DNA from: Alphaproteobacteria bacterium | Lineage (GTDB): Bacteria; Pseudomonadota; Alphaproteobacteria; UBA9219; RGZA01 | NCBI GenBank assembly: GCA_021732145.1 | Contig: JAKFVN010000017.1 | Coordinates: 1 to 64,000 of the forward strand | Length of the DNA stretch: 64,000 bases | Direction of reading: 5' to 3' | Part shown: in pieces, positions 1 through 64,000 of the stretch | Layout: the number at the start of each line of letters is the position of its first letter | Numbering within the stretch: the first letter of the stretch is position 1 | Notes under the pieces: generated by a model | Told to the model about the DNA's origin: nothing | Databases searched by the model: none | What the model saw: the letters and a program-made list of their open reading frames with translations, nothing else | Position numbers and translations under genes: made by a program

Positions 1-423
1 GCCCGTGGGTTATCCGCGTATTCACTTTCGGAAAAAGGCACAGATAAATTTGCGCGCGAGTTGGCAGACCGTGAAAACAGCGTTGATGAGATTGGCGGCG
101 TGGATTTAAAAGGCACTGAGCCGGATGTTGCCGCCATTCTTATGGATTTAACCGCGCGCCATACGCGCAATGCGGCGTTAAAAGCCAAAAAGCAAATTGT
201 GCGCGGCATGCGCGGCAAATGGCAATTGCTGGATAACCCCATGCGTGCCGCCAATTTTGCGGTGCTGCGCGCGCCCGATATTCCGTCCATCCTTTTGGAA
301 ACCGGGTTTCTTTCCAGCATCAAGGATGAAGCGTTATTGCGTGATGCCGCCCAGCGCCAGCGCATTGCGGGTCTATTGTCCAAGGAGATGACCTCGCTGC
401 TATCCAGCCCGCCTTTTGCGTGA
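1..423 (+). CDS. N-acetylmuramoyl-L-alanine amidase (Amidase_3), 3' end only
   Basis: The frame is open from base 1 and stops at TGA 421-423, so about 140 C-terminal residues are visible and the start lies outside the window. The text ARGLSAYSLSEKGTDK followed by ELADREN is the family hallmark of AmiC-type zinc amidases. The motif PSILLETGFLSS carries the catalytic glutamate near the C-terminus. These enzymes cleave the bond between MurNAc and L-Ala of peptidoglycan in the periplasm and usually help separate daughter cells. Amidase_3 membership is firm; which paralog it is cannot be told without the N-terminus. Confidence 0.9.
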   Translation, partial: ARGLSAYSLSEKGTDKFARELADRENSVDEIGGVDLKGTEPDVAAILMDLTARHTRNAALKAKKQIVRGMRGKWQLLDNPMRAANFAVLRAPDIPSILLETGFLSSIKDEALLRDAAQRQRIAGLLSKEMTSLLSSPPFA

Positions 424-544
424 GGACAGCGTAACAGATACGGTCTTTTAAGGCTTTTTCCCTTCGCCCCTTGCCTTTGCCTGTGGAAAACCTTAATTTG
501 GCTAGGTTCCTCAATTCATTAGCCCCAAGCTCGCTGGTTATATC

Positions 545-1939
545 TTGTTCCGGTTTTTCCTCCTGTTTTGCTTAACTGCGCTTTTGGCATCGTCTGTGAT
601 GGCCCCCGCCTTTGCAGACGATCCAAACCAACAGGCGAACCGCACCTTTACCGAAGCGATGCAGCTTATCCGCCGTGCCGGCGCGACCTATGACACACGC
701 GAAGCAGTACGCTTGCTGCGCGGCGCTGATAAATCCCTGAAAAAGATTGTGAACGATTATCCTGAAAGCACGATTGCGGTGCAATTGATTACCAATCAGT
801 TCATTGGCGATTTCGATATTCTGGATTTCCGCAGCCGCATCCGCAGCCTGTCATGCGAGCGCGGCAATTATGTTGAAGACTTCCTGGCTGAACATGGCAT
901 TGCAACCGCAACCGGCCCATCAACCGATGCCTGCTTCCTGTACCGTATTGAAACGCTGCTGCCTGCGCTGGAGCACCCGATTATAAGCGCGCGCTGGGAT
1001 TGGCTATCGCTGGGGGTTGCCTATCATTTGCTGGGCCAGCCAGATCGTGCGCGCGATATTATCCTGCCGTTTCTCAATGCGCTCATGACCAAGAGCAAAG
1101 TGAATGACAATCAAGAGTCACTCATGTTCCTTGCGCGCGCGATGATGCTGATTGGCGAAAAGGATCAATCATTCAAGATTTCACAGCGCATCAGCGATTG
1201 CTCCTCCAAGCTCTATAACCTGATGGATATGACCAAGCAGGCCATATGGAACAATAATGCGGTGGAAGCCCGCCAATATGCAGACCAGGCCCGCGATTAT
1301 GTCGAAGATAATCAATGCAGCTGGCAAAAGAGCATCGTTGCGCAGGCACTCAAGATCACCGATCGCGAAGGGGAAGGTAAGAAGATTTATGATGCGATTG
1401 AAAGCGAGCAATTCATCAATGTGAAAACCGAAAACCGCGATGAAAGCACGCCGCCCGAACTGGCTGTTGCGGCGGCGGCGATGGGTGACCCAGAAACTGC
1501 CTTGAATATGCTGCGCGTGGTTATGGAACAAAACCCATGGACGATTTCAGCGGCGATTGAAGAACTGGGCAAGCGCGGGGAATATGATATGACCGAAAAC
1601 TTCATCAACGATTTAAAGGGCCTTGATCAAAAGGCTGAAGCCTATGCCACGCTGGTTGAAACGGCAATGCGCCGCAATGATGCCAAGCGTGCAACCGCTA
1701 TCATGACGAAGCTGATTAATCTGCGCGCAAGCCCAAGCCAGCCAGAACAGCAAGCGTTGATATTGGCGATGCGCGCACGTGCTGAAAAAGATCTGTACAG
1801 GGACGAGCGCTGGCGCGATACGATGCAAACCGCACTGAACACCGCTGACCTTGTTGACGAAAGCAAGCGCAGCCAGGTTGCCTTGCCGCTGATTGCAACG
1901 CTGGGTTACATCAAAACCAGCCACGCATTATTGGATTAA
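545..1939 (+). CDS. exported TPR-like repeat protein of unknown function
   Basis: 464 residues read from a TTG start. This start is chosen because it supplies a clear signal peptide (MFRFFLLFCLTALLASSVMA, cleaved near AFA-DD); the next ATG, at 599, would remove it. No strong ribosome binding site is seen. After the signal the protein is mostly amphipathic helix with degenerate 30-40 residue repeats (for example LGQPDRARDIILPFL, LAVAAAAMGDPETALNMLR and AYATLVETAMRRNDAKRA), which resemble tetratricopeptide or similar helical repeats. It should lie in the periplasm. It follows the amidase gene by 121 bp and could share its transcript. Specific function unknown. Confidence 0.75.
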   Translation: MFRFFLLFCLTALLASSVMAPAFADDPNQQANRTFTEAMQLIRRAGATYDTREAVRLLRGADKSLKKIVNDYPESTIAVQLITNQFIGDFDILDFRSRIRSLSCERGNYVEDFLAEHGIATATGPSTDACFLYRIETLLPALEHPIISARWDWLSLGVAYHLLGQPDRARDIILPFLNALMTKSKVNDNQESLMFLARAMMLIGEKDQSFKISQRISDCSSKLYNLMDMTKQAIWNNNAVEARQYADQARDYVEDNQCSWQKSIVAQALKITDREGEGKKIYDAIESEQFINVKTENRDESTPPELAVAAAAMGDPETALNMLRVVMEQNPWTISAAIEELGKRGEYDMTENFINDLKGLDQKAEAYATLVETAMRRNDAKRATAIMTKLINLRASPSQPEQQALILAMRARAEKDLYRDERWRDTMQTALNTADLVDESKRSQVALPLIATLGYIKTSHALLD

Positions 1940-2055
1940 CAGGCTTGATTGATAATCAGTAGCAGGTGTGTTTTTCATGCTAGCTTGGTTAGCGCACCAG
2001 AAAATCCTCTTGAAAATCAAAAAGCTAAGAACCCCTTTATTTTAAGTATGTTTCT

Positions 2056-2082
2056 TAATCCATACTTAACCAGTATGGATTA
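2056..2082. promoter_or_regulatory. 10-bp perfect inverted repeat, operator-like
   Basis: Arms TAATCCATAC and GTATGGATTA are perfectly complementary around a 7-base spacer (2066-2072). The site lies 52 bp before the small gene at 2134 in AT-rich DNA. It has the size and symmetry of a dimeric repressor site; no U-tract follows, so it is not a terminator. A second weaker repeat (CATAAAA 2093-2099, TTTTATG 2111-2117) lies between it and the gene. Confidence 0.45.
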
Positions 2083-2133
2083 TAGTCGGAACCATAAAAA
2101 CTATAAAAAATTTTATGTATGTTTGGAGGGGCC

Positions 2134-2301
2134 ATGTATATCGGAGATAACAAGACAGGGCTTGAGAAGGCGCTCATGAGCGTGAACGCAGCCTGTGCAG
2201 CATTCTTCCGCGTATCAGGCAAAACCCTGCGCAGCGTAGCGCGCTTTCTTGCGGGAGAAGCCAACCAGAACCGTCGCTGCCATCGGGAAGTGAATTCTTA
2301 A
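2134..2301 (+). CDS. small basic protein of unknown function (55 aa)
   Basis: ATG at 2134 is preceded by a strong Shine-Dalgarno (GGAGGGG, about 5 bases upstream). The predicted protein begins MYIGDNKTGLEKALMSVNAA, is rich in Ala, Arg and Lys, and could form one amphipathic helix (AFFRVSGKTLRSVARFLAG). It has an AT-rich upstream region with a 10-bp inverted repeat and is followed at once by a perfect intrinsic terminator, so it has the layout of a free-standing small gene. I recognise no family. The strong ribosome site and the terminator are the main support; it could still be a non-coding transcript. Confidence 0.45.
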   Translation: MYIGDNKTGLEKALMSVNAACAAFFRVSGKTLRSVARFLAGEANQNRRCHREVNS

Positions 2302-2324
2302 AGGCCAATTCATAGGTATAATAA

Positions 2325-2355
2325 AAAACCCTGCCAGCGTCTGCGGCAGGGTTTT
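2325..2355. terminator. bidirectional intrinsic terminator
   Basis: Perfect 11-bp arms AAAACCCTGCC (2325-2335) and GGCAGGGTTTT (2345-2355) with a 9-base loop; A-tract on one side and T-tract on the other. It sits between the small plus-strand gene and the convergent end of the bc1 operon and can serve both. Confidence 0.9.
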
Positions 2356-2394
2356 GTGTTTTTGGGTTTTTTCGTTTTTTACTGGGGCGATTGC

Positions 2395-3168
2395 TTAGTG
2401 CAAGTCACGCCACAGGCTACGCTTCGCAGCATAGAAAATGCCAGCCATCACCAGAAGGAAGATAATGGCGCGGGCACCCATGCGCTTTCTGTCTTCCATG
2501 TGCGGTTCGGCTGCCCATGCAAGGAATTGGGTTACATCCTTGGCCATTTGTTCCTTGGTTGCCTTGGTGCCATCGCTGTAGGAAACCAGATCATCGCCCG
2601 ATAGTGGCGATGGCATCGCAATTTGATGGCCAGGATAGGTGTCGTTGTAGTTCATGCCCGGCATCATTTTCATATCTTCGGGCGCGGCAGTGTAACCGGT
2701 CAGAATGGAATAGAGATAATCCTCGCCATTAAGGCGCGCCTTTACAATCAAGGATAAATCAGGCGGATATGCGCCATTGTTTGCTGCGCGCGCGGCTTTT
2801 TCATTCGGGAATGGTGCATGGAAACGGTCGGACGGCATTGCGGGGCGCTCAAACATCGCGCCTTCATCGTTCGGGCCATCGGTTACCGTGTATTCCGAAG
2901 CAATCGCTTTTACCTCGTCTTCGTTATAGCCGATGGATGCAAGGTTGCGGAAACTGAGCAGGTTCATGGAATGGCAGGCTGCGCAAACCTGTTTATAAAC
3001 CAGGAATCCGCGCTGCAATGCGCCACGGTCATATGTTCCAAAAATGCCTGATTGCGGCCAGCCGCCCTGTGGCGTGCGAAGTTGACTTTCCGCTTCATTG
3101 GCCCCTGCGGGGAACGCCAGTAGTATTGTCGCTAATGTAAGAGCTGCAAAAAAACGGTTCATAGGCAT
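2395..3168 (-). CDS. petC: cytochrome c1 of the bc1 complex
   Basis: 257 residues. A signal peptide (LTLATILLAFPAGA) is followed by the heme c site CAACH (C62, C65, H66) in the family context YDRGALQRGFLVYKQ. IAMPSPLSGDD holds the likely axial methionine. One C-terminal membrane anchor (IIFLLVMAGIFYAAKRS) fixes the domain on the periplasmic face. It accepts electrons from the Rieske protein and passes them to soluble or membrane cytochrome c. It is the third gene of the petA-petB-petC operon, 24 bp after petB. GGAG lies close to the start; an internal ATG two codons on (MNRFF) is an equal candidate. Confidence 0.96.
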   Translation of the reverse strand: MPMNRFFAALTLATILLAFPAGANEAESQLRTPQGGWPQSGIFGTYDRGALQRGFLVYKQVCAACHSMNLLSFRNLASIGYNEDEVKAIASEYTVTDGPNDEGAMFERPAMPSDRFHAPFPNEKAARAANNGAYPPDLSLIVKARLNGEDYLYSILTGYTAAPEDMKMMPGMNYNDTYPGHQIAMPSPLSGDDLVSYSDGTKATKEQMAKDVTQFLAWAAEPHMEDRKRMGARAIIFLLVMAGIFYAAKRSLWRDLH

Positions 3169-3192
3169 AAAACTCCGGATTTATCTTTAATC

Positions 3193-4464
3193 TTATTTCT
3201 TTTGGGCAAGAATGGCTTCGTGGATGCTGGGTGGCAGCGGCAACGGCTTTTCATACTTGTTCAGCAAAGGCAGCACGATGAGATAATGCGCGAAGTACAG
3301 GAACGTGCAAATCTGGCTGATAACCGTGTAGATGCCTTCAGGCGGCTTTGCGCCCATGAAGCCCAGCGTGATGCACACCGCCAAGTGCAACCAGAAGAAT
3401 TTCTGATAAAGCGGGCGGAAACGCGCCGAGCGGACAGGTGATGTGTCAAGCCAAGGCAGGATGAACATCATCGCAATCGATCCAAACATCAATAGCACGC
3501 CGCCAAGCTTGGAGGAGATGATGATAATATCCGTGAACGGGATGACGATATCGATGGTGAAGGAACGCAAAATTGCATAGAAGGGCAGGAAGTACCATTC
3601 AGGGACGATATGCGGTGGCGTGACCATCGGGTTAGCCGGGGTGTAGTTATCTGGGTGACCCATATAGTTCGGTGCATAGAACACGAACGCTGCGTAGATA
3701 ATCAGGAACACGCAAACGCCGAACAAATCCTTTACGGTGTAATAAGGGCTGAATGGAACCGTGTCCTTATCCGATTTTGGTTCAATGCCCAGCGGGTTGT
3801 TGGAGCCCGATACGTGCAGTGCCGCGATATGCAGGAACACAACGCCAAGGATCACGAATGGCAACAGGAAGTGCAGCGCAAAGAAGCGGGTAAGGGTTGG
3901 ATTATCAACCGAGAAACCGCCCCACAGCCATGTCACGATGGTATCGCCAATCAGCGGAATGGCACTGAACAGGTTGGTAATAACGGTTGCGCCCCAGAAG
4001 CTCATTTGGCCCCAAGGAAGCACATAGCCCATGAATGCGGTTGCCATCATCAGCAGCAGAATGAGTACGCCCAAAATCCATAGCAATTCGCGTGGTTGCT
4101 TGTAGGAACCGTAGTAAAGGCCGCGGAAGATGTGAACATAAACGGCGATAAAGAACATGGATGCGCCGTTCATGTGGATGTAGCGCACAAGCCAGCCGTA
4201 ATCGACATCGCGCATGATGCGTTCAACAACGTTGAATGACAGTTTGGTGTCTGCGGTGTAGTGCATCGCCAGCACAAGGCCGGATGCAATCATCACCATC
4301 AGCATCACCATGGCAATCGCGCCAAAGTTCCACAGGTAATTGAAATTACGCGGGGTCGGGAATACGCCGTATTCCTTTTGCATCATCGTGAATACTGGCA
4401 GGCGCTTATCAATCCAGTTGATAACGGGGTTGCCAAAATCGGTTGGGGTGGTGTTGCCGGCCAT
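3193..4464 (-). CDS. petB: cytochrome b of the bc1 complex
   Basis: 423 residues, about eight membrane helices, normal length. The four heme b ligands are visible as two pairs: H97 and H111 (VRYIHMNG ... VYVHIFRG) and H198 and H212 (FALHFLLP ... FLHIAALH). The quinol-oxidation motif [13 protein letters not shown] follows. It oxidises ubiquinol and carries the two b hemes in the inner membrane. It lies 41 bp after petA and 24 bp before petC in one minus-strand operon. Confidence 0.97.
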
Positions 4465-4505
4465 AGAAAAAATCCTTGTAGTGAATTGGTATATTAACTG
4501 GCCTA

Positions 4506-5144
4506 TTAGCCAATGCGAATGCGGTTTTCGGAAAGGAAGGTATAGGTAGGGACAGCAAGATTATGCGGTGCTGGGCCTTTGCGGATGCGGCCTGCGCTAT
4601 CATAGTGCGACCCATGACATGGGCAGAACCAGCCATCAAAATCGCCACGCATATCGGTTGGTTTCTGGCCCATTGGCACGCAGCCCAAATGAGTGCACAC
4701 GCCAACCATTACCAGCCATTGCGGCATTTCTTTTCCGCCAAAGGTGGATTGCTTGACGCGGTCAGTATCCTTTTGCTTATCGCGCAGGCTGTTGAATGCT
4801 GTGGCATCGCCATCCACCTTGCGGGCAAGTTCAATATCTTGCGCGGTGCGGCGGCGGATGAATACAGGCTTGCCGCGCCACATCACAGTGACGGCTTGAC
4901 CCTCTTGAATAGGCGATAAATCGATTTCGGTGGTGGAAAGCGCCAGCGTATCTTTTGCAGGGCCTAAGGTTGCAACAAACGGCCATGCGACCACGCCTGT
5001 TCCAACGGCTGCCATCGATGCGGCTGAAATAAAGATAAAATCCCGTTTGCTTTCATCATGTCCATTATCTGGGCATTCTTCTTGGCCATGTTTCTGCGGT
5101 GCATCATGGCTGCATTGCGCGCCATGTGAATGTGGGTTACCCAT
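4506..5144 (-). CDS. petA: Rieske iron-sulfur subunit of the bc1 complex, with His/Cys-rich N-terminal extension
   Basis: 212 residues. Cluster ligands are C150 and H152 in CTHLGC (with the bridging C155) and C174 plus H177 in CPCHGSHYD (disulfide partner C176). The membrane anchor and Tat-like signal ([17 protein letters not shown]) begins near residue 32 rather than near residue 10. It is preceded by a hydrophilic stretch with five His and two Cys (H5, H7, C11, H13, H19, C24, H29). No later ATG could replace the start before the anchor. First gene of petABC. The extension would be cytoplasmic and may bind metal; that is inference. Confidence 0.95.
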
Positions 5145-5301
5145 AACTCTTTAACTCCAACAAAGCTTAAATAATTGATGCGGATTATTAGCACGGGGCA
5201 TGCGACAATTCCAAGCGACTCACGCTGCTTATCAGTAAATAAAGCATTTTTTGCACCCCTGTCGCTGATATGAAACAACTAGCCTAACGAAAGACCTGAA
5301 A

Positions 5302-6972
5302 ATGGCTTCCACCATCGACCTTGAGATTGCCCAGAAAACCCCGCTTGCCCCGATTGAAGCGATTGCCGCCAAACTAGGCATACCAGAGGGTGTATTGTTC
5401 CGTTATGGGCATACCAAGGCCAAAATCGACCTTGGCTGGCTCAAAAAAACACCGCCGCGCAAACATCCCAAACTTATCCTCGTCACCGCCATCAACCCGA
5501 CCGCAGCGGGCGAAGGAAAGACGACCACGACGATTGGCCTTGGCGATGCGTTGACGCTGATTGGAAAAAAAACCGTCATCGCGCTTCGTGAACCGTCGCT
5601 TGGCCCATGCTTTGGGATGAAGGGCGGCGCAACCGGTGGTGGCTATGCGCAAGTCGGCCCGATGGAAGATATTAATTTGCATTTCACGGGTGACTTTCAT
5701 GCCATCACGGCGGCGCATAATTTGCTCGCGGCGCTTTTGGATAATCACATGTATTGGGGCAATGCGCTCAACATCGACACGCGCAAAATAAATTTAAAAC
5801 GCGCGATGGATATGAATGACCGCGCGCTTCGTCAAACGATTGTGGGCTTAGGCAATAACGGAATTCCGCGTGAAGACGGGTTTGATATTACCGTTGCATC
5901 GGAAGTGATGGCAATTTTCTGTTTGGCCAAAGACAGCGATGATTTGAAAGCGCGTCTTGATAAAATGGTGATTGCGCAAAAGCAAGGCGGCGGCGTTGTA
6001 ACTGCGGCGGATATCAAAGCAACAGGCGCAATGGCAGCGCTGTTAAAAGACGCAATTAACCCCAATTTGGTGCAGACATTGGAAGGTACGCCAGCCTTCA
6101 TTCATGGCGGCCCGTTCGCAAATATTGCGCATGGTTGCAACAGCGTGATTGCAACAAATGCGGCGCTGAAACTAGGCGATTATGTCGTGACCGAAGCGGG
6201 CTTTGGCGCGGATTTGGGCGCAGAAAAATTCCTTGATATCAAATGCAGACAATCGGGTTTGAAACCGGATGCGGCTGTTGTGGTTGCAACCATTCGCGCA
6301 CTCAAACTTCATGGCGGCGTTTCGAAAACCGATTTAAACCGCGAGGATACGGATGCGGTAAAGTGCGGCCTCACCAATTTACAGCGCCATGTGGAGAATA
6401 TGAAAAAATATGGCCTGCCCGTGGTGGTTGCCATCAACCATTTTTCATCGGATACGCAAGCCGAAGGCAAAGTGGTCATCGATGCGTGTATCGATATGGG
6501 CGTGCCTGTGCATATGTGCACCCATTGGGGTGAAGGCGGTAAGGGCGCGAAGGCCTTGGCGGAAACGGTTGTGAAACTGGCGGAAGGCGGCACGGCCAAT
6601 TTCAAGCCGATTTACGAAGAAAGCCTATCATTAAAGGATAAAATCAAAACCATCGCACAGACCATTTACCGCGCGAAGGATGTGGCGATTGATGCAAAGG
6701 CCGAGAAGAAGCTGGAGCAATTTGAAAAAGATGGCTACGGCAAACTTTCTATCTGCATTGCCAAAACGCAATATAGTTTTTCAAGCGACCCTGCATTGAT
6801 GGGCGCGCCGGAAAATTTTGTATTTCCAATCCGTGATGTGCGGTTAAGCGCAGGTGCGGGATTTGTGGTGGCATTAGCGGGCGATATTATGACGATGCCC
6901 GGTCTGCCGCGTGAACCAGCGGCCGAAAAAATCGGCGTCAATATGGACGGAAAGATTTTCGGGCTTTTTTAA
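5302..6972 (+). CDS. fhs: formate-tetrahydrofolate ligase
   Basis: 556 residues, the normal length. It joins formate to tetrahydrofolate with ATP to give 10-formyl-THF for purine and one-carbon metabolism. The family signature [17 protein letters not shown], containing the nucleotide-binding loop (around residues 66-80), is complete, as are [25 protein letters not shown] and the C-terminal [13 protein letters not shown]. It is divergent from petA and is followed by a hairpin at 6987-7005. No folD or other folate gene is adjacent. Confidence 0.97.
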
Positions 6973-6986
6973 ATTGCCATTCGCTC

Positions 6987-7005
6987 TGTTCCGCTACGCG
7001 GAACA
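6987..7005. other. hairpin after fhs
   Basis: Perfect 8-bp arms TGTTCCGC and GCGGAACA around a 3-base loop, 15 bp after the fhs stop codon. No U-tract follows directly, so it may be a weak terminator, an mRNA end-protecting hairpin, or part of a dispersed palindromic repeat. Confidence 0.4.
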
Positions 7006-7049
7006 ACCGCTCGGGCTGTTTTAATAACGAGTTTTAAAAAGGAGAGACC

Positions 7050-7238
7050 ATGCCATTTGTAAATGTTAAAATCACCAAGACAGGTGTGACCAAAGAACAA
7101 AAACGCGAAATCGTGGAAGGTATCACGGATACGTTGTCACGCGTTTTAAACAAGCGCCCTGAAGCCACGCATATTGTTATCGAGGAAATCGAGCTCGAAA
7201 ACTGGGGCGTTAGCCGTAAGCTGGTTGCGGATAAGTAA
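7050..7238 (+). CDS. 4-oxalocrotonate tautomerase family protein
   Basis: 62 residues, the standard 4-OT monomer size. Pro2 (MPFVNVKIT), which becomes the catalytic N-terminal proline after removal of Met, is present. The family pattern GVTKEQKREIVEGITDTL and the C-terminal IEEIELENWGV also match. A very good ribosome site (AAGGAGAG) precedes the ATG. 4-OT proteins assemble as hexamers and move protons on keto-enol substrates; the natural substrate cannot be told here. It lies 77 bp after fhs and may be co-transcribed. Confidence 0.88.
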   Translation: MPFVNVKITKTGVTKEQKREIVEGITDTLSRVLNKRPEATHIVIEEIELENWGVSRKLVADK

Positions 7239-7252
7239 TGGATTAAAGAAAG

Positions 7253-7657
7253 TTATTTGCAATTAGCCTTGATCCAAGTTCTATCACCATCAATCGTTGT
7301 CAGTGTCGTGGATATTGTCCAGCCATTTCTAATTGCATCAAGAAACGGGCCTTTGCAATAAATCTCATTCCACTGTGCGTTTTTTCTTTCTTTCCAACCT
7401 TCACGCATTGCTGTTGAAGGTGCTTTGAGAAACTTTTTATAGTCGACTATTTTAGAATTACATAAGACAGCGCCACCATCGTTTCTTGTGGTGGCATCTA
7501 CCATTTGCCCGGCATCTTTATTTATGTTTGTCATTAAATCAGTCATGGCCTTGCAGAATTCTTTATCACTAAACTCTGCTGCATATGACGATGGGGATAG
7601 CAATACCCCTCCAAGAATAAATATGGATAAACAAAGCAACCAAGCAACTTTTTTCAT
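7253..7657 (-). CDS. small exported protein of unknown function
   Basis: 134 residues with a textbook signal peptide (MKKVAWLLCLSIFILGGVLL, cleaved near SYAA). Four Cys in the mature part (FCKAMT, VLCNSK, YCKGPF, ANCK) suggest two disulfides. GAGG lies 8 bases before the start. It is convergent with the tautomerase gene, ending 14 bp from it. It is more AT-rich than its neighbours, a mild hint of separate origin. I recognise no family. Confidence 0.7.
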   Translation of the reverse strand: MKKVAWLLCLSIFILGGVLLSPSSYAAEFSDKEFCKAMTDLMTNINKDAGQMVDATTRNDGGAVLCNSKIVDYKKFLKAPSTAMREGWKERKNAQWNEIYCKGPFLDAIRNGWTISTTLTTIDGDRTWIKANCK

Positions 7658-7712
7658 GTCGACTACCTCGTGAGTTACAAGGTTAGTATACTCGGTTCGT
7701 TATATAACTCAA

Positions 7713-10406
7713 TTAAGCGGCCATCATGCTGCGTAGAACGAAGGGCAGAATGCCACCGTTTTGGTAGTATTCAACTTCATCGGCTGTATCGATGCGGCAT
7801 TTCAGCGGAACCTGACGGTCTGGTGTTCCAGCTTTGGAGATGGTGAGGAATAATTCCATACCCGCCTTCAAGCCTTTTTCAATACCAACGATGGATAAGT
7901 CTTCGCTGCCATCCAGTTTCAAATCAGCACGTGTCATGCCGTTTTTGAATTCCAGTGGAAGAACGCCCATGCCTACCAGATTGCTTCTGTGAATACGCTC
8001 GAAGCTTTCGGCGATTACAGCGCGCACACCTAGCAGCTTAGTACCCTTTGCTGCCCAGTCACGGCTTGAACCTGTGCCGTATTCTTTACCGGCGATAATC
8101 ATCAATGGAACATTCGCTGCAATATAACGCATCGCTGCATCATAAATTGGCATGGTTTCACCTGTTGGCAGATATTTGGTAATACCGCCTTCAGTGCCCG
8201 GCAATAATTCATTCTTGATGCGGATGTTGGCAAATGTACCGCGCATCATGATTTCGTGATTACCGCGGCGTGCGCCGTAGGAATTGAAATCTTCCTTGGT
8301 TACTTTGTGTTCAACCAAATAGGTGCCAGCAGGGCTCTTCGCGCTGATATCGCCAGCAGGAGAGATGTGGTCGGTGGTGATGCTGTCTGCAAACACGGCT
8401 AATGGTTTTGCGCGCAGAATATCAGTCACCTTGGTTGGTTGCTTTTGCATGCCTTCAAACAATGGCGGATGTTTCACGTATGTTGAAACAGGATCCCATT
8501 GATAGGTCAGACCCGTTGCGGTCTTGACCTTCTGCCATTCGGTTGGGCCTTTGAACACATCGGCGTAGCGGTCATGGAACATTTTTGGTGTCAGGCATTT
8601 TTCAACGGTCGCCGCAACTTCCTGATTGCTTGGCCAGATGTCCTTGAGGAACACAGGCTTGCCATCACGGCCAGTGCCGATTGGGTCTTTTTCAAAATCA
8701 ATCGTCACAGTGCCGGTCAATGCATACACAACGCATAATGGCGGTGATGCCAAATAGTTTGCTTTGGTTTGTGGATTTACGCGGCCTTCGAAATTGCGGT
8801 TACCGGAAAGTACCGCGGCAACGGCTAGGTTACCTTTGGTAACGGCAGCCGAAACAGCTTCAGGCAATGGGCCGGAGTTACCGATGCAGGTTGTGCAACC
8901 ATAACCAACCAAGTTAAAGCCCAGCATATCGAGCGGCATATCAAGGCCAGCGGAGTGCAGATAATCGGTCACAACTTGGCTGCCAGGAGCAAGGGATGTC
9001 TTCACCCAAGGCTTCACGGTCAACCCTTTTTCAACCGCTTTCTTTGCAACAAGACCCGCTGCAACCATCACGCTTGGGTTTGATGTGTTGGTGCATGAGG
9101 TGATGGCGGCAATAACAACGTCACCATGAGTAACGGTGTAGTTGGTGCCTTCCACTTGTGTTTTGGTATTACGTGCATCGCCTTCGATTTTGTATTTCTT
9201 CAAATCTTCTTCAAACGCCGACGCAACCTTTGACAATGCCACGCGGTCTTGCGGCAGGCGCGGGCCAGCAAGGGATGGTTCAACGCTGGATAAATCAAGC
9301 TCAAGTGTATCGGTGAATACAGGATCTGGCGTATGTGCATCGCGCCACATGCCTTGTTCTTTTGCATAAGCTTCAACCAATGCAACGCGGTCAGCATCGC
9401 GGCAGGTGAAGTTCAAATAGCGAATGGTTTCCGCATCAATCGGGAAGATACCGCAGGTTGCGCCGTATTCCGGTGCCATATTGGCAATCGTCGCGCGGTC
9501 AGCAAGCGGAAGTGTATCAAGGCCAGGGCCAAAAAATTCTACGAATTTATTCACCACGCCTTTTTTGCGCAGCATGTTGGTGACGGTGAGCACAAGGTCA
9601 GTTGCCGTGCAACCTTCCTTGAGCTTGCCCTTGAGCTTGAAACCAATCACTTCGGGAATGAGCATCGATGTTGGCTGGCCGAGCATGCACGCTTCCGCTT
9701 CAATACCGCCAACGCCCCAACCCAGAACGGCCATGCCGTTCACCATAGTCGTGTGGCTATCAGTGCCCACCAGCGTATCAGGATATGCAATTTGTTTGCC
9801 TGTTTGATCCTTATCGGTCCACACAACTTGTGCGAGATATTCAACGTTTACCTGGTGGCAAATGCCGGTGCCTGGCGGAACCACGCGGAAATTTTCAAAT
9901 GCCTGCTGGCCCCAGCGAAGGAATGCATAACGTTCGCCGTTGCGTTCAAATTCCTTGGCAACGTTATAAGCAAACGCATTCTTATCGCCGAATTTATCAA
10001 CCATCACGGAGTGGTCGATAACCAAATCAACAGCGCATAACGGGTTTACGGATTCAACATTACCGCCAAAGCTTTTCACGGCTTCACGCATTGCGGCCAA
10101 ATCAACCACGGCTGGAACACCGGTGAAATCCTGCATCAATACGCGGGCAGGGCGGTATGCAATTTCGCGATCGCTCTTTTTGGTCTTGAGCCATTCAGCA
10201 ATCGCCTTGATGTCATCGACATTCACGGTGGTGCCGTTTTCAAAACGCAGCAAGTTTTCCAAAAGGATTTTCAAGGAATAGGGAAGGCCAGCGATGCTGC
10301 CAATTTTCTGCTCTGCGGCTTTGAGACTATAATAGTCGTAGGATTTGCCGTTGGCGGTCAGGGTGCGGCGTGTGCCGAGCGTGTCGTTTCCGGTGCGAAG
10401 AGCCAT
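7713..10406 (-). CDS. acnA: aconitate hydratase A
   Basis: 897 residues, normal for the AcnA/IRP1 type. It interconverts citrate and isocitrate in the TCA cycle. The three cysteines that hold the 4Fe-4S cluster are in ITSCTNTSNPSVM (about residue 435) and GYGCTTCIGNSGPL (about residues 501-505). The swivel domain is recognised by GKEYGTGSSRDWAAKG. AGG lies 8 bases before the ATG. Single gene, divergent from the GcrA-like gene. Confidence 0.97.
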   Translation of the reverse strand: MALRTGNDTLGTRRTLTANGKSYDYYSLKAAEQKIGSIAGLPYSLKILLENLLRFENGTTVNVDDIKAIAEWLKTKKSDREIAYRPARVLMQDFTGVPAVVDLAAMREAVKSFGGNVESVNPLCAVDLVIDHSVMVDKFGDKNAFAYNVAKEFERNGERYAFLRWGQQAFENFRVVPPGTGICHQVNVEYLAQVVWTDKDQTGKQIAYPDTLVGTDSHTTMVNGMAVLGWGVGGIEAEACMLGQPTSMLIPEVIGFKLKGKLKEGCTATDLVLTVTNMLRKKGVVNKFVEFFGPGLDTLPLADRATIANMAPEYGATCGIFPIDAETIRYLNFTCRDADRVALVEAYAKEQGMWRDAHTPDPVFTDTLELDLSSVEPSLAGPRLPQDRVALSKVASAFEEDLKKYKIEGDARNTKTQVEGTNYTVTHGDVVIAAITSCTNTSNPSVMVAAGLVAKKAVEKGLTVKPWVKTSLAPGSQVVTDYLHSAGLDMPLDMLGFNLVGYGCTTCIGNSGPLPEAVSAAVTKGNLAVAAVLSGNRNFEGRVNPQTKANYLASPPLCVVYALTGTVTIDFEKDPIGTGRDGKPVFLKDIWPSNQEVAATVEKCLTPKMFHDRYADVFKGPTEWQKVKTATGLTYQWDPVSTYVKHPPLFEGMQKQPTKVTDILRAKPLAVFADSITTDHISPAGDISAKSPAGTYLVEHKVTKEDFNSYGARRGNHEIMMRGTFANIRIKNELLPGTEGGITKYLPTGETMPIYDAAMRYIAANVPLMIIAGKEYGTGSSRDWAAKGTKLLGVRAVIAESFERIHRSNLVGMGVLPLEFKNGMTRADLKLDGSEDLSIVGIEKGLKAGMELFLTISKAGTPDRQVPLKCRIDTADEVEYYQNGGILPFVLRSMMAA

Positions 10407-10569
10407 GGGGGAGTGCCTTTTTGTGAGATGGGCAGGAGAAATCTAAGCTTCCACATATAAGGGAGCGATGTTAAAGAGAGGTGAATAGCCCTCATATCCT
10501 CATGAAATCGCTGGTATTCATTCCGTTTGCGGTATTGGCTAGGCTTCCTGAAACCTTTTTAGGAATCTA

Positions 10570-10598
10570 TTGCAGTTTTAGTTTCAATGCCCTATATC
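10570..10598 (+). promoter_or_regulatory. candidate sigma-70 promoter of the GcrA-like gene
   Basis: TTGCAG (10570-10575), a 17-base spacer and TATATC (10593-10598) lie 34 bp before the start codon. A GANTC site (GAATC, 10563-10567) abuts the -35 box, the arrangement expected for methylation-sensitive control in alphaproteobacteria. Prediction by eye only. Confidence 0.4.
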
Positions 10599-10631
10599 AG
10601 TATCGCAACTGATTAGAAGGTTTTTAATTGC

Positions 10632-11105
10632 ATGGCTGCTGGTGATCCAGAAGATAACAGCAAAGATTTGGGGGGTGACGGTGGTTTCCGTAATACCCAG
10701 CCGACCATGACTCTATCCTGGACTGAACAGGATGAGATTTTGACTAACCTGTGGTCAAAGGGCGAAAAGCCAGAATCAATTGCTGTTACCCTGAACCGTT
10801 CTGTTGCTGCCGTGATGACCAGAGCTGCGCGCCTTGGCTTGCAACGTCGTTTCGCTCCCGGACGCAAACCCAAGAAAACAGGCGATGCAGAATCCGGTCT
10901 TGCCAATTTACGCAATGCAGCCCGTCTTTCCGCGCAATTGCAAACCACACCTGCACAGCTTTCACACCGCATTTGCCTGATGTGCCTAAGCCGTTTCCAA
11001 TCGCAAGGCCGCCATAACCGCATTTGCGGCAATTGCAAAGGCTCTCCTGAGTATCGTTCCGCATCCGGACTGCCGGATGTTGATGTTTCATCGGGCGGCA
11101 TCTGA
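10632..11105 (+). CDS. GcrA-like cell-cycle regulator with zinc-ribbon tail
   Basis: 157 residues. Residues 28-72 (LSWTEQDEILTNLW, then SIAVTLNRSVAAVMTRAARLG) match the N-terminal helix-turn-helix of GcrA, which binds promoters carrying methylated GANTC and contacts sigma-70. The C-terminus has a Cys4 zinc-binding pattern (C115, C118, C132, C135; RICLMCLSRFQ ... RICGNCK). A 26-residue hydrophilic tail precedes the usual start of the family, so ATG 10707 (MTLSW) is a possible alternative start. It lies immediately before the secretion locus. GcrA-like membership is well supported; being the master GcrA rather than a paralog is not. Confidence 0.75.
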   Translation: MAAGDPEDNSKDLGGDGGFRNTQPTMTLSWTEQDEILTNLWSKGEKPESIAVTLNRSVAAVMTRAARLGLQRRFAPGRKPKKTGDAESGLANLRNAARLSAQLQTTPAQLSHRICLMCLSRFQSQGRHNRICGNCKGSPEYRSASGLPDVDVSSGGI

Positions 11106-11284
11106 TTAAGGGCAAATCACTCCTTAAGTTTTCTTAAACGAAGCATCTTTAAATTTTATTCATGTACTGCGCGCTGGATGATTTCAACCATTGCGGCGTT
11201 TCACTCGCTCTGCGCTACTTCTTGTAAAAGAGGGCGCGCAATCGCTCGTGATAGCAAAAGTCGTATCGTAGGGTCGCTGGTAAT
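11106..11284. other. intergenic region before the secretion locus
   Basis: 179 bp between the GcrA-like gene and the first dot gene. It is AT-rich at the start and then G+C-rich. It holds no GANTC site, no clear terminator and no promoter I can defend, although it must contain or transmit the promoter for dotI. Confidence 0.3.
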
Positions 11285-11947
11285 ATGAATAAACAAGATG
11301 CCGTTCAAACCGTTTTAATCCGCAATAGCTTTTACCGCGACGGTTACCGTTCGCTTTTAAAAGTAGCGCTCGTGCAGGGCGGGGTCATCATCGCGCTGAT
11401 TGCCGCGATTGTGTATCTGGTTTTATCCAGTGATGTGAAGCATGTGTTCTTTGCGACCAACGTCGATGGCCGCATCATGCCGATTGAACCGATTGCCGAA
11501 CCATACTTCCAGGATGACCAGGTCATTACATGGGTTGCCAAAACAGCGCGCGAAGTCATGCAGATGGATTACCTGAATTACCGCACCAGTCTGGATAAAG
11601 CGAACAGCAAATTCACGCAGGCAGGCCGCATCGACTTTCACGCCGCGCTTAAGGATTCGCGCCTGATTGAAGCGATTGAAAAAAACAAGCTGGTTGTGCA
11701 GTTGAAGGTTGAAGGCGCGCCGCAAATCCTGAAGAAAGCGATGACGAAGGAGGGCGCGTATGTGTGGTTCCTTTCCATGCCCATCAGCATTGTGTATGAC
11801 GGCCAGGATCCGCCGCAACCGTTTCATGGCAAATTGCAAGTGCGCGTTGACCGCATCGATTTCCTTGAAAATCCCGATGGCATTGCATTTGGCCAATGGG
11901 TAGTGGGCGAAGAAAATATTCTGAGCCGCGTGCAAAAAAGTCCGTAA
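11285..11947 (+). CDS. dotI: DotI/IcmL-type inner-membrane protein of the I-type T4SS
   Basis: 220 residues: a short cytoplasmic N-terminus with the family signature IRNSFYRDGYRSLLK (12-26), one membrane helix (about 27-48), then a periplasmic VirB8-like domain to the C-terminus. DotI (TraM of IncI plasmids) forms a ring with DotJ around the secretion channel base. It heads a run of same-strand genes and is followed 16 bp later by a second protein of the same architecture. Assignment rests on the N-terminal signature, topology and gene order. Confidence 0.85.
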   Translation: MNKQDAVQTVLIRNSFYRDGYRSLLKVALVQGGVIIALIAAIVYLVLSSDVKHVFFATNVDGRIMPIEPIAEPYFQDDQVITWVAKTAREVMQMDYLNYRTSLDKANSKFTQAGRIDFHAALKDSRLIEAIEKNKLVVQLKVEGAPQILKKAMTKEGAYVWFLSMPISIVYDGQDPPQPFHGKLQVRVDRIDFLENPDGIAFGQWVVGEENILSRVQKSP

Positions 11948-11963
11948 CCAGTCGCGAGAGCGT

Positions 11964-12644
11964 ATGGCAACAAAACGCCCCACCACCGCCATTAAACCCG
12001 AACAGGTTTATAAGGTCGTCTTTCATCCGTCCGAGCCCGCGCCCGTTGGCTCATCGGCGCAGTTCCGTTTTGCGCGCGGCCTTGTCACGATTTTATCGTA
12101 CGTCATCGCCATGCTGGTGTTCTGCGTGTTTCTCGTTTACTTCATGTTCGCGGATACGTATTTTTATCACTTCAGCGTGCTTGACCGTGAACGTATTCCT
12201 GAACGCCTTGCGACAATGAAGCCGCTTGATTACCCGAACCTCACGCGCACGGGTATCACCAACATGGCGATGAATGTCGCAACCGAAGTATTGACCTTCG
12301 GGTTTAACAATGCCGATGAACGGTTGCTCAAATCACGCCGCCTGTTCACCGAAGAAGCATGGCTGCGTTTTGCAAAAGCGTATTTGAAAGAAGGCCGTCT
12401 TGACAAAATCAAGGTCAACCAGCAGGTGCTGACCAATGTCGCGGTTGAAAATGCCGTGATTGTGGAAGAGGGGCCGAATGCCGTTGGCGAACAGCAATGG
12501 GTTGTTCAGGTTCCAACCATTACCACCTATCAGGCTGGTAAGCGCATTGTGCCCGTGCGCAGCGTCCTGCAAATTACCTTCATTAAGGCATCTACCCTTG
12601 AACATCCCGAAGGCGTTGCCATTGATGGGTGGCAGCAAATCTAA
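11964..12644 (+). CDS. second DotI-type (DotJ/TraL position) protein, full length
   Basis: 226 residues with a cytoplasmic N-terminus, one membrane helix (about 40-65; FARGLVTILSYVIAMLVFCV) and a periplasmic domain ending in QITFIKASTLEHPEGVAIDG. This resembles the tail of the preceding DotI (VDRIDFLENPDGIAFGQW). In Legionella and IncI plasmids the partner (DotJ/TraL) is a short protein lacking most of the periplasmic domain. Here both partners are full length. Probably a divergent tandem duplicate forming a hetero-oligomer with DotI. Confidence 0.7.
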   Translation: MATKRPTTAIKPEQVYKVVFHPSEPAPVGSSAQFRFARGLVTILSYVIAMLVFCVFLVYFMFADTYFYHFSVLDRERIPERLATMKPLDYPNLTRTGITNMAMNVATEVLTFGFNNADERLLKSRRLFTEEAWLRFAKAYLKEGRLDKIKVNQQVLTNVAVENAVIVEEGPNAVGEQQWVVQVPTITTYQAGKRIVPVRSVLQITFIKASTLEHPEGVAIDGWQQI

Positions 12645-12650
12645 CACAGC

Positions 12651-12837
12651 GATTCTGTGAACCGGCATCCGGTACCCCCGCAAATCGGGCATCTTTACTT
12701 CTCGTTAACATTCCACTCTCTACTCTCGTGATGTTTGATTCTTTCATGCCATAGGGGCGGGAAAAATAGAATCTGATGTGGGTTGGAGCATTGACGGGAG
12801 TCTTGAAGAAGATTCTAGTGAAAAAAGATGACGATTC
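12651..12837. promoter_or_regulatory. GANTC cluster in front of dotH
   Basis: Six GANTC sites lie in 187 bp: 12651, 12737, 12769, 12798, 12811 and 12833 (first base of each). Chance expectation is one per 256 bp. The 183-bp gap itself implies a promoter for dotH. GANTC is the CcrM methylation target in alphaproteobacteria, and GcrA acts at such promoters. A small hairpin (ACCGG/CCGGT, 12661-12673) is also present. Confidence 0.6.
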
Positions 12838-14243
12838 GTGCGTTTAAATCATTGTTCAGCAAACCATTACGGTCTTCAACCGTTTGCGGTAAGGCATTGC
12901 TTGTCGGACTTCTCGCCGCATCTCTATGCACAGACATTTCCACAGCTTATGCACAGACCATTTTACCAGCCGCACTTGCTTCGCCACTAACCCTTCCTGA
13001 ACCCGCAACGGCGTTACCGCCAGCATCGATTGTTGCATCCGCTTCGCCATCCGTCGCAGCATTGCCTTTACCATCCGCGATGTCGTCAACCGAAGCAAAT
13101 CTTGCGCCGCCACCGATGGACACGCCAGCGCTTGCAATGCCGATTGCATCGGAAAGCGCTGCGCCGCTTCCAACTTCTTCAACCACCACAACGACAACCA
13201 CTACAACGATGGATGTGCCAACGGCAGCGCCTCCGCTGACCATTTCAACGGACACATCAGCACCAGTTGCGCCAATCACAACGACAACCACTACAACGGC
13301 ACCTGCGCCAGAACCTGAAGCAATGGGAAGAAAAGCAAGCGTGGATCGCCCCGGTTCAAGCATGATGCCGCTTGATCCGCCGCCCTTGCCGCAGGAAAGC
13401 CGTTTGGATACAGCCATTCGCAATGAAGCAGAGCGCTCATTTTACGATGCAAAAAAGCAAAGATACCAAACAACATTCGAACGCGCTTACGAAGGTCTTG
13501 TGCCGCTTGGCCCCAATGAAGTGCGTGACACGATGAGCCGTTATGAACGCACGCAGCGTGCATCCGTTCCACCATCTTCCGGACAGCCACGCGGCCAGGT
13601 GCGCATTAAAACATTATCGCTCGAACCGGGTTCGGAGCCGCCCACCATCAACATCTCATCGGGCTATGTGACCACCATCACGATTCTTGATGCGACGGGC
13701 GAGCCATGGCCCATTCTTGATTTAGGCATTGGCGGAAATTTTGAAGTAAGCAAGACAGGTGGCGGCAACCATGTCATTCGCGTGATGCCGCTGACACGTT
13801 TTGGTTACGGTAATCTTTCGGTGCTGCTGCAAGATTTATCGACACCGATTATTTTCAAGCTCGCTTCCGGCGGCGCGACGGTGGATTACCGTTTTGATGC
13901 GCGCGTTCCGCGCCTTGGCCCGAACGCCAAGCTTTCACTGATTGACAAGAAAAACAGGTTGCAAGCAGGATCTGCCGAAATCATGGGCTTCCTTGATAAT
14001 GCGCCGCCGCCAGAAGCAAAGCGCGTTCGCATCAATGGCGCTGACAGTCGCACCATGGCATGGACGGTGAATAGCCGCATGTTTGTACGCACCCCTTTGA
14101 CCATGTTATCACCGGCTTGGGATTCAAGCGTGTCATCTGCCGATGGCACAACGGTATACGAATTGACCGAAACGCCTGTTCTTATCATGTCGGATAATGG
14201 TGTGCTGGTTCGCGCGCGCGTGGCACCCAAGGAAGAAGAATAA
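12828..14243 (+). CDS. dotH: DotH/IcmK outer-membrane core protein
   Basis: 471 residues. Signal peptide (ALLVGLLAASL, cleaved near AYAQ), then a roughly 130-residue low-complexity Pro/Ala/Thr linker with two poly-Thr tracts. Then comes the DotH domain: ISSGYVTTITILDATGEPWP, YGNLSVLLQDLSTPIIFKL and VDYRFDARVPRLGPNAKL are its hallmark. DotH (TraN in IncI) forms the outer-membrane ring with DotC and DotD. It overlaps the GANTC cluster at its 5' end and is followed 2 bp later by dotG. The Thr linker is encoded by a 22-bp direct repeat. Confidence 0.92.
   Translation: MTIRAFKSLFSKPLRSSTVCGKALLVGLLAASLCTDISTAYAQTILPAALASPLTLPEPATALPPASIVASASPSVAALPLPSAMSSTEANLAPPPMDTPALAMPIASESAAPLPTSSTTTTTTTTTMDVPTAAPPLTISTDTSAPVAPITTTTTTTAPAPEPEAMGRKASVDRPGSSMMPLDPPPLPQESRLDTAIRNEAERSFYDAKKQRYQTTFERAYEGLVPLGPNEVRDTMSRYERTQRASVPPSSGQPRGQVRIKTLSLEPGSEPPTINISSGYVTTITILDATGEPWPILDLGIGGNFEVSKTGGGNHVIRVMPLTRFGYGNLSVLLQDLSTPIIFKLASGGATVDYRFDARVPRLGPNAKLSLIDKKNRLQAGSAEIMGFLDNAPPPEAKRVRINGADSRTMAWTVNSRMFVRTPLTMLSPAWDSSVSSADGTTVYELTETPVLIMSDNGVLVRARVAPKEEE
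13187..13298 (+). repeat. 22-bp direct repeat encoding poly-Thr linkers in DotH
   Basis: The same 22 bases occur at 13187-13208 and 13277-13298. Each encodes a run of threonines in the periplasmic linker of DotH. Slippage or recombination between the copies would delete 90 bp in frame. Confidence 0.85.
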
Positions 14244-14245
14244 TC

Positions 14246-15625
14246 ATGACGAATGCACCTGATGATTTTGACCAAGACTTTTCAGAAGCCACGGTACAGC
14301 GTGCGTCTGCCGCCAAGCCCACTATGGCGAATAATATTGCCGCCGCATGGCAGGGCAGTCCATTGTTCAAGATGTTTGTGCTGGTGGTAATTGTTGGCGC
14401 GCTGGCTGCTGCGGCCATCGCGATTTTCTCGGGCAATGAAAAGGATATTCCGGGAACATCCGTGCGCTCCGCGCCGGGCCTGACCGAAGCGCCCGGTGCC
14501 AAAGCGCCGCCTGCGTATGTTGACGCGGTGAACGATGCATCCATCAAGCGCGCGGAAGAAGCACTGCAACAAGGCAAGAGCGCTATCCCAACGCCTGTGT
14601 CGGGCGATGAAACAAAGGCAGGGTTAGGCGATCAAGGCGATGAATCGCAATATGACCCATTGGCGGAATTCCGTCCCAATACGCCGCAAGATGCGGCGCC
14701 AGCAGCCCAGCAAGACCAGACGCCCGTTGAAACGGTGGACAGTGAATTGCTGAGCAAGATGCAATCGCAAATGACCAATCTGTTTGACAGCTGGCGACCT
14801 GCCGGAATCAAAACCATTCAAATTCAGGAAGCATCCGCGCATCAGGCGACGCCTGTCAATGCCACAACAGCGCCAAATGCAAAAGTCATCGTGGCATCCG
14901 GAAGCATTTATTACGGCGAATTGCTGATGGAAGCGAATTCCGATGCGCCAGGCCCGATTGTTGCGCAAATTTTATCCGGCCCATTTGCAGGCGGCCGCGC
15001 GATTGGTGCGTTTGAAATAAGGCGCGAATACCTCATCATCCATTTTACCAAAATCAGCTATAAGAAAAAAGATTATGCGGCTGATATTCTGGCGGTTGAT
15101 CCTAACACAACCTTGGGCGCGCTGGTCACCGAAAAAGATAATAGATATTTTACGCGCGTTATTTTACCAGCTGCTGCTGGATTCCTTGAAGGATTTGGCC
15201 AGGCACTGGGTACGCCATCGAACAGCATTGTCAGCAATAATGGGCAAACAGTCGTGTTGCAGCAATCCAGGCAAGGGATTGCAAATGGGCTCTATCGCGG
15301 CCTGGCGCAAGGCTCAATGACCGTAGGCGGCTTTTTCAGGGAGGAAGCGGCGGCAACCAAGCCGCTTATCCGCGTTGCGGTTGGAACGCCTATGGGATTA
15401 TTTTTCGTGAATTCCGTGACCGATGGAAGCCAGGCTGGCCGCAGCGCTAATGTCATTGAAACGCCTATGCAGATACCGCAGCAACAACCCACGCCTAGCT
15501 ACCCCTCTTCGGATGGCTTTATTAATAACAGTAATGTTATCCCTAATACGGGGTTAACCACGGTTCCTGCTTCATCTCTTGCGAACAGTGGCATCAACAT
15601 TATACAATCGGCTCCCCGTTATTAG
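14246..15625 (+). CDS. dotG: DotG/IcmE, VirB10-like core protein
   Basis: 459 residues: cytoplasmic N-terminus, a single membrane helix (about 42-61), a flexible linker, then the VirB10/TrbI-type periplasmic beta-barrel domain (ASGSIYYGELLMEANSD, GPFAGGRAIGAFEI, VGTPMGLFFVNSV). DotG spans the envelope and forms the channel. The length matches the IncI version (TraO); the long pentapeptide-repeat region of Legionella DotG is missing. It begins 2 bp after dotH. Confidence 0.92.
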   Translation: MTNAPDDFDQDFSEATVQRASAAKPTMANNIAAAWQGSPLFKMFVLVVIVGALAAAAIAIFSGNEKDIPGTSVRSAPGLTEAPGAKAPPAYVDAVNDASIKRAEEALQQGKSAIPTPVSGDETKAGLGDQGDESQYDPLAEFRPNTPQDAAPAAQQDQTPVETVDSELLSKMQSQMTNLFDSWRPAGIKTIQIQEASAHQATPVNATTAPNAKVIVASGSIYYGELLMEANSDAPGPIVAQILSGPFAGGRAIGAFEIRREYLIIHFTKISYKKKDYAADILAVDPNTTLGALVTEKDNRYFTRVILPAAAGFLEGFGQALGTPSNSIVSNNGQTVVLQQSRQGIANGLYRGLAQGSMTVGGFFREEAAATKPLIRVAVGTPMGLFFVNSVTDGSQAGRSANVIETPMQIPQQQPTPSYPSSDGFINNSNVIPNTGLTTVPASSLANSGINIIQSAPRY

Positions 15626-15670
15626 TACCCCGTTACACGCAACCGATATCAGGCTCTAAGAGGCAGTTCT

Positions 15671-17008
15671 ATGGATAAAGACGACCCATTTCGTCATGGC
15701 GCGAACCCCGGAAACAATCAGGGCAACGAAAATGATTTCGATGATGATGCGCGTTACGATGATGCGGTGACCCCTTCCGTGCGTGAAGAAGAATACGCCG
15801 CAGGACAGGAAGAATGGGATCAGCCGATTGACGAGCTTGCTGAAGACGACCAGCAGCTGGAAGCCGAGCCGCAACCCAAGCGCGACCCATTTGCTGAAGA
15901 AGGCCCGCTTGAAGATGATTATGCAGAACATGGCCAACATGCGGATGGGGATGATAACGGCGAACAGAATCATGAAGAAGACCATGATCAGGAACATGAT
16001 TTAGAGCATGACCCAGAAGTGGATGACCCGCAGCAAGCCGCGCCAGGCAGCGCATCGCCTCTGTCTGGCATGCAAGCGCCCGCAGGGTTGATGAAGCAAT
16101 TGCCGCTGATTGGCGGCGGTATCGCCGCGTTAGTCATCGCGTTTTTTGGATATCAGCAATTTTTTGCTAGCGATGCATCAACCCCCACCACGCCGTCACT
16201 TGAAAATCAGAACACGTGGGATTTGCAGCCTGGCCATTCATCAACCCCGCACGCATCAAATGAATTCCAGCAACCCGCGCCAACACCAGCGCAACCGGAT
16301 CCAGCCGCAACTAATCCTGCGCCGTCAACTGCGATGATTACGCCGGTTGTAGCCCCGGTTGCTGAACCTGCGCCGCAACAGCAGGCACCATTGCCAGTGG
16401 CAGCTGCGCCGAACCCACTTGAGGGCCGCATCGCAGAATTAACCGCGCAGCTTGAGCAGATGAAGCAAACGCAAGACCAGCTCAACCAGAAACTGGCGGC
16501 CGCAACTGCCGCCCCGCCATCGATGGATGAAAACTCCAAAGCAGCAACGCAGGCATTGAATGACCGGATTGCCCAGCTGGAGCAAAAACTGGCGGCGCAG
16601 CCAACGCCTGCACCAGCGCCAGTATCGCAAGCCGTAGATGCGCCAACCAAGCCATCGCACACCAAAGCAACCCGCACGGTTGACCAAGACCAGCCAGCGC
16701 CAACCACCCGCAAGAGCAAGCGCGGCAGCACCGATTTCATGGCAGTGAAAAAAAGCAAAGCTGCCAAGAAGCGCCGCGTCGAACCAGCGGATGATGGGTT
16801 TGAACCTGTTGCCAGCCGCCCATCCTTCCAAGGCTGGATTTTGCGTTCCGCGCAACCAGGATCTGCATGGCTGTCACAGGGCCCTTATAGCAGCGATCTT
16901 CGCCGCGTCGTGCCGGGTGATAAGGTACAGGGACTCGGAACGGTTACCTCTATCCATCAGATTGCGGGCCGCTGGGTAGTAGAAGGCACGCAAGGCGCTG
17001 TTCGCTAG
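15671..17008 (+). CDS. dotF: DotF/IcmG-like inner-membrane protein, enlarged
   Basis: 445 residues. A strongly acidic, Asp/Glu/His-rich cytoplasmic part (1-140) is followed by one membrane helix (about 145-164) and a Pro/Ala linker. Next come coiled-coil heptads (about 245-315; IAELTAQLEQMKQTQ, LNDRIAQLEQKLAA) and a C-terminal domain with AWLSQGPYSSDLRRVVPGDK then GLGTVTSIHQIAGRWVVEG. That domain is the DotF/TraP signature. Legionella DotF is about 270 residues, so this one is clearly longer. DotF links the inner-membrane parts to the DotG-DotH core. Position after dotG agrees. Confidence 0.75.
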   Translation: MDKDDPFRHGANPGNNQGNENDFDDDARYDDAVTPSVREEEYAAGQEEWDQPIDELAEDDQQLEAEPQPKRDPFAEEGPLEDDYAEHGQHADGDDNGEQNHEEDHDQEHDLEHDPEVDDPQQAAPGSASPLSGMQAPAGLMKQLPLIGGGIAALVIAFFGYQQFFASDASTPTTPSLENQNTWDLQPGHSSTPHASNEFQQPAPTPAQPDPAATNPAPSTAMITPVVAPVAEPAPQQQAPLPVAAAPNPLEGRIAELTAQLEQMKQTQDQLNQKLAAATAAPPSMDENSKAATQALNDRIAQLEQKLAAQPTPAPAPVSQAVDAPTKPSHTKATRTVDQDQPAPTTRKSKRGSTDFMAVKKSKAAKKRRVEPADDGFEPVASRPSFQGWILRSAQPGSAWLSQGPYSSDLRRVVPGDKVQGLGTVTSIHQIAGRWVVEGTQGAVR

Positions 17009-17383
17009 AATGCCTAACGGCGGACGTTGGCTTTTTGGCGCTTTCTGCCTGTCCTCCTTTGGATGACATTATAAAATCACCGCAAAGCGGTGGCGGTGCT
17101 CACGTACTTAAATGTACGCTGCGCTCCGGTTCTCGAAACCACCAAAAATCCTTAGCCGCAGCAAAATTTTGCATAGGTTCCAATTCCTCATATATAACGT
17201 AAGACACGGTTAATCATTTTTAACCAATGATATTTTCTTCCTTTGAAATCAAAGAAAGAAAGTAATTTTTTATATACTTTTAATGAATCCTTGGAATACT
17301 CGGATGATGGGGAAAAGCCTTTTTATGTCATCCGATCGCGTGGGATGTAATCCATCCGGTTGGGTTGCTTTGGGAACTTGCGC
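17009..17383. other. intergenic region with palindromic elements
   Basis: 375 bp without a gene. It holds CACCGC-AAA-GCGGTG (17078-17092), CGTAC-TTAAAT-GTACG (17103-17118), a GGTT/AACC pair just after, and GGTTAA-TCATTT-TTAACC (17208-17225). One GAATC site is at 17285. The first half looks like a compact dispersed palindromic repeat; the AT-rich second half probably contains a promoter for the next gene. Confidence 0.5.
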
Positions 17384-18373
17384 ATGAAGCATGCCAAAAA
17401 ACAAAACCTGTTTGCCTCACTGTTTAACGGCCTTGATATGCCGCGCATCGCGCTGGCCGCGCTTACGGTTTTTTTATATCCGAGTTTCGGTCTTGCAGCC
17501 AGCCAGCAAATCGCAGGGGATGCAACGGTTGGAACCATGTTCTGTAATGTGCTGCAAAACTCTGGCTCATTCCCGCCGCTTTTCTCAGGCATAGCTTACA
17601 TCACTGGTGCATGGATTGTGGTGCGCGGGTTGTTCGATATGATGAAGCGCAGCTCTGATCCAACCAACAAGCCATTTAAAGACGGCATTCTTGGCGTGAT
17701 GATGGGCGGCATGGTGGCCGCGCTGCCAAGCCTTATCAACTGGCTGCATAAAACACTGCTGCGTGACACCGTGAAAGGCGAAGGCATTCGCTGCACTGGC
17801 GCTGCATCGGTTGGCACATCAAGCGCAGTGCCGCTTGATGTTATGCTCAGCAATTTCGTTGGCAATATCACACCAGGCATTCTCGCGCTGATCAGCGGCA
17901 TGGCGGTCATCTTTGGCATTGTGATGATTTTCTATAACATGGTGAAGCTGTCGAAATTCGGTACTGATGCAAAAACCAGCACGCTGACCCCCATTCTTGG
18001 CAGCTTGATTATCGGCGCGCTTCTGGTCGCGGTGGGCCAAACGATGGATATCAGCCTGACGACCCTGTTTGGCAACAACACCACCATGAATACGCTGACC
18101 AAATACAAGGAGCTTGCTTACGTTCCAGGCGGCAGCTTTGATATGTCACGCTTCAATAATGCGATGAACGCTGTATTCACGTTCCTTCGAATTGTCGGCA
18201 GTCTTGCATTCGTACGTGGATTCTTCGTGATGAAAAACGCGTTGGAAGGCCAAGGCCAAGCAACCAAGGGTCAGGCATACACTCATATTATTGGCGGTGC
18301 CTTGCTGGTGAACATGCCGGGCTTCATCCAATACATTGAACAGTCAGTCGGATTTAAGGTGATTAATCCATAA
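17384..18373 (+). CDS. DotE/IcmC-type membrane protein with an added IcmD-like module
   Basis: 329 residues from ATG 17384; a TTG eight codons earlier is less likely. A signal sequence (RIALAALTVFLYPSFGLAAS) is followed by three copies of a two-helix module, at about 65-122, 163-221 and 255-321. The last two match DotE/IcmC (TraQ); the ending FVRGFFVMKNALEGQGQ plus GQAYTHIIGGALLVN is diagnostic. The first module, with GIAYITGAWIVVRGLF and GVMMGGMVAALPSLI, looks like the IcmD/DotP proteins encoded just downstream. Ordinary DotE has about 190 residues, so this appears to be a fusion or internal duplication. Inner membrane; exact role in the T4SS is unclear. Confidence 0.75.
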   Translation: MKHAKKQNLFASLFNGLDMPRIALAALTVFLYPSFGLAASQQIAGDATVGTMFCNVLQNSGSFPPLFSGIAYITGAWIVVRGLFDMMKRSSDPTNKPFKDGILGVMMGGMVAALPSLINWLHKTLLRDTVKGEGIRCTGAASVGTSSAVPLDVMLSNFVGNITPGILALISGMAVIFGIVMIFYNMVKLSKFGTDAKTSTLTPILGSLIIGALLVAVGQTMDISLTTLFGNNTTMNTLTKYKELAYVPGGSFDMSRFNNAMNAVFTFLRIVGSLAFVRGFFVMKNALEGQGQATKGQAYTHIIGGALLVNMPGFIQYIEQSVGFKVINP

Positions 18374-18489
18374 CCGTTTAGCTTTACCTAAAAGGATGGT
18401 TAACAAAGGGTAAATAGCTAAACCTTTATATAATTTTTAATAATTGCTTTGTTATTATTACTTACATCCAAAGGCCAATATTTTTGATA

Positions 18490-18511
18490 CACTGATAAGC
18501 GTTCATCAGTG
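18490..18511. promoter_or_regulatory. 7-bp inverted repeat before the first IcmD paralog
   Basis: CACTGAT (18490-18496) and ATCAGTG (18505-18511) around 8 bases, 31 bp before the start codon. The preceding 110 bp are very AT-rich. It could be an operator or a leader hairpin that sets apart expression of the two IcmD genes. Confidence 0.35.
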
Positions 18512-18542
18512 AATGATGTGAGTTTTATAGGGAAGTTCAAGA

Positions 18543-18947
18543 ATGACGTTTGGTAGCGTAATGAATACTACAGTGAAGAGCGCCGTATTGGCGGGTATTC
18601 TTGCAGCGGCATGGCCTGAATTGGCCCATGCACAGAATTTCCAGGCAACATCCGCGGCGTTGGTTGATGCCTTAAAAGATATGCCGGTGATTATTTCGGG
18701 CATCTCTTACATGTTTGGCGGCTTGCTGGTGTTGGGCGGTGCAAACAAATTGAAGATGCATGCGGAAAATCCGCAGCAGACCCCGATGTCGCACGGCCTT
18801 GTTCGTATTGGCGTGGGCGGGATGATTGCAGGTCTGCCACCGTTTATGGGTTGGGTGAATAATTCATTGTCGATTGGCGGTGGAACTATGAAGTTCAAGA
18901 AACTTGATAGAATTTCTGACCTAATTACTTTCAGTGGTGTGTGTTAG
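18543..18947 (+). CDS. IcmD/DotP-like small membrane protein, copy 1
   Basis: 134 residues: signal sequence (AVLAGILAAAWPELAHAQ), then one two-helix module with GISYMFGGLLVLGGANKLK, HAENPQQTPMSHGLVRIGVG and GMIAGLPPFMGWV. This is the IcmD/DotP (TraR) pattern. It is closely similar in layout to the gene 40 bp downstream (both carry HA(E/D)NPQQ), so the pair is a tandem duplication. GGGAAG precedes the start. IcmD proteins are small inner-membrane or pilin-like T4SS parts of uncertain function. Confidence 0.78.
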   Translation: MTFGSVMNTTVKSAVLAGILAAAWPELAHAQNFQATSAALVDALKDMPVIISGISYMFGGLLVLGGANKLKMHAENPQQTPMSHGLVRIGVGGMIAGLPPFMGWVNNSLSIGGGTMKFKKLDRISDLITFSGVC

Positions 18948-18987
18948 AATTTAACTAAGAAGTTTAACAGCGAAGGAGAGGGAAAAT

Positions 18988-19410
18988 ATGAAACGTGAAT
19001 TGTTTGAAAATGTACTTAAGACCGGTCTCGTTGCAGCGGTAATTGCAGTTGCTTTCCCAGACGCATCAATGGCGCAAGCACTTCAAAACTCTGTGACCGA
19101 AGTGAAAGCCGGTATTGCAAACATGCCAATGCTCGTATCGGGCTTTGCATATATTGCAGGCGGTGCTGCGATGTTAAGCGGTGCTGGTATGCTCAAGAAA
19201 CATGCTGATAATCCTCAGCAAAACCCGCTCGCACCAGGGGTTACCCGTATGGCGCTTGGCGGTATTGTAGCCGCGATGCCTTCCTTCCTCAGCTACGTAA
19301 ACGGTACGCTGAAGAGCAACACCGAAGGCCCATTGCAGTACAAAGGACTTCAAACCGTTGGTGAATTGAAGATGAACTTGATGCATCAAATTACCAGCCT
19401 GTTCTCATAA
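18988..19410 (+). CDS. IcmD/DotP-like small membrane protein, copy 2
   Basis: 140 residues: signal sequence (TGLVAAVIAVAFPDASMAQA) and the module GFAYIAGGAAMLSGAGMLKK, HADNPQQNPLAPGVTRMALG, GIVAAMPSFLSYV. Strong ribosome site (GAAGGAGAGG) before ATG. Paralog of the previous gene and of the first module of the DotE-type protein. Followed 20 bp later by dotN. Confidence 0.8.
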   Translation: MKRELFENVLKTGLVAAVIAVAFPDASMAQALQNSVTEVKAGIANMPMLVSGFAYIAGGAAMLSGAGMLKKHADNPQQNPLAPGVTRMALGGIVAAMPSFLSYVNGTLKSNTEGPLQYKGLQTVGELKMNLMHQITSLFS

Positions 19411-19430
19411 GACTGGATTTGATGAACTAA

Positions 19431-20174
19431 ATGTCTCTCCTCCCGATTACGCTGGGCGTCAAGCGCAACCTTGATGCCCAGCAATCCGTGCCAAAGGATG
19501 GGGCAGCCGGTAAACCAAAACGTCGTAAGCCCCTTTCGAAGTCCGAACTTTCCAAACTCGTCCAACACACCTTCGAAAAAAATTCCTTCACCTGCTGCTA
19601 TTGCGGATTTCAAGCTAAACAATTCCAAAGAGCGATACCCAAGGATTGGGCGGTCAATGACCCGCGTGATTCCGAAATGGTCACCGCCTGCATTTTCTGC
19701 GAACAATGTTTCAACCTTGAAAGCGTCGGGCCGATGGCTTCCGGCACGCTCATCTGGCTTCCCGAGATTAGCCAGGCGACGCTGCACCACATCATGCGCG
19801 CCGTGTATGCTTCCCGTGCGCAGATGGATATTGCGCCTGAAAATATCCGTAATTGCGCTGATAGGACGTTTGAAGTTCTGTTTAACCGCCGCGGCGAAGC
19901 CAAACGCCGTATTGGCACGGATGACCCTATGGTTCTGGCCGCAGCCCTGCTTGAAAACGTGAATGAGGAAACGTTTCGAAAGCGCGAAGAAAAATTCAGC
20001 GGGATTCGCCTTATGCCGCTCGATAAACGCATGATTCCCAGTGCTTCGGGCAAGGATAACGACCAATTCCCGCGAATTATCGAGTACTGGGTCTCGGATG
20101 AAGGGCCTTTGGGCAAAATGCCCCCAGCTACCTGGGAAGCCATGCAACGTGGCATCACCAAAGCGGCTAGCTAA
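19431..20174 (+). CDS. dotN: DotN/IcmJ, zinc-binding coupling-complex protein
   Basis: 247 residues. Two Cys groups, TCCYCGF (C55, C56, C58) and ACIFCEQC (C87, C90, C93), followed by GTLIWLPEISQATLHHI, are the IcmJ/DotN signature. In Legionella DotN binds the C-terminal tail of the coupling protein DotL on the cytoplasmic side. Its presence argues that this machine has a DotL-based type IV coupling complex. It precedes dotO. Confidence 0.9.
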   Translation: MSLLPITLGVKRNLDAQQSVPKDGAAGKPKRRKPLSKSELSKLVQHTFEKNSFTCCYCGFQAKQFQRAIPKDWAVNDPRDSEMVTACIFCEQCFNLESVGPMASGTLIWLPEISQATLHHIMRAVYASRAQMDIAPENIRNCADRTFEVLFNRRGEAKRRIGTDDPMVLAAALLENVNEETFRKREEKFSGIRLMPLDKRMIPSASGKDNDQFPRIIEYWVSDEGPLGKMPPATWEAMQRGITKAAS

Positions 20175-20310
20175 GCGCTTTGTTCATTTTCAGTTAAGGC
20201 TTTGTCTTTACTCTAGATTCTGGCTCTAACTAATCTATCTCAAGAAGGGCCGGGCAGGGGGGATAACCACTACCTTTCTGTTCATGCCACCCCTAATTCT
20301 GATGTAGCAC

Positions 20311-23300
20311 ATGCTGGGTTTACTCGATGAATTTTTTGCCGGAATCTTGCTGCTGTTCAAGCAGCCGGTGGAATCGTTCATCAATCTTGAAACCGCAGAT
20401 GATGAAACCACGTTGGTGTCCAACGATGGTTCGCTGCTGACCTATCTGAAAATCAGTGGCGCGCGCCAGATGATTGGCGGCGAAGAGTATAACTGGATTA
20501 TCGATCAGGCGACCTTGAAACTCGGCGCGCGCTTTGACCGTCCTGGCCAAGCAATGCAATTTTATTTCTATCGCGATCCTGACCGCATTGGCCGTACATT
20601 GCACAAAATGATGACACCGAACCGCATGTCGGCAGGTGCCATTGGCATTGATCTGGACGACTTGCTTAAAGAACGCCAGCGCAATTTATCGAACTATCTT
20701 GCTTTGGAAGAAATGTATTTGGTGCTGTGGACACGCCCATCAGGTCTTACGCCAAACGAATACAAACGCGCGCAGGAAACACGCAAAGACCAGAAGTGGC
20801 ATGCCGCAAAAAATGCGCAAATGCCGTTTGCGGCGCTGGAACCATTGCGCTTAAAACACAAGGCGTTCGTTTCCAATATTTCTGAATCCTTATTTGAGCT
20901 TGGGATTGTTTCCAACGTCATGGAAGTGCATGACGCGTTGCGTGCGGTGCGTGCCAGCATCTATCCAAATCTCGATAACGATAAATGGAAAGCCTGCCTG
21001 CCGGGCGACCCGATTGCGCCGCGCCGTCCGCGCTATAAACGCGACTGGTCAGATTTGCTATGGCCACCGATTTCGCAGCAGCTTTGCCCGATGGATGCCG
21101 AAGTGCTTGGCCCCAGCACGGTGCGCGTAGGTGATCTTGCATGGGCCGCAACCGATATGTCGCTTGGCCCGTCCGATGCATCGCCATTCCCGCAATTGCT
21201 GAACCGTTTGATTGAAGCGAATATGCCGTTCCGCATTTCGTTTATGATTGAATCAGGCGGCGCAACGGGTGAAAATTTCCGTAAGCTTGCGGCATCACTG
21301 CTTGCATTTTCCAACGGTATTAACCGGCAGATTAAGGAAACGCTGAACGAGCTTATCGCGCTGTCGCAAAGCGATCCGGTTGTGAAGCTGCGTATTTCCT
21401 ACGCGACCTATGCGCCAGCTGGCGATAAGAAATTGATTGAAACGCGTCTTGCGAATTTGATGCAGGCCGCTGAATCATGGGGCTATTGCCAGGTTGCCAA
21501 TATTTGCGGCGACCCTTTGGAAGCTGTGATGTCATCCGTGCTTGGCATTTCATGTTCGGCAACTGCGCCCCCGGGCGTTGCGCCGCTGCGCGAAGTCGTG
21601 AAAATGTTGCCGTGGCAGCGCTCCTGCTCGCCGTTCAATGATGGCGCTGTTATTTTGCGCTCACCCGATGGCCGTATCTGGCCATACCAGATGGGCACGG
21701 CGTTGACCACCACATGGTTCGATTTGATTTTCGCGCAGCCGGGTTCGGGTAAATCGGTCTTGATGAACGCGAAGAATCTCGGCTGCTGTTTATCAGCGGG
21801 TATGAGCAAATTGCCGTTCATCGCGATTTTGGATATTGGCCCGTCATCATCGGGCCTTATCTCACTTTTAAAAGACGCGCTGCCTGCTGACCGCCGTCAG
21901 GAAGTTTTGCATTTCAAATTATTGATGACGCCGGAATACGCGGTGAACCCGTTTGATACGCAACTCGGTTGCCGTTATGCATTGCCCGACGAACGCGCGT
22001 ATTTGTGTGAATTGCTTACCCTTATTTGCACGCCGCCCGGCCAAGACACGCCGTATGACGGCATGACGCAGCTGGTTGGTTTCTGCGTCGATGAAATGTA
22101 TCGCTGGCGCGATGACGCGGAAGCGAACGCCGAAGCGCGCCCTTATCTTGAACTCATCGAACCACGCGTCGATGATGCGATTAAGAAAATGAATTTGGTG
22201 CTGCCGCCTGAACCCTATTGGTGGGAAGTTGTGGATGCGCTGTATGATGCCGGCGCAAAACATGAAGCGATGCTCGCGCAGCGTCATGCTGTTCCAACAC
22301 TGGTGGATGCCGTTACGGCCGCGCGCCGCCCGCAAATTCGCGCATTCCTCGATGAAACCGCCATCGGCCCCAGCGCGGAAGGCGTTATCCACGCGTTTGA
22401 ACGTATGATTGCATCCGCCATTCGTGAATTCCCGATTTTGGCTGGCGTTACCCGTTTTGATACAGGCACCGCGCGCGTCGCATCGGTTGATTTGCAGGAA
22501 GTTTCCCCGCAAGGCGATGCCTCCGCTGACCGTCAAACCGCTATTATGTACATGCTTGCGCGCCACACGCTGATCCGTTCATGGTGGCTCAACCCCGATA
22601 GCTTGCGTAACGTAAGTGCGCGTTACCGTCCGCACCATGATGAACGCTTGAAGGAAATCCGCGAAATTCCAAAACGTCTTTGCTATGACGAATTCCATCG
22701 CACCGCGAACAGCTTTGCAGTGCGTGCGCAACTTATTCGCGATGTTCGCGAAGGCCGTAAATGGGGTGTGCAAATCGTGCTTGCTTCCCAATTGCTCAAC
22801 GACTTTACCGCAGACATGATTGACTTGGCGACAGGTATTTGGGTGTGCGGTTCAACCGCATCGGAACGCGCGATTGCCGATTTGGGTGAAAAATTCTCGC
22901 TCTCGGAAACGGCGCGCTGGGTCGTGCGGTATCGCCTGACGGGGCCTAAGCCCAGTGGTTCGCCCGTGCTGCTTATTCTGTCAACGACCGAAGGCCGTTA
23001 TGAGCAGCATCTTGTCAACACGCTTGGCCCGATTGAACTCTGGGCGCTATCCACATCTGCGGAAGACGTGGTTATCCGTACCAAGCTTTATGAAAAGGTG
23101 GGCGCGGTGAAAGCCCGGCGTTTGCTTGCCACATTGTTTCCTGGCGGCACTGCCCGCCATGAAATCCGCCGCCGCGTCGTTATCCGCACCGAACGCGGTG
23201 AGTTAACAACCAACGCGCAACAGGCCGTTATGCAGGAAATGGTAGATGAATTGGCAGCTTACGTAACCCGTGAGGTGCTGGATGGTGTGCTGGAGGTTGA

Positions 23301-23406
23301 AAAACGCGCCGCCGCCGAGAAAGCCAAGGAAGCGGAAGCAAATAAAGTTACTAAAAAACGTGATTTTTCCGGTTCAAGTTCACGTGCATCCGGAACGCCA
23401 CGTTGA
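20311..23406 (+). CDS. dotO: DotO/IcmB, VirB4-type secretion ATPase
   Basis: 1031 residues, normal for DotO (TraU of IncI). Walker A AQPGSGKSVLMN at about residue 475, Walker B RLCYDEFH at about 790, then the ASQLLNDFTADMIDLATGIW region typical of the VirB4 fold. It powers assembly and transport at the cytoplasmic base of the channel. A Lys/Glu-rich tail (about 990-1031) is probably disordered. The 136-bp gap from dotN contains no obvious element besides G-rich and C-rich runs. Confidence 0.94.
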   Translation: MLGLLDEFFAGILLLFKQPVESFINLETADDETTLVSNDGSLLTYLKISGARQMIGGEEYNWIIDQATLKLGARFDRPGQAMQFYFYRDPDRIGRTLHKMMTPNRMSAGAIGIDLDDLLKERQRNLSNYLALEEMYLVLWTRPSGLTPNEYKRAQETRKDQKWHAAKNAQMPFAALEPLRLKHKAFVSNISESLFELGIVSNVMEVHDALRAVRASIYPNLDNDKWKACLPGDPIAPRRPRYKRDWSDLLWPPISQQLCPMDAEVLGPSTVRVGDLAWAATDMSLGPSDASPFPQLLNRLIEANMPFRISFMIESGGATGENFRKLAASLLAFSNGINRQIKETLNELIALSQSDPVVKLRISYATYAPAGDKKLIETRLANLMQAAESWGYCQVANICGDPLEAVMSSVLGISCSATAPPGVAPLREVVKMLPWQRSCSPFNDGAVILRSPDGRIWPYQMGTALTTTWFDLIFAQPGSGKSVLMNAKNLGCCLSAGMSKLPFIAILDIGPSSSGLISLLKDALPADRRQEVLHFKLLMTPEYAVNPFDTQLGCRYALPDERAYLCELLTLICTPPGQDTPYDGMTQLVGFCVDEMYRWRDDAEANAEARPYLELIEPRVDDAIKKMNLVLPPEPYWWEVVDALYDAGAKHEAMLAQRHAVPTLVDAVTAARRPQIRAFLDETAIGPSAEGVIHAFERMIASAIREFPILAGVTRFDTGTARVASVDLQEVSPQGDASADRQTAIMYMLARHTLIRSWWLNPDSLRNVSARYRPHHDERLKEIREIPKRLCYDEFHRTANSFAVRAQLIRDVREGRKWGVQIVLASQLLNDFTADMIDLATGIWVCGSTASERAIADLGEKFSLSETARWVVRYRLTGPKPSGSPVLLILSTTEGRYEQHLVNTLGPIELWALSTSAEDVVIRTKLYEKVGAVKARRLLATLFPGGTARHEIRRRVVIRTERGELTTNAQQAVMQEMVDELAAYVTREVLDGVLEVEKRAAAEKAKEAEANKVTKKRDFSGSSSRASGTPR

Positions 23407-23452
23407 CATAATGTGTGATATACTGATTAGCTAAGAGGACACGAGAAGGTTC

Positions 23453-24673
23453 ATGGCCCAACAACCCAAAGCAGATGATGTCGAAATCACAATGGTACTG
23501 ATTGTTGCCATGGGTTTTCTGTTCATGTGGGGAATGTGGTCTTATGCCAAGCAGCCGATTGTTGAAGTGATACGCTGGGTAAAGTGGGGGGAAGTATGCG
23601 TCTTCCAGCTGATTGATCCGAAGCTGGCGCGTGACCGCGAATTGCTGGAAAATCTGAAAAACGATCAAGCGCTCATTAAGCAAATGGGTGAAGAAATGGA
23701 TTTGCAGAAAAAGAAATACACTGTCGATGGCTGGATTGCGAACAAGCTGCTGGCACCGGAAGTATTGTGGGATATTTCAAACCGCGTTGGCGTTTATACC
23801 CGTGTTCCGATTATTATGGGCCTGATGGCGGGCGCATTCTTTTATATGTTCTTCTCCTTCCGCACCAAATATAAGACAGCTTATGATCTGGAAGGACTTA
23901 TCCGCATTCAATCCAAGCAATGGCCGGTTATCTCGCCCATCGCCGATTTCAGCCCGACCGATGCTAATGCGCGCAAGCCCGGTGAGCCGGTTCCTGCTGA
24001 TTTACCGCCATTTGCCGAGGCTTTATCACCTGAAGAATGGGTTGCGCATCAACGCATTCCCATCGTGAATAAGATTCCCGACAAAGATGCATTGCGCCGC
24101 GCCTATCTGGCGCAGCTTGGCCCGCGCTGGGCGGGCATCGGTTGCATGACCCCTGCGCAGCGCTGCCTGATGGCATGCTTTGCATTAAAGGGCGCGCAAA
24201 AGCGCCGCGACAGCGACAACATGCTTGGCCGTGTTGCGCAACACTGGAATCATAAGACAGATTTTACGCCAACACTCGAGTTGATGGCGGAAGTGGATAA
24301 GGTGCTGGCCGATCCGAAAGTGGGCGGCGAAGCGATGAAGGTTGCAAACCGTTTTGCCTATCGCACCACTGCGCTGATTGGCGTTTTGAAATGGGCGCGC
24401 GAACGTGGCGGCGTGCTTGCGCCTGCAACCTTCTTGTGGTTGCGCGCGCATGACCGCGGTTTGTGGTATCCCTTGAATAATTTTGGGCGCCGCGCTTACC
24501 ATGCGGAAGCTGCCGGCGCGATGGCACATTTCATGGCTGAAAAAATTGCTGGCAAGCCATTGCCAATCCCGCGCCTTGAAACCGCCATTTTGACCATCAC
24601 CCAGTATTGGGGCATTAACAATCCGGTAGTCCCAGATCTTGAGGAAAACCGCAAGAAAATAACGAAAGCATAG
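23453..24673 (+). CDS. dotM: DotM/IcmP coupling-complex membrane protein
   Basis: 406 residues with two membrane helices near the N-terminus (about 11-28 and 120-143) and a large cytoplasmic domain. FAYRTTALIGVLKWAR, GVLAPATFLWLRAHDRGLWY and YHAEAAGAMAHFMAEK are strongly characteristic of DotM (TrbA of IncI). In Legionella DotM helps recruit substrates to the coupling protein DotL. It ends 8 bp before an unknown gene that separates it from dotL. Confidence 0.93.
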   Translation: MAQQPKADDVEITMVLIVAMGFLFMWGMWSYAKQPIVEVIRWVKWGEVCVFQLIDPKLARDRELLENLKNDQALIKQMGEEMDLQKKKYTVDGWIANKLLAPEVLWDISNRVGVYTRVPIIMGLMAGAFFYMFFSFRTKYKTAYDLEGLIRIQSKQWPVISPIADFSPTDANARKPGEPVPADLPPFAEALSPEEWVAHQRIPIVNKIPDKDALRRAYLAQLGPRWAGIGCMTPAQRCLMACFALKGAQKRRDSDNMLGRVAQHWNHKTDFTPTLELMAEVDKVLADPKVGGEAMKVANRFAYRTTALIGVLKWARERGGVLAPATFLWLRAHDRGLWYPLNNFGRRAYHAEAAGAMAHFMAEKIAGKPLPIPRLETAILTITQYWGINNPVVPDLEENRKKITKA

Positions 24674-24681
24674 GACAAGCA

Positions 24682-25170
24682 ATGATCAAGAAGCATAAAG
24701 AGCATCATTTTGTAGTTGTCAGCGATGATGTGCTGGTAGCGGATTTAAGCCTTTCAAAAACAGCGGGCGTTGTGCGCCTGAAACTTTCTGACCTTACCTT
24801 TGCGCATTTCCATGTGCGCAGCGATGGCGATGGCGCGAAACTTGGTTTTACCACGGGCCGCGAGGATTTTGTGGTGCTCGGCAACTTTGCAAATAAAACA
24901 GATGCCGATAATCTTTTAAAAGAAATCCGCCACGAAATGCTGAAGATTGAATTGCTGCACCGGATATTCAGCCTGCGCACATTCCTGATTACGATGTCGG
25001 TCATCATCACATTGATATTTATCGTATGGTTTGTTGGAAAAGCAACGCAGCAAAACCTTCCTGAGCTCAATGAGCCATTGGCGCTCGAAGATATGCATGA
25101 ACCAGCGCCAACGCGCCTTGAGCCCGGCCGCCCGATTGACGCAGATAGCAAATTGAACGCACCTGATTAA
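24682..25170 (+). CDS. unknown single-span membrane protein between dotM and dotL
   Basis: 162 residues: a hydrophilic, strand-rich N-terminal domain (1-92), one membrane helix (about 99-118; FLITMSVIITLIFIVWF) and a Pro/Glu-rich tail that should face the periplasm. TAGGACAAGC precedes the start. It lies 8 bp after dotM and 28 bp before dotL, so it is surely co-expressed with the two coupling-complex membrane proteins. I know of no Dot/Icm or IncI protein of this kind at this place; in IncI the gene between trbA and trbC is the thioredoxin-like trbB, which this is not. Candidate new coupling-complex subunit (inference). Confidence 0.75.
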   Translation: MIKKHKEHHFVVVSDDVLVADLSLSKTAGVVRLKLSDLTFAHFHVRSDGDGAKLGFTTGREDFVVLGNFANKTDADNLLKEIRHEMLKIELLHRIFSLRTFLITMSVIITLIFIVWFVGKATQQNLPELNEPLALEDMHEPAPTRLEPGRPIDADSKLNAPD

Positions 25171-25198
25171 TGTTTTGAAAGCGAACGATACGTAACCC

Positions 25199-27670
25199 AT
25201 GGCAGTTATTCCTGTAAAATACCGAGTACACAGGTCGCGGCGTTATCGCGATGCGCGCCCCACGGGCGAGCGTATTGCGGAGTCGATGGGTAATACAAAT
25301 ACCATCAGCTATGTGTATTTTTCCATGGCAATGGGAATGATTATTCTGCCGATGGTGGGTTTGCACTTCGCGCTTGCCATCGCCGATGTGATTGCCATTC
25401 TTGCATGGCTGTATGCGCGCTGGTTTAACGCGCAGAAATTCACGCTGCCACTTAAGATGCCAGCCTATTCGGAACGCAAAGATCCCAAGAACCCTATTCC
25501 AGGTACTGACGGCGTTGCCGGCAAGTCAGACGGCATTTTGTTTTTGGGTAATGAACGTGATCCCAAGACAGGCAAGGAATTGTGGCTCACGAATAGCGAC
25601 GCGCGTACCCATACATTGTTCCTTGGTACAACAGGTACCGGTAAAACTGAAGGCCTGAAATCATTGGTCAGCAATGCGCTTGCCTGGGGTTCTGGCTTCG
25701 TATACGTGGATGGTAAAGCCGATACCGATTTGTGGGCTGGCCTTTATGGTCTTGCGCGCCGTTTTGGCCGCGAAGATGATTTGCTGGTGCTGAACTATAT
25801 TACCGGAAACTCCGATGATGCGTCGGTTTCTAACACCATGAACCCGTTTGCCAACGGTTCGTCATCCTTCCTTTCCAACATGATTACCAGCCTGATGCCG
25901 GATGCCGGCGGCGATAACGCCATGTGGAAAGAACGTGCGGTGGCGTTGATGTTTGCGTTGATGCCCGCGCTGACCTTCAAACGCGATAAGCAGGGCCTGC
26001 TGATGGATATTGGCACGGTGCGCGAATTCATCGAATTAAAACCAATCGTGAAATTATCACGCGACACCACCATGCCGGAACGCATCATTCGCGGTTTGCA
26101 GGGTTATCTTTCAACTTTGCCCGGTTACGTGGATGAAGCGTTTGATGATGACGGTAATGAAAAACCGCCAAGCCCCGATGCGCCAATGTACGATTTGCAG
26201 ATTGCGCGTCAGCAACACGGCTATCTTTCGATGCAGTTCACGCGTGCGTTCCAATCGCTCGCAGACGAATACGGCTTCATCTTTCGCGCGCAGCTTGCGG
26301 ATATTGACACCATCGATGTGGTGCTGAACCGCCGCATGCTCATCGGTCTTATTCCGTCGCTTGAAAAGTCAGGTGATGAAGCAGCGAACTTGGGTAAAAT
26401 CATTGCTGCGTCATTAAAAGGCATGATGGGTTCGACCCTTGGTGCATCCGTGGAAGGTTCATGGGAAGACACCATTGAAAGCAAGCAGACTCGTTCGCCG
26501 TCACCTTATATGACTGTATTCGACGAGGTTGGTTACTATACCGCGCAAGGCATGGCGGTTATGGCCGCGCAGGCCCGTTCGCTCGGTTTCGCGCTCGTGT
26601 TCGCCGCGCAGGATATTCCCGCGATGGAAAAGCGCGTGAAGCAGGAAGCCCACTCCATCTTGGGTAACTGCAACTTGAAAATTTTCGGTAAGCTTGAAGA
26701 TCCTTTGGAAACCAAGAAATTCTTCGACGACCATGTGGGTACAGTTTGGCTCTATGAAAGTACCGGTTTTAATGCGCCAACCAATTTGATGTCATCGTTC
26801 TTCGTCAACAATCCATATATCGATAACCGCCAGACAGGTACCTTGCAGGAACGCAAACGCACCAACTATGACTGGCTTCGCGAAATGCGAGAAGGCCAGG
26901 TTATCATGATGTTCCATGATTTCATTGTGTCCGCGCAGCTCTACCACGCTGAACCTAAGAAAGTTCGCGCGATGCGCGTGCAACGTTTGCTTCCTGTACC
27001 GGGATTTACGACCAGCACGCAAGCCAAAGAACGTATGGTCACCGATTTATCGCGCAAGCTGGATGATCCAGAATGGATTGCAGCAAAGGCGATGTCGCCT
27101 GCGCAGATGCAGCCGGAAATCAAGGCGCTTAGCGTTGGTTATGAAGAAGCGCAGCAGTCAGGGCTTGATCCGATTAAAGCGGCGATGGCTGCGCTTGCCG
27201 GATTGTCGGAAATGGCAGAAAAAGCCAAGGAAGAAGAAAAAGCAGCAGGCGGCAATACAGGCCGCGGTAAGATTAATATGGATGAGCTGGATAGCGTGGA
27301 AGAAGTGCAGGAACAAGCGCCGCAGCAGCAACAGCAGCACGTTTCGCAAGGTGGGGTATTTCCGCAAACATCATCACCCTCTGCTGATACAGGAACATCC
27401 CAAGCGAGTGGTAATGGCCAGCAACAGCGCCCAGGATTTGGCGATGACTTTGATTACCGTCCGCGCGCAACGAGCAAGCTCAAGAAAATGGGTGTTGGTC
27501 TCGAAGACATTGCCGCGATCAAAGCCAAGGATCTGGCCGACAAGAGCGACGTGGGTGCAGCGCTTAAAGACATGCCGCCGGAAATCGCCGCGCTGCTGCA
27601 AAAAGGCGCGCAGAACATTTCGCAGACATTGTTCCACGATGTGCGCGGCACTGGCAGCGATGCCGAATAA
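25199..27670 (+). CDS. dotL: DotL/IcmO type IV coupling protein
   Basis: 823 residues. Two N-terminal membrane helices (about 36-72), Walker A GTTGTGKT at 143-150 and a Walker B aspartate in YMTVFDEVGYY at about 440. AARSLGFALVFAAQD type features are typical of DotL (TrbC of IncI). The C-terminal 190 residues contain a Gln-rich linker (QAPQQQQQH) and a final helical part ending near QNISQTLFHD. In Legionella this tail binds adaptors and DotN. DotN is encoded here, IcmS and IcmW are not seen, so the tail may use other adaptors. Confidence 0.94.
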   Translation: MAVIPVKYRVHRSRRYRDARPTGERIAESMGNTNTISYVYFSMAMGMIILPMVGLHFALAIADVIAILAWLYARWFNAQKFTLPLKMPAYSERKDPKNPIPGTDGVAGKSDGILFLGNERDPKTGKELWLTNSDARTHTLFLGTTGTGKTEGLKSLVSNALAWGSGFVYVDGKADTDLWAGLYGLARRFGREDDLLVLNYITGNSDDASVSNTMNPFANGSSSFLSNMITSLMPDAGGDNAMWKERAVALMFALMPALTFKRDKQGLLMDIGTVREFIELKPIVKLSRDTTMPERIIRGLQGYLSTLPGYVDEAFDDDGNEKPPSPDAPMYDLQIARQQHGYLSMQFTRAFQSLADEYGFIFRAQLADIDTIDVVLNRRMLIGLIPSLEKSGDEAANLGKIIAASLKGMMGSTLGASVEGSWEDTIESKQTRSPSPYMTVFDEVGYYTAQGMAVMAAQARSLGFALVFAAQDIPAMEKRVKQEAHSILGNCNLKIFGKLEDPLETKKFFDDHVGTVWLYESTGFNAPTNLMSSFFVNNPYIDNRQTGTLQERKRTNYDWLREMREGQVIMMFHDFIVSAQLYHAEPKKVRAMRVQRLLPVPGFTTSTQAKERMVTDLSRKLDDPEWIAAKAMSPAQMQPEIKALSVGYEEAQQSGLDPIKAAMAALAGLSEMAEKAKEEEKAAGGNTGRGKINMDELDSVEEVQEQAPQQQQQHVSQGGVFPQTSSPSADTGTSQASGNGQQQRPGFGDDFDYRPRATSKLKKMGVGLEDIAAIKAKDLADKSDVGAALKDMPPEIAALLQKGAQNISQTLFHDVRGTGSDAE

Positions 27671-27688
27671 TGCTTATAGGAGCGTTTA

Positions 27689-27868
27689 ATGGATCCGAGT
27701 AAATGGCTTAATAAACATGGCCCACTTGCCGGCTTACACAAATTCATTGGCACAGAAGATCATCAAAAAAGTGAAAACCCTGGTTGCCTCAATTCAATCA
27801 GGCCAATTGTGTGGATTGTCATGGCATCGTTTGGTATGGGCGCTTTGACGATGTGCATGGGCAACTGA
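27689..27868 (+). CDS. 59-residue membrane miniprotein after dotL
   Basis: ATG at 27689 with ATAGGAGCG as ribosome site, 18 bp after dotL; stop TGA 27866-27868. The product starts MDPSKWLNKHGPLAGLHKFI and has one hydrophobic segment at the C-terminus (PIVWIVMASFGMGALTMCM). The spacing, ribosome site and single membrane helix support a real gene co-expressed with the secretion system. No family recognised. Confidence 0.6.
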   Translation: MDPSKWLNKHGPLAGLHKFIGTEDHQKSENPGCLNSIRPIVWIVMASFGMGALTMCMGN

Positions 27869-28063
27869 TCGTTTTCATAAAAAACTTCTGCACTTAATCG
27901 CAGACATTAACTATTCCTTATCGGAATTTTAAGTTTTGCTTCATATAATCTTAAAGGTGTTTTTACTATAATAATGCTTCTAATAGCTTGAATGGTATTA
28001 GGTTTTTTTGAGCGCTGTTGAGCGCCATTAACCACAAGGATTTTACCAAGAGGATTTGAAAGC

Positions 28064-28609
28064 GTGACAAACCAGACAGCTTTTTTTGAACGCAAATCCA
28101 CTCAAACACACATTGCATGCGCGCTGTTTTTCCTGATTTCGTTGTTTGTCGCATCAACCGCTTCCGCTGAACTGTATTGCGATCCAAAAATTAAAGCGCG
28201 CTCCGAGCAAATGCGCCAAAACGCCATCATGAAAGACATTGCGCGTTTTGAAGGCGGCTATGGTCAACCTAATAGCTTTGATAGCTTGTTCTGCGGCGCG
28301 CAAATTACCTCCGGTTTTGACCAAATCGGTCAAAGTCTGGTTGGCAGCTTGACCAGCCAAGTGAATAACCTGATTAATCAGCTATTCCAGAAAGCCTGCA
28401 AGGCAGCGATTGCGCCCATTCAAAACCTGGCTGCTCAAACCTGTATTCCCAATTTCTCGAATGTGTATTTCGATACCAGCTTCCTGAACTTTAATCTGAA
28501 TAAGAATAATTACTGCCCTGGTACGCAGCTTATTCAGGTAACCCCCGTGATGGGTGGCTCCAGTTTCTCCGGCGGCGGCAATTACAGCAGCCCTCAATTA
28601 TATTGGTGA
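28064..28609 (+). CDS. exported Cys-containing protein of unknown function
   Basis: 181 residues from a GTG start with AAGAGGA upstream. Signal peptide (CALFFLISLFVASTASA, cleaved before ELYCD). Five Cys in the mature protein (YCDPK, FCGAQ, ACKAA, TCIPN, YCPGT). Gly/Ser-rich end. It overlaps the next gene by one base, pointing to translational coupling. No family recognised. Position between dotL and dotD makes it an accessory periplasmic or surface part of this secretion system. Confidence 0.75.
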   Translation: MTNQTAFFERKSTQTHIACALFFLISLFVASTASAELYCDPKIKARSEQMRQNAIMKDIARFEGGYGQPNSFDSLFCGAQITSGFDQIGQSLVGSLTSQVNNLINQLFQKACKAAIAPIQNLAAQTCIPNFSNVYFDTSFLNFNLNKNNYCPGTQLIQVTPVMGGSSFSGGGNYSSPQLYW

Positions 28610-30153
28610 TGATGATGAAATCCATTTTGCCATCACAGCTGATTTTAAAGACCCTTGTGCTTGCAATAGTGCTGATTGTTTCCACGCCTGCGTCGTCGCG
28701 TGCCGATGCGTTGACCAGTTTGTTAAGCGCGTTGTTTGGCCAAGGATTAGGTGGTGGCAACAGCGGATTTGTGAATGGCGATCCGGCCAATCAGGTTATC
28801 CCTTTGCTGCAGCAGATATACCGTCAAAACGTCGATAACGGCGGAACGAATTTAAGCACGGAGCGTTTGCAAAACCGAACCGATATTCAACGTTCAACCT
28901 ATGAACAGCAAACTGCATGGGAACGTGAACGCCGCCTGCGCGATGATGAAATCGCGCGCAGCTATCCGGAAATGTCGAACCTTTCTTGCGCGATTGCCAC
29001 CGCCAACCAAAGCGCAGGCGTGATTGAAGTTTCAGCATCCAACGCCACCGGTCAGGCGATGGATATCGTCACCAACGGAATGTATAAAAGCGTGTTTCTA
29101 GCAACCACGGTTTCAGCAAAATACAAATCGCAAATCTGGTGCAAGCTGGGCGCGACCGGCAAGGACGTTGGCAGTTGCGATACAGAAGCCGACAAGCTGA
29201 TTGAAGGCGCGCATATCAATCCTTACAAGGCTATCGGCATTAAGCTGAGCATTCCATGCGATATGCAATCAGTTAATCAGGAATTCGAGCAGATGAAGAC
29301 TCCGGCATCCTGGACACCCAACCAGCGCAATAAGGAATGCATTGCTGCGCTGCTGTCGATTGCAAACCAATATCCGATTGCCAGCTCCTTTCCGACCAAG
29401 GAAGAAGCATCGAATGATAACGGCATCAATCTTCTTGATAGAAAGGTAAATGATGTCGGTATGGTCGGTGGCACCAAAGGCGGATTATGGGAAGAGTTCA
29501 GAGACCGCGTATCGGTTCCTGTTGCTTCAACAAATTGCATGACAGGTATTCAAGGCGGCGCAGGCAGTGTTTACACATTGTTGCAACAAAAATACTCAGG
29601 CACCACGCGCGATAACAAAACACCACCATATGGGTTGCCGCCATCAGGCTTTTGCCTCAGCAAGATGTTGTTCAGGGAAGGTAAGATTTTGCAGCTGCGC
29701 TATAATAAGGAACAACAAGCGAGCAATCGCGATTTGAAGCGTGTTCTAGAAGATTTGGAAAGCGCGACCATTGAAGGTGTTGATTACAACAACATGCAAA
29801 TGGCCAGCTTAGGCAGTGGTAGAAACACAACCGGCATGACCGAATTGGATAGGGATTTAGCAGCCCGCAAAGTGGCCTCCGACGATGCCGATAGCCGGGA
29901 ATTGCTCAGCGCCATCCGCCAATTGACCAGCGCCATTCAAGTGATGAATGCAGGTGTCTATTCCACCAAGCCGCAGGAAGTGCGTCTTGATGGCAAATCG
30001 AAGAAAAAAATGATGCCAGCCATATCCGATAAAGCAGCGGAAGTGACCGATGCCTTGAAAGAAATGGGGCTGAAGGTGAGCGCACCTAAAGCATCATCTA
30101 ATGGAGTCCTTGGGCCATTGACCCAGGAATTTCCGGTTCTTCCGCCACAATAA
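28609..30153 (+). CDS. large exported protein of unknown function
   Basis: 514 residues from ATG 28609, which overlaps the previous stop codon; two further in-frame ATGs follow at once. Signal peptide (LVLAIVLIVSTPASSRADA). A helical, Arg/Gln/Glu-rich segment comes early (ERERRLRDDEIARSYPEMS). Seven Cys are spread through the middle, and a second helical segment lies at about 370-400 (REGKILQLRYNKEQQASNRD). It does not resemble DotA or IcmX as I know them. Tightly coupled to the preceding secreted protein; the two probably act together outside the inner membrane. Confidence 0.78.
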   Translation: MMMKSILPSQLILKTLVLAIVLIVSTPASSRADALTSLLSALFGQGLGGGNSGFVNGDPANQVIPLLQQIYRQNVDNGGTNLSTERLQNRTDIQRSTYEQQTAWERERRLRDDEIARSYPEMSNLSCAIATANQSAGVIEVSASNATGQAMDIVTNGMYKSVFLATTVSAKYKSQIWCKLGATGKDVGSCDTEADKLIEGAHINPYKAIGIKLSIPCDMQSVNQEFEQMKTPASWTPNQRNKECIAALLSIANQYPIASSFPTKEEASNDNGINLLDRKVNDVGMVGGTKGGLWEEFRDRVSVPVASTNCMTGIQGGAGSVYTLLQQKYSGTTRDNKTPPYGLPPSGFCLSKMLFREGKILQLRYNKEQQASNRDLKRVLEDLESATIEGVDYNNMQMASLGSGRNTTGMTELDRDLAARKVASDDADSRELLSAIRQLTSAIQVMNAGVYSTKPQEVRLDGKSKKKMMPAISDKAAEVTDALKEMGLKVSAPKASSNGVLGPLTQEFPVLPPQ

Positions 30154-30170
30154 TTCACACTAGAAAATGT

Positions 30171-30343
30171 GATTCATTTTGCTTTTCCAGTTTACCTTGG
30201 TTAAGCGAAAATTACTTTTGTGCGCACTGCATCAGATAACAAAAGCATTATACCGATACTGAAATATTCACAGCTATTTCATGCATACAAACACGAATCA
30301 TCGCGTACCGTGATGAAAGTAAATTAAGCCTCTGTTAAGAATC
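30171..30343. promoter_or_regulatory. intergenic region with three GANTC sites
   Basis: GANTC at 30171, 30295 and 30339 within the 238-bp gap before the 117-residue gene. TCACA/TGTGA half-sites (30154-30173) form a small inverted repeat. The region is AT-rich and is the likely start of a new transcript. Confidence 0.4.
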
Positions 30344-30391
30344 TAGGAGCAAATTAGGCTAAATTTATTAAGAATTTTAGGGAGATATCTT

Positions 30392-30745
30392 ATGCGCATT
30401 GATTTTCGCAAGTTTTTCATGGTTTCCCTGCTAGCTGCCATAGCATTTGTTACACCCTGCACACAGTCATTTGCTGCCGATAGCTGGGACACAGAAGACG
30501 AAACAGGCGCAACAGAGGCGTTTAGGCAAAAGCTGCAAGATGAAGCCAAGGACAAAATGGCTGATGCATTTAAGCAGATACGTTGTTACCAAAAACGCAT
30601 GAATGCTGATCAAGTGCGCCAGAAGCAAAAAGAAGCTGGTAAGAAAGCAACACCATTTACCGATGATACGTGGCCAGATTTGGAAGCGGCAAAGGGTATG
30701 ACCGATAAGCTGGGCAGCGATTTGTTTGATGGCTGCAATAACTAA
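30392..30745 (+). CDS. small exported protein of unknown function
   Basis: 117 residues; TAGGGAGAT ribosome site. Signal peptide (FMVSLLAAIAFVTPC, cleaved after SFAA). The mature part is charged and helical (QKLQDEAKDKMADAFKQIRC) with two Cys, which could form one disulfide. Followed 14 bp later by another small exported protein. Family unknown. Confidence 0.72.
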   Translation: MRIDFRKFFMVSLLAAIAFVTPCTQSFAADSWDTEDETGATEAFRQKLQDEAKDKMADAFKQIRCYQKRMNADQVRQKQKEAGKKATPFTDDTWPDLEAAKGMTDKLGSDLFDGCNN

Positions 30746-30759
30746 TTAGGAGAGTGCAG

Positions 30760-31008
30760 ATGAAAAAAATTCACTATTTAACATTGGCTGCATGTTTTTC
30801 ATTGTTCATGGCAATTGAACGCCCCGTGATTGTGCATGCAACCGGGCTATCGCCTGAAGAAGCCGGACAGGAAGAAGAAAAAGAGAAAAAGCTTGTTGAT
30901 CAGAAAAAAGCCGGAAAAACTGATAAGAAAAAAGGTCAAGGCAAGCAAAACCAGAAGCCGAAAGAGCCTGATAAATGCAATGCTACTTGGAAAAACTTGA
31001 AATGCTAG
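30760..31008 (+). CDS. small exported Lys/Glu-rich protein
   Basis: 82 residues. ATG 30760 is preferred over GTG 30754 because AGGAGAG lies 7 bases before it. Signal peptide (LTLAACFSLFMAIERP), then a highly charged segment (EEAGQEEEKEKKLVDQKKAG) likely disordered or coiled. Two Cys at the very end (DKCNAT and a final Cys). Same operon as its neighbours; function unknown. Confidence 0.68.
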   Translation: MKKIHYLTLAACFSLFMAIERPVIVHATGLSPEEAGQEEEKEKKLVDQKKAGKTDKKKGQGKQNQKPKEPDKCNATWKNLKC

Positions 31009-31017
31009 GAGGACTAC

Positions 31018-32688
31018 ATGAAAAACTTTAAATCATTTTTCACAAGTGTAGCAAAGGGCGCAACGGTTGCAGGGGTGGTATTTACTATCGGCTTGTTCTC
31101 GGCTGGCCTTTATGCCGCGGTCGAAACACAGGCAACACCGGTTCCAAAAGGTCTTGGCGGTCCCCCGGCTTCCGATATCGGTTTGCTGAAAATTCAGGAA
31201 GGCTTGCAAGTGCTTTCCAACAACATCACCAATGTTGAAAAGCGCCTTGAAAAGATTTCCGGTGCGTTGACATCGCAGCAAGCGCAAAGCGACCAGTTGA
31301 ATATGCGCTTGGCTGAAGCGCAGGCACGCGATGCCCGTGCAGGCGCAATGCAATCTGCAAACTTGGCAATTGGCATGGCCAATGAAGCGCCAAAAGTTGC
31401 AGCCGTGTATGAATTAATGGGTTCCACCGGTTGGTCGGAAGCCGATACGTCTGCTACCCGTTTGTGGAAAAAACAAACGTCACAAATGAGTGATCAGTTG
31501 ATCCCTATGGGCGATGATATGACCAAGAACGAGATCATGGAAAGAGTTGTTGCCGCGGGATGCGAAGCCCAAACGATGAACGCTGTTGAAGCAAGGCGCG
31601 CAGGATGTTCATCCGGTGGTAAATATGAGGGTACATTCTGCAATCCTTCACGCTTGGCCACGGTTCAGGGGATTGAAACAAAACCAGGCAGCCGTGGTGC
31701 AGACGCAGCCCTTTCAATAGTGGCCTGTATTGGAACGCGTTATGCTGAGGCGCTGCCGACAGGCGACTTACTGCGTGATCCTTCACGCACCAGTGAATTG
31801 AACAAAAAAGGCCTCAAGCAATTGGCTAAATATATTCAGGTAGACCCTGAATATCTTGAAAAAGTGGCCTATGGCAATTTCGTGAGCGGTGTTACCAGAG
31901 CAACATCTAATCATGCTGCTATTGGTTGTATGGCAGACGGTTCTGCTTCGCGTACATCACGCCCTGATGCTGATTGGGGTACAGATTATAAGGCATGCCG
32001 TGAAATTCTACAGCAGGAAAATAAGGCAACACCGCAATCCGGCGAAATGTCGCGCGATGATGTATTGAAATGCCGTGAAATGGTAGCGCGCAGAACGATG
32101 AAAGATGCGCCAAAACAACCCGGCGTAAATGGCAGTAACATGCTACAGCTTGGTCTTGCTGCCAACGCATCCAGCCGCGGCGAACGTGACCAGCTTGGCT
32201 CAAGCCAAGGCTCATCGAATTGCCAGGGTGATGCCGCGATGCAGGAAAGCATCACTCAGGTTTCGCTATATATGCAAAGCCCGATTTTCCTTGCCCACGT
32301 TAAAGACGGCACATTTATGAAAACGCGTTTGGCTTGGCGTGAAGAATTGAAGGGCATCAACAAGCAATTGGATATCCAGTACGCCGAGATGATCAGAGAG
32401 AACAAGCTTGGTGCTGCCTATTCCATGTATGCGTTCAATGCGCCAGAACCTGGTCCAACAACTCTTGCAGAATTATTTTCTGATGTGGGTGTGGACATGA
32501 AGACGCTTATCCCAACCAAGGGTGATATGCGTTTCTCCGGTATGACCGCACTGCTGTCACCTGAACAGATTGATTCAGTGGCCGGTGCTGCTGTTCAACT
32601 GGCATTGCGTGAAGCGATGCCGTTGCAAGGCAACTCGGTTGATGCGTCATCTGTCCTTACTGCGCCAGTACTTGTTTCAGCGAAGTAG
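31018..32688 (+). CDS. large exported Cys-rich protein with N-terminal coiled coil
   Basis: 556 residues. N-terminal signal or anchor helix (AGVVFTIGLFSAGLYAA), then a coiled coil at about 55-110 (GLQVLSNNITNVEKRLEKIS), then a large domain with eight Cys (AAGCEAQ, AGCSSGG, FCNPS, VACIGT, IGCMAD and others). AGGAGG precedes the ATG. It is the last gene before a strong terminator. It and the 514-residue protein are the two large unknown exported parts of the cluster; both may build an extracellular or periplasmic structure. No family recognised. Confidence 0.78.
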   Translation: MKNFKSFFTSVAKGATVAGVVFTIGLFSAGLYAAVETQATPVPKGLGGPPASDIGLLKIQEGLQVLSNNITNVEKRLEKISGALTSQQAQSDQLNMRLAEAQARDARAGAMQSANLAIGMANEAPKVAAVYELMGSTGWSEADTSATRLWKKQTSQMSDQLIPMGDDMTKNEIMERVVAAGCEAQTMNAVEARRAGCSSGGKYEGTFCNPSRLATVQGIETKPGSRGADAALSIVACIGTRYAEALPTGDLLRDPSRTSELNKKGLKQLAKYIQVDPEYLEKVAYGNFVSGVTRATSNHAAIGCMADGSASRTSRPDADWGTDYKACREILQQENKATPQSGEMSRDDVLKCREMVARRTMKDAPKQPGVNGSNMLQLGLAANASSRGERDQLGSSQGSSNCQGDAAMQESITQVSLYMQSPIFLAHVKDGTFMKTRLAWREELKGINKQLDIQYAEMIRENKLGAAYSMYAFNAPEPGPTTLAELFSDVGVDMKTLIPTKGDMRFSGMTALLSPEQIDSVAGAAVQLALREAMPLQGNSVDASSVLTAPVLVSAK

Positions 32689-32703
32689 GGTCATTTAAGA
32701 ATT

Positions 32704-32738
32704 AAACCCGCCCCAATCCGCACGGTTGGGGCGGGTTT
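32704..32738 (+). terminator. strong intrinsic terminator
   Basis: Perfect 13-bp arms AAACCCGCCCCAA (32704-32716) and TTGGGGCGGGTTT (32726-32738), followed by a T-rich run. It ends the transcript that carries the block of unknown exported proteins and splits the secretion locus into at least two transcription units. Confidence 0.92.
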
Positions 32739-32938
32739 TTTATTTATGAGCTTGTTTTTTGGGTCGAAATTGTCCATTCATGTCGAAATTTTGAGATTAG
32801 GGCAGGCTAAGGGCTTGATTGATAAGGTTCTATCAATCAATACCTCTTATCATTTATGTCTCGCCCCCATGTCAATCCGTGACTTTAGAGTAATTTTAAC
32901 GAATTTTTTAACCCTTAGGGCCGTACCTTAGTATTTAG

Positions 32939-33826
32939 ATGAGTGAATCCGCCGCCCAAAAAATAGGTGCTCAAACCACGAGCACTGCCGCGCAACCAAG
33001 CGGTAACCGCATGAAGTTGCATGCGCGGGTTGCTGTGCTTAAGCATGTGGTTACGCCGCTTTTGCAGGCGATGGCGGAAGTTAAAAACGCCAATAAAGAA
33101 AACCCGCAAACTCCGACACCTGAAGAAGAAGCCCAAACCCTTGGCACCTTGGTCGAGGGCGCGATGGCGCTTTCCAAAGCAACCACTGAAAATTTCAATG
33201 AAAGCGGCGGTGCAATTGAAGACAGCGTGCGCTGGATGATTGTGCATGCCGCAACCCAGACGGTTGCCGCGCGTTACCGTGCAACGGGCGCAGTAATTGC
33301 TGCTGAAGAAGCGGTGAATATTGCCAAGACCACCTTTGAAATAAAAGAAAAATTCCAAAGCCAGGCGGTTGCGCAGGGCGAGTCTGTTCCCAACACATTG
33401 GGTGTGTTTCGTGCCAGGATGCTGGAAGCATTAGTTCCAGTTGTTAACGCCGTTGCCCAATACTCCTTTGGCCGCGCCGAGCATTTGCTTTTGGCACAGG
33501 TTGCCGAGCGTCTGCTAAAGACTGCTGACCATGTGACGCGCAGCCTTGCGCCAGCAGGATGTACCCCAAAAGACTGGCGTTTACTGTGCTGGAGCGTGCT
33601 TTTGGCTGCTGGGTATTTGTATTCCGATTGCCACTTTGCAGAAGCCGATCGTTTGCTTTATATGGATAAGGAAGAACGCGACGTTTATTTCAAAGAGCAC
33701 GATAATATGCCTCCGCTGCATTTTGTATGGCAATCCTTCGACCAACGCATGGCGATGCTTGCTACCCTCATTACTTATCTTGATGTGCCGGAATCGGCGC
33801 GCCTTGATGAACAGCAGATGGAGTAA
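32939..33826 (+). CDS. unknown helical protein upstream of the transglycosylase
   Basis: 295 residues without a signal peptide. Mostly alpha-helical (VLKHVVTPLLQAMAEVKNA, EALVPVVNAVAQYSFGRAE), one mildly hydrophobic segment (LLCWSVLLAAGYLYSD). Probably cytoplasmic. No clear ribosome site. It lies 6 bp before the lytic transglycosylase gene. I recognise no family; an adaptor or cytoplasmic chaperone for the secretion system is possible but unproven. Confidence 0.72.
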   Translation: MSESAAQKIGAQTTSTAAQPSGNRMKLHARVAVLKHVVTPLLQAMAEVKNANKENPQTPTPEEEAQTLGTLVEGAMALSKATTENFNESGGAIEDSVRWMIVHAATQTVAARYRATGAVIAAEEAVNIAKTTFEIKEKFQSQAVAQGESVPNTLGVFRARMLEALVPVVNAVAQYSFGRAEHLLLAQVAERLLKTADHVTRSLAPAGCTPKDWRLLCWSVLLAAGYLYSDCHFAEADRLLYMDKEERDVYFKEHDNMPPLHFVWQSFDQRMAMLATLITYLDVPESARLDEQQME

Positions 33827-33832
33827 CGCGCA

Positions 33833-34336
33833 ATGACTCCGTTACAGATTTTTGCTTCCTGCCTCATGCTCTCGGCGCAAACCTATTCGGTTCCACCGCA
33901 AGTGATGGTTGGCATCTTGCATGTGGAAGGCGGAAAAGTCGGGCAGGAAGTCGGCCCGAATGTAAACGGCACGTATGATTTGGGGCCAATGCAGGTCAAC
34001 ACATTATGGATTCCGCAACTGGCCAAATACTGGCAGGTCGATAACAAGACCGCGCATAAATGGGTGCGTGATAATTCATGCGTGAACCTGCATGTGTCGG
34101 CATGGATTCTTCGCCAGAAACTCGATCAAGCCGGCGGGAATTTGTTCCAGGGCATTGCGCGCTATCATTCCGCGACTCCGCAGTTTGGCCATAATTATGC
34201 GTATAAAGTTATCAAAGCTATGGATAGGCAGGGTCTGATTGACTATTCTAACAATGGCAACGGATCGGTAAATGCTTCAAGCGGTGACACTGGAAACCGC
34301 AAGGGAAAAACCATTCGCGTTGCGGATGTAAACTAG
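33833..34336 (+). CDS. VirB1/PilT-like lytic transglycosylase
   Basis: 167 residues. The SLT fold is recognised by ILHVEGGKVG with the catalytic Glu32, then GTYDLGPMQVNTLW and IARYHSATPQFGHNYAYKV. Such enzymes open gaps in peptidoglycan for trans-envelope machines; IncI plasmids carry one in the thin-pilus operon (PilT). No clear signal peptide is seen, so export may depend on the machine itself. It lies between secretion genes, 32 bp before the DsbC-like gene. Confidence 0.85.
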   Translation: MTPLQIFASCLMLSAQTYSVPPQVMVGILHVEGGKVGQEVGPNVNGTYDLGPMQVNTLWIPQLAKYWQVDNKTAHKWVRDNSCVNLHVSAWILRQKLDQAGGNLFQGIARYHSATPQFGHNYAYKVIKAMDRQGLIDYSNNGNGSVNASSGDTGNRKGKTIRVADVN

Positions 34337-34368
34337 TCTCTTACCTGAGTTCTTTTTAAGGCGCTTTG

Positions 34369-35412
34369 ATGAAACTTGCACCCACGAAATCTATATATGT
34401 GAAATCTGTTTTGGCCGCATTGCTTTTCGGCGCATGTTTCATAACCCCGGCCTTTGCCGCCAAAAAAGAAGCCGTCAAAGAAGCAGTTGTACCTTTAGCG
34501 CCCACGCCAAGCGGCGCGCCTGTAACTGAACCATCACCGGAAGCTGCTGTTCCAGCGCCTGTTGCAGACCCAGCCCTGACCAATGTTCCTGACACATCAA
34601 ACATCTTGTTTATGCAGAACATGCGCAAGATTGGCGCGACCATTTATTATCTTGGTGAAAACCTTGGTCTGCATGGATGGTTTGTGGTGAAGGATGGCCA
34701 AGTGCAAATCATCTACACAACGCCAGATCAAAAAGCGTTGTTAGTTGGTGCACTGCTATCACCTGAAGGCGCGAATGTATCGCAGCAACAAGTCATGGTG
34801 CTGGCAAACAATAATCCTGAAATTCAAAAGATTTTGAAGGGTTCAGCCGCCGTTACCGGACAACCGCCTAAACCAGCATCCGCCGCAACAAATGATGTGC
34901 TGCATGCGACAACCGGCGTTGCGCCAGCGCCTGCAAAACCCGTTGCTGAATCGCCCAGCGAAAAGTTTTATGGCGAACTTTTAAAGGCAACCAATGTGAC
35001 CTTCGGCAAGGAAAGCGCGCCGCAACTCATCATGATTATGGATGTGAATTGTCCGCATTGCCACGAGGCATGGAAGAATTTGCAGCCATTTGTTGATGGC
35101 GGAAAATTGCGCGTAACCATGGTTCCGATTAAAGCGCTTGGCCCGCAATCCGAATTGGAAGCTGCAAACTGGCTTTCCAAAAAAGATCCCTATGAAGCAT
35201 GGAAAAAACGAATTGCTGGCGATAAAAATGTTTTCAGAATTGGCCCGCAAGATACCGACAAAGAAAAAGGTGTGTTTGCAAACACATCCCTGGTCAAGGG
35301 ATGGGGCGTCAATCAAACGCCTTATATTTTGTACCACGGTAAAAATGGCAAGGTTCGTTTGATTATGGGTGAACCAAAAAGCGCTGATGAAATTATGTCG
35401 GACATTAAATAG
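34369..35412 (+). CDS. TrbB/DsbC-like periplasmic disulfide enzyme
   Basis: 347 residues from ATG 34369; the TTG one codon earlier is less likely. Signal peptide (SVLAALLFGACFITPAFAA), Pro/Ala linker, a DsbC-like N-terminal domain (HGWFVVKDGQVQIIYTTPDQ) and a thioredoxin fold with active site CPHC (C228, C231). The cis-Pro lies in NQTPYILY at about 317. DsbC-type proteins reshuffle disulfides; IncI plasmids carry the related TrbB next to their DotM and DotL genes. The many Cys-bearing exported proteins encoded nearby are natural clients (inference). Confidence 0.85.
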   Translation: MKLAPTKSIYVKSVLAALLFGACFITPAFAAKKEAVKEAVVPLAPTPSGAPVTEPSPEAAVPAPVADPALTNVPDTSNILFMQNMRKIGATIYYLGENLGLHGWFVVKDGQVQIIYTTPDQKALLVGALLSPEGANVSQQQVMVLANNNPEIQKILKGSAAVTGQPPKPASAATNDVLHATTGVAPAPAKPVAESPSEKFYGELLKATNVTFGKESAPQLIMIMDVNCPHCHEAWKNLQPFVDGGKLRVTMVPIKALGPQSELEAANWLSKKDPYEAWKKRIAGDKNVFRIGPQDTDKEKGVFANTSLVKGWGVNQTPYILYHGKNGKVRLIMGEPKSADEIMSDIK

Positions 35413-35436
35413 GTTGAACACGAACTGGAGTAACAC

Positions 35437-35724
35437 ATGGGCAATATGCTAGATTTGTTTAAAGGCAAACCATCGGCTTCAGCTCCAAAGCCAAAAAGCG
35501 GCATTTCTGTCTATACCTCTGGCCCGCTTGCACAGCCAATCCAGCGTCCTACTGCGCCGGAATCCAGACTGCCACGCGCCGCGGCAATTTATGGTGCGGC
35601 TGCCGCCATATTTGCGGTGTTGACTGTTTTCTACCTGATTAAGGGCATTTGGTTCACCGGTATCGTGATGATCCTGCCAACCTTGTGTTTGGGCGGATTT
35701 GCTTATTACAACATGAAACCTTAA
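35437..35724 (+). CDS. small two-span membrane protein of unknown function
   Basis: 95 residues: a hydrophilic Pro/Ser/Lys-rich N-terminus (1-45) and two membrane helices (about 47-68 and 71-90; AIYGAAAAIFAVLTVFYLI, GIWFTGIVMILPTLCLGGFA). CTGGAG precedes the start by several bases. Lies 24 bp after the DsbC-like gene. Inner membrane; family unknown. Confidence 0.68.
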   Translation: MGNMLDLFKGKPSASAPKPKSGISVYTSGPLAQPIQRPTAPESRLPRAAAIYGAAAAIFAVLTVFYLIKGIWFTGIVMILPTLCLGGFAYYNMKP

Positions 35725-35791
35725 GCAGGTTTTCCTCTTATAGTTTTTCTGCCCGTTTTTACCGTCGCAAATATGACACAGGCTTTGGGCT

Positions 35792-35853
35792 GATTCAGTG
35801 CAGACTCTTGTAACGATTCACCGACCCAGTCATAGTTTTTCATTAAGCGAATC
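35792..35853. promoter_or_regulatory. GANTC cluster in front of dotD
   Basis: Four GANTC sites in 62 bp, starting at 35792, 35803, 35815 and 35849, within the 215-bp gap before dotD. Just after them GTTGGTTAG (35855-35863) and CTAGCCAAC (35880-35888) form an imperfect hairpin enclosing a smaller GCCT/AGGC hairpin. Together this looks like a methylation-sensitive promoter with a structured leader for dotD-dotC-dotB. Confidence 0.55.
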
Positions 35854-35939
35854 AGTTGGTTAGAGTTTTGCCTCAAAGGCTAGCCAACGGGTTTGCTGCG
35901 AATTGACCACGCATATGCGGAACTTAGACCGGAACACAC

Positions 35940-36500
35940 ATGGCGATAAAACGCGCTTCATATTCCAAGATGACGGATAACTTTTTACGGGTTGGGTTCT
36001 TGCTTGGTGTTGCAGCGGTTGCACTCAGCCTGACGGCATGCGCTGATGATGATATTCAAAATCCGTCTTTGCTTCCTGTTTATGCAACGCCTGTTGACCC
36101 TGATCCTGTTGGGTTGCGTTTAGCGCAGGCAGCGGAACGTGCAACCCAAGCGCAGAATAAAATGGCACAAATTGAATCGTTCCGCACGCCGCTTCCAACA
36201 CAAGACGGTCTTGGCACATCGTTGCCTGGCACATCGCAAATCACATCCGTGACCTGGACGGGCCCAATTGACCAGATTACCCGCACGCTTTCAGAAATGG
36301 CTGGCTTAAGCTTTAAAGTGACCGGTAAGGAACCGCCGTTGCCAATGGTGGTCAGTGTTGATGCGCACCAAGAGCCCATAAGCAAAATTCTTCAGGATAT
36401 TGGTGCGCAGGCTGGGCGGCGGGCTGACTTGATTATCGACCCAACGAATAGAACGCTTGATCTGCATTACGCACCGACCGATGGACTCAACTATTACTAA
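35940..36500 (+). CDS. dotD: DotD outer-membrane lipoprotein
   Basis: 186 residues with a lipoprotein signal (VAAVALSLTAC, lipidated Cys34). The C-terminal secretin-N0-like domain includes VTWTGPIDQITRTLSEMAGL and PISKILQDIGAQAG, the DotD (TraH) pattern. DotD helps place DotH in the outer membrane. It overlaps dotC by 20 bp. Start ATG 35940, with GGA about 9 bases before it. Confidence 0.9.
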   Translation: MAIKRASYSKMTDNFLRVGFLLGVAAVALSLTACADDDIQNPSLLPVYATPVDPDPVGLRLAQAAERATQAQNKMAQIESFRTPLPTQDGLGTSLPGTSQITSVTWTGPIDQITRTLSEMAGLSFKVTGKEPPLPMVVSVDAHQEPISKILQDIGAQAGRRADLIIDPTNRTLDLHYAPTDGLNYY

Positions 36501-37383
36501 TCATCGTGCTTATTTGAAAAAGCCGCGCAGTTTGTTTGCTGCGTTATTGCTGTGCGCGTTATTGATTGGGTTCAGCCATGCGGCTTTTGCCGATAATGAA
36601 GAAAATCGCGATGCGCCTGCCCCGCCGCCGCCAAATTTCAACCAGATGCAATCATGGCTCAAAATCAAGGATGATGACACCGATAAACAGGAAGAAGAAG
36701 CCAAGAAAAAAATCGGCGTGCAAATCCGCGTTGATGCATTGAAGGAAGCTGCGCTGTCATATGGCGCACGTGGCGGTCTTGCATGGCGCACATTCCAAAT
36801 CCAGCGCCGTCTTGCGGAAAACGAAGGAAACATTTCCAAGATTTTCAACTTCGGCAATTTACTGATTGCTGCGCCATCGGGCTTGATGATTGAACCTCCC
36901 GTGATTACCGAAGCGCAAAAAGCAGTGATTATCAATTCTGGCGGGCAAAATGCTGCGGTGGCTGACCGCGTTTACCGTATCAACCGCAATGCACGCATTG
37001 TCACCGCGCCAAAAAACTGGCGCGCTTATCTGGAACGCGATTGGGGCAGGGTCGAGCCGCCCCCTAACGCATTAGTACCTAAAAATGAACAAGAATTGAC
37101 CCATTGGCGCCGCCAGCTGGCTTTAGGCTGGGAAGAGGGTATTAAGCAGGCTGATGACATATTTCAGGCGGATTTAGACCGTTTGAATACGGATTATTTA
37201 GGAATGGTGAGGTATCGTGAACTGTTGGCCCAGGGCATTATCACGCCGCCCTATGCCACGCAGGAAGACAGAGGCGTAACCGGTGGTGGCAGCGAAATGC
37301 GGATTGGCGATCGCGGCCTCGTCATTACTGGCCCCTCGCAATTTAACCCGAAGAGTGAACGATGGATCACGGCTCCGCGCTAG
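36481..37383 (+). CDS. dotC: DotC outer-membrane core protein, no lipobox
   Basis: 300 residues from ATG 36481, inside the end of dotD; a TTG at 36514 would give an equally good signal peptide (LFAALLLCALLIGF, cleaved at AAFA). Core motifs RVDALKEAALSYGARGGLAW, KIFNFGNLLIAAPS and NARIVTAPKNWRAYLERDW are those of DotC (TraI of IncI). Legionella DotC is a lipoprotein; here no lipobox Cys is seen. Overlaps dotB by 22 bp. Confidence 0.9.
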   Translation: MDSTITNHRAYLKKPRSLFAALLLCALLIGFSHAAFADNEENRDAPAPPPPNFNQMQSWLKIKDDDTDKQEEEAKKKIGVQIRVDALKEAALSYGARGGLAWRTFQIQRRLAENEGNISKIFNFGNLLIAAPSGLMIEPPVITEAQKAVIINSGGQNAAVADRVYRINRNARIVTAPKNWRAYLERDWGRVEPPPNALVPKNEQELTHWRRQLALGWEEGIKQADDIFQADLDRLNTDYLGMVRYRELLAQGIITPPYATQEDRGVTGGGSEMRIGDRGLVITGPSQFNPKSERWITAPR

Positions 37384-38564
37384 CACAAGGTCAAGGTCTT
37401 GTCGTCGGCTCCCAGGAAATGGATTTTTGGCCGGATGAGCCTCCACGTATTCGCGTCGAGCTTGTGGATGATTTAATTTTGTGGTGCGTGATGCAGCGTG
37501 CCAGCGATATCACCATTCAATCCGACCGCCCTACGTATATTGAAGTCGACGGAAAATTATTTCCTGTCACGCGCCGTTCGATTGACAGCGCCGATATCGC
37601 CGCATTCGTGACCAAGATGTATGGTCTAGACGCGATGGCTGCGTTGACCGCCGGCAAAGATTTGGATTTGTCCTACGAAATCCGTGTTGACAGGAATACG
37701 CGCTTTCGCTTCCGCGTGAACATCACCGCGATTTTAAGCAAGGGACGTGACGGCGTTTCCATCACCATGCGCGTGCTTCCCAACATTCCGCCGCGCATGA
37801 GCGATTTGGGAATTGAAAAGGAATTGATTGATGCGTGGTCGCCGCGCCAGGGCCTTGTATTCGTGACGGGCCCAACGGGTTCGGGTAAAACAACGCTGTT
37901 AGCCGCTGGTACGCGCATGCTTATTGAACGCCCTGAAGGTGCCGGCAAAATGCTGACCTATGAAGCGCCGATTGAATACGTGTATGACCAGATTATCGGC
38001 CCGCACAGCGTCATCGCGCAAAGTGAAATTCCGCGCAACTTGCCAAGCTTTGCGGCGGGCGTTCGTAACTCCCTTCGCCGTAAACCGAATATCATTCTGG
38101 TGGGTGAAGCGCGTGACCGTGAAACCGTTTCCGCGGCGATTGAAGCGGGGCAAACGGGCCACTTGGTTTATGCCACAACCCATACCATCGGCGTGGCGGC
38201 AACTGTTCGCCGTCTTGTATCCGTGTTTGAATCGGGCGAGCGTCTGGAACGTGCCTATGCGCTGATTGAAACAACGCGGCTGATCGTGACGCAGGCGCTG
38301 GTGCCGCGCGTGGGCGGCGGACGTATTGCGCTGCGCGAATATCTGATTTTCGATGAGCATGTGCGCGAGCATCTTTTAGAAACGCCACTGGAAAACTGGA
38401 CGGCTGAAACCCAGAACATGCTCGAAAAATACGGTCGCACCATGCAGAAATCGGCGAATGCGATTTACAGCCAGGGCTTGATTGACCGCCGCCATTATCT
38501 GTTGCTGTCGCGCGGCTTTGGCGAAGAAAACATTGATGAAAAACCGGCTGGCCACGCCCAGTAA
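37362..38564 (+). CDS. dotB: DotB secretion ATPase (VirB11/PilT family)
   Basis: 400 residues. N-terminal PAS-like domain, Walker A GPTGSGKTT at about 170-178, Walker B NIILVGEARD at about 243-252 and His box TGHLVYATTHT at about 265. The IPPRMSDLGIEKELI segment is typical of DotB (TraJ). It is a hexameric cytoplasmic ATPase that energises assembly and transport. Overlap with dotC implies translational coupling. Confidence 0.93.
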   Translation: MDHGSALAQGQGLVVGSQEMDFWPDEPPRIRVELVDDLILWCVMQRASDITIQSDRPTYIEVDGKLFPVTRRSIDSADIAAFVTKMYGLDAMAALTAGKDLDLSYEIRVDRNTRFRFRVNITAILSKGRDGVSITMRVLPNIPPRMSDLGIEKELIDAWSPRQGLVFVTGPTGSGKTTLLAAGTRMLIERPEGAGKMLTYEAPIEYVYDQIIGPHSVIAQSEIPRNLPSFAAGVRNSLRRKPNIILVGEARDRETVSAAIEAGQTGHLVYATTHTIGVAATVRRLVSVFESGERLERAYALIETTRLIVTQALVPRVGGGRIALREYLIFDEHVREHLLETPLENWTAETQNMLEKYGRTMQKSANAIYSQGLIDRRHYLLLSRGFGEENIDEKPAGHAQ

Positions 38565-38682
38565 GGCTGCCGCATTAAAGCCCGTTTTTGTTGCATAAGC
38601 AGCATGGTAATTAGTCGTTAGCAAATAGACTTTATGCTTGGTTTAGCCGTAACCGTTAACACCTCATCTTGGAATCCCTTCA

Positions 38683-39090
38683 TTGGATACACACTGGCGA
38701 AATAGTATGAAGCCCGCTCGCTTCTTTATGCTGGATGCCCGTGCAGCATGGCCAGTGCTTGTCATGCTTTTGCACATGCGCATCTATACGATGATATTCG
38801 CCGTGTTCGTGATGGTGGTGTTTTATTTTCTTGAGCAGCGCGGCTTGAGTTTCTTTGCCGCGTTGCGCGCCTTCCGAGTTTGGATTGTCACCAAGAAGCG
38901 CCCGAATTACCGACCCAGCGATTTAACACGCATGGTCGATTTTGCATTTGAGCCTTTGCCAGAAAGGTTCGTTAACGAGAAGCCGATTCCCAAGAATGGA
39001 GTCGCGCCTGGTAGAAAAAATAATCCAGCCGAATCAGTCAGTCGTGCACAGAATAAGGCAACTGTGCCTCCTGCCAAAAATTCTCAATAG
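38683..39090 (+). CDS. icmT: IcmT-like membrane protein, TTG start
   Basis: 135 residues read from TTG 38683. The start is fixed by the family motif HWRNS, which lies before the first ATG (38707). The conserved part continues MKPARFFMLDARAAWPVL and HMRIYTMIFAV, the IcmT (TraK) signature, with two membrane helices. IcmT of Legionella has 86 residues; here a hydrophilic tail of about 50 residues is added. Upstream 118 bp contain one GANTC (38672). Next to dotB, as traK is next to traJ in IncI. Confidence 0.85.
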   Translation: MDTHWRNSMKPARFFMLDARAAWPVLVMLLHMRIYTMIFAVFVMVVFYFLEQRGLSFFAALRAFRVWIVTKKRPNYRPSDLTRMVDFAFEPLPERFVNEKPIPKNGVAPGRKNNPAESVSRAQNKATVPPAKNSQ

Positions 39091-39325
39091 AAAATCAACC
39101 AAAAGTTAATACATTCGAAACTATTTAGGCTCCGCTTTGCCTGTAAGGGGAGAAAATTGTTGCACAAGCATCACACTTGCTATTCTCTCGCTTTCGCGAC
39201 GCGGCTAAACATTTGGTGAATAAGAATCTTCTTCCCTAAGATGCGTAAGCCAATTGAGTACCCTCACGATAGTCGTGCGTCGATTTTTTGGTGCAAGAGG
39301 GGATTTTTTAAAGGCAGGAATGAAC

Positions 39326-40540
39326 ATGAAAAGAAGTCAAATGGGACTATTTTATAAGGCTATTACCATCGTTTCATTTTTATCGATTGCGTTAATTGCT
39401 CACGACTTGAAAGCTGTAACGCTAGGGTCTTCAACAGCACAACAAATCGGTTTCAGGGTTGCAAATTCAGGTACGAATGCTGACGCTGCGCCAAGCCAAG
39501 GCATCATAGATCAACCACCTGTTGTTATTCAGGGCCGTTCCGGAAATGCAAATGCACCATCCGTGCCGCGCGTACCGCAAACACCGGCGCGTGCGCCAGA
39601 TGGGTATGCGGCGGCACCATCTTCGCCATCGATGGCGATGGAACCCGTGGTCGAAGGCTTTGGCGACAAGGTTCCGCTTACCGTTGCTATCCAGCAAATC
39701 CTTCCACAAGGGTATGGCTATACACTGGGTGATGGTGTTGATGCCGGTCAATTGGTGAGCTGGCGCGGTGGCCGCCCATGGTCAACCGTATTGCAAGACA
39801 TGCTTGGTCAGGCGGGGTTGAGCTATTCCGTGAATGGCCGTTCGGTTGCAATTAATGGCACTGGTGCATCGCCGGCTATCATCAGCGGCACGCCGCGCGT
39901 AATGACGCAGCCTGCGCCCGTTGCCGTAAAGCAGCCGCCTGTTGCAATTGATCCGCAGCCCATGCCAATGGATGCGCCGCCCGTTATGCAGCCGCAAACG
40001 CAAATGGTAATGCAGCAGCCACAGCCGCAGATCATTATGCAGCAACCCGTTATGCAACAGCAGCCTGTAATGATGCAGCCGCAACCGCAAATGCAGCCGA
40101 TGATGATGCAGCAGCCTGTGATGCAGCCGATGATGATGCAGCCACAGCCGCAGATGCAGGCCCAAATGCAACCCATGATGATGCCGCAGCCCATGATGCA
40201 GGCTGCGCCCGCGCCAGCAGTAGGCCCGCAACCGTTGCAAATCGAAAATCCATTGGTGTTCCAGTCGCAAACATGGGAAGCGCGCCCCGGCCAAACGCTT
40301 CGCCAATTGCTCCAAGAATGGTGTACGCGTGTTGGTGTTGAACTGAATTGGACCGCTGAATTCGACTACCCGATTATGGCATCCATGAACATGACGGGCA
40401 CTTTTGAAGAAGCGGTACGCGTATTGCTCATCGGATTTGATGGCGCAAAGCCAACGCCGCGCGGACGTTTGCATTATAACCCGGCAGCGGGACAATCAAT
40501 CTTGGTTGTTGAAGCTAACGGTAATCACTATGGGGACTAG
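39326..40540 (+). CDS. TcpQ/PilL-like type IVb pilus protein
   Basis: 404 residues from ATG 39326 (AGGA six bases before). Signal sequence (ITIVSFLSIALIAHDLKA). Two TcpQ-like domains: one at about 95-170 (LVSWRGGRPWSTVLQDML) and one at about 315-400 (PGQTLRQLLQEWCTRVGVEL, GTFEEAVRVLLIGFDG). They are joined by a Met/Gln/Pro-rich linker. The TcpQ domain is found in TcpQ of Vibrio and PilL of R64, which help the secretin. First gene of the IVb pilus operon. Unlike R64 PilL, no lipobox is seen. Confidence 0.8.
   Translation: MKRSQMGLFYKAITIVSFLSIALIAHDLKAVTLGSSTAQQIGFRVANSGTNADAAPSQGIIDQPPVVIQGRSGNANAPSVPRVPQTPARAPDGYAAAPSSPSMAMEPVVEGFGDKVPLTVAIQQILPQGYGYTLGDGVDAGQLVSWRGGRPWSTVLQDMLGQAGLSYSVNGRSVAINGTGASPAIISGTPRVMTQPAPVAVKQPPVAIDPQPMPMDAPPVMQPQTQMVMQQPQPQIIMQQPVMQQQPVMMQPQPQMQPMMMQQPVMQPMMMQPQPQMQAQMQPMMMPQPMMQAAPAPAVGPQPLQIENPLVFQSQTWEARPGQTLRQLLQEWCTRVGVELNWTAEFDYPIMASMNMTGTFEEAVRVLLIGFDGAKPTPRGRLHYNPAAGQSILVVEANGNHYGD
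39970..40210 (+). repeat. Met/Gln/Pro-rich repetitive coding tract
   Basis: About 80 codons built almost only from Met, Gln and Pro, with recurring units such as QQPVMQ and MQPQPQMQ. It forms the linker between the two TcpQ-like domains of the preceding entry. The repeated ATGCAGCCG-type units invite length change by slippage. Confidence 0.85.
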
Positions 40541-40543
40541 ACT

Positions 40544-42238
40544 ATGGCGTTGACGTTACTGCCACCACTGTTTCGTAACATGGCATTTCGCGGAAAAGCA
40601 GTTTCCTTTTTTAGCGCCCTGGTTTTAGTTGCTGCCCTGGGCGGCTGCCAGTCCGAAGATTACCGCAATGCTATTAGTGAACGTGAGCAAGTAGCTGAGC
40701 AACGCGTTGATGAAGCCCGCCAGCCCGCTGCCGCCAAACGCTATAACCCGCTTACCGTAACTGATAGCATCTGGACGGGTGGTCGCGCCGTTCGCATGCG
40801 TCACGGCATTCCATTGCCGCCCCGCGTTGAAAACAACCGTGCTGTTGCATTGATTTCGCCAGTCCCGATGTCTATCCGCGCGATTGCCAATTCGGTTTCA
40901 CAGCAAACAGGCATTCCCATTCGCTTTGGAAAAGACGTGGATGATGGCAGCGGTGATGACGATGATACGATGTCATCAAGCTCAGGCTCAAGCAGTGCTG
41001 CCTCGGCTGCCAAAAAACCCGCCACCCCTGCCAAGGCAGCTGCAAAATATCCGCAGGCAGGCATGCGGGTTGCCTATGAAGGCCCGCTTTCCGGATTGCT
41101 TGACCGCGTTGCAAGCCATTTTGGCGTGAACTGGAAATATGACGGCAGTGCGCTGGTTATGGCACGTTATGAAACGCGCACCTTCTTGATGGATGTGTTG
41201 CCCGGCACGCAAAAGGTCACAGACGGCATGAAGGAGCAAACCAATAACAACGCATCGGCTTCCGGCAATACGCAGGTTACCACCGTCAATCAGCAGGCTG
41301 GATCACAGACATCCAGCATGGATATTGATTTCAAGTTCTGGGATGAAGTTGGTAAAACGCTTGAAACCATCCTGTCCGGTGTGGGCAGTTATTCGATGTC
41401 ACCATCTTCCGGTACAATTACAGTTATGACGACACCTGAAGTAATGCGCAGTGTTGCGGAATACATCAATCAGGAAAACGAACGCCTTGGTCGCCAGGTT
41501 GCCATCAATGTGGAAGTCTATACGGTCGATATGAATGAAGGCGAGGACTTCAATCTGAAGTTCGATACTGTGTTGCGCCGTTTCACCAACTTTGGTGCTA
41601 ACCTGACGGGCGCTGGCGGGCCTGCATCAACCAGTACAGGTCTTGGCCAGTTAGCTGTTTCGGTTTTAAATCCTGAAACCATCGGTTCGGTAAGCGGTAT
41701 CTTCAACCTGCTTTCCAGCGTGGGTAAGACCGCGCGTGTTGCGCAATTCCCGCTGACTACCTTGAACAACCGTCCGGTATCACGTCGTATCGGCCGTGAT
41801 ATTGCATATCTTGCATCGGTTCAAACCAATACCAGCCAGACCTTCCAGAATACCACGCTTACACCGGGTATTATTAAGGATGGTTTTTCCATTCAGGTAA
41901 CGCCGCGCTTGCTCGGTGATGGCCGCATCCTGCTGCAATACTCCCTGTCCTTGATTGACTTGGTGGGTGCGCCCAAGACCTTTACGTCAGGTACCAACCA
42001 AATCCAGCTCCCTGAAACCGCAACACGCTTCTTTGTGCAGCAGTCGATGCTGCGCAGCGGATCAACCCTTATCCTTGCCGGGTTTGACCAGGATCAGGTC
42101 ACGCAAAGTTCACAAGGTGTAGGCAATCCATATAACTATTTGCTTGGTGGGGGCGTAACCAATAAACGTGTGCGTCAAATCCTGTTTATTGCGATGACAC
42201 CGCAGGAGATTACCCTACCGAGGACGGAGAATGAGTAA
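40544..42238 (+). CDS. pilN: PilN-type secretin of the IVb pilus
   Basis: 564 residues. Lipoprotein signal (SALVLVAALGGC, Cys35), then a secretin N-domain region with a Ser-rich insertion (about 145-160). The C-terminal secretin domain carries VAINVEVYTVDMNEGED, QVTPRLLGDGRILLQYSLSL and RSGSTLILAGFDQDQ. It forms the outer-membrane pore for the thin pilus, as R64 PilN and toxin-coregulated pilus TcpC do. Follows the TcpQ-like gene by 3 bp; overlaps pilO by one base. Confidence 0.9.
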   Translation: MALTLLPPLFRNMAFRGKAVSFFSALVLVAALGGCQSEDYRNAISEREQVAEQRVDEARQPAAAKRYNPLTVTDSIWTGGRAVRMRHGIPLPPRVENNRAVALISPVPMSIRAIANSVSQQTGIPIRFGKDVDDGSGDDDDTMSSSSGSSSAASAAKKPATPAKAAAKYPQAGMRVAYEGPLSGLLDRVASHFGVNWKYDGSALVMARYETRTFLMDVLPGTQKVTDGMKEQTNNNASASGNTQVTTVNQQAGSQTSSMDIDFKFWDEVGKTLETILSGVGSYSMSPSSGTITVMTTPEVMRSVAEYINQENERLGRQVAINVEVYTVDMNEGEDFNLKFDTVLRRFTNFGANLTGAGGPASTSTGLGQLAVSVLNPETIGSVSGIFNLLSSVGKTARVAQFPLTTLNNRPVSRRIGRDIAYLASVQTNTSQTFQNTTLTPGIIKDGFSIQVTPRLLGDGRILLQYSLSLIDLVGAPKTFTSGTNQIQLPETATRFFVQQSMLRSGSTLILAGFDQDQVTQSSQGVGNPYNYLLGGGVTNKRVRQILFIAMTPQEITLPRTENE

Positions 42239-43509
42239 TGGTAGCTGGCGTTGTCAAAGTTGGCAGGCAAACATATGCTGTAGGCCTGTTATGGCAGCCA
42301 TCGCCTAGCGGTCGTGTTGCGCAGGCAGCCCGCGAAGCCGCGGCGCAGCCCGGGCAACAATCCGATTTCTATTGCGTACGCGCTGCAAGCAAATCCGTAG
42401 CTATTCCCCAATATGGTCTGGCGCAAAGCGCCCAAGGCCATAAGTCAGGCATGCCGACATTGGCCGCATCCCTTGCAAACGCGCAGCCAGGCTCATGGGC
42501 AGGCGCGTTCCGTTTGCGCGAAGGCACATGGCTTGTTGTCGTTCGCGACGATCTGATTGCGCCGGATGGCGATATTATCTTTGATAATGATGAAGCGGCG
42601 CGTGACCGCCTGCTGCAAGAAGTAAGCCTTGGCGGTGTCCAGCGTATTTATGCCCCAGATGGCTGGGCTGTTCCTGGTTCTGACCCGACTCCGCTGCCTT
42701 TATTGCTTCAAGACAAGGCCGAATGCCGTTTGCAGCCTGTGCGCCTACCAATGCGCCTTATTATATATGGGGCTGCGGCTGGTGCTGTGGTGCTACTGGT
42801 TATTTTTCTTGCCTTGCAATGGCAGGCCGAGCAGGAGCGCATTGAGGCGGAGCAAACCGCCGCCCAGATTAAGGCACAGCAGGAGGCCATCAAGAATGGC
42901 CCTGTCAGCAAAATGATGAACAAGTGGGAATGGCCGCCCGCCGACCAATGCTATGAGCGCAGATGGGAAAAGGCCGCAAGAAGTACCGAGGTTGTAGAAG
43001 CCTGCCGCGCCATGATCTCCAAGGTTCAGGCTGCCCAGCTGGGCTGGAAGCGCAGCACGACCATCTGCACCGATAACAAGCTCAATATCACCTGGCAACG
43101 CGATAAGAATTTTAGTGGTCTTGTCCCGACCGATTCATCTGTTAAAGAAGATTTAAGTATGGCGACGCAAAATAGCACCGGCCCTGCGCTGACCCCGCGC
43201 GGAGCCGAGCCGTTAATGCGTGAAACTGATCTTTCGGCTTTAATGGTTCACGACAGATGGCCGGTAAGTGTTATTCGTCTTCTGGATGATCCCCCGATTG
43301 TTCAGCCGCCGCCAGACATGAAGGATCCGCCACCGCCACCGCCACCACCATGGCGCAAGCGCGGTGTGAAATACACGGGTAAGGTACCGCCATGGGAAAT
43401 GTGGCGTTACTTTCAGGATGTAAATGGTTTGATGGTTGATAAGATTACGTGGGATGGTGGAACTACGTGGACGTTAGAAATAACTATTTATGAAAAGAGA
43501 GGTGGGTGA
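42238..43509 (+). CDS. pilO: PilO-like IVb pilus accessory protein
   Basis: 423 residues. Cytoplasmic N-terminal domain beginning VVKVGRQTYAVGLLWQP, which is typical of R64 PilO. One membrane helix follows at about 179-198 (IIYGAAAGAVVLLVIFLAL), then a short coiled coil and a periplasmic domain with a Pro tract (DPPPPPPPPWRK). PilO connects cytoplasmic ATPase and platform parts to the periplasmic pilus machine. Confidence 0.82.
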   Translation: MVAGVVKVGRQTYAVGLLWQPSPSGRVAQAAREAAAQPGQQSDFYCVRAASKSVAIPQYGLAQSAQGHKSGMPTLAASLANAQPGSWAGAFRLREGTWLVVVRDDLIAPDGDIIFDNDEAARDRLLQEVSLGGVQRIYAPDGWAVPGSDPTPLPLLLQDKAECRLQPVRLPMRLIIYGAAAGAVVLLVIFLALQWQAEQERIEAEQTAAQIKAQQEAIKNGPVSKMMNKWEWPPADQCYERRWEKAARSTEVVEACRAMISKVQAAQLGWKRSTTICTDNKLNITWQRDKNFSGLVPTDSSVKEDLSMATQNSTGPALTPRGAEPLMRETDLSALMVHDRWPVSVIRLLDDPPIVQPPPDMKDPPPPPPPPWRKRGVKYTGKVPPWEMWRYFQDVNGLMVDKITWDGGTTWTLEITIYEKRGG

Positions 43510-43510
43510 C

Positions 43511-44500
43511 ATGAGAACCAACGCCCTGATCACAGTAGCCTTTAGCGCTTTGCTACTTGGCTTATCATTTGCCGGGCAAGCGGTTGCGCAAGATGCGCTC
43601 GCCGATACCTTGCCTGCGCCTGCTTCTTCAACCACGCCGCCTGCTGCCGCGCCAGCTCCAACGCCTGCGCCAGCAAGCAGCACGTTACCAACCGCATCAA
43701 CCACTACATCAACAACATCAACAACTGCGCCTGTATTTACACCTGCCGCTGGCGCAACCACCACCAGCACCATTACAACGGCAACCACTGGCACAGCGCC
43801 AGCAACCACTTCGTCAGCGATTGTTCCCGTGCCATCACCAAGCACCACGCTTCCAATCAGCGGTGCTGCGGCAGCGGCAGCGGGCGGTGGGTTGAATATG
43901 TCGCCGCAAACGCCGTCGGCCGTAACTGATGCGATGGCGCGGTTGCAAAAAGTGGATCAAATCAATCTTGATGATATGGTTCGTGCACAAGATGCGATTA
44001 ACCGTCTTGACCTGTTATTGGAAATTGAAAAGCGTCAAACCGAATTGAAGAAAGTGCGTGATGAACGCAATAAGCCATCGGTCGCTTCAGCGACCGCTGC
44101 TGCGGCAGGATTGTTAGGATCCGCCATTCCTGCGGCGGCACTCAATCTTCCGAAAATTCCTGTAGCAGATACGCCTGCGGTTACCCCAAGCTTTACGCCA
44201 AAAGCATCTGCATCATCATCTTCTTCGTCATCATCTTCTTCCAAGAGCAGCAGTGGTCCTTCAGAAAAGTTGTCGATTAGACGTATCTCTGGAACGGATG
44301 GTCGTTACTTTGCCGTTATAAATTTGGAAGATAATTCGACCCAAACCGTACATGCGGGCGATAAATTACCAGATGGAAGCTTGGTAAAATCAATTACTTT
44401 GACCAGTGTGTCCCTAATTAAGGACAAAAAAAGTAAAAATTTAACCATTCCGACGGATTCTTATATCGTTAGGGAATCTACCGGTGCTTCATTACAATAA
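43511..44500 (+). CDS. pilP: PilP-like IVb pilus periplasmic protein
   Basis: 329 residues from ATG 43511 (GAGGTG upstream); an ATG at 43490 inside pilO is also in frame. Signal peptide (AFSALLLGLSFAGQAVAQ), a long Thr/Pro/Ala linker, a helical part (INLDDMVRAQDAINRLDLLL), a poly-Ser linker, and a C-terminal PilP domain (LSIRRISGTDGRYFAVINL, TVHAGDKLPDGSLVKSITL). PilP-type domains bind the secretin from the inner-membrane side. Stop codon directly abuts the pilQ start. Confidence 0.82.
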   Translation: MRTNALITVAFSALLLGLSFAGQAVAQDALADTLPAPASSTTPPAAAPAPTPAPASSTLPTASTTTSTTSTTAPVFTPAAGATTTSTITTATTGTAPATTSSAIVPVPSPSTTLPISGAAAAAAGGGLNMSPQTPSAVTDAMARLQKVDQINLDDMVRAQDAINRLDLLLEIEKRQTELKKVRDERNKPSVASATAAAAGLLGSAIPAAALNLPKIPVADTPAVTPSFTPKASASSSSSSSSSSKSSSGPSEKLSIRRISGTDGRYFAVINLEDNSTQTVHAGDKLPDGSLVKSITLTSVSLIKDKKSKNLTIPTDSYIVRESTGASLQ

Positions 44501-46540
44501 ATGTCTGACTCAGTATTTTCGCGGTTCAAGGATCTTGTTGGGGGTAGTAGTCCGAAAGACGGCCCAGCAGATGCCTCACATGCTGGTGGGCAACAGCCGT
44601 TGCCTGAACAAGTAGCTCGTCCGCGTAAACCCCCCGAACCAAATGGTTTAGCCCCTCCCAATCCTGCACAGCGTGAACGTCCTCCTGTCCAATCGCGCGG
44701 CGCGACCTTAAAAGATAATGCGGAAGAAAAACCCCCCATAGGGCAGCAAGCAACCGTAAAAAAGCCGGGTGAAGAAAAACGGCCGCGCGGGCCAATGGCC
44801 GCTGCTGTGCAATCGCCCACCGGCGCAGATAAAAAAGCATCATCAGAAGAAGGCGAAACACATAGCGAAGAAGATGCACCAATTGTATTCGAAGGCAATT
44901 TGCTGACCGCGGTTGGCAGCAATATTAAAATTCCGCAGGAATCCAGAAATCTTTGCGCACTGTTTGATACAGGCCTATGGCTTGTTTCAGCAAGCCACAG
45001 GAATTCGCCGCTTGTCACATCGGTTGCCGCCACCGCGCGGCGCATGGGCTTTCAGGTTGGCCCGGCGCGGCTTGTAACCCCGGACGTTATTAAGGCTGCC
45101 TATAATTATTTTGAACGTCAGGTTTCAACCCTGCGCCTTGATGAAAACTCCGTTCGCCGTCAAATCGTGCGTACGCTTGCGGCAGGCGCAGAAAGTGGCG
45201 CAAACGATATTCATATTGAAGCCAGCGGCGGCCGCACCAAGGTTGAATTCCGTATTGATGGCACGCTGCGCCTTTGGGAAACATGGACGCAAAAAGAAGG
45301 CGAGCAATATCTTTCTGCCGTTTATTCGCACTCATCCGGACAATCAGGCGCAACGGCAAACTGGCTTGAGCCCCAAGCGGCCATGCTAACACATGGTTCA
45401 GGCCCTGATACCATTGCATTGCCGGATGGCGTGTTGGCAGTTCGCTGTCAATGGGTTCCGCTTGCTGATGGTGGCCGTTATCTGAATATGCGTTTGCAAT
45501 ATGATAGCTCGCGCATCTTTGGGGAGAATTTTATTCAATCCGATGTGGATAGCCTTGGTTTCAATCAGGAACAAACGGATATCATCCGTTACTTGCGCCG
45601 CGTTCCGGGCGGCATGCGTATTTTCTCAGGGCCCGTGAACCAAGGTAAAACGACAACGCTTCGCGTGGTGCTCAATCGCCATATGGCCGAAACCAACATG
45701 GAGCAGAAATGCTATATGATTGAAGATCCGCCCGAAGGCGGTGTTATCGGGGCCAGCCAAATCGGCGTGTCGGCAACGGTAAAAGACGAACAACGCGATA
45801 GAAGTTTTGCAGAAATCATGCGGTGCATTTTGCGTCTCGATCCAAACATCGTGATGCTTGGCGAAACCCGCGACTTGCAGACCGCCAAGTTCATTTTCCG
45901 TCTGGCGCTAACGGGTCGCCAGGTTTACACAACCATCCACGTTTACGCTGCGATTGCCATTCCACAGCGTCTGCGCGACTTAGGCGCAGAGCCTTATCTG
46001 GTCTATGATCACCATTTGCTGGTGGGCTTAATCTGTCAGCGCTTGCTGCGCGGCCTTTGCCCGCATTGTCGTATTCCAGCCAGCACCAAGATGAATGACA
46101 CAGCGCATGAAACTGTTTTGCGCCGTGTACGCGCTGGCCTTGCAATCATGAAAGCATCGCGCCATCTGATACGCGAAGATGCTGACCCGTTTGATTACAT
46201 TGAAGAACCCGATATGCGCGGCGTTTACTTCGTCAACCCGCAAGGATGCCGTCATTGCTTTCAAGGCCGCCAGGGCCGCAGCATTGTTGCGGAAACTGTT
46301 GCAACAGATGCGCGTTTGATGGCGCTGCTGTCGGAAAACAAGCTTGAGGAAGCAGCTAAATACTGGCTATCACCATTTGGCCTTAACGGTATTTCAATGC
46401 TGTGGCATGGCCTTGAAAAAATCCGTGATGGCGTTGTATCGCCTTTTGACTCGGAACAGGAAGTCGGGCCTTGCGCAACGGATCGCGAAATACGAATGGT
46501 AGAAGAACGTTTAGGAAAAAAAGATAAATGGATGACCTAA
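44501..46540 (+). CDS. pilQ: PilQ pilus-assembly ATPase (GspE/PilB family)
   Basis: 679 residues. Disordered Pro/Lys-rich N-terminus (1-125), ATPase domain with Walker A GPVNQGKTT (about 377-385), Walker B NIVMLGETRD (about 449) and the paired Cys motifs GLCPHC and GCRHC, a zinc site of GspE-type ATPases. The P-loop still has G-x4-GKT but replaces the usual TGS with VNQ. It powers pilus extension. R64 names this protein PilQ. Overlaps pilR by 13 bp. Confidence 0.88.
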   Translation: MSDSVFSRFKDLVGGSSPKDGPADASHAGGQQPLPEQVARPRKPPEPNGLAPPNPAQRERPPVQSRGATLKDNAEEKPPIGQQATVKKPGEEKRPRGPMAAAVQSPTGADKKASSEEGETHSEEDAPIVFEGNLLTAVGSNIKIPQESRNLCALFDTGLWLVSASHRNSPLVTSVAATARRMGFQVGPARLVTPDVIKAAYNYFERQVSTLRLDENSVRRQIVRTLAAGAESGANDIHIEASGGRTKVEFRIDGTLRLWETWTQKEGEQYLSAVYSHSSGQSGATANWLEPQAAMLTHGSGPDTIALPDGVLAVRCQWVPLADGGRYLNMRLQYDSSRIFGENFIQSDVDSLGFNQEQTDIIRYLRRVPGGMRIFSGPVNQGKTTTLRVVLNRHMAETNMEQKCYMIEDPPEGGVIGASQIGVSATVKDEQRDRSFAEIMRCILRLDPNIVMLGETRDLQTAKFIFRLALTGRQVYTTIHVYAAIAIPQRLRDLGAEPYLVYDHHLLVGLICQRLLRGLCPHCRIPASTKMNDTAHETVLRRVRAGLAIMKASRHLIREDADPFDYIEEPDMRGVYFVNPQGCRHCFQGRQGRSIVAETVATDARLMALLSENKLEEAAKYWLSPFGLNGISMLWHGLEKIRDGVVSPFDSEQEVGPCATDREIRMVEERLGKKDKWMT

Positions 46541-47613
46541 GACGCAAATTTAATATGTGGATGCTGCGCAATAATCGTAAATTGCGTTTCCGCATTTATC
46601 GCAAGCTGCAAGGCATGCTTGCAATGAATGAAGCGCTGTCACGCGCGCTTGAACGCCTTTGGTACAACTCATCCGATATGGGCCGCCACCCGGAGCGCCC
46701 ATCTGCGATGGCATTGCAAGAATGGCTAAAGCGCGATAGGGCAGGGGAAACACTTTCCGAAGCGATGAATGACTGGGTGCCATCGGCCGAACTGTACATG
46801 ATCCGCGCAGGTGAAGAATCCGGACAGGTATCAAATGCCATGCTCGCGATTATGCATGTGGGCGATAGCGCGCAGCGAATGCGCAGCGCGATTATTCAAG
46901 CGGTTTCATATCCTTTATTTATGATGGCGTTGCTGGCAGGTGTGTTCTGGCTGTTCGGCGTGAACCTGATTGAAAACATGCGCAAGGCCGCGCCTAAAAA
47001 AGTGCTTGATGCGATGAGCGGTATTGCGGATGTGTCTGATTTTGTGATGCAAAACGGCATTCTTTTAGTCATCATAATTGTCGGCACCATATTTTTTATC
47101 GCCGGCAGCATGCCGTATTGGAAAGGCAGCCTGCGGGTCAAGTTTGATAAATATCCGCCTTGGGCATGGTATCGCGTCTGGCAGGGCAGCTCGTTCCTCT
47201 TGGGCCTCTCCGCGCTTCTTAAAGCGCAAGTGCCATTGAAGCGCGCAGTAGAAATTCTGGAGGAGGAAGCAACGCCGTGGCTGCGTGAGCGCTTGCACTC
47301 CGCGCGTGAAGAAATTTTGCGTGGCCGCAATATGGGTGAAGCATTGCGTGCCGGCGGTTTTGAATTTCCTGATCCGCAAGTGGCGCTTGACTTGGAGATT
47401 TTATCCGAGCGTTCTGACGTGGGTTCGATTATCGACGTTGTGACCAAGGAGTGGATTGAAGAGCAAATTGAAGTGCTCACTATTCAGGCAGGATTCGTCC
47501 GTACTGGTGGCTTGATCTGTGTCGGTGGCGTTATTGCTTGGGCCATGATGTCTATTTTGCGAATCACTACCATCCTCAGCGATATGCAAAATTCAGGCAG
47601 TACAGCCTTTTAA
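46528..47613 (+). CDS. pilR: PilR inner-membrane platform protein (GspF/PilC family)
   Basis: 361 residues with two GspF-type halves, each followed by a membrane segment (SYPLFMMALLAGVFWLFGV; TGGLICVGGVIAWAMMSIL). EELYMIRAGEESGQVSNAM-like text near residue 90 (YMIRAGEESGQ) and LEILSERSDVGSI near 290 are family marks. Anchors the pilus ATPase at the inner membrane. The following 183 bp hold the likely pilin promoter. Confidence 0.88.
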   Translation: MDDLRRKFNMWMLRNNRKLRFRIYRKLQGMLAMNEALSRALERLWYNSSDMGRHPERPSAMALQEWLKRDRAGETLSEAMNDWVPSAELYMIRAGEESGQVSNAMLAIMHVGDSAQRMRSAIIQAVSYPLFMMALLAGVFWLFGVNLIENMRKAAPKKVLDAMSGIADVSDFVMQNGILLVIIIVGTIFFIAGSMPYWKGSLRVKFDKYPPWAWYRVWQGSSFLLGLSALLKAQVPLKRAVEILEEEATPWLRERLHSAREEILRGRNMGEALRAGGFEFPDPQVALDLEILSERSDVGSIIDVVTKEWIEEQIEVLTIQAGFVRTGGLICVGGVIAWAMMSILRITTILSDMQNSGSTAF

Positions 47614-47796
47614 AAAGCGGTTTTTTACCCGGTTCCACCCCCCGGTATGGCTACCAAGCTATTAACCCTATTTAGTTTTTAATAGAGACAATCAGCGCCT
47701 AAATTGGTAACACTAAATTAATAAGCGTTGGGTAGGCTCGCTTATGGCTTATAAAACCCCCACCTGCCTATCATTATGTCCCTTGCGGAGGAATTA

Positions 47797-48372
47797 ATGC
47801 AAACGACTGTCACCACACATGAAACCCGTGCTTCTCAGCAAGCTGGTTTTAACTTAATCGAAGCCGCGATTGTTCTTGGGATTGTTGGTCTTATCGTGGG
47901 TGGTATTTGGGCTGCTGCTGCATCGGCTTATGAAAACATGCGCCAGCAAACCGCATCAAAGAATTTGCTTTCATTTGCACAAAATGTCCGCGGCTTTTAT
48001 TCAAATAGCGGTGCAACCGCTATTGATACCAGCGTAACCAACGCAATTACCCAAGGCCTTGTTCCTTCCGATATGCGTTCAGGTACAACCGCTGCTGTCA
48101 GTCCTTGGGCAACCCCCGTTACCATTAACACTGGCGCCATCAATGGCATCAATGTATTCGGCGTATTATTTTCTGGCCTTAACCGCCAGACCTGCATCAA
48201 CCTCATCTTGCGTAATACCAACGCATCAAATGGTTCGGGCCTGATTGCGGTGGGTGGTACTGCAACCATTCCTACAACAGAATCCACATTCCCGCTGACA
48301 TCCGCAGCGGCAACAACGCTTTGCGCTACCACTACGGGTAATGCGCCAAGCTTCTGGTTCAGCATCAACTAA
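47797..48372 (+). CDS. type IVb prepilin, copy 1 (PilS-like)
   Basis: 191 residues from ATG 47797, five bases after GGAGG; ATG 47776 is rejected as it overlaps that site. A 16-residue leader ends at QQAG, with cleavage before FNLIEAAIVLGIVGLIVG, the pilin transmembrane spine. The Glu five residues into the mature protein is present (FNLIE). The globular part has two Cys near the end (RQTCINL, TTLCATT), probably the usual disulfide loop. Near-duplicate of the next gene. Likely the major thin-pilus subunit. Confidence 0.88.
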   Translation: MQTTVTTHETRASQQAGFNLIEAAIVLGIVGLIVGGIWAAAASAYENMRQQTASKNLLSFAQNVRGFYSNSGATAIDTSVTNAITQGLVPSDMRSGTTAAVSPWATPVTINTGAINGINVFGVLFSGLNRQTCINLILRNTNASNGSGLIAVGGTATIPTTESTFPLTSAAATTLCATTTGNAPSFWFSIN

Positions 48373-48554
48373 TGATTGCCAATACATGGAAAACAACATG
48401 CAAGCATCTACTGCTGAATACACCCGCACATCTCCTGCCAGGGAAGCCGGCTTTAACTTAATCGAAGCTGCGATTGTTCTTGGGATTGTTGGTCTTATCG
48501 TGGGTGGCATTTGGGCTGCTGCTGCATCTGCTTATGAAAACATGCGCCAGCAAA
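47848..48554 (+). repeat. near-identical 103-bp block shared by the tandem prepilin genes
   Basis: Bases 47848-47950 and 48452-48554 differ at only 3 of 103 positions, all third-codon changes that keep the protein. They encode the pilin spine. Outside the block the genes are clearly more divergent. This suggests recent duplication with diversification of the globular part, or gene conversion of the spine. Confidence 0.9.
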
Positions 48555-48976
48555 GTGCATCCAAAAACATGCTGGCATTCGCGCAGAATGTTCGCAATTT
48601 TTATTCCAACGGCGGCGCGACATCGATTGACACCAGCATGACCAATGCAATCACGCAGGGCCTAGTTCCGCCTGACATGCGTGTTGGAACGACGGCTGCC
48701 ATAAGTTCATGGGCAACGCCGGTTACCATCGACACGGGCGCTATTAACAGCATCAACGTGTTTGGCATCATCTTCACTGGCCTCAACCGTCAAACCTGCA
48801 TTAACCTTATTGTACGTAACACCAACGCATCACAAGGCTCAGGCCTTATCTCGGTGGGCAGTAGCTCAACGATTCCAACAACGGAAGGTACGTTCCCAAT
48901 AACGACTGCTGCTGCAACGACATTGTGCGCCACAGCAACGGGTAATAACCCCAGCTTCTGGTTCAGCATCAACTAG
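48398..48976 (+). CDS. type IVb prepilin, copy 2 (PilS-like)
   Basis: 192 residues from ATG 48398, chosen by analogy with copy 1 (both begin MQ); ATG 48386 is an alternative. Leader ends at REAG before FNLIEAAIVLGIVG. Same fold and two C-terminal Cys as copy 1. Differences are spread over the globular part (for example RNFYSNGG against RGFYSNSG). Could be an alternative major pilin or a minor pilin. Confidence 0.86.
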   Translation: MQASTAEYTRTSPAREAGFNLIEAAIVLGIVGLIVGGIWAAAASAYENMRQQSASKNMLAFAQNVRNFYSNGGATSIDTSMTNAITQGLVPPDMRVGTTAAISSWATPVTIDTGAINSINVFGIIFTGLNRQTCINLIVRNTNASQGSGLISVGSSSTIPTTEGTFPITTAAATTLCATATGNNPSFWFSIN

Positions 48977-49095
48977 GTTTTTTTCAGATTTAAGGTAAAC
49001 AGATAAGGGCACTTGTTGCGTGGCAGCTCCCTATTTTCATGCCGCATGCGCTTTTTTATTTCAATGTTAAGGCAAATAAAACATAATCAAGCTGC

Positions 49096-49626
49096 ATGTT
49101 TATGTTCACCTTTTCAGTGATTACAATTTCGATTGTCGGTCTGTTTCTCCAGATTGTTACGACGCTTACATCCTATTTACTAAGCGTGCAAATGGGGCTC
49201 GGCCAACAACTGCTTGCATGGCATTCCATGGCATTTGCCTATGCCTGCACAACGGCCGGGCTTGCCGAGCCCGATGGCGGCACGGTGACGATTAACGAGG
49301 TTGCCCGCGCCAGCCAGCTTGCGGGCAGTTATCAATGGAACACTGTATTTTTTACGGGAACCTATGCAGGTGCCACGCGGCGCATGATTGTGACGTATGT
49401 TACCCCGGCAGAAAAACCACTTGGCTTTTCATCCTATGATGTCGCGCGCCAGCTGACCAAGGTCACCATCAAGCAAAATTTCACTTATGGCCGCAGTACG
49501 GCCGGGCAAACGACCACATTCACAACCTATGATGGCAATGTGCCCTCTGCGATTATCATTGGCGGATTACCAGCGGCTGTGGTGGCCAATTCTGTCGTGC
49601 TTGTCAGTGATGCAACCTGTAACTAA
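49096..49626 (+). CDS. PilM-like pilus accessory protein (tentative)
   Basis: 176 residues. N-terminal hydrophobic anchor (VITISIVGLFLQIVTTLTSY) without a Gly-Phe prepilin site, then GQQLLAWHSMAFAYACTT and a mixed domain with two Cys. Size, single N-terminal anchor and place in the operon suit R64 PilM, a small inner-membrane pilus protein; sequence support is weak. ATG 49102 is an alternative start. It separates the two prepilin genes from the pilin-S74 gene. Confidence 0.6.
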   Translation: MFMFTFSVITISIVGLFLQIVTTLTSYLLSVQMGLGQQLLAWHSMAFAYACTTAGLAEPDGGTVTINEVARASQLAGSYQWNTVFFTGTYAGATRRMIVTYVTPAEKPLGFSSYDVARQLTKVTIKQNFTYGRSTAGQTTTFTTYDGNVPSAIIIGGLPAAVVANSVVLVSDATCN

Positions 49627-49658
49627 AGTAGTCTCATAAACCAAAAAAGGGTGTTGCC

Positions 49659-51038
49659 ATGAAACCATTCATTCAAACACAACGCGCGATGCGTAATTTC
49701 AATCGTGGTTTTACGCTGATTGAATTGGTCATTGTCCTAGGTATTACCGGTTTGATCTTTTCAGGGCTTTGGGGCCTGCTTACCAGTGGCAGCACGGCGC
49801 TGCAAGCGCAATCGGCGGCGCAGCAATACCGTCAGGTCATTGAAGCGATGCGCAAATATGTGGCAAGTGGCGTGTATGCTGCTGAAGCGGATGGCACTTT
49901 TGTTGCCGTGCCGCCAACAATCGCAGATTTGAAAACCGCCAATTTGCTGCCTGCCAATTTCAATACAACTGATGCATATGGCAACGCAATTACTACCGCT
50001 GTAAACACGATTTCTGCTTCACGCATGCAATGGCGCTTTGTGGTGTATTCAGGTACCAGAGCGGCTACGCCAACCGTACTGCTCCCTGATAAGGTGGGGG
50101 CACAAATTTCATCGCTGATTGGTAGTGAAGGCGGCTTTGTGTACGCCAACGCAACCGATGGTTGCGCTGCATCTGCGGCTGCAGCAATTATCACTGCCTG
50201 CGGCGCGTTTAACTCGTTTGCCATGCCTCTGGCTGATTTCAACATTCTGGCAGGTAGAGGCCGTATTGTTGCACAGGCCTATACTGTAGATAGCAATACC
50301 GGTACGGCGCCTTGGCTCTACCGCAAGGCATCCACCAGTGCCGAACAGCGTACCATGCAGGAAAACATGTTGTTCAACGCGGGTCTTTCGCTCTCCATGC
50401 AAACCAGTAACATCCTGATGGGCAATGGCAACATCATCATGGGTGGCACAGGCAGCATATCGATGGGTGCAGCAAACGGCGCAACATCCGGCGCGACGGG
50501 TGCTCTCTACATGGGCGGCGCTGGCATACGAAACGTAACCCAAATCAATCAAGGCCCTGCTTCGGGCCAACCCAATTTGTCGATTTTCGCCAACAATCTT
50601 GCCATGACATCCAATACCAGCATCGACGTGGTCAGTGGATCCACGTTCAACGTCAGCACGACTTCGGGTTCAGCAGCGACACTTTCAATTGTTGGTCGAG
50701 GCACGGCGGATACGTTTGAAGCCGGTAAGTTCATTTATACGTCTGATGTCAATACAAAGGAAAATCTGCGGCCAATTGAAAATGCATTAAGCCGCGTGTT
50801 GCAGCTTCGCGGCATGAATTATGATTGGAAAGGAACGCACGGTTCCGATATGGGCCTGATAGCGCAGGATGTGCAAAAGGTCTTCCCCGAACTTGTTACC
50901 AGAATTTCGGATAAACGATTGGGTGTGGATTATCCCAAGATGATTGCGCCAATCGTTGAAGCCATCCGCCAGCTTAAGATGGAAAACGATGCCCTGCGCG
51001 CCAAGGTGGACGAGCTGGAGAAGCAGAAGGCCAAGTAG
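49659..51038 (+). CDS. type IV pilin fused to an S74 autoprotease domain (PilV-like tip adhesin)
   Basis: 459 residues. N-terminus: type III prepilin signal with cleavage in NRG-FTLIELVIVLGITGLI. A pilin-like domain follows (to about 230), then a Gly/Met/Asn-rich, probably beta-helical repeat section (NILMGNGNIIMGGTGSISMG). The C-terminal 98 residues are a Peptidase_S74 / intramolecular chaperone domain as in phage tailspikes. They carry the catalytic pair S362 and K367 (SDVNTK), GLIAQDVQKVFPELV and a final coiled coil (AIRQLKMENDALRAKVDELE). S74 domains trimerise, fold the shaft and cut themselves off just before the Ser. Position matches R64 PilV, the thin-pilus tip adhesin. The fusion is seen directly; tip location and cleavage are inference. 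Confidence 0.88.
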   Translation: MKPFIQTQRAMRNFNRGFTLIELVIVLGITGLIFSGLWGLLTSGSTALQAQSAAQQYRQVIEAMRKYVASGVYAAEADGTFVAVPPTIADLKTANLLPANFNTTDAYGNAITTAVNTISASRMQWRFVVYSGTRAATPTVLLPDKVGAQISSLIGSEGGFVYANATDGCAASAAAAIITACGAFNSFAMPLADFNILAGRGRIVAQAYTVDSNTGTAPWLYRKASTSAEQRTMQENMLFNAGLSLSMQTSNILMGNGNIIMGGTGSISMGAANGATSGATGALYMGGAGIRNVTQINQGPASGQPNLSIFANNLAMTSNTSIDVVSGSTFNVSTTSGSAATLSIVGRGTADTFEAGKFIYTSDVNTKENLRPIENALSRVLQLRGMNYDWKGTHGSDMGLIAQDVQKVFPELVTRISDKRLGVDYPKMIAPIVEAIRQLKMENDALRAKVDELEKQKAK

Positions 51039-51067
51039 CCCTTATAATACAAGAGTATTCAGGCATA

Positions 51068-51102
51068 AAAAAACACCGACATTTTGGATGACGGTGTTTT
51101 TT
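51068..51102. terminator. bidirectional intrinsic terminator
   Basis: Arms AAAAAACACCG (51068-51078) and CGGTGTTTTTT (51092-51102), with CAT/ATG pairing inside the loop. It ends the pilus operon on the plus strand and the convergent small gene on the minus strand. Confidence 0.9.
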
Positions 51103-51120
51103 GATTCGCGATAAAAACGC

Positions 51121-51513
51121 TTAGTTTTGCTTCTGGTCAACATAGCGCGTGCAGTTCATTTCGCACTTGTTGCCTTCATCGCCTGATTTCTTCACGCAGC
51201 AAACTGCCCATACGTTAAAGCCGCTTTGGTTTTTAACGGCACGGTCTGACAATACGCAATTTTCGTATTCGCCGCTTAAGCGGAAATTCGACATCACATT
51301 TTCATTGATATTAAAGCGCTGAGCAATGCATGAATTTGCAGCAGCAATGATTTCGGACTGGCTGGTTTTTAATTGGTCGCACTCAAAGCTTGCTTCCGTG
51401 CAATAGGATGTACCCATTTGGATGGCAGATTTTGTAAAGTCGCCATCAGCCTTCGCAGTGTTTGAAAGACCAACAATCAATGCAAGAGCTAGTAATAGAT
51501 GTGTGAAGCGCAT
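51121..51513 (-). CDS. small exported Cys-rich protein of unknown function
   Basis: 130 residues; GGAG six bases before ATG. Signal peptide (MRFTHLLLALALIVGL, cleaved after AKA). Eight Cys in the mature part (SYCTEASFECDQ, NSCIAQ, ENCVLS, AVCCVKK, KCEMNC), probably four disulfides. It is the only minus-strand gene between the two pilus loci. Function unknown; a periplasmic or secreted stress or interaction protein is possible. Confidence 0.72.
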   Translation of the reverse strand: MRFTHLLLALALIVGLSNTAKADGDFTKSAIQMGTSYCTEASFECDQLKTSQSEIIAAANSCIAQRFNINENVMSNFRLSGEYENCVLSDRAVKNQSGFNVWAVCCVKKSGDEGNKCEMNCTRYVDQKQN

Positions 51514-52084
51514 AGGGATCTCCAGAAAAGTTCTAATACTATCTATAAGAACAGTTTCTTAACAAAATATAAAGGCCAAATGAGGGCGAAAACAGGCGGT
51601 TTCGTGAGGCATTGCCTATTCCTTATGCGTTATTTTATCAAGACTCCGCGATAGAAGTCAGGCCGAGTAGTTTATTTGCGGGTGGATTGCCCGATTTATA
51701 TCAGGGTTTTGACAGATGTTTTTACGGACAAAAATCCGGAAAACTGCAAAGAAGTTGCAGCCAATGTTTTATTCAAAATGAATCGTTAAGTACGTTGCGT
51801 GGTGCATTGCATTTTAGGCGTCATTTCAAACTAACCGGTCTAATGCATGGCCGCGAACAGGCACTTTTGCAAATGCTGGAATTACAGCTGACTAGGCAAT
51901 TTTGGGTGCAAAGCACACCAAGATTGCATCAAGTTTTATCAAAAAATCCAATCAATCTGCCGCTAGTTTTCATCGAAAACTGCTTGGGTACTAACCAGTT
52001 TCATTTACTGATGCTTAAACGAAGAAGCGCTAAATTTAGTCCATCGCCGGAATACCCCGGTATGTTTTACGGAGGAAGTATATT
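51514..52084. other. 570-bp region upstream of the Flp pilin gene
   Basis: No convincing gene. An open frame runs 51612-52088 from TTG, but it lacks a ribosome site, hydrophobic pattern or family features and ends inside the pilin start. GANTC sites lie at 51642 and 51780. The strong pilin promoter and a long leader probably sit here; GGAGG at 52071 is the pilin ribosome site. Confidence 0.4.
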
Positions 52085-52264
52085 ATGAAAAATTTAATCG
52101 CACGCTTTATTAAAAATGAATCTGGCGCAACCGCTATCGAATACGGCCTGATTGCAGCCCTCATTTCAGTTGTGATGGTAAGCGTTCTCGTAGCCCTTGG
52201 ACCTGAAATCAAAGCAACATTCCAAGACGTGCAAACCAATCTCGCAAGCCGCTCATCGCTCTAA
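52085..52264 (+). CDS. Flp-type pilin of the Tad pilus
   Basis: 59 residues. MKNLIARFIKNESGATAIEY is the Flp leader, with cleavage expected after the Gly of ESG and the conserved Glu-Tyr pair (IEYGLIAALISVVMVSVLV) in the spine. GGAGG precedes the start. It is the main Tad pilus fibre subunit. First gene of the cpa/tad cluster; prepilin peptidase CpaA follows 120 bp later, after a strong hairpin. Confidence 0.95.
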   Translation: MKNLIARFIKNESGATAIEYGLIAALISVVMVSVLVALGPEIKATFQDVQTNLASRSSL

Positions 52265-52298
52265 ACAGGCGAGAAAGCTCTTCCCCGTGTATCCAAGT

Positions 52299-52319
52299 GG
52301 GCACCCGTCAAGGGTGCCC
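52299..52319 (+). terminator. hairpin between the pilin gene and cpaA
   Basis: GGGCACCC (52299-52306), loop GTCAA, GGGTGCCC (52312-52319). No U-tract follows, so it is better read as an mRNA-stabilising or attenuating hairpin that keeps pilin mRNA abundant while limiting read-through to cpaA. Confidence 0.55.
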
Positions 52320-52384
52320 GCAGGATGCAAGGAGCGAAATCCTAAACGGGAAGCTAGCTTATTTCTTGAAAGGTTTGTTGGGTT

Positions 52385-52909
52385 ATGTCTGATCCACTCA
52401 TCATCGATAAAAGTTTCCTGCACGATGGTGTTCTCATCATTGCCGCGATTGCCATGTTGGTTGCCGCGCTCAGTGATATCAAGAAGCTGATTATCTCTAA
52501 CCGGATATGCTTGTTTCTTGTCGGATTGTTTCCGCTTTACGTGTTGACGGCGCCGCATGAAATCATGTGGTTGCATCATGTACTCATCGCGGGTGCGGTT
52601 TTGGTCATTGGCTTTGCCATGTTTACGATGAATTTTCTTGGCGGCGGCGATGTGAAAATGCTGGCTGCTGTATCGCTGTGGGCGGGCCCGAAAATGATAG
52701 CAACGTTGTTGCTGTTTACATCTTTTGCCGGCGGATTGCTTGCGCTGGCGTTTGCGGTGGCGGCATTATACCGTTCGCGCATTTTAAAGATTGAAGCGAA
52801 AACCGAGACGAATGAATTAATTCCCTGGCATAAAACCCCAGTTCCTTATGGCGTAGCAATAGCATGCGGCGGAGTGACCGCATTATTTATGATGTCCCAA
52901 GCTGTCTAG
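52385..52909 (+). CDS. cpaA: CpaA/TadV prepilin peptidase (A24 family)
   Basis: 174 residues, polytopic. The two catalytic Asp are in SDIKKLIISNR (about residue 34) and FLGGGDVKMLAA. It cuts Flp prepilin in the inner membrane. It is the only A24 peptidase gene in the window, so it may also serve the IVb prepilins. Typical short TadV size without the N-methylase domain. Confidence 0.92.
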   Translation: MSDPLIIDKSFLHDGVLIIAAIAMLVAALSDIKKLIISNRICLFLVGLFPLYVLTAPHEIMWLHHVLIAGAVLVIGFAMFTMNFLGGGDVKMLAAVSLWAGPKMIATLLLFTSFAGGLLALAFAVAALYRSRILKIEAKTETNELIPWHKTPVPYGVAIACGGVTALFMMSQAV

Positions 52910-52946
52910 CTTTTAGGGCCATCGATTTTTATAAAACGAGGATGCT

Positions 52947-53819
52947 ATGACCAGTCGTCGCACGATATTTCTTGCGCTTGCTATTATTATGGGCCTGGGC
53001 ACCATGATGATGATGCGCAGCGCCATGAGCAACAAAACCGTTGCCGTCAACAATACAAATCAGATTTTGGTAGCTGCTGCCGATGTGCCAGCTGGCCAGT
53101 TCATTCAGCAGCAGCATGTGCGCTGGCAGGCATGGGCACCTGAACACACCACCCAAGCTTTCATCAAAAATGCACCAACCGAAAAACTGGATAGTTATAT
53201 CGGCGCGGTGGTGCGCCAAGGCATTCGTGCAGGCGAACCGATTTTGAAAGGCCAGTTGGTCAAGCCGCAAGAACGCGGATTTTTGGCCGCGGTATTAGAT
53301 GGCGGTAAGCGCGCCATTGCCGTGCCCATTACCAACGTCACGGGCATTGCAGGCTTTGTGTTCCCCGGCGACCGCATCGATTTAATCCTGACACACTCCA
53401 TCCGTTCACAAGATGATGACAAGGTCAATCAACGCCGCGCGAGTATGACGGTGGTAAAAGATGTGCGCGTATTGGCGCTTGACCAAGACGCCAATGATCA
53501 AGGTGAAGCCAAAGCCAAAGTTGCCAAGGTTGCAACATTGGAAGTAACGCCAAAGCAGGCTGAAGTACTGACCCTTGCGCTACAGCTTGGAACGATCTCG
53601 CTCTCCTTGCGCAGCATTGCACAAGACACCACACCAGATGGAAAACCATTGGCGGAGTCCGTTGCGTTTGAAAAAGACCAGCTTACGCTGGACAGTGAAG
53701 TGAGCCAGATTATCCCGCGCCCGGATGATCATTCGCTGGTATCGGGTCAAATCGTGCAGGTCTTGCGCGGTAGCAAAGCCAGAACCGAAGAAAACTTCGA
53801 CGATTCTAAAAAGAATTAG
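52947..53819 (+). CDS. cpaB: CpaB/RcpC pilus assembly protein
   Basis: 290 residues: N-terminal anchor (TIFLALAIIMGLGTMMMM), SAF domain (ILVAAADVPAGQFIQQQHV) and the CpaB domain with AVPITNVTGIAGFVFPGDRI, VDLILTHS-like text and TLEVTPKQAEVLTLALQLG. A periplasmic partner of the CpaC secretin in Tad pili. Operon with cpaA (37 bp) and cpaC (180 bp). Confidence 0.93.
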   Translation: MTSRRTIFLALAIIMGLGTMMMMRSAMSNKTVAVNNTNQILVAAADVPAGQFIQQQHVRWQAWAPEHTTQAFIKNAPTEKLDSYIGAVVRQGIRAGEPILKGQLVKPQERGFLAAVLDGGKRAIAVPITNVTGIAGFVFPGDRIDLILTHSIRSQDDDKVNQRRASMTVVKDVRVLALDQDANDQGEAKAKVAKVATLEVTPKQAEVLTLALQLGTISLSLRSIAQDTTPDGKPLAESVAFEKDQLTLDSEVSQIIPRPDDHSLVSGQIVQVLRGSKARTEENFDDSKKN

Positions 53820-53999
53820 TTTCTGAAAATTTGTTTCACCCATGGAGTGGTTTGTGCGCGGTTTTTTCGCGCGCAAACCATAGTCATGCAGCGTATCATT
53901 TTTATCTCAAGGATACACAAGGTTTGTTTCGTATCAAGAACAATGCTGCCGCAATATTAGTAATGAATTCTAGAGGAACTGGCTTTACATTAGCGACCC

Positions 54000-55382
54000 A
54001 TGAAATCTGCGCTTCTATCCTTATTGCTCGCTTTTGCTTTCATCATGTCGCCCATTACGGGCGTGCGTGCCGAGGAAGAGCCATTGGTCCTCAGCATCGA
54101 CCACAGCGAGAATATTAAGCTGCAGGAACCCGCAGACACCGTATTTATTGCCAGCCCCGATATTGCTGATGTGCAGGTGGTTGCGCCAACCGTTATCACC
54201 ATTTATGGCCGCAAGCAGGGCGAAACCTCGGTTACCGCCAGCAAGAAAGACGGCACCATTTTGCTGAAACGCCGCATTGTGGTGGATCAGGATTTGGGCA
54301 AATTGCAAAACGTGCTGGGCAGCATGCCAAAGATAAAGGCATTGCCGGTTCCGGGCGGTATCGTATTAAAGGGTGAGGCATCGTCATCTAGAGAAGCAGC
54401 GGATGCGCAGCGCATCGCCAGAAAATTCCTTGGCAATGATAAGGAAGAAGTTATCAATCATCTGCGCCTGAAGAATGATGAGCAAATTCAATTACGCGTA
54501 CGCGTTGCTGAGGTTAGCAAAAACATCAGCAAGACATTTGGCATCAACTGGGACACCATCAGCCTTGCTGGTGGCATTACGTTGGGTTTAAAGAGCGGCG
54601 CAAGTTTCCTTTCCGATGCTATTTTGCGTAACAGTAATGTAAGCAATGCCGCAGACCGTTATGCCCGCTCCAATGTCAATAACGGTATTTATGCCGGCTA
54701 TAATGGCAATGGCTATGCGATGAACGGCTTGATTGATGCGCTGGCGCAAGATGGCCTAGTGACGCTGCTTGCCGAGCCAAATCTCACTGCAAAATCAGGT
54801 GAAACCGCAACCTTCCTTGCGGGGGGTGAATTTCCTGTTCCAGTGCCGCAGCAGAATGGTGCAATTACCATTACATTTAAACCATATGGCGTATCGCTGG
54901 CCTTTACCCCAACCGTGCTGGGCAAAGACCGCATCTCCATCCAAGTTCGCCCGGAAGTGAGCGAGCTGACCACATCCGGTTCCATCTCGCTTAATAACAT
55001 TGCAATTCCTGCGCTGCTGACACGCCGCGCGGAAACGACGGTTGAACTTGGCAGTGGTCAAAGCTTTGCCATCGGCGGCCTTATCCGCAGCTATCAGAAT
55101 AACGACGTTTCCAAATATCCATTCCTTGGCGATATACCCGTGCTGGGTGCCTTATTCACGTCCACGCGCTTTCGCAACAGCGAAACCGAGCTTGTGATTA
55201 TCGTAACGCCATATCTTGTGAAACCATCATCTGAACAATTGGCCGCCCCAACCGATGGTTATGCGCCAGCAAACGATGTTGATCGCATCCTGCTTGGCAA
55301 GACCTATTCCAACAGTGTTCCTAACGAGCCAAGAAACATGGGCGAGATTTTGCAAGGCCCAGTTGGCTATAGCGCGGAGTAG
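54000..55382 (+). CDS. cpaC: CpaC/RcpA secretin of the Tad pilus
   Basis: 460 residues. Signal peptide (LLLAFAFIMSPITGVRAE), N0 and BON-type domains (IADVQVVAPTVITIYGRKQG), then the secretin domain: RVRVAEVSKNISKTFGINWD, LTAKSGETATFLAGGEFPVP and VPVLGALFTSTRFRNSETEL. It forms the outer-membrane pore of the Tad pilus. Second secretin gene in the window besides pilN. Confidence 0.95.
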   Translation: MKSALLSLLLAFAFIMSPITGVRAEEEPLVLSIDHSENIKLQEPADTVFIASPDIADVQVVAPTVITIYGRKQGETSVTASKKDGTILLKRRIVVDQDLGKLQNVLGSMPKIKALPVPGGIVLKGEASSSREAADAQRIARKFLGNDKEEVINHLRLKNDEQIQLRVRVAEVSKNISKTFGINWDTISLAGGITLGLKSGASFLSDAILRNSNVSNAADRYARSNVNNGIYAGYNGNGYAMNGLIDALAQDGLVTLLAEPNLTAKSGETATFLAGGEFPVPVPQQNGAITITFKPYGVSLAFTPTVLGKDRISIQVRPEVSELTTSGSISLNNIAIPALLTRRAETTVELGSGQSFAIGGLIRSYQNNDVSKYPFLGDIPVLGALFTSTRFRNSETELVIIVTPYLVKPSSEQLAAPTDGYAPANDVDRILLGKTYSNSVPNEPRNMGEILQGPVGYSAE

Positions 55383-55384
55383 GC

Positions 55385-55771
55385 ATGATGAAATCATATC
55401 TCTCATCTGTTTTACTGGCTTTATGCCTCATGCTTGGCGGCTGCTTTGATGCAACCCAGGCGCGTCCCAACCACGCGGTTTCCGTGATTGCCAACCCCGA
55501 AAAAGGCGGCAAGCTGGTTGCGGTTTCAAAGCCATGCCCGGCGTGGAACAAGAATACGCTGGATGGTTTGGATAATCAGTTCGCGTCGAACTTTGGCTGT
55601 GCGGATATGTATAACCTTGGCAAGATGATTGCCGATCCAAAAGACCTGCTGCATGGCCAGCCGCTGGGCGAGGCCGATGCGGCATCCGGCGTTCTTGGCA
55701 TTGAGCGTTATCGCTCTGACAAGAAAAAAGAATTAATCAATCCTAAAGAAATCAACGCCACCGGTAAGTAA
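55385..55771 (+). CDS. cpaD: CpaD-like lipoprotein of the Tad pilus
   Basis: 128 residues with a lipoprotein signal (LLALCLMLGGC, Cys20). Conserved CpaD features: PCPAWN, FGCADMYNLGKMIADPKDLL and IERYRSDKK at the end. It is shorter than the typical CpaD (about 200 residues), with the N-terminal half reduced. Two bases after cpaC. Probably assists the secretin. Confidence 0.85.
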   Translation: MMKSYLSSVLLALCLMLGGCFDATQARPNHAVSVIANPEKGGKLVAVSKPCPAWNKNTLDGLDNQFASNFGCADMYNLGKMIADPKDLLHGQPLGEADAASGVLGIERYRSDKKKELINPKEINATGK

Positions 55772-55989
55772 TGCGGTGTGTTTTGACGGATTATGGCGGC
55801 CTAGCTTCCGATAGTGATAACGCACGCGGAATGATAACGCAGGGCTAAGTGTTTATTAGCAAAACTGTGGTGTTTTAAAGGGATAGGACTCGTTTTCCCT
55901 TTCCAGAGCAGATCGCAATTAGGAGTTCAATACCAAAAGTTTAGTTGCGTTTGCCTGCTTGGTACAAATTTGGTGGTTTGTTTTTTATC
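55772..55989. other. 218-bp gap between cpaD and cpaE
   Basis: Contains AAAGGGA (55877-55883) and TCCCTTT (55896-55902), a 7-bp inverted repeat, with a GANTC (55887) inside its loop. Possibly an internal promoter or leader for cpaE. No gene seen. Confidence 0.35.
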
Positions 55990-57210
55990 ATGCATGAAGA
56001 ATTTATGGGCTTCGTAAGTGACGAAGCCTCCTATCGCATCGCGCGCAGCGTTGCAGAAGCACGGGGATGGCCTGCCGCTGTTGTACAGCAGGGTGGTCTC
56101 GACATGCTTGCTGACATGCTGGAAAACCATGCGCCGCCAAAAATCCTGCTGCTGGATTTAGATGCCGAGCCTGATGTGCTGCAGGCAGCCAACCGTGCAA
56201 TCAATCTGTGCGGCCCGGATTCGCAGATTATCTTTTTAGCCAAGCATAACGACATCACGCTGTACCGCCAATTCATCCAATTGGGCGCTGCCGATTATCT
56301 GGTAAAACCGCTTAGCGAAGATGTGCTGGTTCAGGCCATCATCAATACCTCCAAACCAAAGCGCAGCGCAGAGCCGGTTGATAAGGAATTGCATAGCAGC
56401 AAAATTGTTGCGGTGATTGGAACGCGTGGCGGTGTTGGCGTGACAACCGTGGCTGTAAACCTGTCATGGATTTTATCGCAGCAACTCAATCAGCAAGTTG
56501 GCCTTGTTGATTTGGATATGCAATTTGGCAGCACGGCGCTTGCACTTGACCGTGAACCCGGCCGCGGCATGCGTTCCGCACTTGAAAACCCAGAACGTTT
56601 GGATGGCTTGCTGATTGCCAGCTCTATGGTGCAGCATAATGACAAATTCTCGATTTTATGCGCGGAAGATACGCTTGATACGCCTTTCCATTTTGATGGC
56701 GATGCAACGCTGGGCCTTTTAAAGCCTATTCGCGGCGATTTTGATATGCTGCTGGTGGATATGCCGCGCCACCATATCTCCGCGCAAAAGACATTGCTTA
56801 ACGAAGCGCATGCGGTGCTGATTGTTGCTGATTTAACCTTGGCATCGCTGCGTGATGCACGCCGCATTCGTGCCTATCTAAAAAACCTTCGCCCTGATTT
56901 GATGCCTATCCTCATCGTCAACCATGTGGGTGACAGCCCGTATTCAACCATCGACCAGCCAACCTTTGAAAAAAATCTGGAAGCTAAGATTGATCTGGTA
57001 TTGCCGGAAGATATTAAAACCGCAAAACAGGCCGCGAATTTAGGAAAGCCATTTGTTTCGGTTGCTGCCGAAGCGCCGATTACCAAGGCGCTGATTATGC
57101 TGGCGCGCAATTTATCGGGCCAGAAAGAAACCAGAAAGCAAGACACAAAAGGCAAATCATTATTCCAGGGGTTGCTTGGCAACAAACCAACCAAACCCGC
57201 AACCAAATAG
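55990..57210 (+). CDS. cpaE: CpaE/TadZ localisation ATPase-like protein
   Basis: 406 residues from ATG 55990; ATG 56005 is an alternative. N-terminal receiver-like domain (ILLLDLDAEPDVLQAANRA, LGAADYLVKPLSEDVLV), then a MinD/ParA-like domain. Its P-loop is GTRGGVGVTTVAVN (about 143-156), where the usual GK is GV. DMLLVDMPRH follows. CpaE proteins place the Tad machine at the cell pole. The altered P-loop is common in this family, so weak or no ATP hydrolysis is likely. Confidence 0.92.
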   Translation: MHEEFMGFVSDEASYRIARSVAEARGWPAAVVQQGGLDMLADMLENHAPPKILLLDLDAEPDVLQAANRAINLCGPDSQIIFLAKHNDITLYRQFIQLGAADYLVKPLSEDVLVQAIINTSKPKRSAEPVDKELHSSKIVAVIGTRGGVGVTTVAVNLSWILSQQLNQQVGLVDLDMQFGSTALALDREPGRGMRSALENPERLDGLLIASSMVQHNDKFSILCAEDTLDTPFHFDGDATLGLLKPIRGDFDMLLVDMPRHHISAQKTLLNEAHAVLIVADLTLASLRDARRIRAYLKNLRPDLMPILIVNHVGDSPYSTIDQPTFEKNLEAKIDLVLPEDIKTAKQAANLGKPFVSVAAEAPITKALIMLARNLSGQKETRKQDTKGKSLFQGLLGNKPTKPATK

Positions 57211-57221
57211 GCTAGGCTGAT

Positions 57222-58844
57222 ATGGTTCAACCACCGCACACCATGCCAAGTTTACGGGACAAGTATATGCCCGAACTGGTTGCGCGCATCAGCCATACCG
57301 ATGCACAGAAAATGAAGCGCGGTGATTTGGCGCTGGCGGTGCGTTCATTCGTTGGCGAATGGCTGGCACGTGATGGCGAAAATGTTGATTTGCTGTTGCA
57401 GCGCGATTTAGTCACAGCGCTTATCAATACGATTTTATCAAGGCAAGGTGCCAGCATCATGCCGCATGAAGCTTTGCATGCGCCTGTTTCAGCGCCGATA
57501 GCTACATCGGTGCCTGCCAACGTGCCAACGGAAACGATGGCATATGAAAGGCCAGCGGTTTTAGAAACGCCGCGTTCTACATCGCTGCGTGCAACCGTGC
57601 AGGTCATTAAGGACAGCATTCAGCCGTTGTTGATGGATAGAATAGACGCGTCCGCAGCTGCAAAGATGACGCGCGATGATTTGAGCCGTGATTTAACCGG
57701 CGTTGTCAGCGAATTATTGACTGAACAGAAAACGCCATTATCCGGCAGCGAACGCCAAGAACTGGTTACCAGTTTGCTTGATGACATGTTGGGTCTTGGC
57801 CCGCTTGAACCATTGCTGGCTGATGAAACCATCAGCGAAGTCATGGTGAATGGCGCAAAACAGATCTGGATTGAGCAAAAAGGCCGTCTGACTTTAACCG
57901 ATGTGCATTTCCGCGATAATGCGCATGTGCTGTCGGTGGCACAGCGTATTGTGAATGCGATTGGCCGCCGTGTAGATGAATCAAGCCCGTTATGCGATGC
58001 GCGTTTGGCGGATGGCAGCCGTGTAAACATCATCATCCCGCCGCTGGCAATTGATGGCCCGGCGATTACCATTCGTAAGTTCTCCAAGAAAAAGATTACG
58101 CTGGATGTAATGGAAAAATTTGGCTCCATCAGCCCGCAAATGAAGAAGGTGCTGGAAATCGCTGGCCGCTGCCGCCTGAACATTCTTATTTCCGGTGGCA
58201 CGGGTTCCGGTAAAACCACGCTGCTGAATGCTATCTCAAAAATGATTGATAACAGCGAACGTATTGTCACGATTGAAGATGCGGCAGAACTGCAACTGCA
58301 ACAGCCGCACGTCGTGCGCCTTGAAACGCGTCCTGCGAATTTGGAAGGGCACGGCGAAATCAGCATGCGTGATTTGCTAAAAAACTCGCTGCGCATGCGC
58401 CCGGATCGCATCATCGTGGGTGAAACCCGCGGCGGTGAAGCGATTGATATGTTGCAAGCGATGAATACGGGCCATGACGGTTCGTTTTCCACGGTTCACG
58501 CCAACCGCCCGCGCGAAGCGCTGATGCGCCTTGAAAACATGGTGGGCCTGGCGGGTGTAAACTTGGCACCGCGCGCCATTCGTATGCAAATTGCCTCAGC
58601 GCTCGATATGATTGTGCAGGTCAGCCGCATGCGCGATGGTTCGCGCCGCGTGACCTATATTAGCGAAGTATTGGGCATGGAAGGCGATGTCGTCACCATG
58701 CAGGATTTATTCACCTGCGAGACCAAAGGTGAAGCGCCGGATGGCAAATTGAACGTTGAATTCATCAATCACGGCCTGCGACCGCACTTCCTACCCAAAG
58801 CGGCTTACTTCAATCTCGATAAGCAATTATTGGAGATTTTATGA
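57222..58844 (+). CDS. cpaF: CpaF/TadA pilus ATPase
   Basis: 540 residues. Walker A SGGTGSGKTTLLN at about 324-336, RMRPDRIIVGETRGGEAIDM (Walker B region) and DGSFSTVHANRPREALMRLE. It has about 110 extra N-terminal residues with a second copy of a helical pair: KYMPELVARISHTDAQKM and SIQPLLMDRIDASAAAKM are similar, at about 14 and 131. This suggests duplication of the N-terminal helical domain. Energises Tad pilus extension. Overlaps tadB by ATGA. Confidence 0.95.
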   Translation: MVQPPHTMPSLRDKYMPELVARISHTDAQKMKRGDLALAVRSFVGEWLARDGENVDLLLQRDLVTALINTILSRQGASIMPHEALHAPVSAPIATSVPANVPTETMAYERPAVLETPRSTSLRATVQVIKDSIQPLLMDRIDASAAAKMTRDDLSRDLTGVVSELLTEQKTPLSGSERQELVTSLLDDMLGLGPLEPLLADETISEVMVNGAKQIWIEQKGRLTLTDVHFRDNAHVLSVAQRIVNAIGRRVDESSPLCDARLADGSRVNIIIPPLAIDGPAITIRKFSKKKITLDVMEKFGSISPQMKKVLEIAGRCRLNILISGGTGSGKTTLLNAISKMIDNSERIVTIEDAAELQLQQPHVVRLETRPANLEGHGEISMRDLLKNSLRMRPDRIIVGETRGGEAIDMLQAMNTGHDGSFSTVHANRPREALMRLENMVGLAGVNLAPRAIRMQIASALDMIVQVSRMRDGSRRVTYISEVLGMEGDVVTMQDLFTCETKGEAPDGKLNVEFINHGLRPHFLPKAAYFNLDKQLLEIL

Positions 58845-59827
58845 ATCCGGATATGCTGATGATGCTGGGCGGCGGGGTTATCACCATCATTGTGCTGATA
58901 GTCGCATTGATGCCGGGCGGTGATAGCCAAACATTGGAAAAACGTATCAAGCGTGTTTCCGGCATGGAAGAAAAGCCAGAAAAAAAACAAGCAGCAGGGC
59001 CAAAAGTTGAACTAAAACGCAGCGTTAAGGACAGCGGCATTCCGTTTTTTGATAATTTTATCAAAACCGCGCTGCCAAATCCTGAAAAATTGCGTAACCG
59101 CCTTGCGCGCACGGGCATGCGCATGACCATCAGCGAGTATTTGCTGGTGACCGGATTGATGATTGGCATTTTCTTCATGCTGTTTCATGTCATTTTTGGC
59201 CAAAAGCTTTTGCCATCCACCTTGCTGTCGCTGATGCTGGGTATCTGGCTGCCGCATGTGTTTATTGGCATGAAGGGCAAGAAACGCTGCAAGGAATTCA
59301 TCAAATTTTTCCCTGAATCGATTGATGCGATGGTACGCGGCATCCGTTCCGGTCTTCCCATCAGCGAATCCATCAATGTGGTGGGCGACGAAATGCCAGA
59401 TCCTATTGGTTATGAATTCCGCACGATTAAGGATGCCGTGCGCATGGGTCGCAGCCTTGAAGATGCAATGTGGGATGTGGCAAAGCGGGTGGATGTTCCG
59501 GAATACCGTTATCTGATTATTGCGCTCGCCATTCAAAAGGAAACCGGCGGTAATTTAGGCGAAACGCTGGCCAATGTGAGCGAGGTATTGCGCAAGCGCC
59601 GCCAGATTAAGCTAAAAATCAAGGCTATGTCATCGGAAGCAAAAGCCAGTGCGATGATTTTAGGCGCATTGCCATTTATTGTATCCATTGTGCTTGGCCT
59701 GGTTGCAACCGAGTACATCATGCTTTTGTTCAATGACCCCCGCGGCAATATCCTGCTTGGCATCGCCTTTGGCATGCTTGGCTTTGGTATCTGGATTATG
59801 GCGCAGATGATTAATTTCGAAATCTGA
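58841..59827 (+). CDS. tadB: TadB inner-membrane platform protein
   Basis: 328 residues, GspF-related. N-terminal helix, TGMRMTISEYLLVTGLMIG, the cytoplasmic part with FFPESIDAMVRGIRSGLPIS and IQKETGGNLGETLANVSEVL, and C-terminal helices. Forms the inner-membrane base of the Tad pilus together with TadC. ATGA overlap with cpaF. Confidence 0.94.
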   Translation: MNPDMLMMLGGGVITIIVLIVALMPGGDSQTLEKRIKRVSGMEEKPEKKQAAGPKVELKRSVKDSGIPFFDNFIKTALPNPEKLRNRLARTGMRMTISEYLLVTGLMIGIFFMLFHVIFGQKLLPSTLLSLMLGIWLPHVFIGMKGKKRCKEFIKFFPESIDAMVRGIRSGLPISESINVVGDEMPDPIGYEFRTIKDAVRMGRSLEDAMWDVAKRVDVPEYRYLIIALAIQKETGGNLGETLANVSEVLRKRRQIKLKIKAMSSEAKASAMILGALPFIVSIVLGLVATEYIMLLFNDPRGNILLGIAFGMLGFGIWIMAQMINFEI

Positions 59828-59844
59828 TATCAGGATGACGTGCC

Positions 59845-60816
59845 ATGATTGATACCGGAACAGCCGATTGGATGAATTTCATGAATAACGACATGCTCAT
59901 TTATGCCGCAGGGCTGGGCGCGTTTATTGTTGTGATGCTGGTATGGCAGGCCTTGTCGGGAACCGAAGTCAGTGAAAAGCGCCTTAAATCGGTAATGCAG
60001 CGCCGCGATGATTTGCGCGCTGAACTGAAATCGCAATCCACGCGCCGCGAAGGCGTGCTGCAAAAAGATTTTTTCAAGCAGCTTGCAGCCAAACTGAAGA
60101 ACACGCCGTGGCTTTATTCGGTGGAGCTTCGAAAAAACCTTGCGCGCGCGGGCATACGCAACAAGGAAGCAGTTGGCTACTTTGCCATGATGAAGGTTGG
60201 CATGCCGCTGGTTCTGTTTGTGCTGGCTTTATTTTTAACAGCTGGCCTTGGCATTGCCGAGAAAAAGCCGCTTATCAAGCTGCTGCTGATGCTGGGACTG
60301 CCTACCATCGCATTCATGCTGCCCGATATGTGGCTAAAAAATACCATTCAAAAGCGCGAAGAAGTATTGCGCAAATCGCTTCCCGACGCGTTTGACCTGC
60401 TGGTGATATGCGCAGAAGCGGGCCTTGGGCTTGATGCTGCGCTTGACCGTGTTGCGCGTGAAATTACCCAAAGTACCCCCATTCTGGCTGAAGAAATTGG
60501 CATCACGGCCGTGGAGCTTGGCTTTTTGCCTGACCGTAAAGTTGCGCTGGCAGGCTTTGCAGAACGCGTGCAATTGGTATCTGTTCGCGCGTTGGTGAAC
60601 ACACTTACCCAAAGCGAGCGTTACGGTACGCCGCTCGCACAGGCCTTGCGCGTGTTATCCGCTGAATTGCGTGAGGAGCGCATGATGAAGGCGGAAGAGA
60701 AGGCTGCAAAATTGCCGGCAACATTAACCGTGCCGATGATTTTATTCATCCTGCCCACGCTGTTTATTGTGCTGCTTGGCCCCGCGATTATCCGCGTATT
60801 TGACCTTAACAAATAA
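59845..60816 (+). CDS. tadC: TadC inner-membrane platform protein
   Basis: 323 residues, paralog of TadB. Marks: LPDAFDLLVICAEAGLGLDA, RVQLVSVRALVNTLTQSERY and AEEKAAKLPATLTVPMILFI. Forms a pair with TadB. 17 bp after tadB; converges with tadD, the stop codons being 2 bp apart. Confidence 0.95.
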   Translation: MIDTGTADWMNFMNNDMLIYAAGLGAFIVVMLVWQALSGTEVSEKRLKSVMQRRDDLRAELKSQSTRREGVLQKDFFKQLAAKLKNTPWLYSVELRKNLARAGIRNKEAVGYFAMMKVGMPLVLFVLALFLTAGLGIAEKKPLIKLLLMLGLPTIAFMLPDMWLKNTIQKREEVLRKSLPDAFDLLVICAEAGLGLDAALDRVAREITQSTPILAEEIGITAVELGFLPDRKVALAGFAERVQLVSVRALVNTLTQSERYGTPLAQALRVLSAELREERMMKAEEKAAKLPATLTVPMILFILPTLFIVLLGPAIIRVFDLNK

Positions 60817-60818
60817 CC

Positions 60819-61886
60819 TTATTGCTTTGCTGGCTCTGGCGGGGCTAATGGCGCCACGGCATCGGCTGCGGGCATGGTTGGTGCAGCAACTGGCGCAGTC
60901 TCGGCTTTTGGCTTTTCTTTCTTTGCTTCCGCTGGCGATGCCTTTTTAACGGGTGCTTTTTTCAGCACAATCTTTGGTTCATCCGGCATGATGCCTAATG
61001 CTTTTTGGCGCATCTTGCGGTAGCTGGCGATGTTTTTTTCAACAGCGGCACGCGGCAAATCCTGTAGCGCGATTTTGCGCGCATCGTTTTCGCGTCCTGC
61101 CATGCCATAGGCAAGGGCAAGATTTTGGCGGTGCTGAATGGTTACGCGCGGGTCATCGACCAGTTTTTCAAATATCGCAATCGCTTCATCCAAGCGTCCG
61201 GCCAGAATATAGGTAAAGCCAAGATTGTTCTGGGTGGTCAGGCGATCCGGGTCGATGGAAATCGATGTTTTAAAGCTTTCAATCGCTTTTTCATAATGGC
61301 CAGGGATTTCCTCGGCGCGTGTATAGGCCATGCCCAGCATGTTTAAAATTTCAGGGCTATCACCTTTTATGTCGCGGAATTTATTAAGCTGATCAATCGC
61401 CTTGTCATGCAGGCCAAGCGTCATAAGGTTCTTGGCAACACCCATATGCGCGGCTTCGTTTTCATTATCAAGGCGAATGATTTCACGGTAAGCCTGCAAT
61501 GCTTCCTGCGGTTTTTCACGAAGCTCCGCAATGCGTGCCAGGCCTTTTAACGCGGCAATGGAATCAGGGTTGGTGCTCAGCGCGCGTTGATACAGCATGC
61601 CGGCACTGGTCAAATCATTACTTGCCATCATTTTCTCTGCGGTGCGCAGCAGCGTTGCAGTTGCATCATCCTCATCATCGATTTCCTTTTCAGGCTCACG
61701 CGATGATGTGGGCGTGTATAATTTTCGTTCAATCTGCGGGCCAGATGCCTTGCTTTTTATGTTTGATGAAGATGCCTGTGGTTTTACTGGCGCTTCCACG
61801 CTGACGGAATCCGCGCACCCACTGAGGCAAAGTCCCAGTAAAACAACTGAAAAAACGCTGTAAAAGCTGCGGGTTAGGTGTGTCAT
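60819..61886 (-). CDS. tadD: TadD-like TPR lipoprotein
   Basis: 355 residues from ATG 61886; an upstream in-frame start would break the lipoprotein signal (VFSVVLLGLCLSGC, Cys24). About five TPR repeats from residue 75 to 270 (AGMLYQRALSTNPDSIAALK, AIESFKTSISIDPDRLTTQN, LDEAIAIFEKLVDD) and a Lys/Pro/Ala-rich tail. TadD is a pilotin-like lipoprotein of Tad pili. Unusually it is on the opposite strand from the rest of the cluster. Confidence 0.87.
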   Translation of the reverse strand: MTHLTRSFYSVFSVVLLGLCLSGCADSVSVEAPVKPQASSSNIKSKASGPQIERKLYTPTSSREPEKEIDDEDDATATLLRTAEKMMASNDLTSAGMLYQRALSTNPDSIAALKGLARIAELREKPQEALQAYREIIRLDNENEAAHMGVAKNLMTLGLHDKAIDQLNKFRDIKGDSPEILNMLGMAYTRAEEIPGHYEKAIESFKTSISIDPDRLTTQNNLGFTYILAGRLDEAIAIFEKLVDDPRVTIQHRQNLALAYGMAGRENDARKIALQDLPRAAVEKNIASYRKMRQKALGIMPDEPKIVLKKAPVKKASPAEAKKEKPKAETAPVAAPTMPAADAVAPLAPPEPAKQ

Positions 61887-61992
61887 GGAATGCCTATAAT
61901 GAAGGTAAAAGTTTATCAAAGCTTAACCCAATTTTATAAGTAATGAAATATGCTGAAAGCTCGTTCCCACTAACCAATGAATCAGGCTGCAT

Positions 61993-62463
61993 ATGTCAAA
62001 CGCACTTCCTATGTCGACCTTAATGCTTGAGCTGCCCCAGCTGATGGAGCGCTTACACCGCCGTTTTTTAGATGTGGTTCGCCTTGAGATGACCCGCGTG
62101 GGCATCCGCGATATCAACCCCGTGCAGATCATGATGCTTGCCACCATTGGCAATCAGGATATGGCCGTTCGCGATTTAATCGAACGCGGCTATTATCTTG
62201 GATCAAATGCATCCTATAACATCAAAAATCTTGCGGAAGGTGGTTATCTTGACCGCCTGACGGATGAGCATGACAGGCGTTCAGCCCGCGTGCGTATCAC
62301 GCCAAAGGGCCAAAAAGTTATCGACCAGTTGAATCTGCTTGGTGACAAAATCGGCCGCGATTTGCTGCCGAATGAAAAAGACAAGGATGATTACCAGATC
62401 AGCCTGCGTCTGATGCGCCGTTTTGAGCGTGAATGCTCGACCTTAATCCACGCATCTGAATAA
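61993..62463 (+). CDS. MarR-family regulator, LdtR-like
   Basis: 156 residues. Winged helix: NPVQIMMLATIGNQDMAVRD, RGYYLGSNASYNIKNLAEGG (recognition helix) and DEHDRRSARVRITPKGQKVI (wing). The start LELPQLMERLHRRFLDVVR resembles LdtR of rhizobia and Liberibacter, a regulator linked to an L,D-transpeptidase gene and stress tolerance. Its 3' end overlaps the end of ccmF by 65 bp on the other strand. Confidence 0.85.
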   Translation: MSNALPMSTLMLELPQLMERLHRRFLDVVRLEMTRVGIRDINPVQIMMLATIGNQDMAVRDLIERGYYLGSNASYNIKNLAEGGYLDRLTDEHDRRSARVRITPKGQKVIDQLNLLGDKIGRDLLPNEKDKDDYQISLRLMRRFERECSTLIHASE

Positions 62464-64000
62464 GCGCGGCTATACCACCCAGCGCCATAATTAAACAGCC
62501 AAACCATATCCACGGGATAAGCGGATGCGCGGTTGCGCGCACGGTCCATCCCTTCACGCTGTTATCTGGATTTTTTTGCGGGTCGCCCAGTACCAGATAT
62601 ACATCCGAAAAGCCGTTGGTATAAATCGCCACATCACTGAGCATTTTTTTGCCAACCGGATAAAAACGCCGTTCGGGGTTAAGGGTGGTAATCAGCCCCT
62701 TGGCATCGGTCACATGGAATGTGGCGCGCTCTGACACATAATTGGGGCCGGTTGAATGCTCCACCTTGTCAAAATAAAAAGTCATCTGGTTCAGCTTCAA
62801 TTCACTGCCCGGCTTCATTAAATCAATCGCTTCGGCGGAAAGATGGCTGCTCGCTACCATGCCGCACAGCGCAATTGCGAACCCGCCATGCGCAAGGCTG
62901 ATAGGAAGTTTTTGAAGTAAGTTTTGCTTCTGGTTTTTCATGAAACCCAGAACCGTGGATGACAGCAGCCATGTGGCAAAGCCAATGCCCAAATAGAAAC
63001 GCAGGGCCTGTTGCTGGTCACTTAACACGCCTAATATCACCATCGCGCAGCTAGTCAGAAAGCAAACCTGCAAGCGCGGGAAGATGCGCTTTAATTCGTC
63101 ATGCCGCCATGCAAGGAACGGCGCAAAGCCCATCAGGAATACCAGCGGCATCATCAGTGGCGTAAAGCTTGCTTCGAAATAGGGTGGCCCAACCGAAATC
63201 TGCGCATCATTGATGAGTTCGTAAATGAGCGGGTAAAGCGTGCCGAGCAATACAGTGGCAGCAGCCGTAACCAGAAACAGATTATTCAAAACCAGAAAAG
63301 ATTCACGGCTGATGGGCGCAAAATGCTGTTCACTCGTAAATGTGTGTCCGCGCAATGCAAACAGTAATAGCCCAAAGCCAGCGCTAAGCCCAATCAGCAA
63401 CAGCACAAACACGCCGCGTTCAGGGTCGAGCGCAAATGCGTGAACCGATGTCACAATGCCGGAGCGCACAAGGAATGTGCCAATCATGGAGAAGGTGAAG
63501 GTGATAAGGCCAAGCAGCACTGTCCATGTTTTGAGGGTGCCGCGCTTTTCAACCACGATGAGAGAGTGGAGAAGGGCCGTGCCTGAAAGCCACGGAATGA
63601 AGGATGCGTTTTCAACGGGATCCCAGAACCACCAGCCGCCCCAGCCCAGTTCATAATAGGCCCACCATGAACCCATCGCGATGCCAATAGTGAGTGCGCA
63701 CCATGCAACCATCACGAATGGGCGCAATGCGCGCGCCCATTCACGCGTCACTTGCCCGGTCAGCAGCGCGGCAATCGCGAACGAAAATGCCAGCGAAAAG
63801 CCCACATAACCAAGATACAGCATCGGCGGATGAAAGGCGAGCGCAGGGTCTTGCAATAACGGGTTTAATCCCAGCCCTTGCGCTGGCGCAGGCGATAATT
63901 GAATAAACGGGTTTGATGTAAAGACGATGAAGGCAAGAAAGCCTGTAACCATCAGTGCCTGCGTTGCCAAAATGCGCGTGACCATGGTGGTGGAAAGGCC
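62399..64000 (-). CDS. ccmF: cytochrome c heme lyase subunit CcmF, N-terminus beyond the window
   Basis: The frame is open to the window edge; about 533 residues are visible of the usual 650. Polytopic membrane protein with the heme-handling WWD motif GWGGWWFWDPVENASFIPWL, HPPMLYLGYVG and the C-terminal periplasmic domain near NQMTFYFDKVEHSTGPNY. It attaches heme to apocytochromes c such as PetC at the periplasmic face. ccmE and ccmH are expected nearby but lie outside. The last 65 bp overlap the MarR-type gene tail to tail. Confidence 0.94.
   Translation of the reverse strand, partial: GLSTTMVTRILATQALMVTGFLAFIVFTSNPFIQLSPAPAQGLGLNPLLQDPALAFHPPMLYLGYVGFSLAFSFAIAALLTGQVTREWARALRPFVMVAWCALTIGIAMGSWWAYYELGWGGWWFWDPVENASFIPWLSGTALLHSLIVVEKRGTLKTWTVLLGLITFTFSMIGTFLVRSGIVTSVHAFALDPERGVFVLLLIGLSAGFGLLLFALRGHTFTSEQHFAPISRESFLVLNNLFLVTAAATVLLGTLYPLIYELINDAQISVGPPYFEASFTPLMMPLVFLMGFAPFLAWRHDELKRIFPRLQVCFLTSCAMVILGVLSDQQQALRFYLGIGFATWLLSSTVLGFMKNQKQNLLQKLPISLAHGGFAIALCGMVASSHLSAEAIDLMKPGSELKLNQMTFYFDKVEHSTGPNYVSERATFHVTDAKGLITTLNPERRFYPVGKKMLSDVAIYTNGFSDVYLVLGDPQKNPDNSVKGWTVRATAHPLIPWIWFGCLIMALGGIAALIQMRGLRSSIHAQNGASDAG

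Follow-up and report, generated by a model that had tools for sequence, protein, structure and literature searches.

A dense, family-conserved cluster of GANTC sites at dotH in an alphaproteobacterial type IVB secretion cluster, and its possible link to the cell cycle

The window, a stretch of 64,000 nucleotides of alphaproteobacterial DNA, carries a type IVB secretion cluster, as is evident from its genes for DotH, two DotI proteins, a DotG-like protein, DotM, DotD, DotC/TraI and a DotB-type ATPase, together with PilN-type pilus genes. This gene set is shared with the Dot/Icm and IncI-type IVB clusters, whereas the two dotI copies and a gene with a GcrA-type helix-turn-helix (HTH) at the head distinguish the present one. 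The genes around dotH and the six GANTC sites (given without strand) are as follows.

10632..11105, plus strand: gcrL (name given here), GcrA-type HTH and Cys4 module; first gene of the cluster
11285..11947, plus strand: dotI copy 1 (PF11393), Pfam match
11964..12644, plus strand: dotI copy 2 (PF11393), Pfam match
12651..12655: GANTC site 1, GATTC, directly 3' of the dotI2 stop; not retained in G001
12737..12741: GANTC site 2, GATTC; retained solely in the same-genus relative (G001)
12769..12773: GANTC site 3, GAATC; retained in 4/4 dotH-bearing family members
12798..12802: GANTC site 4, GAGTC (GATTC in G003 and G004); retained in 4/4
12811..12815: GANTC site 5, GATTC, overlapping the putative -10; retained in 4/4
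12833..12837: GANTC site 6, GATTC, in dotH codons 2-4; retained in 4/4
12828..14243, plus strand: dotH (PF12293), E 1.6e-72

The coordinates given for these six sites in a first-pass annotation (12651, 12737, 12769, 12798, 12811 and 12833) are all exact. Their description as lying in front of dotH holds for five of them, located in the 183-bp gap (12645-12827) between the dotI2 stop codon, which ends at 12644, and the dotH ATG at 12828, while the sixth (12833-12837) lies within dotH. The gap had also been called the only sizable one among the early dot genes, but others precede dotI1 (179 bp) and lie at 17009 (351 bp) and 18374 (169 bp).

GANTC is scarce in this DNA, with 94 occurrences in the window compared to 178 in shuffled sequence, and its depletion has been reported for alphaproteobacteria with CcrM (PMC3973325). 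In a sample of 41 stretches, which covered 864 of the 2092 kb of this genome and relied on a crude gene caller, GANTC occurred at 0.99/kb overall, at 2.41/kb in intergenic DNA and at 0.84/kb within genes, and 174 of the 295 gaps of at least 80 bp contained no GANTC. Against this background the gap before dotH, with six sites in 183 bp when the one just inside dotH is counted, holds GANTC well above chance. The expectation of about 0.7 sites originally put forward was too high, since the real rates give about 0.2 to 0.45 per 187 bp, and the excess is correspondingly larger. For a cluster of six sites in 187 bp anywhere in the 864 kb, a P value of 0.007 was obtained assuming an even intergenic rate, again with the crude ORF caller. 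The genome-wide density had been proposed as a check on the initial observation, and the background turned out to be sparse, with most intergenic regions not as dense as the gap before dotH. The dotH cluster is nevertheless not the sole GANTC cluster of the genome, as comparable ones were found at L246 and L082. The former spans 63 bp (7732-7794, G000:C9) and comprises six GANTC, of which four belong to an 11-bp tandem repeat of the TTTGAATC type. The latter (13042-14553, G000:C20) is a 1.5-kb gap with 11 GANTC, flanked by genes for a ribonucleotide reductase and a PrmC-like protein; it also holds a perfect TTAAC-N6-TTAAC and TGTGGATAA, which we take to be DnaA-box-like, and is possibly a replication origin or a cell-cycle promoter.

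DotH matches were obtained in 31 of the 96 genomes searched, 29 of these among the 33 genomes of the order. One of the five family members, the same-genus G002, lacks DotH, DotD and GcrL in a complete genome that encodes GcrA and CcrM, and the whole secretion system would appear to have been lost or gained within a genus. The other four members were aligned. Five of the six sites are retained in G001, which belongs to the same genus, at equal distances from the dotH start, and sites 12769, 12798, 12811 and 12833 are common to all four dotH-bearing members, where they are arranged around an invariant TTGACG-N17-TCTAGT. The sites were thus not lost in relatives, the second point on which the early reading could be checked, and the retention of four of the six throughout the family points to selection; the dense cluster is limited to the family and was not retained in the DotH loci compared outside it. 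Retention at positions 1, 2, 4 and 5 in all four members was seen for 12 of the 212 pentamers taken from the window sequence, and four of these 12 are GANTC (hypergeometric P = 8.5e-5, an approximate value because pentamers overlap), the other eight being part of TTGACG and TCTAGT or overlapping the GANTC sites. That the retained sites stand among other retained bases, TTGACG and TCTAGT, would also fit an explanation which we regard as rather unlikely, namely that they were kept for reasons other than methylation, with 12811 serving in the -10, 12798 and 12769 as promoter context and 12833 as start-codon context. However, the free N of site 12798 varies from G to T in the four-member alignment with GA-TC remaining constant, and four separate sites hold the same pentamer in a genome depleted of GANTC. 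Other pentamers in the gaps of the cluster, moreover, are retained less often, with only 4 of 15 retained among the other palindromic pentamers that served as a control in the same gaps.

When intergenic GANTC sites were aligned to G001, 7 of 8 in the secretion cluster were retained versus 2 of 9 elsewhere (P = 0.012), a contrast that was weaker with four dotD sites added by hand (8/12 versus 2/9, P = 0.056). Further GANTC sites of the secretion cluster, likewise without strand, are listed below.

10563..10567: GAATC before gcrL; retained in G001, GAATC in G004 too, absent from G003
17285..17289: GAATC upstream of the 17360 gene; retained in G001 but not G003 (judged by eye)
20216..20220: GATTC upstream of the gene at 20311 (1031 aa); retained in G001
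35849..35853: GAATC upstream of dotD; also in both G001 and G003 (judged by eye)
39224..39228: GAATC upstream of the pilus gene at 39254; G001 has GACTC

The dotD cluster (35792-35815) was rejected as a further example of equal weight, since only 35849 of the four dotD sites is retained in G001 and counted. Two conserved blocks resemble each other: TTTTCAGTTAAGGC, at approximately 20195-20215, precedes the gene at 20311, and TTTTTCATTAAGC, at approximately 35832-35848, precedes dotD. Both are retained in family members and could possibly represent the site of a shared regulator.

The invariant stretch within the dotH gap contains two elements that resemble a promoter.

12791..12796, plus strand: TTGACG, putative -35; invariant in the family
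12814..12819, plus strand: TCTAGT, putative weak -10, spaced 17 bp downstream from TTGACG; invariant in the family, rejected by the consensus scan

Judged by its sequence, TTGACG-N17-TCTAGT is likely the dotH promoter, and one GANTC follows directly after TTGACG (12798) while another lies over TCTAGT (12811). A sigma-70 consensus scan of the region accepted no -35/-10 pair, TTGACG-N17-TCTAGT included, and the -10 is poor. A promoter dependent on an activator of the GcrA type would be expected to have just such a weak -10, and GcrA has been described to stimulate open-complex formation at methylated promoters (PMC7403470). The start implied by these elements would render the dotH mRNA nearly leaderless; it also fits poorly with a GGAGG that directly follows TCTAGT in G004. 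An RNA leader structure was also considered, given that AGAATCT (12768) and AGATTCT (12810) are perfect complements and could pair. This explanation appears highly improbable, as the folding energy of the region is ordinary (z -0.28), compensatory pairs amounted to 1 of 16 in a four-sequence alignment that placed one site differently from the main alignment, and Rfam gave no match in the 10 kb searched; it was discarded. Two candidate genome-wide promoter classes were likewise rejected: pairs of GANTC 13 bp apart occur at only seven places, near the density prediction (about 4-5, an estimate), and TTGAC followed by GANTC within 3 bp occurs at three places in 464 kb, which is too few.

In the sister family f2, 18 of 22 loci have a GANTC no more than 80 bp from the start of the dotH frame, compared to 8.0 expected, but 78 of 179 long frames in the same loci (0.44) likewise have one at this distance from their start. 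The motif GATTCGGGG, whose GATTC adjoins an apparent ribosome site, is present in 13 copies in 472.8 kb (both strands), all of them at dotH. Both the recurrence of this GATTC and the frequency of GANTC near starts of other frames speak for the explanation of the sites by sequence context raised above, and the single GATTC of f2 was not counted as evidence of methylation because it may be kept as ribosome-site context. Accordingly we would not read GANTC at dotH in f2 as methylation control. The dotH start in the f2 loci L038-L061 also bears a CTGATTCGGGGATGTCC-like element, through which the reading frame varies.

Upstream of the putative promoter, the gap contains a second type of element.

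12694..12709, plus strand: CtrA-like half-site pair TTTACttctcgTTAAC; one mismatch to TTAA-N7-TTAA

This pair reads TTTAC-N6-TTAAC and is thus one mismatch away from the CtrA consensus, given as TTAA-N7-TTAA (PMC9437464). It resembles a CtrA site in its half-site spacing, its closeness to dotH and the presence of CtrA in the genome, and differs from it in the first half, where the window has TTTA and the sister family TAAA. Of 31 loci, 22 have the box T[AT][AT]AC-N6-TTAA[CT] close to dotH, with 0.009 expected per locus, and its distribution among groups is uneven (f2, 20/22; f1, 2/4; f3, 0/3; outside the order, 0/2). All 20 copies in f2 read TAAAC-N6-TTAAC, one mismatch from TTAA-N7-TTAA, at a strongly conserved position and with a trailing TGGTGAAA-like stretch. 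This uniformity and the trailing stretch make another regulator that binds direct repeats conceivable.

The genome itself encodes the three proteins that such control would involve. One full copy of GcrA is present, CtrA scores above its profile cut-off (as in 28 of the 33 genomes of the order), and CcrM is matched by 6pbd (E 2.9e-156). With the NF050803 model CcrM scored 619 bits, below the cut-off of 830, which was reached by none of the 33 genomes of the order nor by the Caulobacter control. Matches to the CcrM model, some of them weak only, were found in 30 of these 33 genomes and were absent from G001, G011 and G031. G001 retains five sites yet shows no CcrM match, but since its assembly is in about 290 pieces the gene may have been missed.

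The gene heading the cluster, gcrL, is the most novel part of our findings. The HTH of its product matches two GcrA structures, PDB 7ye1 (E 2.3e-6) and 5yiu (E 1.6e-4), and hhalign aligned GcrL with GcrA at 96.5% over 57 columns, a match that spans the HTH only. This N-terminal HTH is shared with GcrA (PF07750), although the window copy scores 21 bits, below the Pfam cut-off of 26.9 that is exceeded in G008 and G025. In contrast to GcrA, GcrL has a CxxC-x13-CxxC motif, invariant in 17 of 17 sequences, a different recognition helix (SVAAIMTRAARLGL versus TRNAVIGKAHRLKL in GcrA), no CRWP-type C-terminal domain and a linkage to dot genes. The sigma-interacting domain of GcrA was not found in GcrL, which we therefore did not file as a GcrA. 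In the predicted structure (mean pLDDT 71) the HTH is well predicted, and a Foldseek search with this model returned nothing at E <= 0.001. Among named genomes 28 GcrL-type loci were found, partly in the same genomes as the GcrL set of the relatives; 24 have the HTH and the other four the Cys motif only. In 22 of the 24 HTH loci dotI adjoins GcrL, one locus lies near dotL and the remaining one is not flanked by any dot gene. Across 92 genomes, GcrL (E <= 1e-20) and DotH were both present in 26, GcrL only in two, DotH only in five and neither in 59, a co-occurrence counted by hand and in a test inflated by shared ancestry; both GcrL-only genomes have DotD, and one DotH-only locus is cut by a contig end.

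This linkage, the co-occurrence with DotH, the GcrA-type HTH and the situation in G002, where GcrL is missing along with the Dot genes and GcrA is kept, raise the question whether GcrL rather than GcrA might read the sites, as a dedicated regulator of the secretion system that would act via its Cys4 module and recognize GANTC, or a sequence related to it, at dot promoters. We consider this improbable, as GcrL is spread over the order and the dense GANTC cluster is not, GcrL lacks a sigma-binding domain, and its recognition helix is unlike that of GcrA, so that its target may differ. Still somewhat less probable, in our estimation, is that the system is served by a dedicated branch of the cell-cycle epigenetic circuit, in which GcrL, as a GcrA paralogue with Cys4 replacing the sigma-binding domain, would read GANTC methylation at dot promoters and the machine would be built a set time after passage of the replication fork.

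We slightly favor the explanation that dotH is controlled by CcrM and GcrA, with a CtrA-type input upstream, in step with the cell cycle. The gap before dotH would be a regulatory region under selection. Its promoter, weak and of the housekeeping-sigma type, would have candidate CcrM methylation sites in its core, one directly downstream of the -35 and another overlapping the -10, with two more flanking. GcrA, as a sigma cofactor that reads methylated GANTC, would most likely open this promoter, and the CtrA-like site further upstream may add a further input. On this view the production of dotH, and with it that of the type IVB outer-membrane core, would be synchronized with replication and division. 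The dense, conserved cluster of sites and the presence of a GcrA-like gene in the same gene cluster suggest a probable coupling of secretion-machine assembly to the cell cycle. The timing of the secretion core proposed in the first-pass annotation therefore gains from the sparse background, the retained sites and the encoded GcrA, CcrM and CtrA, and has to be narrowed insofar as the dense cluster is limited to the family; the annotation had missed both the CtrA-like box and the GcrA-like head gene, which bear on the mechanism.

A similar arrangement is described for the Caulobacter promoters under CcrM/GcrA control, i.e. those of mipZ (two juxtaposed GANTC), podJ and ctrA P1, where the exchange of GANTC for GCNTC is reported to reduce GcrA-dependent promoters by 60-80% (PMC3667746). 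As in the Caulobacter cases described there, several GANTC lie in or near the promoter, CcrM and GcrA are present and GANTC is rare in genes. In contrast to them, the putative promoter at hand serves a type IVB secretion core gene and has more sites than given for mipZ, podJ and ctrA P1. No paper joining Dot/Icm, Alphaproteobacteria and GcrA was found in the open-access library searched, a collection without most subscription journals. The named records of the order include Micavibrio, described as a genus of bacterial predators (PMC3189940). If true, control of a type IVB core by CcrM, GcrA and CtrA would mean that assembly of a cell-contact machine is tied to the cell cycle, and the association of a GcrA-HTH protein with a secretion system makes the spread of GcrA-type readers testable.

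Follow-up and report, generated by a model that had tools for sequence, protein, structure and literature searches.

A PilV-type minor pilin carrying an S74 chaperone domain is conserved across an alphaproteobacterial order

In a stretch of 64,000 nucleotides from an alphaproteobacterial genome (hereafter the window), we identified a gene whose product joins a PilV-type minor pilin to a C-terminal S74 domain. Taking all lines of evidence together, we put the probability at roughly 0.6 that this protein serves as the PilV-type adhesin at the tip of an R64-type type IVb pilus, an adhesin whose S74 domain would fold a trimer in the periplasm and would then cut itself off between T361 and S362.

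Both domains of the modular N_methyl-S74 pilin architecture were found in this one protein, as had been read from the letters alone in a preliminary description of the gene, and each scored above its Pfam cut-off. N_methyl (PF07963) matched residues 13-37 (E 2.2e-6, 27.4 bits against a cut-off of 21.2), while Peptidase_S74 (PF13884) was matched at all 58 positions of its model by residues 362-414, with 60.3 bits (cut-off 22). The N terminus carries a type IV prepilin class III signal, with a short leader, a glycine before a phenylalanine, a glutamate at +5 and a hydrophobic helix, and FTLIELVIVLGI corresponds to residues 18-29. In the S74 domain, S362, D363 and K367 fit the SDxxxK spacing, D363 directly following the serine, which confirms the normally spaced Ser-Lys pair described earlier. 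The GLIAQDV motif occupies residues 399-405. A cut at T361/S362 is predicted to release residues 362-459, that is, a fragment of 98 residues, in good agreement with the size of about 98 residues first proposed. The features of the region are listed in Table 1.

Table 1. Features in the window around the PilV-S74 gene
Feature	Position	Strand	Basis
Dot/Icm (type IVB) secretion cluster	11285..38564	+	Pfam, NCBIfam
TcpQ/PilL-like protein	39320..40540	+	PF10671 TcpQ, E 4e-12
PilN secretin	40544..42238	+	TIGR02520, E 2e-79, slightly below cut-off; Secretin PF00263
PilO	42238..43509	+	PF06864 PAP_PilO, E 1.5e-19
PilP	43490..44500	+	TIGR03021, above cut-off
PilQ-type assembly ATPase	44501..46540	+	T2SSE PF00437
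PilR-type platform protein	46528..47613	+	T2SSF PF00482
Major pilin (PilS/bundlin type), copy 1	47776..48372	+	PF05307 Bundlin, above cut-off
Major pilin (PilS/bundlin type), copy 2	48341..48976	+	PF05307 Bundlin, slightly below cut-off; near copy of copy 1
Small protein with N-terminal hydrophobic segment, directly upstream of PilV-S74	49096..49626	+	Profile search
PilV-type minor pilin with C-terminal S74 domain, 459 aa	49659..51038	+	Pfam; PilV homology of residues 11-224; 26 aligned family members
Prepilin motif G/FTLIELVIVLGI and start of hydrophobic helix, residues 17-37	49707..49769	+	PF07963; G17, L20, E22 invariant (n=26)
Gly/Ser/Asn-rich shaft or receptor-facing region, residues 233-361, most variable part	50355..50741	+	Identity, length spread
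S74 intramolecular chaperone/protease and C-terminal coil, residues 362-459	50742..51035	+	PF13884, invariant site, model pLDDT
Bidirectional terminator-like hairpin between convergent genes	51065..51105	.	Inverted repeat
Cys-rich small protein with signal-peptide-like start, directly downstream, convergent	51121..51513	-	Profile search; signal peptide judged by eye
Tad/Cpa-type genes after the pilus operon	52385..60816	+	Pfam: prepilin peptidase, CpaB, secretin; ORFs beyond 55.9 kb (CpaE-like, Tad-like) named by eye

By sequence comparison, the N-terminal half is homologous, and not merely analogous, to the R64-type tip adhesin PilV. A tblastn search against plasmids aligned residues 11-224 with annotated PilV proteins of Xanthomonas and other plasmids (31% identity, E 9e-7), and among the matches listed, all those to residues 11-242 carried an annotation as the shufflon-system tip adhesin PilV (from Xanthomonas, Stenotrophomonas and Cupriavidus). 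In the same search, the S74 half retrieved tail-fibre proteins. The PilV part of another family member (L018) independently matched PilV of Acetobacter, Burkholderia, Acidovorax and Cupriavidus. Furthermore, Shufflon_N (PF04917) was found in 4 of 26 family members (best E 4.3e-12); the window protein did not reach this model, and two members re-scanned singly stayed below the Pfam cut-off. The alignment with Xanthomonas PilV showed common stretches, namely GG(F/Y)V, a GA.. block, GRI(V/A)A and an NTM/NRM block. The likeness to R64 PilV noted at the outset is therefore upheld and strengthened to homology by the tblastn match of residues 11-224, by Shufflon_N in four members and by the operon order, and only the word "analogous" has to be given up.

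Proteins of this type from R64, TP114 and the Xanthomonas plasmid share with the window protein the prepilin N terminus and a homologous core of about 230 residues. However, their C terminus is a shufflon-swapped binding segment, whereas that of the window protein is an S74 domain with no shufflon-like repeats nearby: a shufflon-like repeat set was not found at 49.0-52.5 kb, and no recombinase was recognised among the ORFs there. Since neither sfx-type repeats nor an Rci-type recombinase were recognised, we classify the gene as a PilV homolog and not as a shufflon system. As a separate observation, a non-pilin S74 fibre of the same genome (L003 406-1872) has a YGGGW.M.D.TWIR.YNNK module in common with the C-terminal part of the Xanthomonas plasmid PilV (L214 9001-10524), with 34% over 133 columns. 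This suggests that PilV tips and S74 fibres exchange modules.

The genomic position points in the same direction as the homology. PilV-S74 closes an operon (39320-51038) that reads TcpQ/PilL-like, PilN, PilO, PilP, PilQ, PilR, PilS, PilS, a gene of no assigned family and PilV, and the order TcpQ-PilN-PilO-PilP-PilQ-PilR-PilS-...-PilV is that of the Xanthomonas plasmid and of R64. The operon lies directly behind the Dot/Icm type IVB cluster, which comprises two DotI genes, DotH, a DotG/TrbI-like gene, DotM, a coupling ATPase, DotD, a DotC/TraI-like gene and a DotB-like gene. A pilus with Dot/Icm-like transfer genes at its side is the layout of R64, and R64-type PilV genes likewise stand at the end of a TcpQ-N-O-P-Q-R-S operon that such secretion genes adjoin. 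PilV homology and R64 operon position together make a pilus-tip adhesin, as initially suggested, likely. The Dot/Icm cluster, the R64-ordered type IVb pilus and the Tad/Cpa genes follow one another within about 50 kb (11285-60816).

Unlike plasmid PilV, PilV-S74 is spread through a whole order. A PilV-like plus S74 sequence was found in 30 of its 33 genomes, as one uninterrupted frame in 28; of the other two, G016 has copies truncated at contig ends and G010 has the halves in separate frames. The sequence was missing from G002, which is complete, and from G022 and G031, which are 80% and 62% complete. A single-protein scan of the genome contigs gave no match. G010 also lacks a PilQ ortholog, and its split PilV-S74 gene (L171 7504-10259) represents either decay or an assembly error.

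We then aligned 26 full-length members with the same two-domain architecture, both domains being detected in every one of them (hmmscan at E up to 1). Invariant in all 26 were G17, L20 and E22 in the N-terminal part and S362, D363, K367, G399, A402, Q403, P410, Y425, P431 and N443 in the C-terminal part. Mean pairwise identity fell from 0.59 in the prepilin helix to 0.39 in the core and 0.27 in the shaft, and was higher again in the S74 domain (0.46) and the coil (0.41); shaft length ranged from 76 to 167. That S362, D363 and K367 are invariant in proteins with a shaft identity of 0.27 speaks for a functional protease. A shaft that changes fast, set between an anchor and a catalytically intact chaperone that are both conserved, is, we infer, what would be expected of an adhesin with a maintained folding tool.

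A single-chain AlphaFold model reached a pLDDT of 88-98 over about residues 361-459, the S74 part, and was poor outside it (mean pLDDT 58.6), where the alignment is thin for the PilV core and shaft. Foldseek gave weak matches only, the best being the endosialidase chaperone 3gw6. Profile matches in the PDB were 6f45, 8jov, 7dc3 and 3gud, with no CofB or TcpB chain among them. The S74 proteins of phages (endosialidase, neck appendage protein, long tail fibres) share with the window protein the S74 domain with SDxxxK and the GLIAQDV region, but they are virion proteins made in the host cytoplasm without a membrane anchor, whereas the window protein is a pilin.

A closer functional parallel comes from Bdellovibrio, where the fibre Bd3182 undergoes S74 self-cleavage at S782 that is blocked by S782A (Caulton et al. 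2024, PMC10769870). Bd3182, a MAT fibre, is a trimeric bacterial surface fibre that likewise ends in an SDxxxK S74 domain, and its self-cleavage is proven. It differs at the other end, since MAT fibres have a signal peptide and an N-terminal domain of their own of about 130 residues in place of the prepilin signal and PilV core. No account of a pilin whose S74 domain cuts itself turned up in the literature searched. As for pilus tips, TcpB and CofB are homotrimeric minor pilins at the tips of type IVb pili (PMC9565799, PMC8179133). Like the window protein they are large type IVb minor pilins, and they cap the pilus as trimers, whereas for the window protein the trimer is what we infer; they have no S74 domain and different C-terminal domains, and no sequence match to the window protein was found. 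R64 PilV itself binds lipopolysaccharide (PMC9045228).

In the mechanism that we propose, three exported and processed PilV-S74 prepilins would come together at the inner membrane, and their S74 domains would drive the variable shaft into an intertwined trimer in the periplasm. Once folded, each chain would cut itself between T361 and S362 and shed the 98-residue chaperone. Only correctly folded trimers would cap the pilus, and the cut trimer would present a glycan-binding shaft to the cells around it. The S74 domain would in this way replace the shufflon-swapped end of plasmid PilV.

Alternatively, the S74 domain could fold the PilV trimer and stay on as a distal, target-contacting cap, the site being kept for stability or for inefficient cleavage. 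C-terminally tagged Bdellovibrio MAT fibres are indeed visible on the cell surface (PMC10769870), and S74 is the most conserved part of the protein outside the pilin helix. We nevertheless judge this unlikely, given that S, D and K are invariant in 26 of 26 members and that the bacterial relative with an SDxxxK motif that was tested cuts itself (PMC10769870).

A second alternative, which differs from self-trimmed PilV-S74 as a tip adhesin only in the purpose of the pilus, holds that this is the mating pilus of an R64-like plasmid or an integrated element, with PilV-S74 picking the recipients. Its appeal lies in the Dot/Icm-type cluster that adjoins the R64-ordered pilus, as in IncI-type plasmids, and in the location on plasmids of the closest PilV matches listed by tblastn against plasmids. 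However, a search of the genome for relaxases of the MOBP type found none. Moreover, 29 of the 33 genomes of the order have DotH and 28 have a PilQ ortholog, a distribution more in keeping with chromosomal inheritance than with a mobile trait, and a conjugative role is in our view improbable. The complete G002, of the same genus, lacks DotH, PilQ and PilV-S74 alike. Because PilV-S74 occurs without a PilQ ortholog in G008, G024 and G030 (drafts) and in G010, and PilQ without PilV-S74 in two incomplete genomes, the co-occurrence of the two is only suggestive. Outside the family of the window genome, the PilV-S74 gene often lies apart from the pil operon, as it does in family f2.

The combination of domains is not new as such. 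In the sections of Raynaud et al. 2021 on modular pilins (PMC8179133), N_methyl plus S74 (IPR012902-IPR030392) in one chain is listed among the 15 most frequent modular pilin architectures, and Caulton et al. 2024 (PMC10769870) have demonstrated that an S74 domain cuts itself off a surface fibre of a bacterium. At the level of architecture, the initial remark that no described example was known therefore does not stand. As presented in those sections, the N_methyl-S74 pilins are a database architecture of which no member was studied, with no description of PilV homology, operon, catalytic conservation or mechanism (PMC8179133). Our literature search on PilV, pilin or shufflon with S74 or endosialidase retrieved nothing relevant beyond PMC8179133. 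The features that appear to be new are the PilV-S74 subtype, its conservation throughout the order and its conserved cassette, with a small, putative membrane protein upstream and a convergent, putatively exported Cys-rich protein downstream.

The same sections describe N_methyl-S74 proteins as pilins with a predicted peptidase (PMC8179133), from which one might take the window protein for a minor pilin whose peptidase acts on other proteins. The domain here is, however, a standard S74, and we give this reading very little credence. To our knowledge, every S74 domain studied to date cleaves its own chain alone, and only once, on trimerisation, which also counts against it. Finally, the idea that misassembly or read-through fused a pilin gene with a phage tail-fibre gene, envisaged at the outset as the observation that would overturn the fusion, is refuted by orthologs in 30 of 33 genomes, 28 of them with the same architecture in one frame and the nearest aligning across the pilin/S74 junction, even though pilin and S74 domains usually occur in separate proteins and the genome holds three other S74 proteins.

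Outside the order, the best candidates from each of about 740 genomes were scored, and in no case did a single match combine PilV with S74; the three PilV-like frames examined from there (L123, L127, L128) lacked an S74 motif. Further prepilin plus S74 frames (L045, L049, L111, L084, L114) were observed in Bdellovibrionota, Oligoflexia, Bacteriovoracaceae, Bdellovibrionales and others, and probably represent separate fusions. A tree of S74 domains alone resolved only a few forks; the grouping of the 28 PilV-S74 domains into one clade was not rejected (p-AU 0.82) and scored better than the free quick tree. Judged from these domain sequences, one fusion event behind PilV-S74 is possible.

PilV-S74 is accompanied by two small genes. 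The upstream protein was found beside it by profile search in 25 of 29 loci, or 26 with a wider stretch for one genome, and matched no known family in Pfam or NCBIfam; an identity as PilM was not supported, the profile comparison not being significant. Of the 29 loci, 22 have the Cys-rich protein next to PilV-S74, and contig ends truncate some of the others; the protein matched no known family in searches that included NCBIfam. Between PilV-S74 and the convergent Cys-rich gene, the window has a strong hairpin common to both, with a fold of -18.6 kcal/mol and a z of -3.85 for the 79 nt around it. Both companions stay with PilV-S74 even where the gene lies apart from the pil operon. The Cys-rich protein is a candidate tip partner, and by analogy it may, as a guess, be a tip cargo, as TcpF is for TcpB. 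CofJ and TcpF are the proteins with which a Cys-rich exported tip cargo or cap is to be compared. Tentatively, and with doubt, one may go further and picture PilV trimers that are proofread by S74 and self-trimmed in the periplasm before pilus export, in a fixed cassette with a Cys-rich tip cargo or cap and beside a chromosomal Dot/Icm system that would serve cell contact and not conjugation.

PilV-S74 brings phage spikes and pilus tips, two separate kinds of adhesin, together in one order-wide family with an intact active site. A mutant in a single residue could test whether a self-removing chaperone assembles pilus tips in the style of a phage spike. R64 PilV selects recipient cells by their lipopolysaccharide, and a PilV built with S74 beside a Dot/Icm machine would suggest how a mostly uncultured alphaproteobacterial lineage recognises other cells. 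S74 matches were also seen inside giant open frames, one of 25189 residues (G132:C34:140646-140969, L129) and one of 9801 residues (G010:C1:636064-636663).
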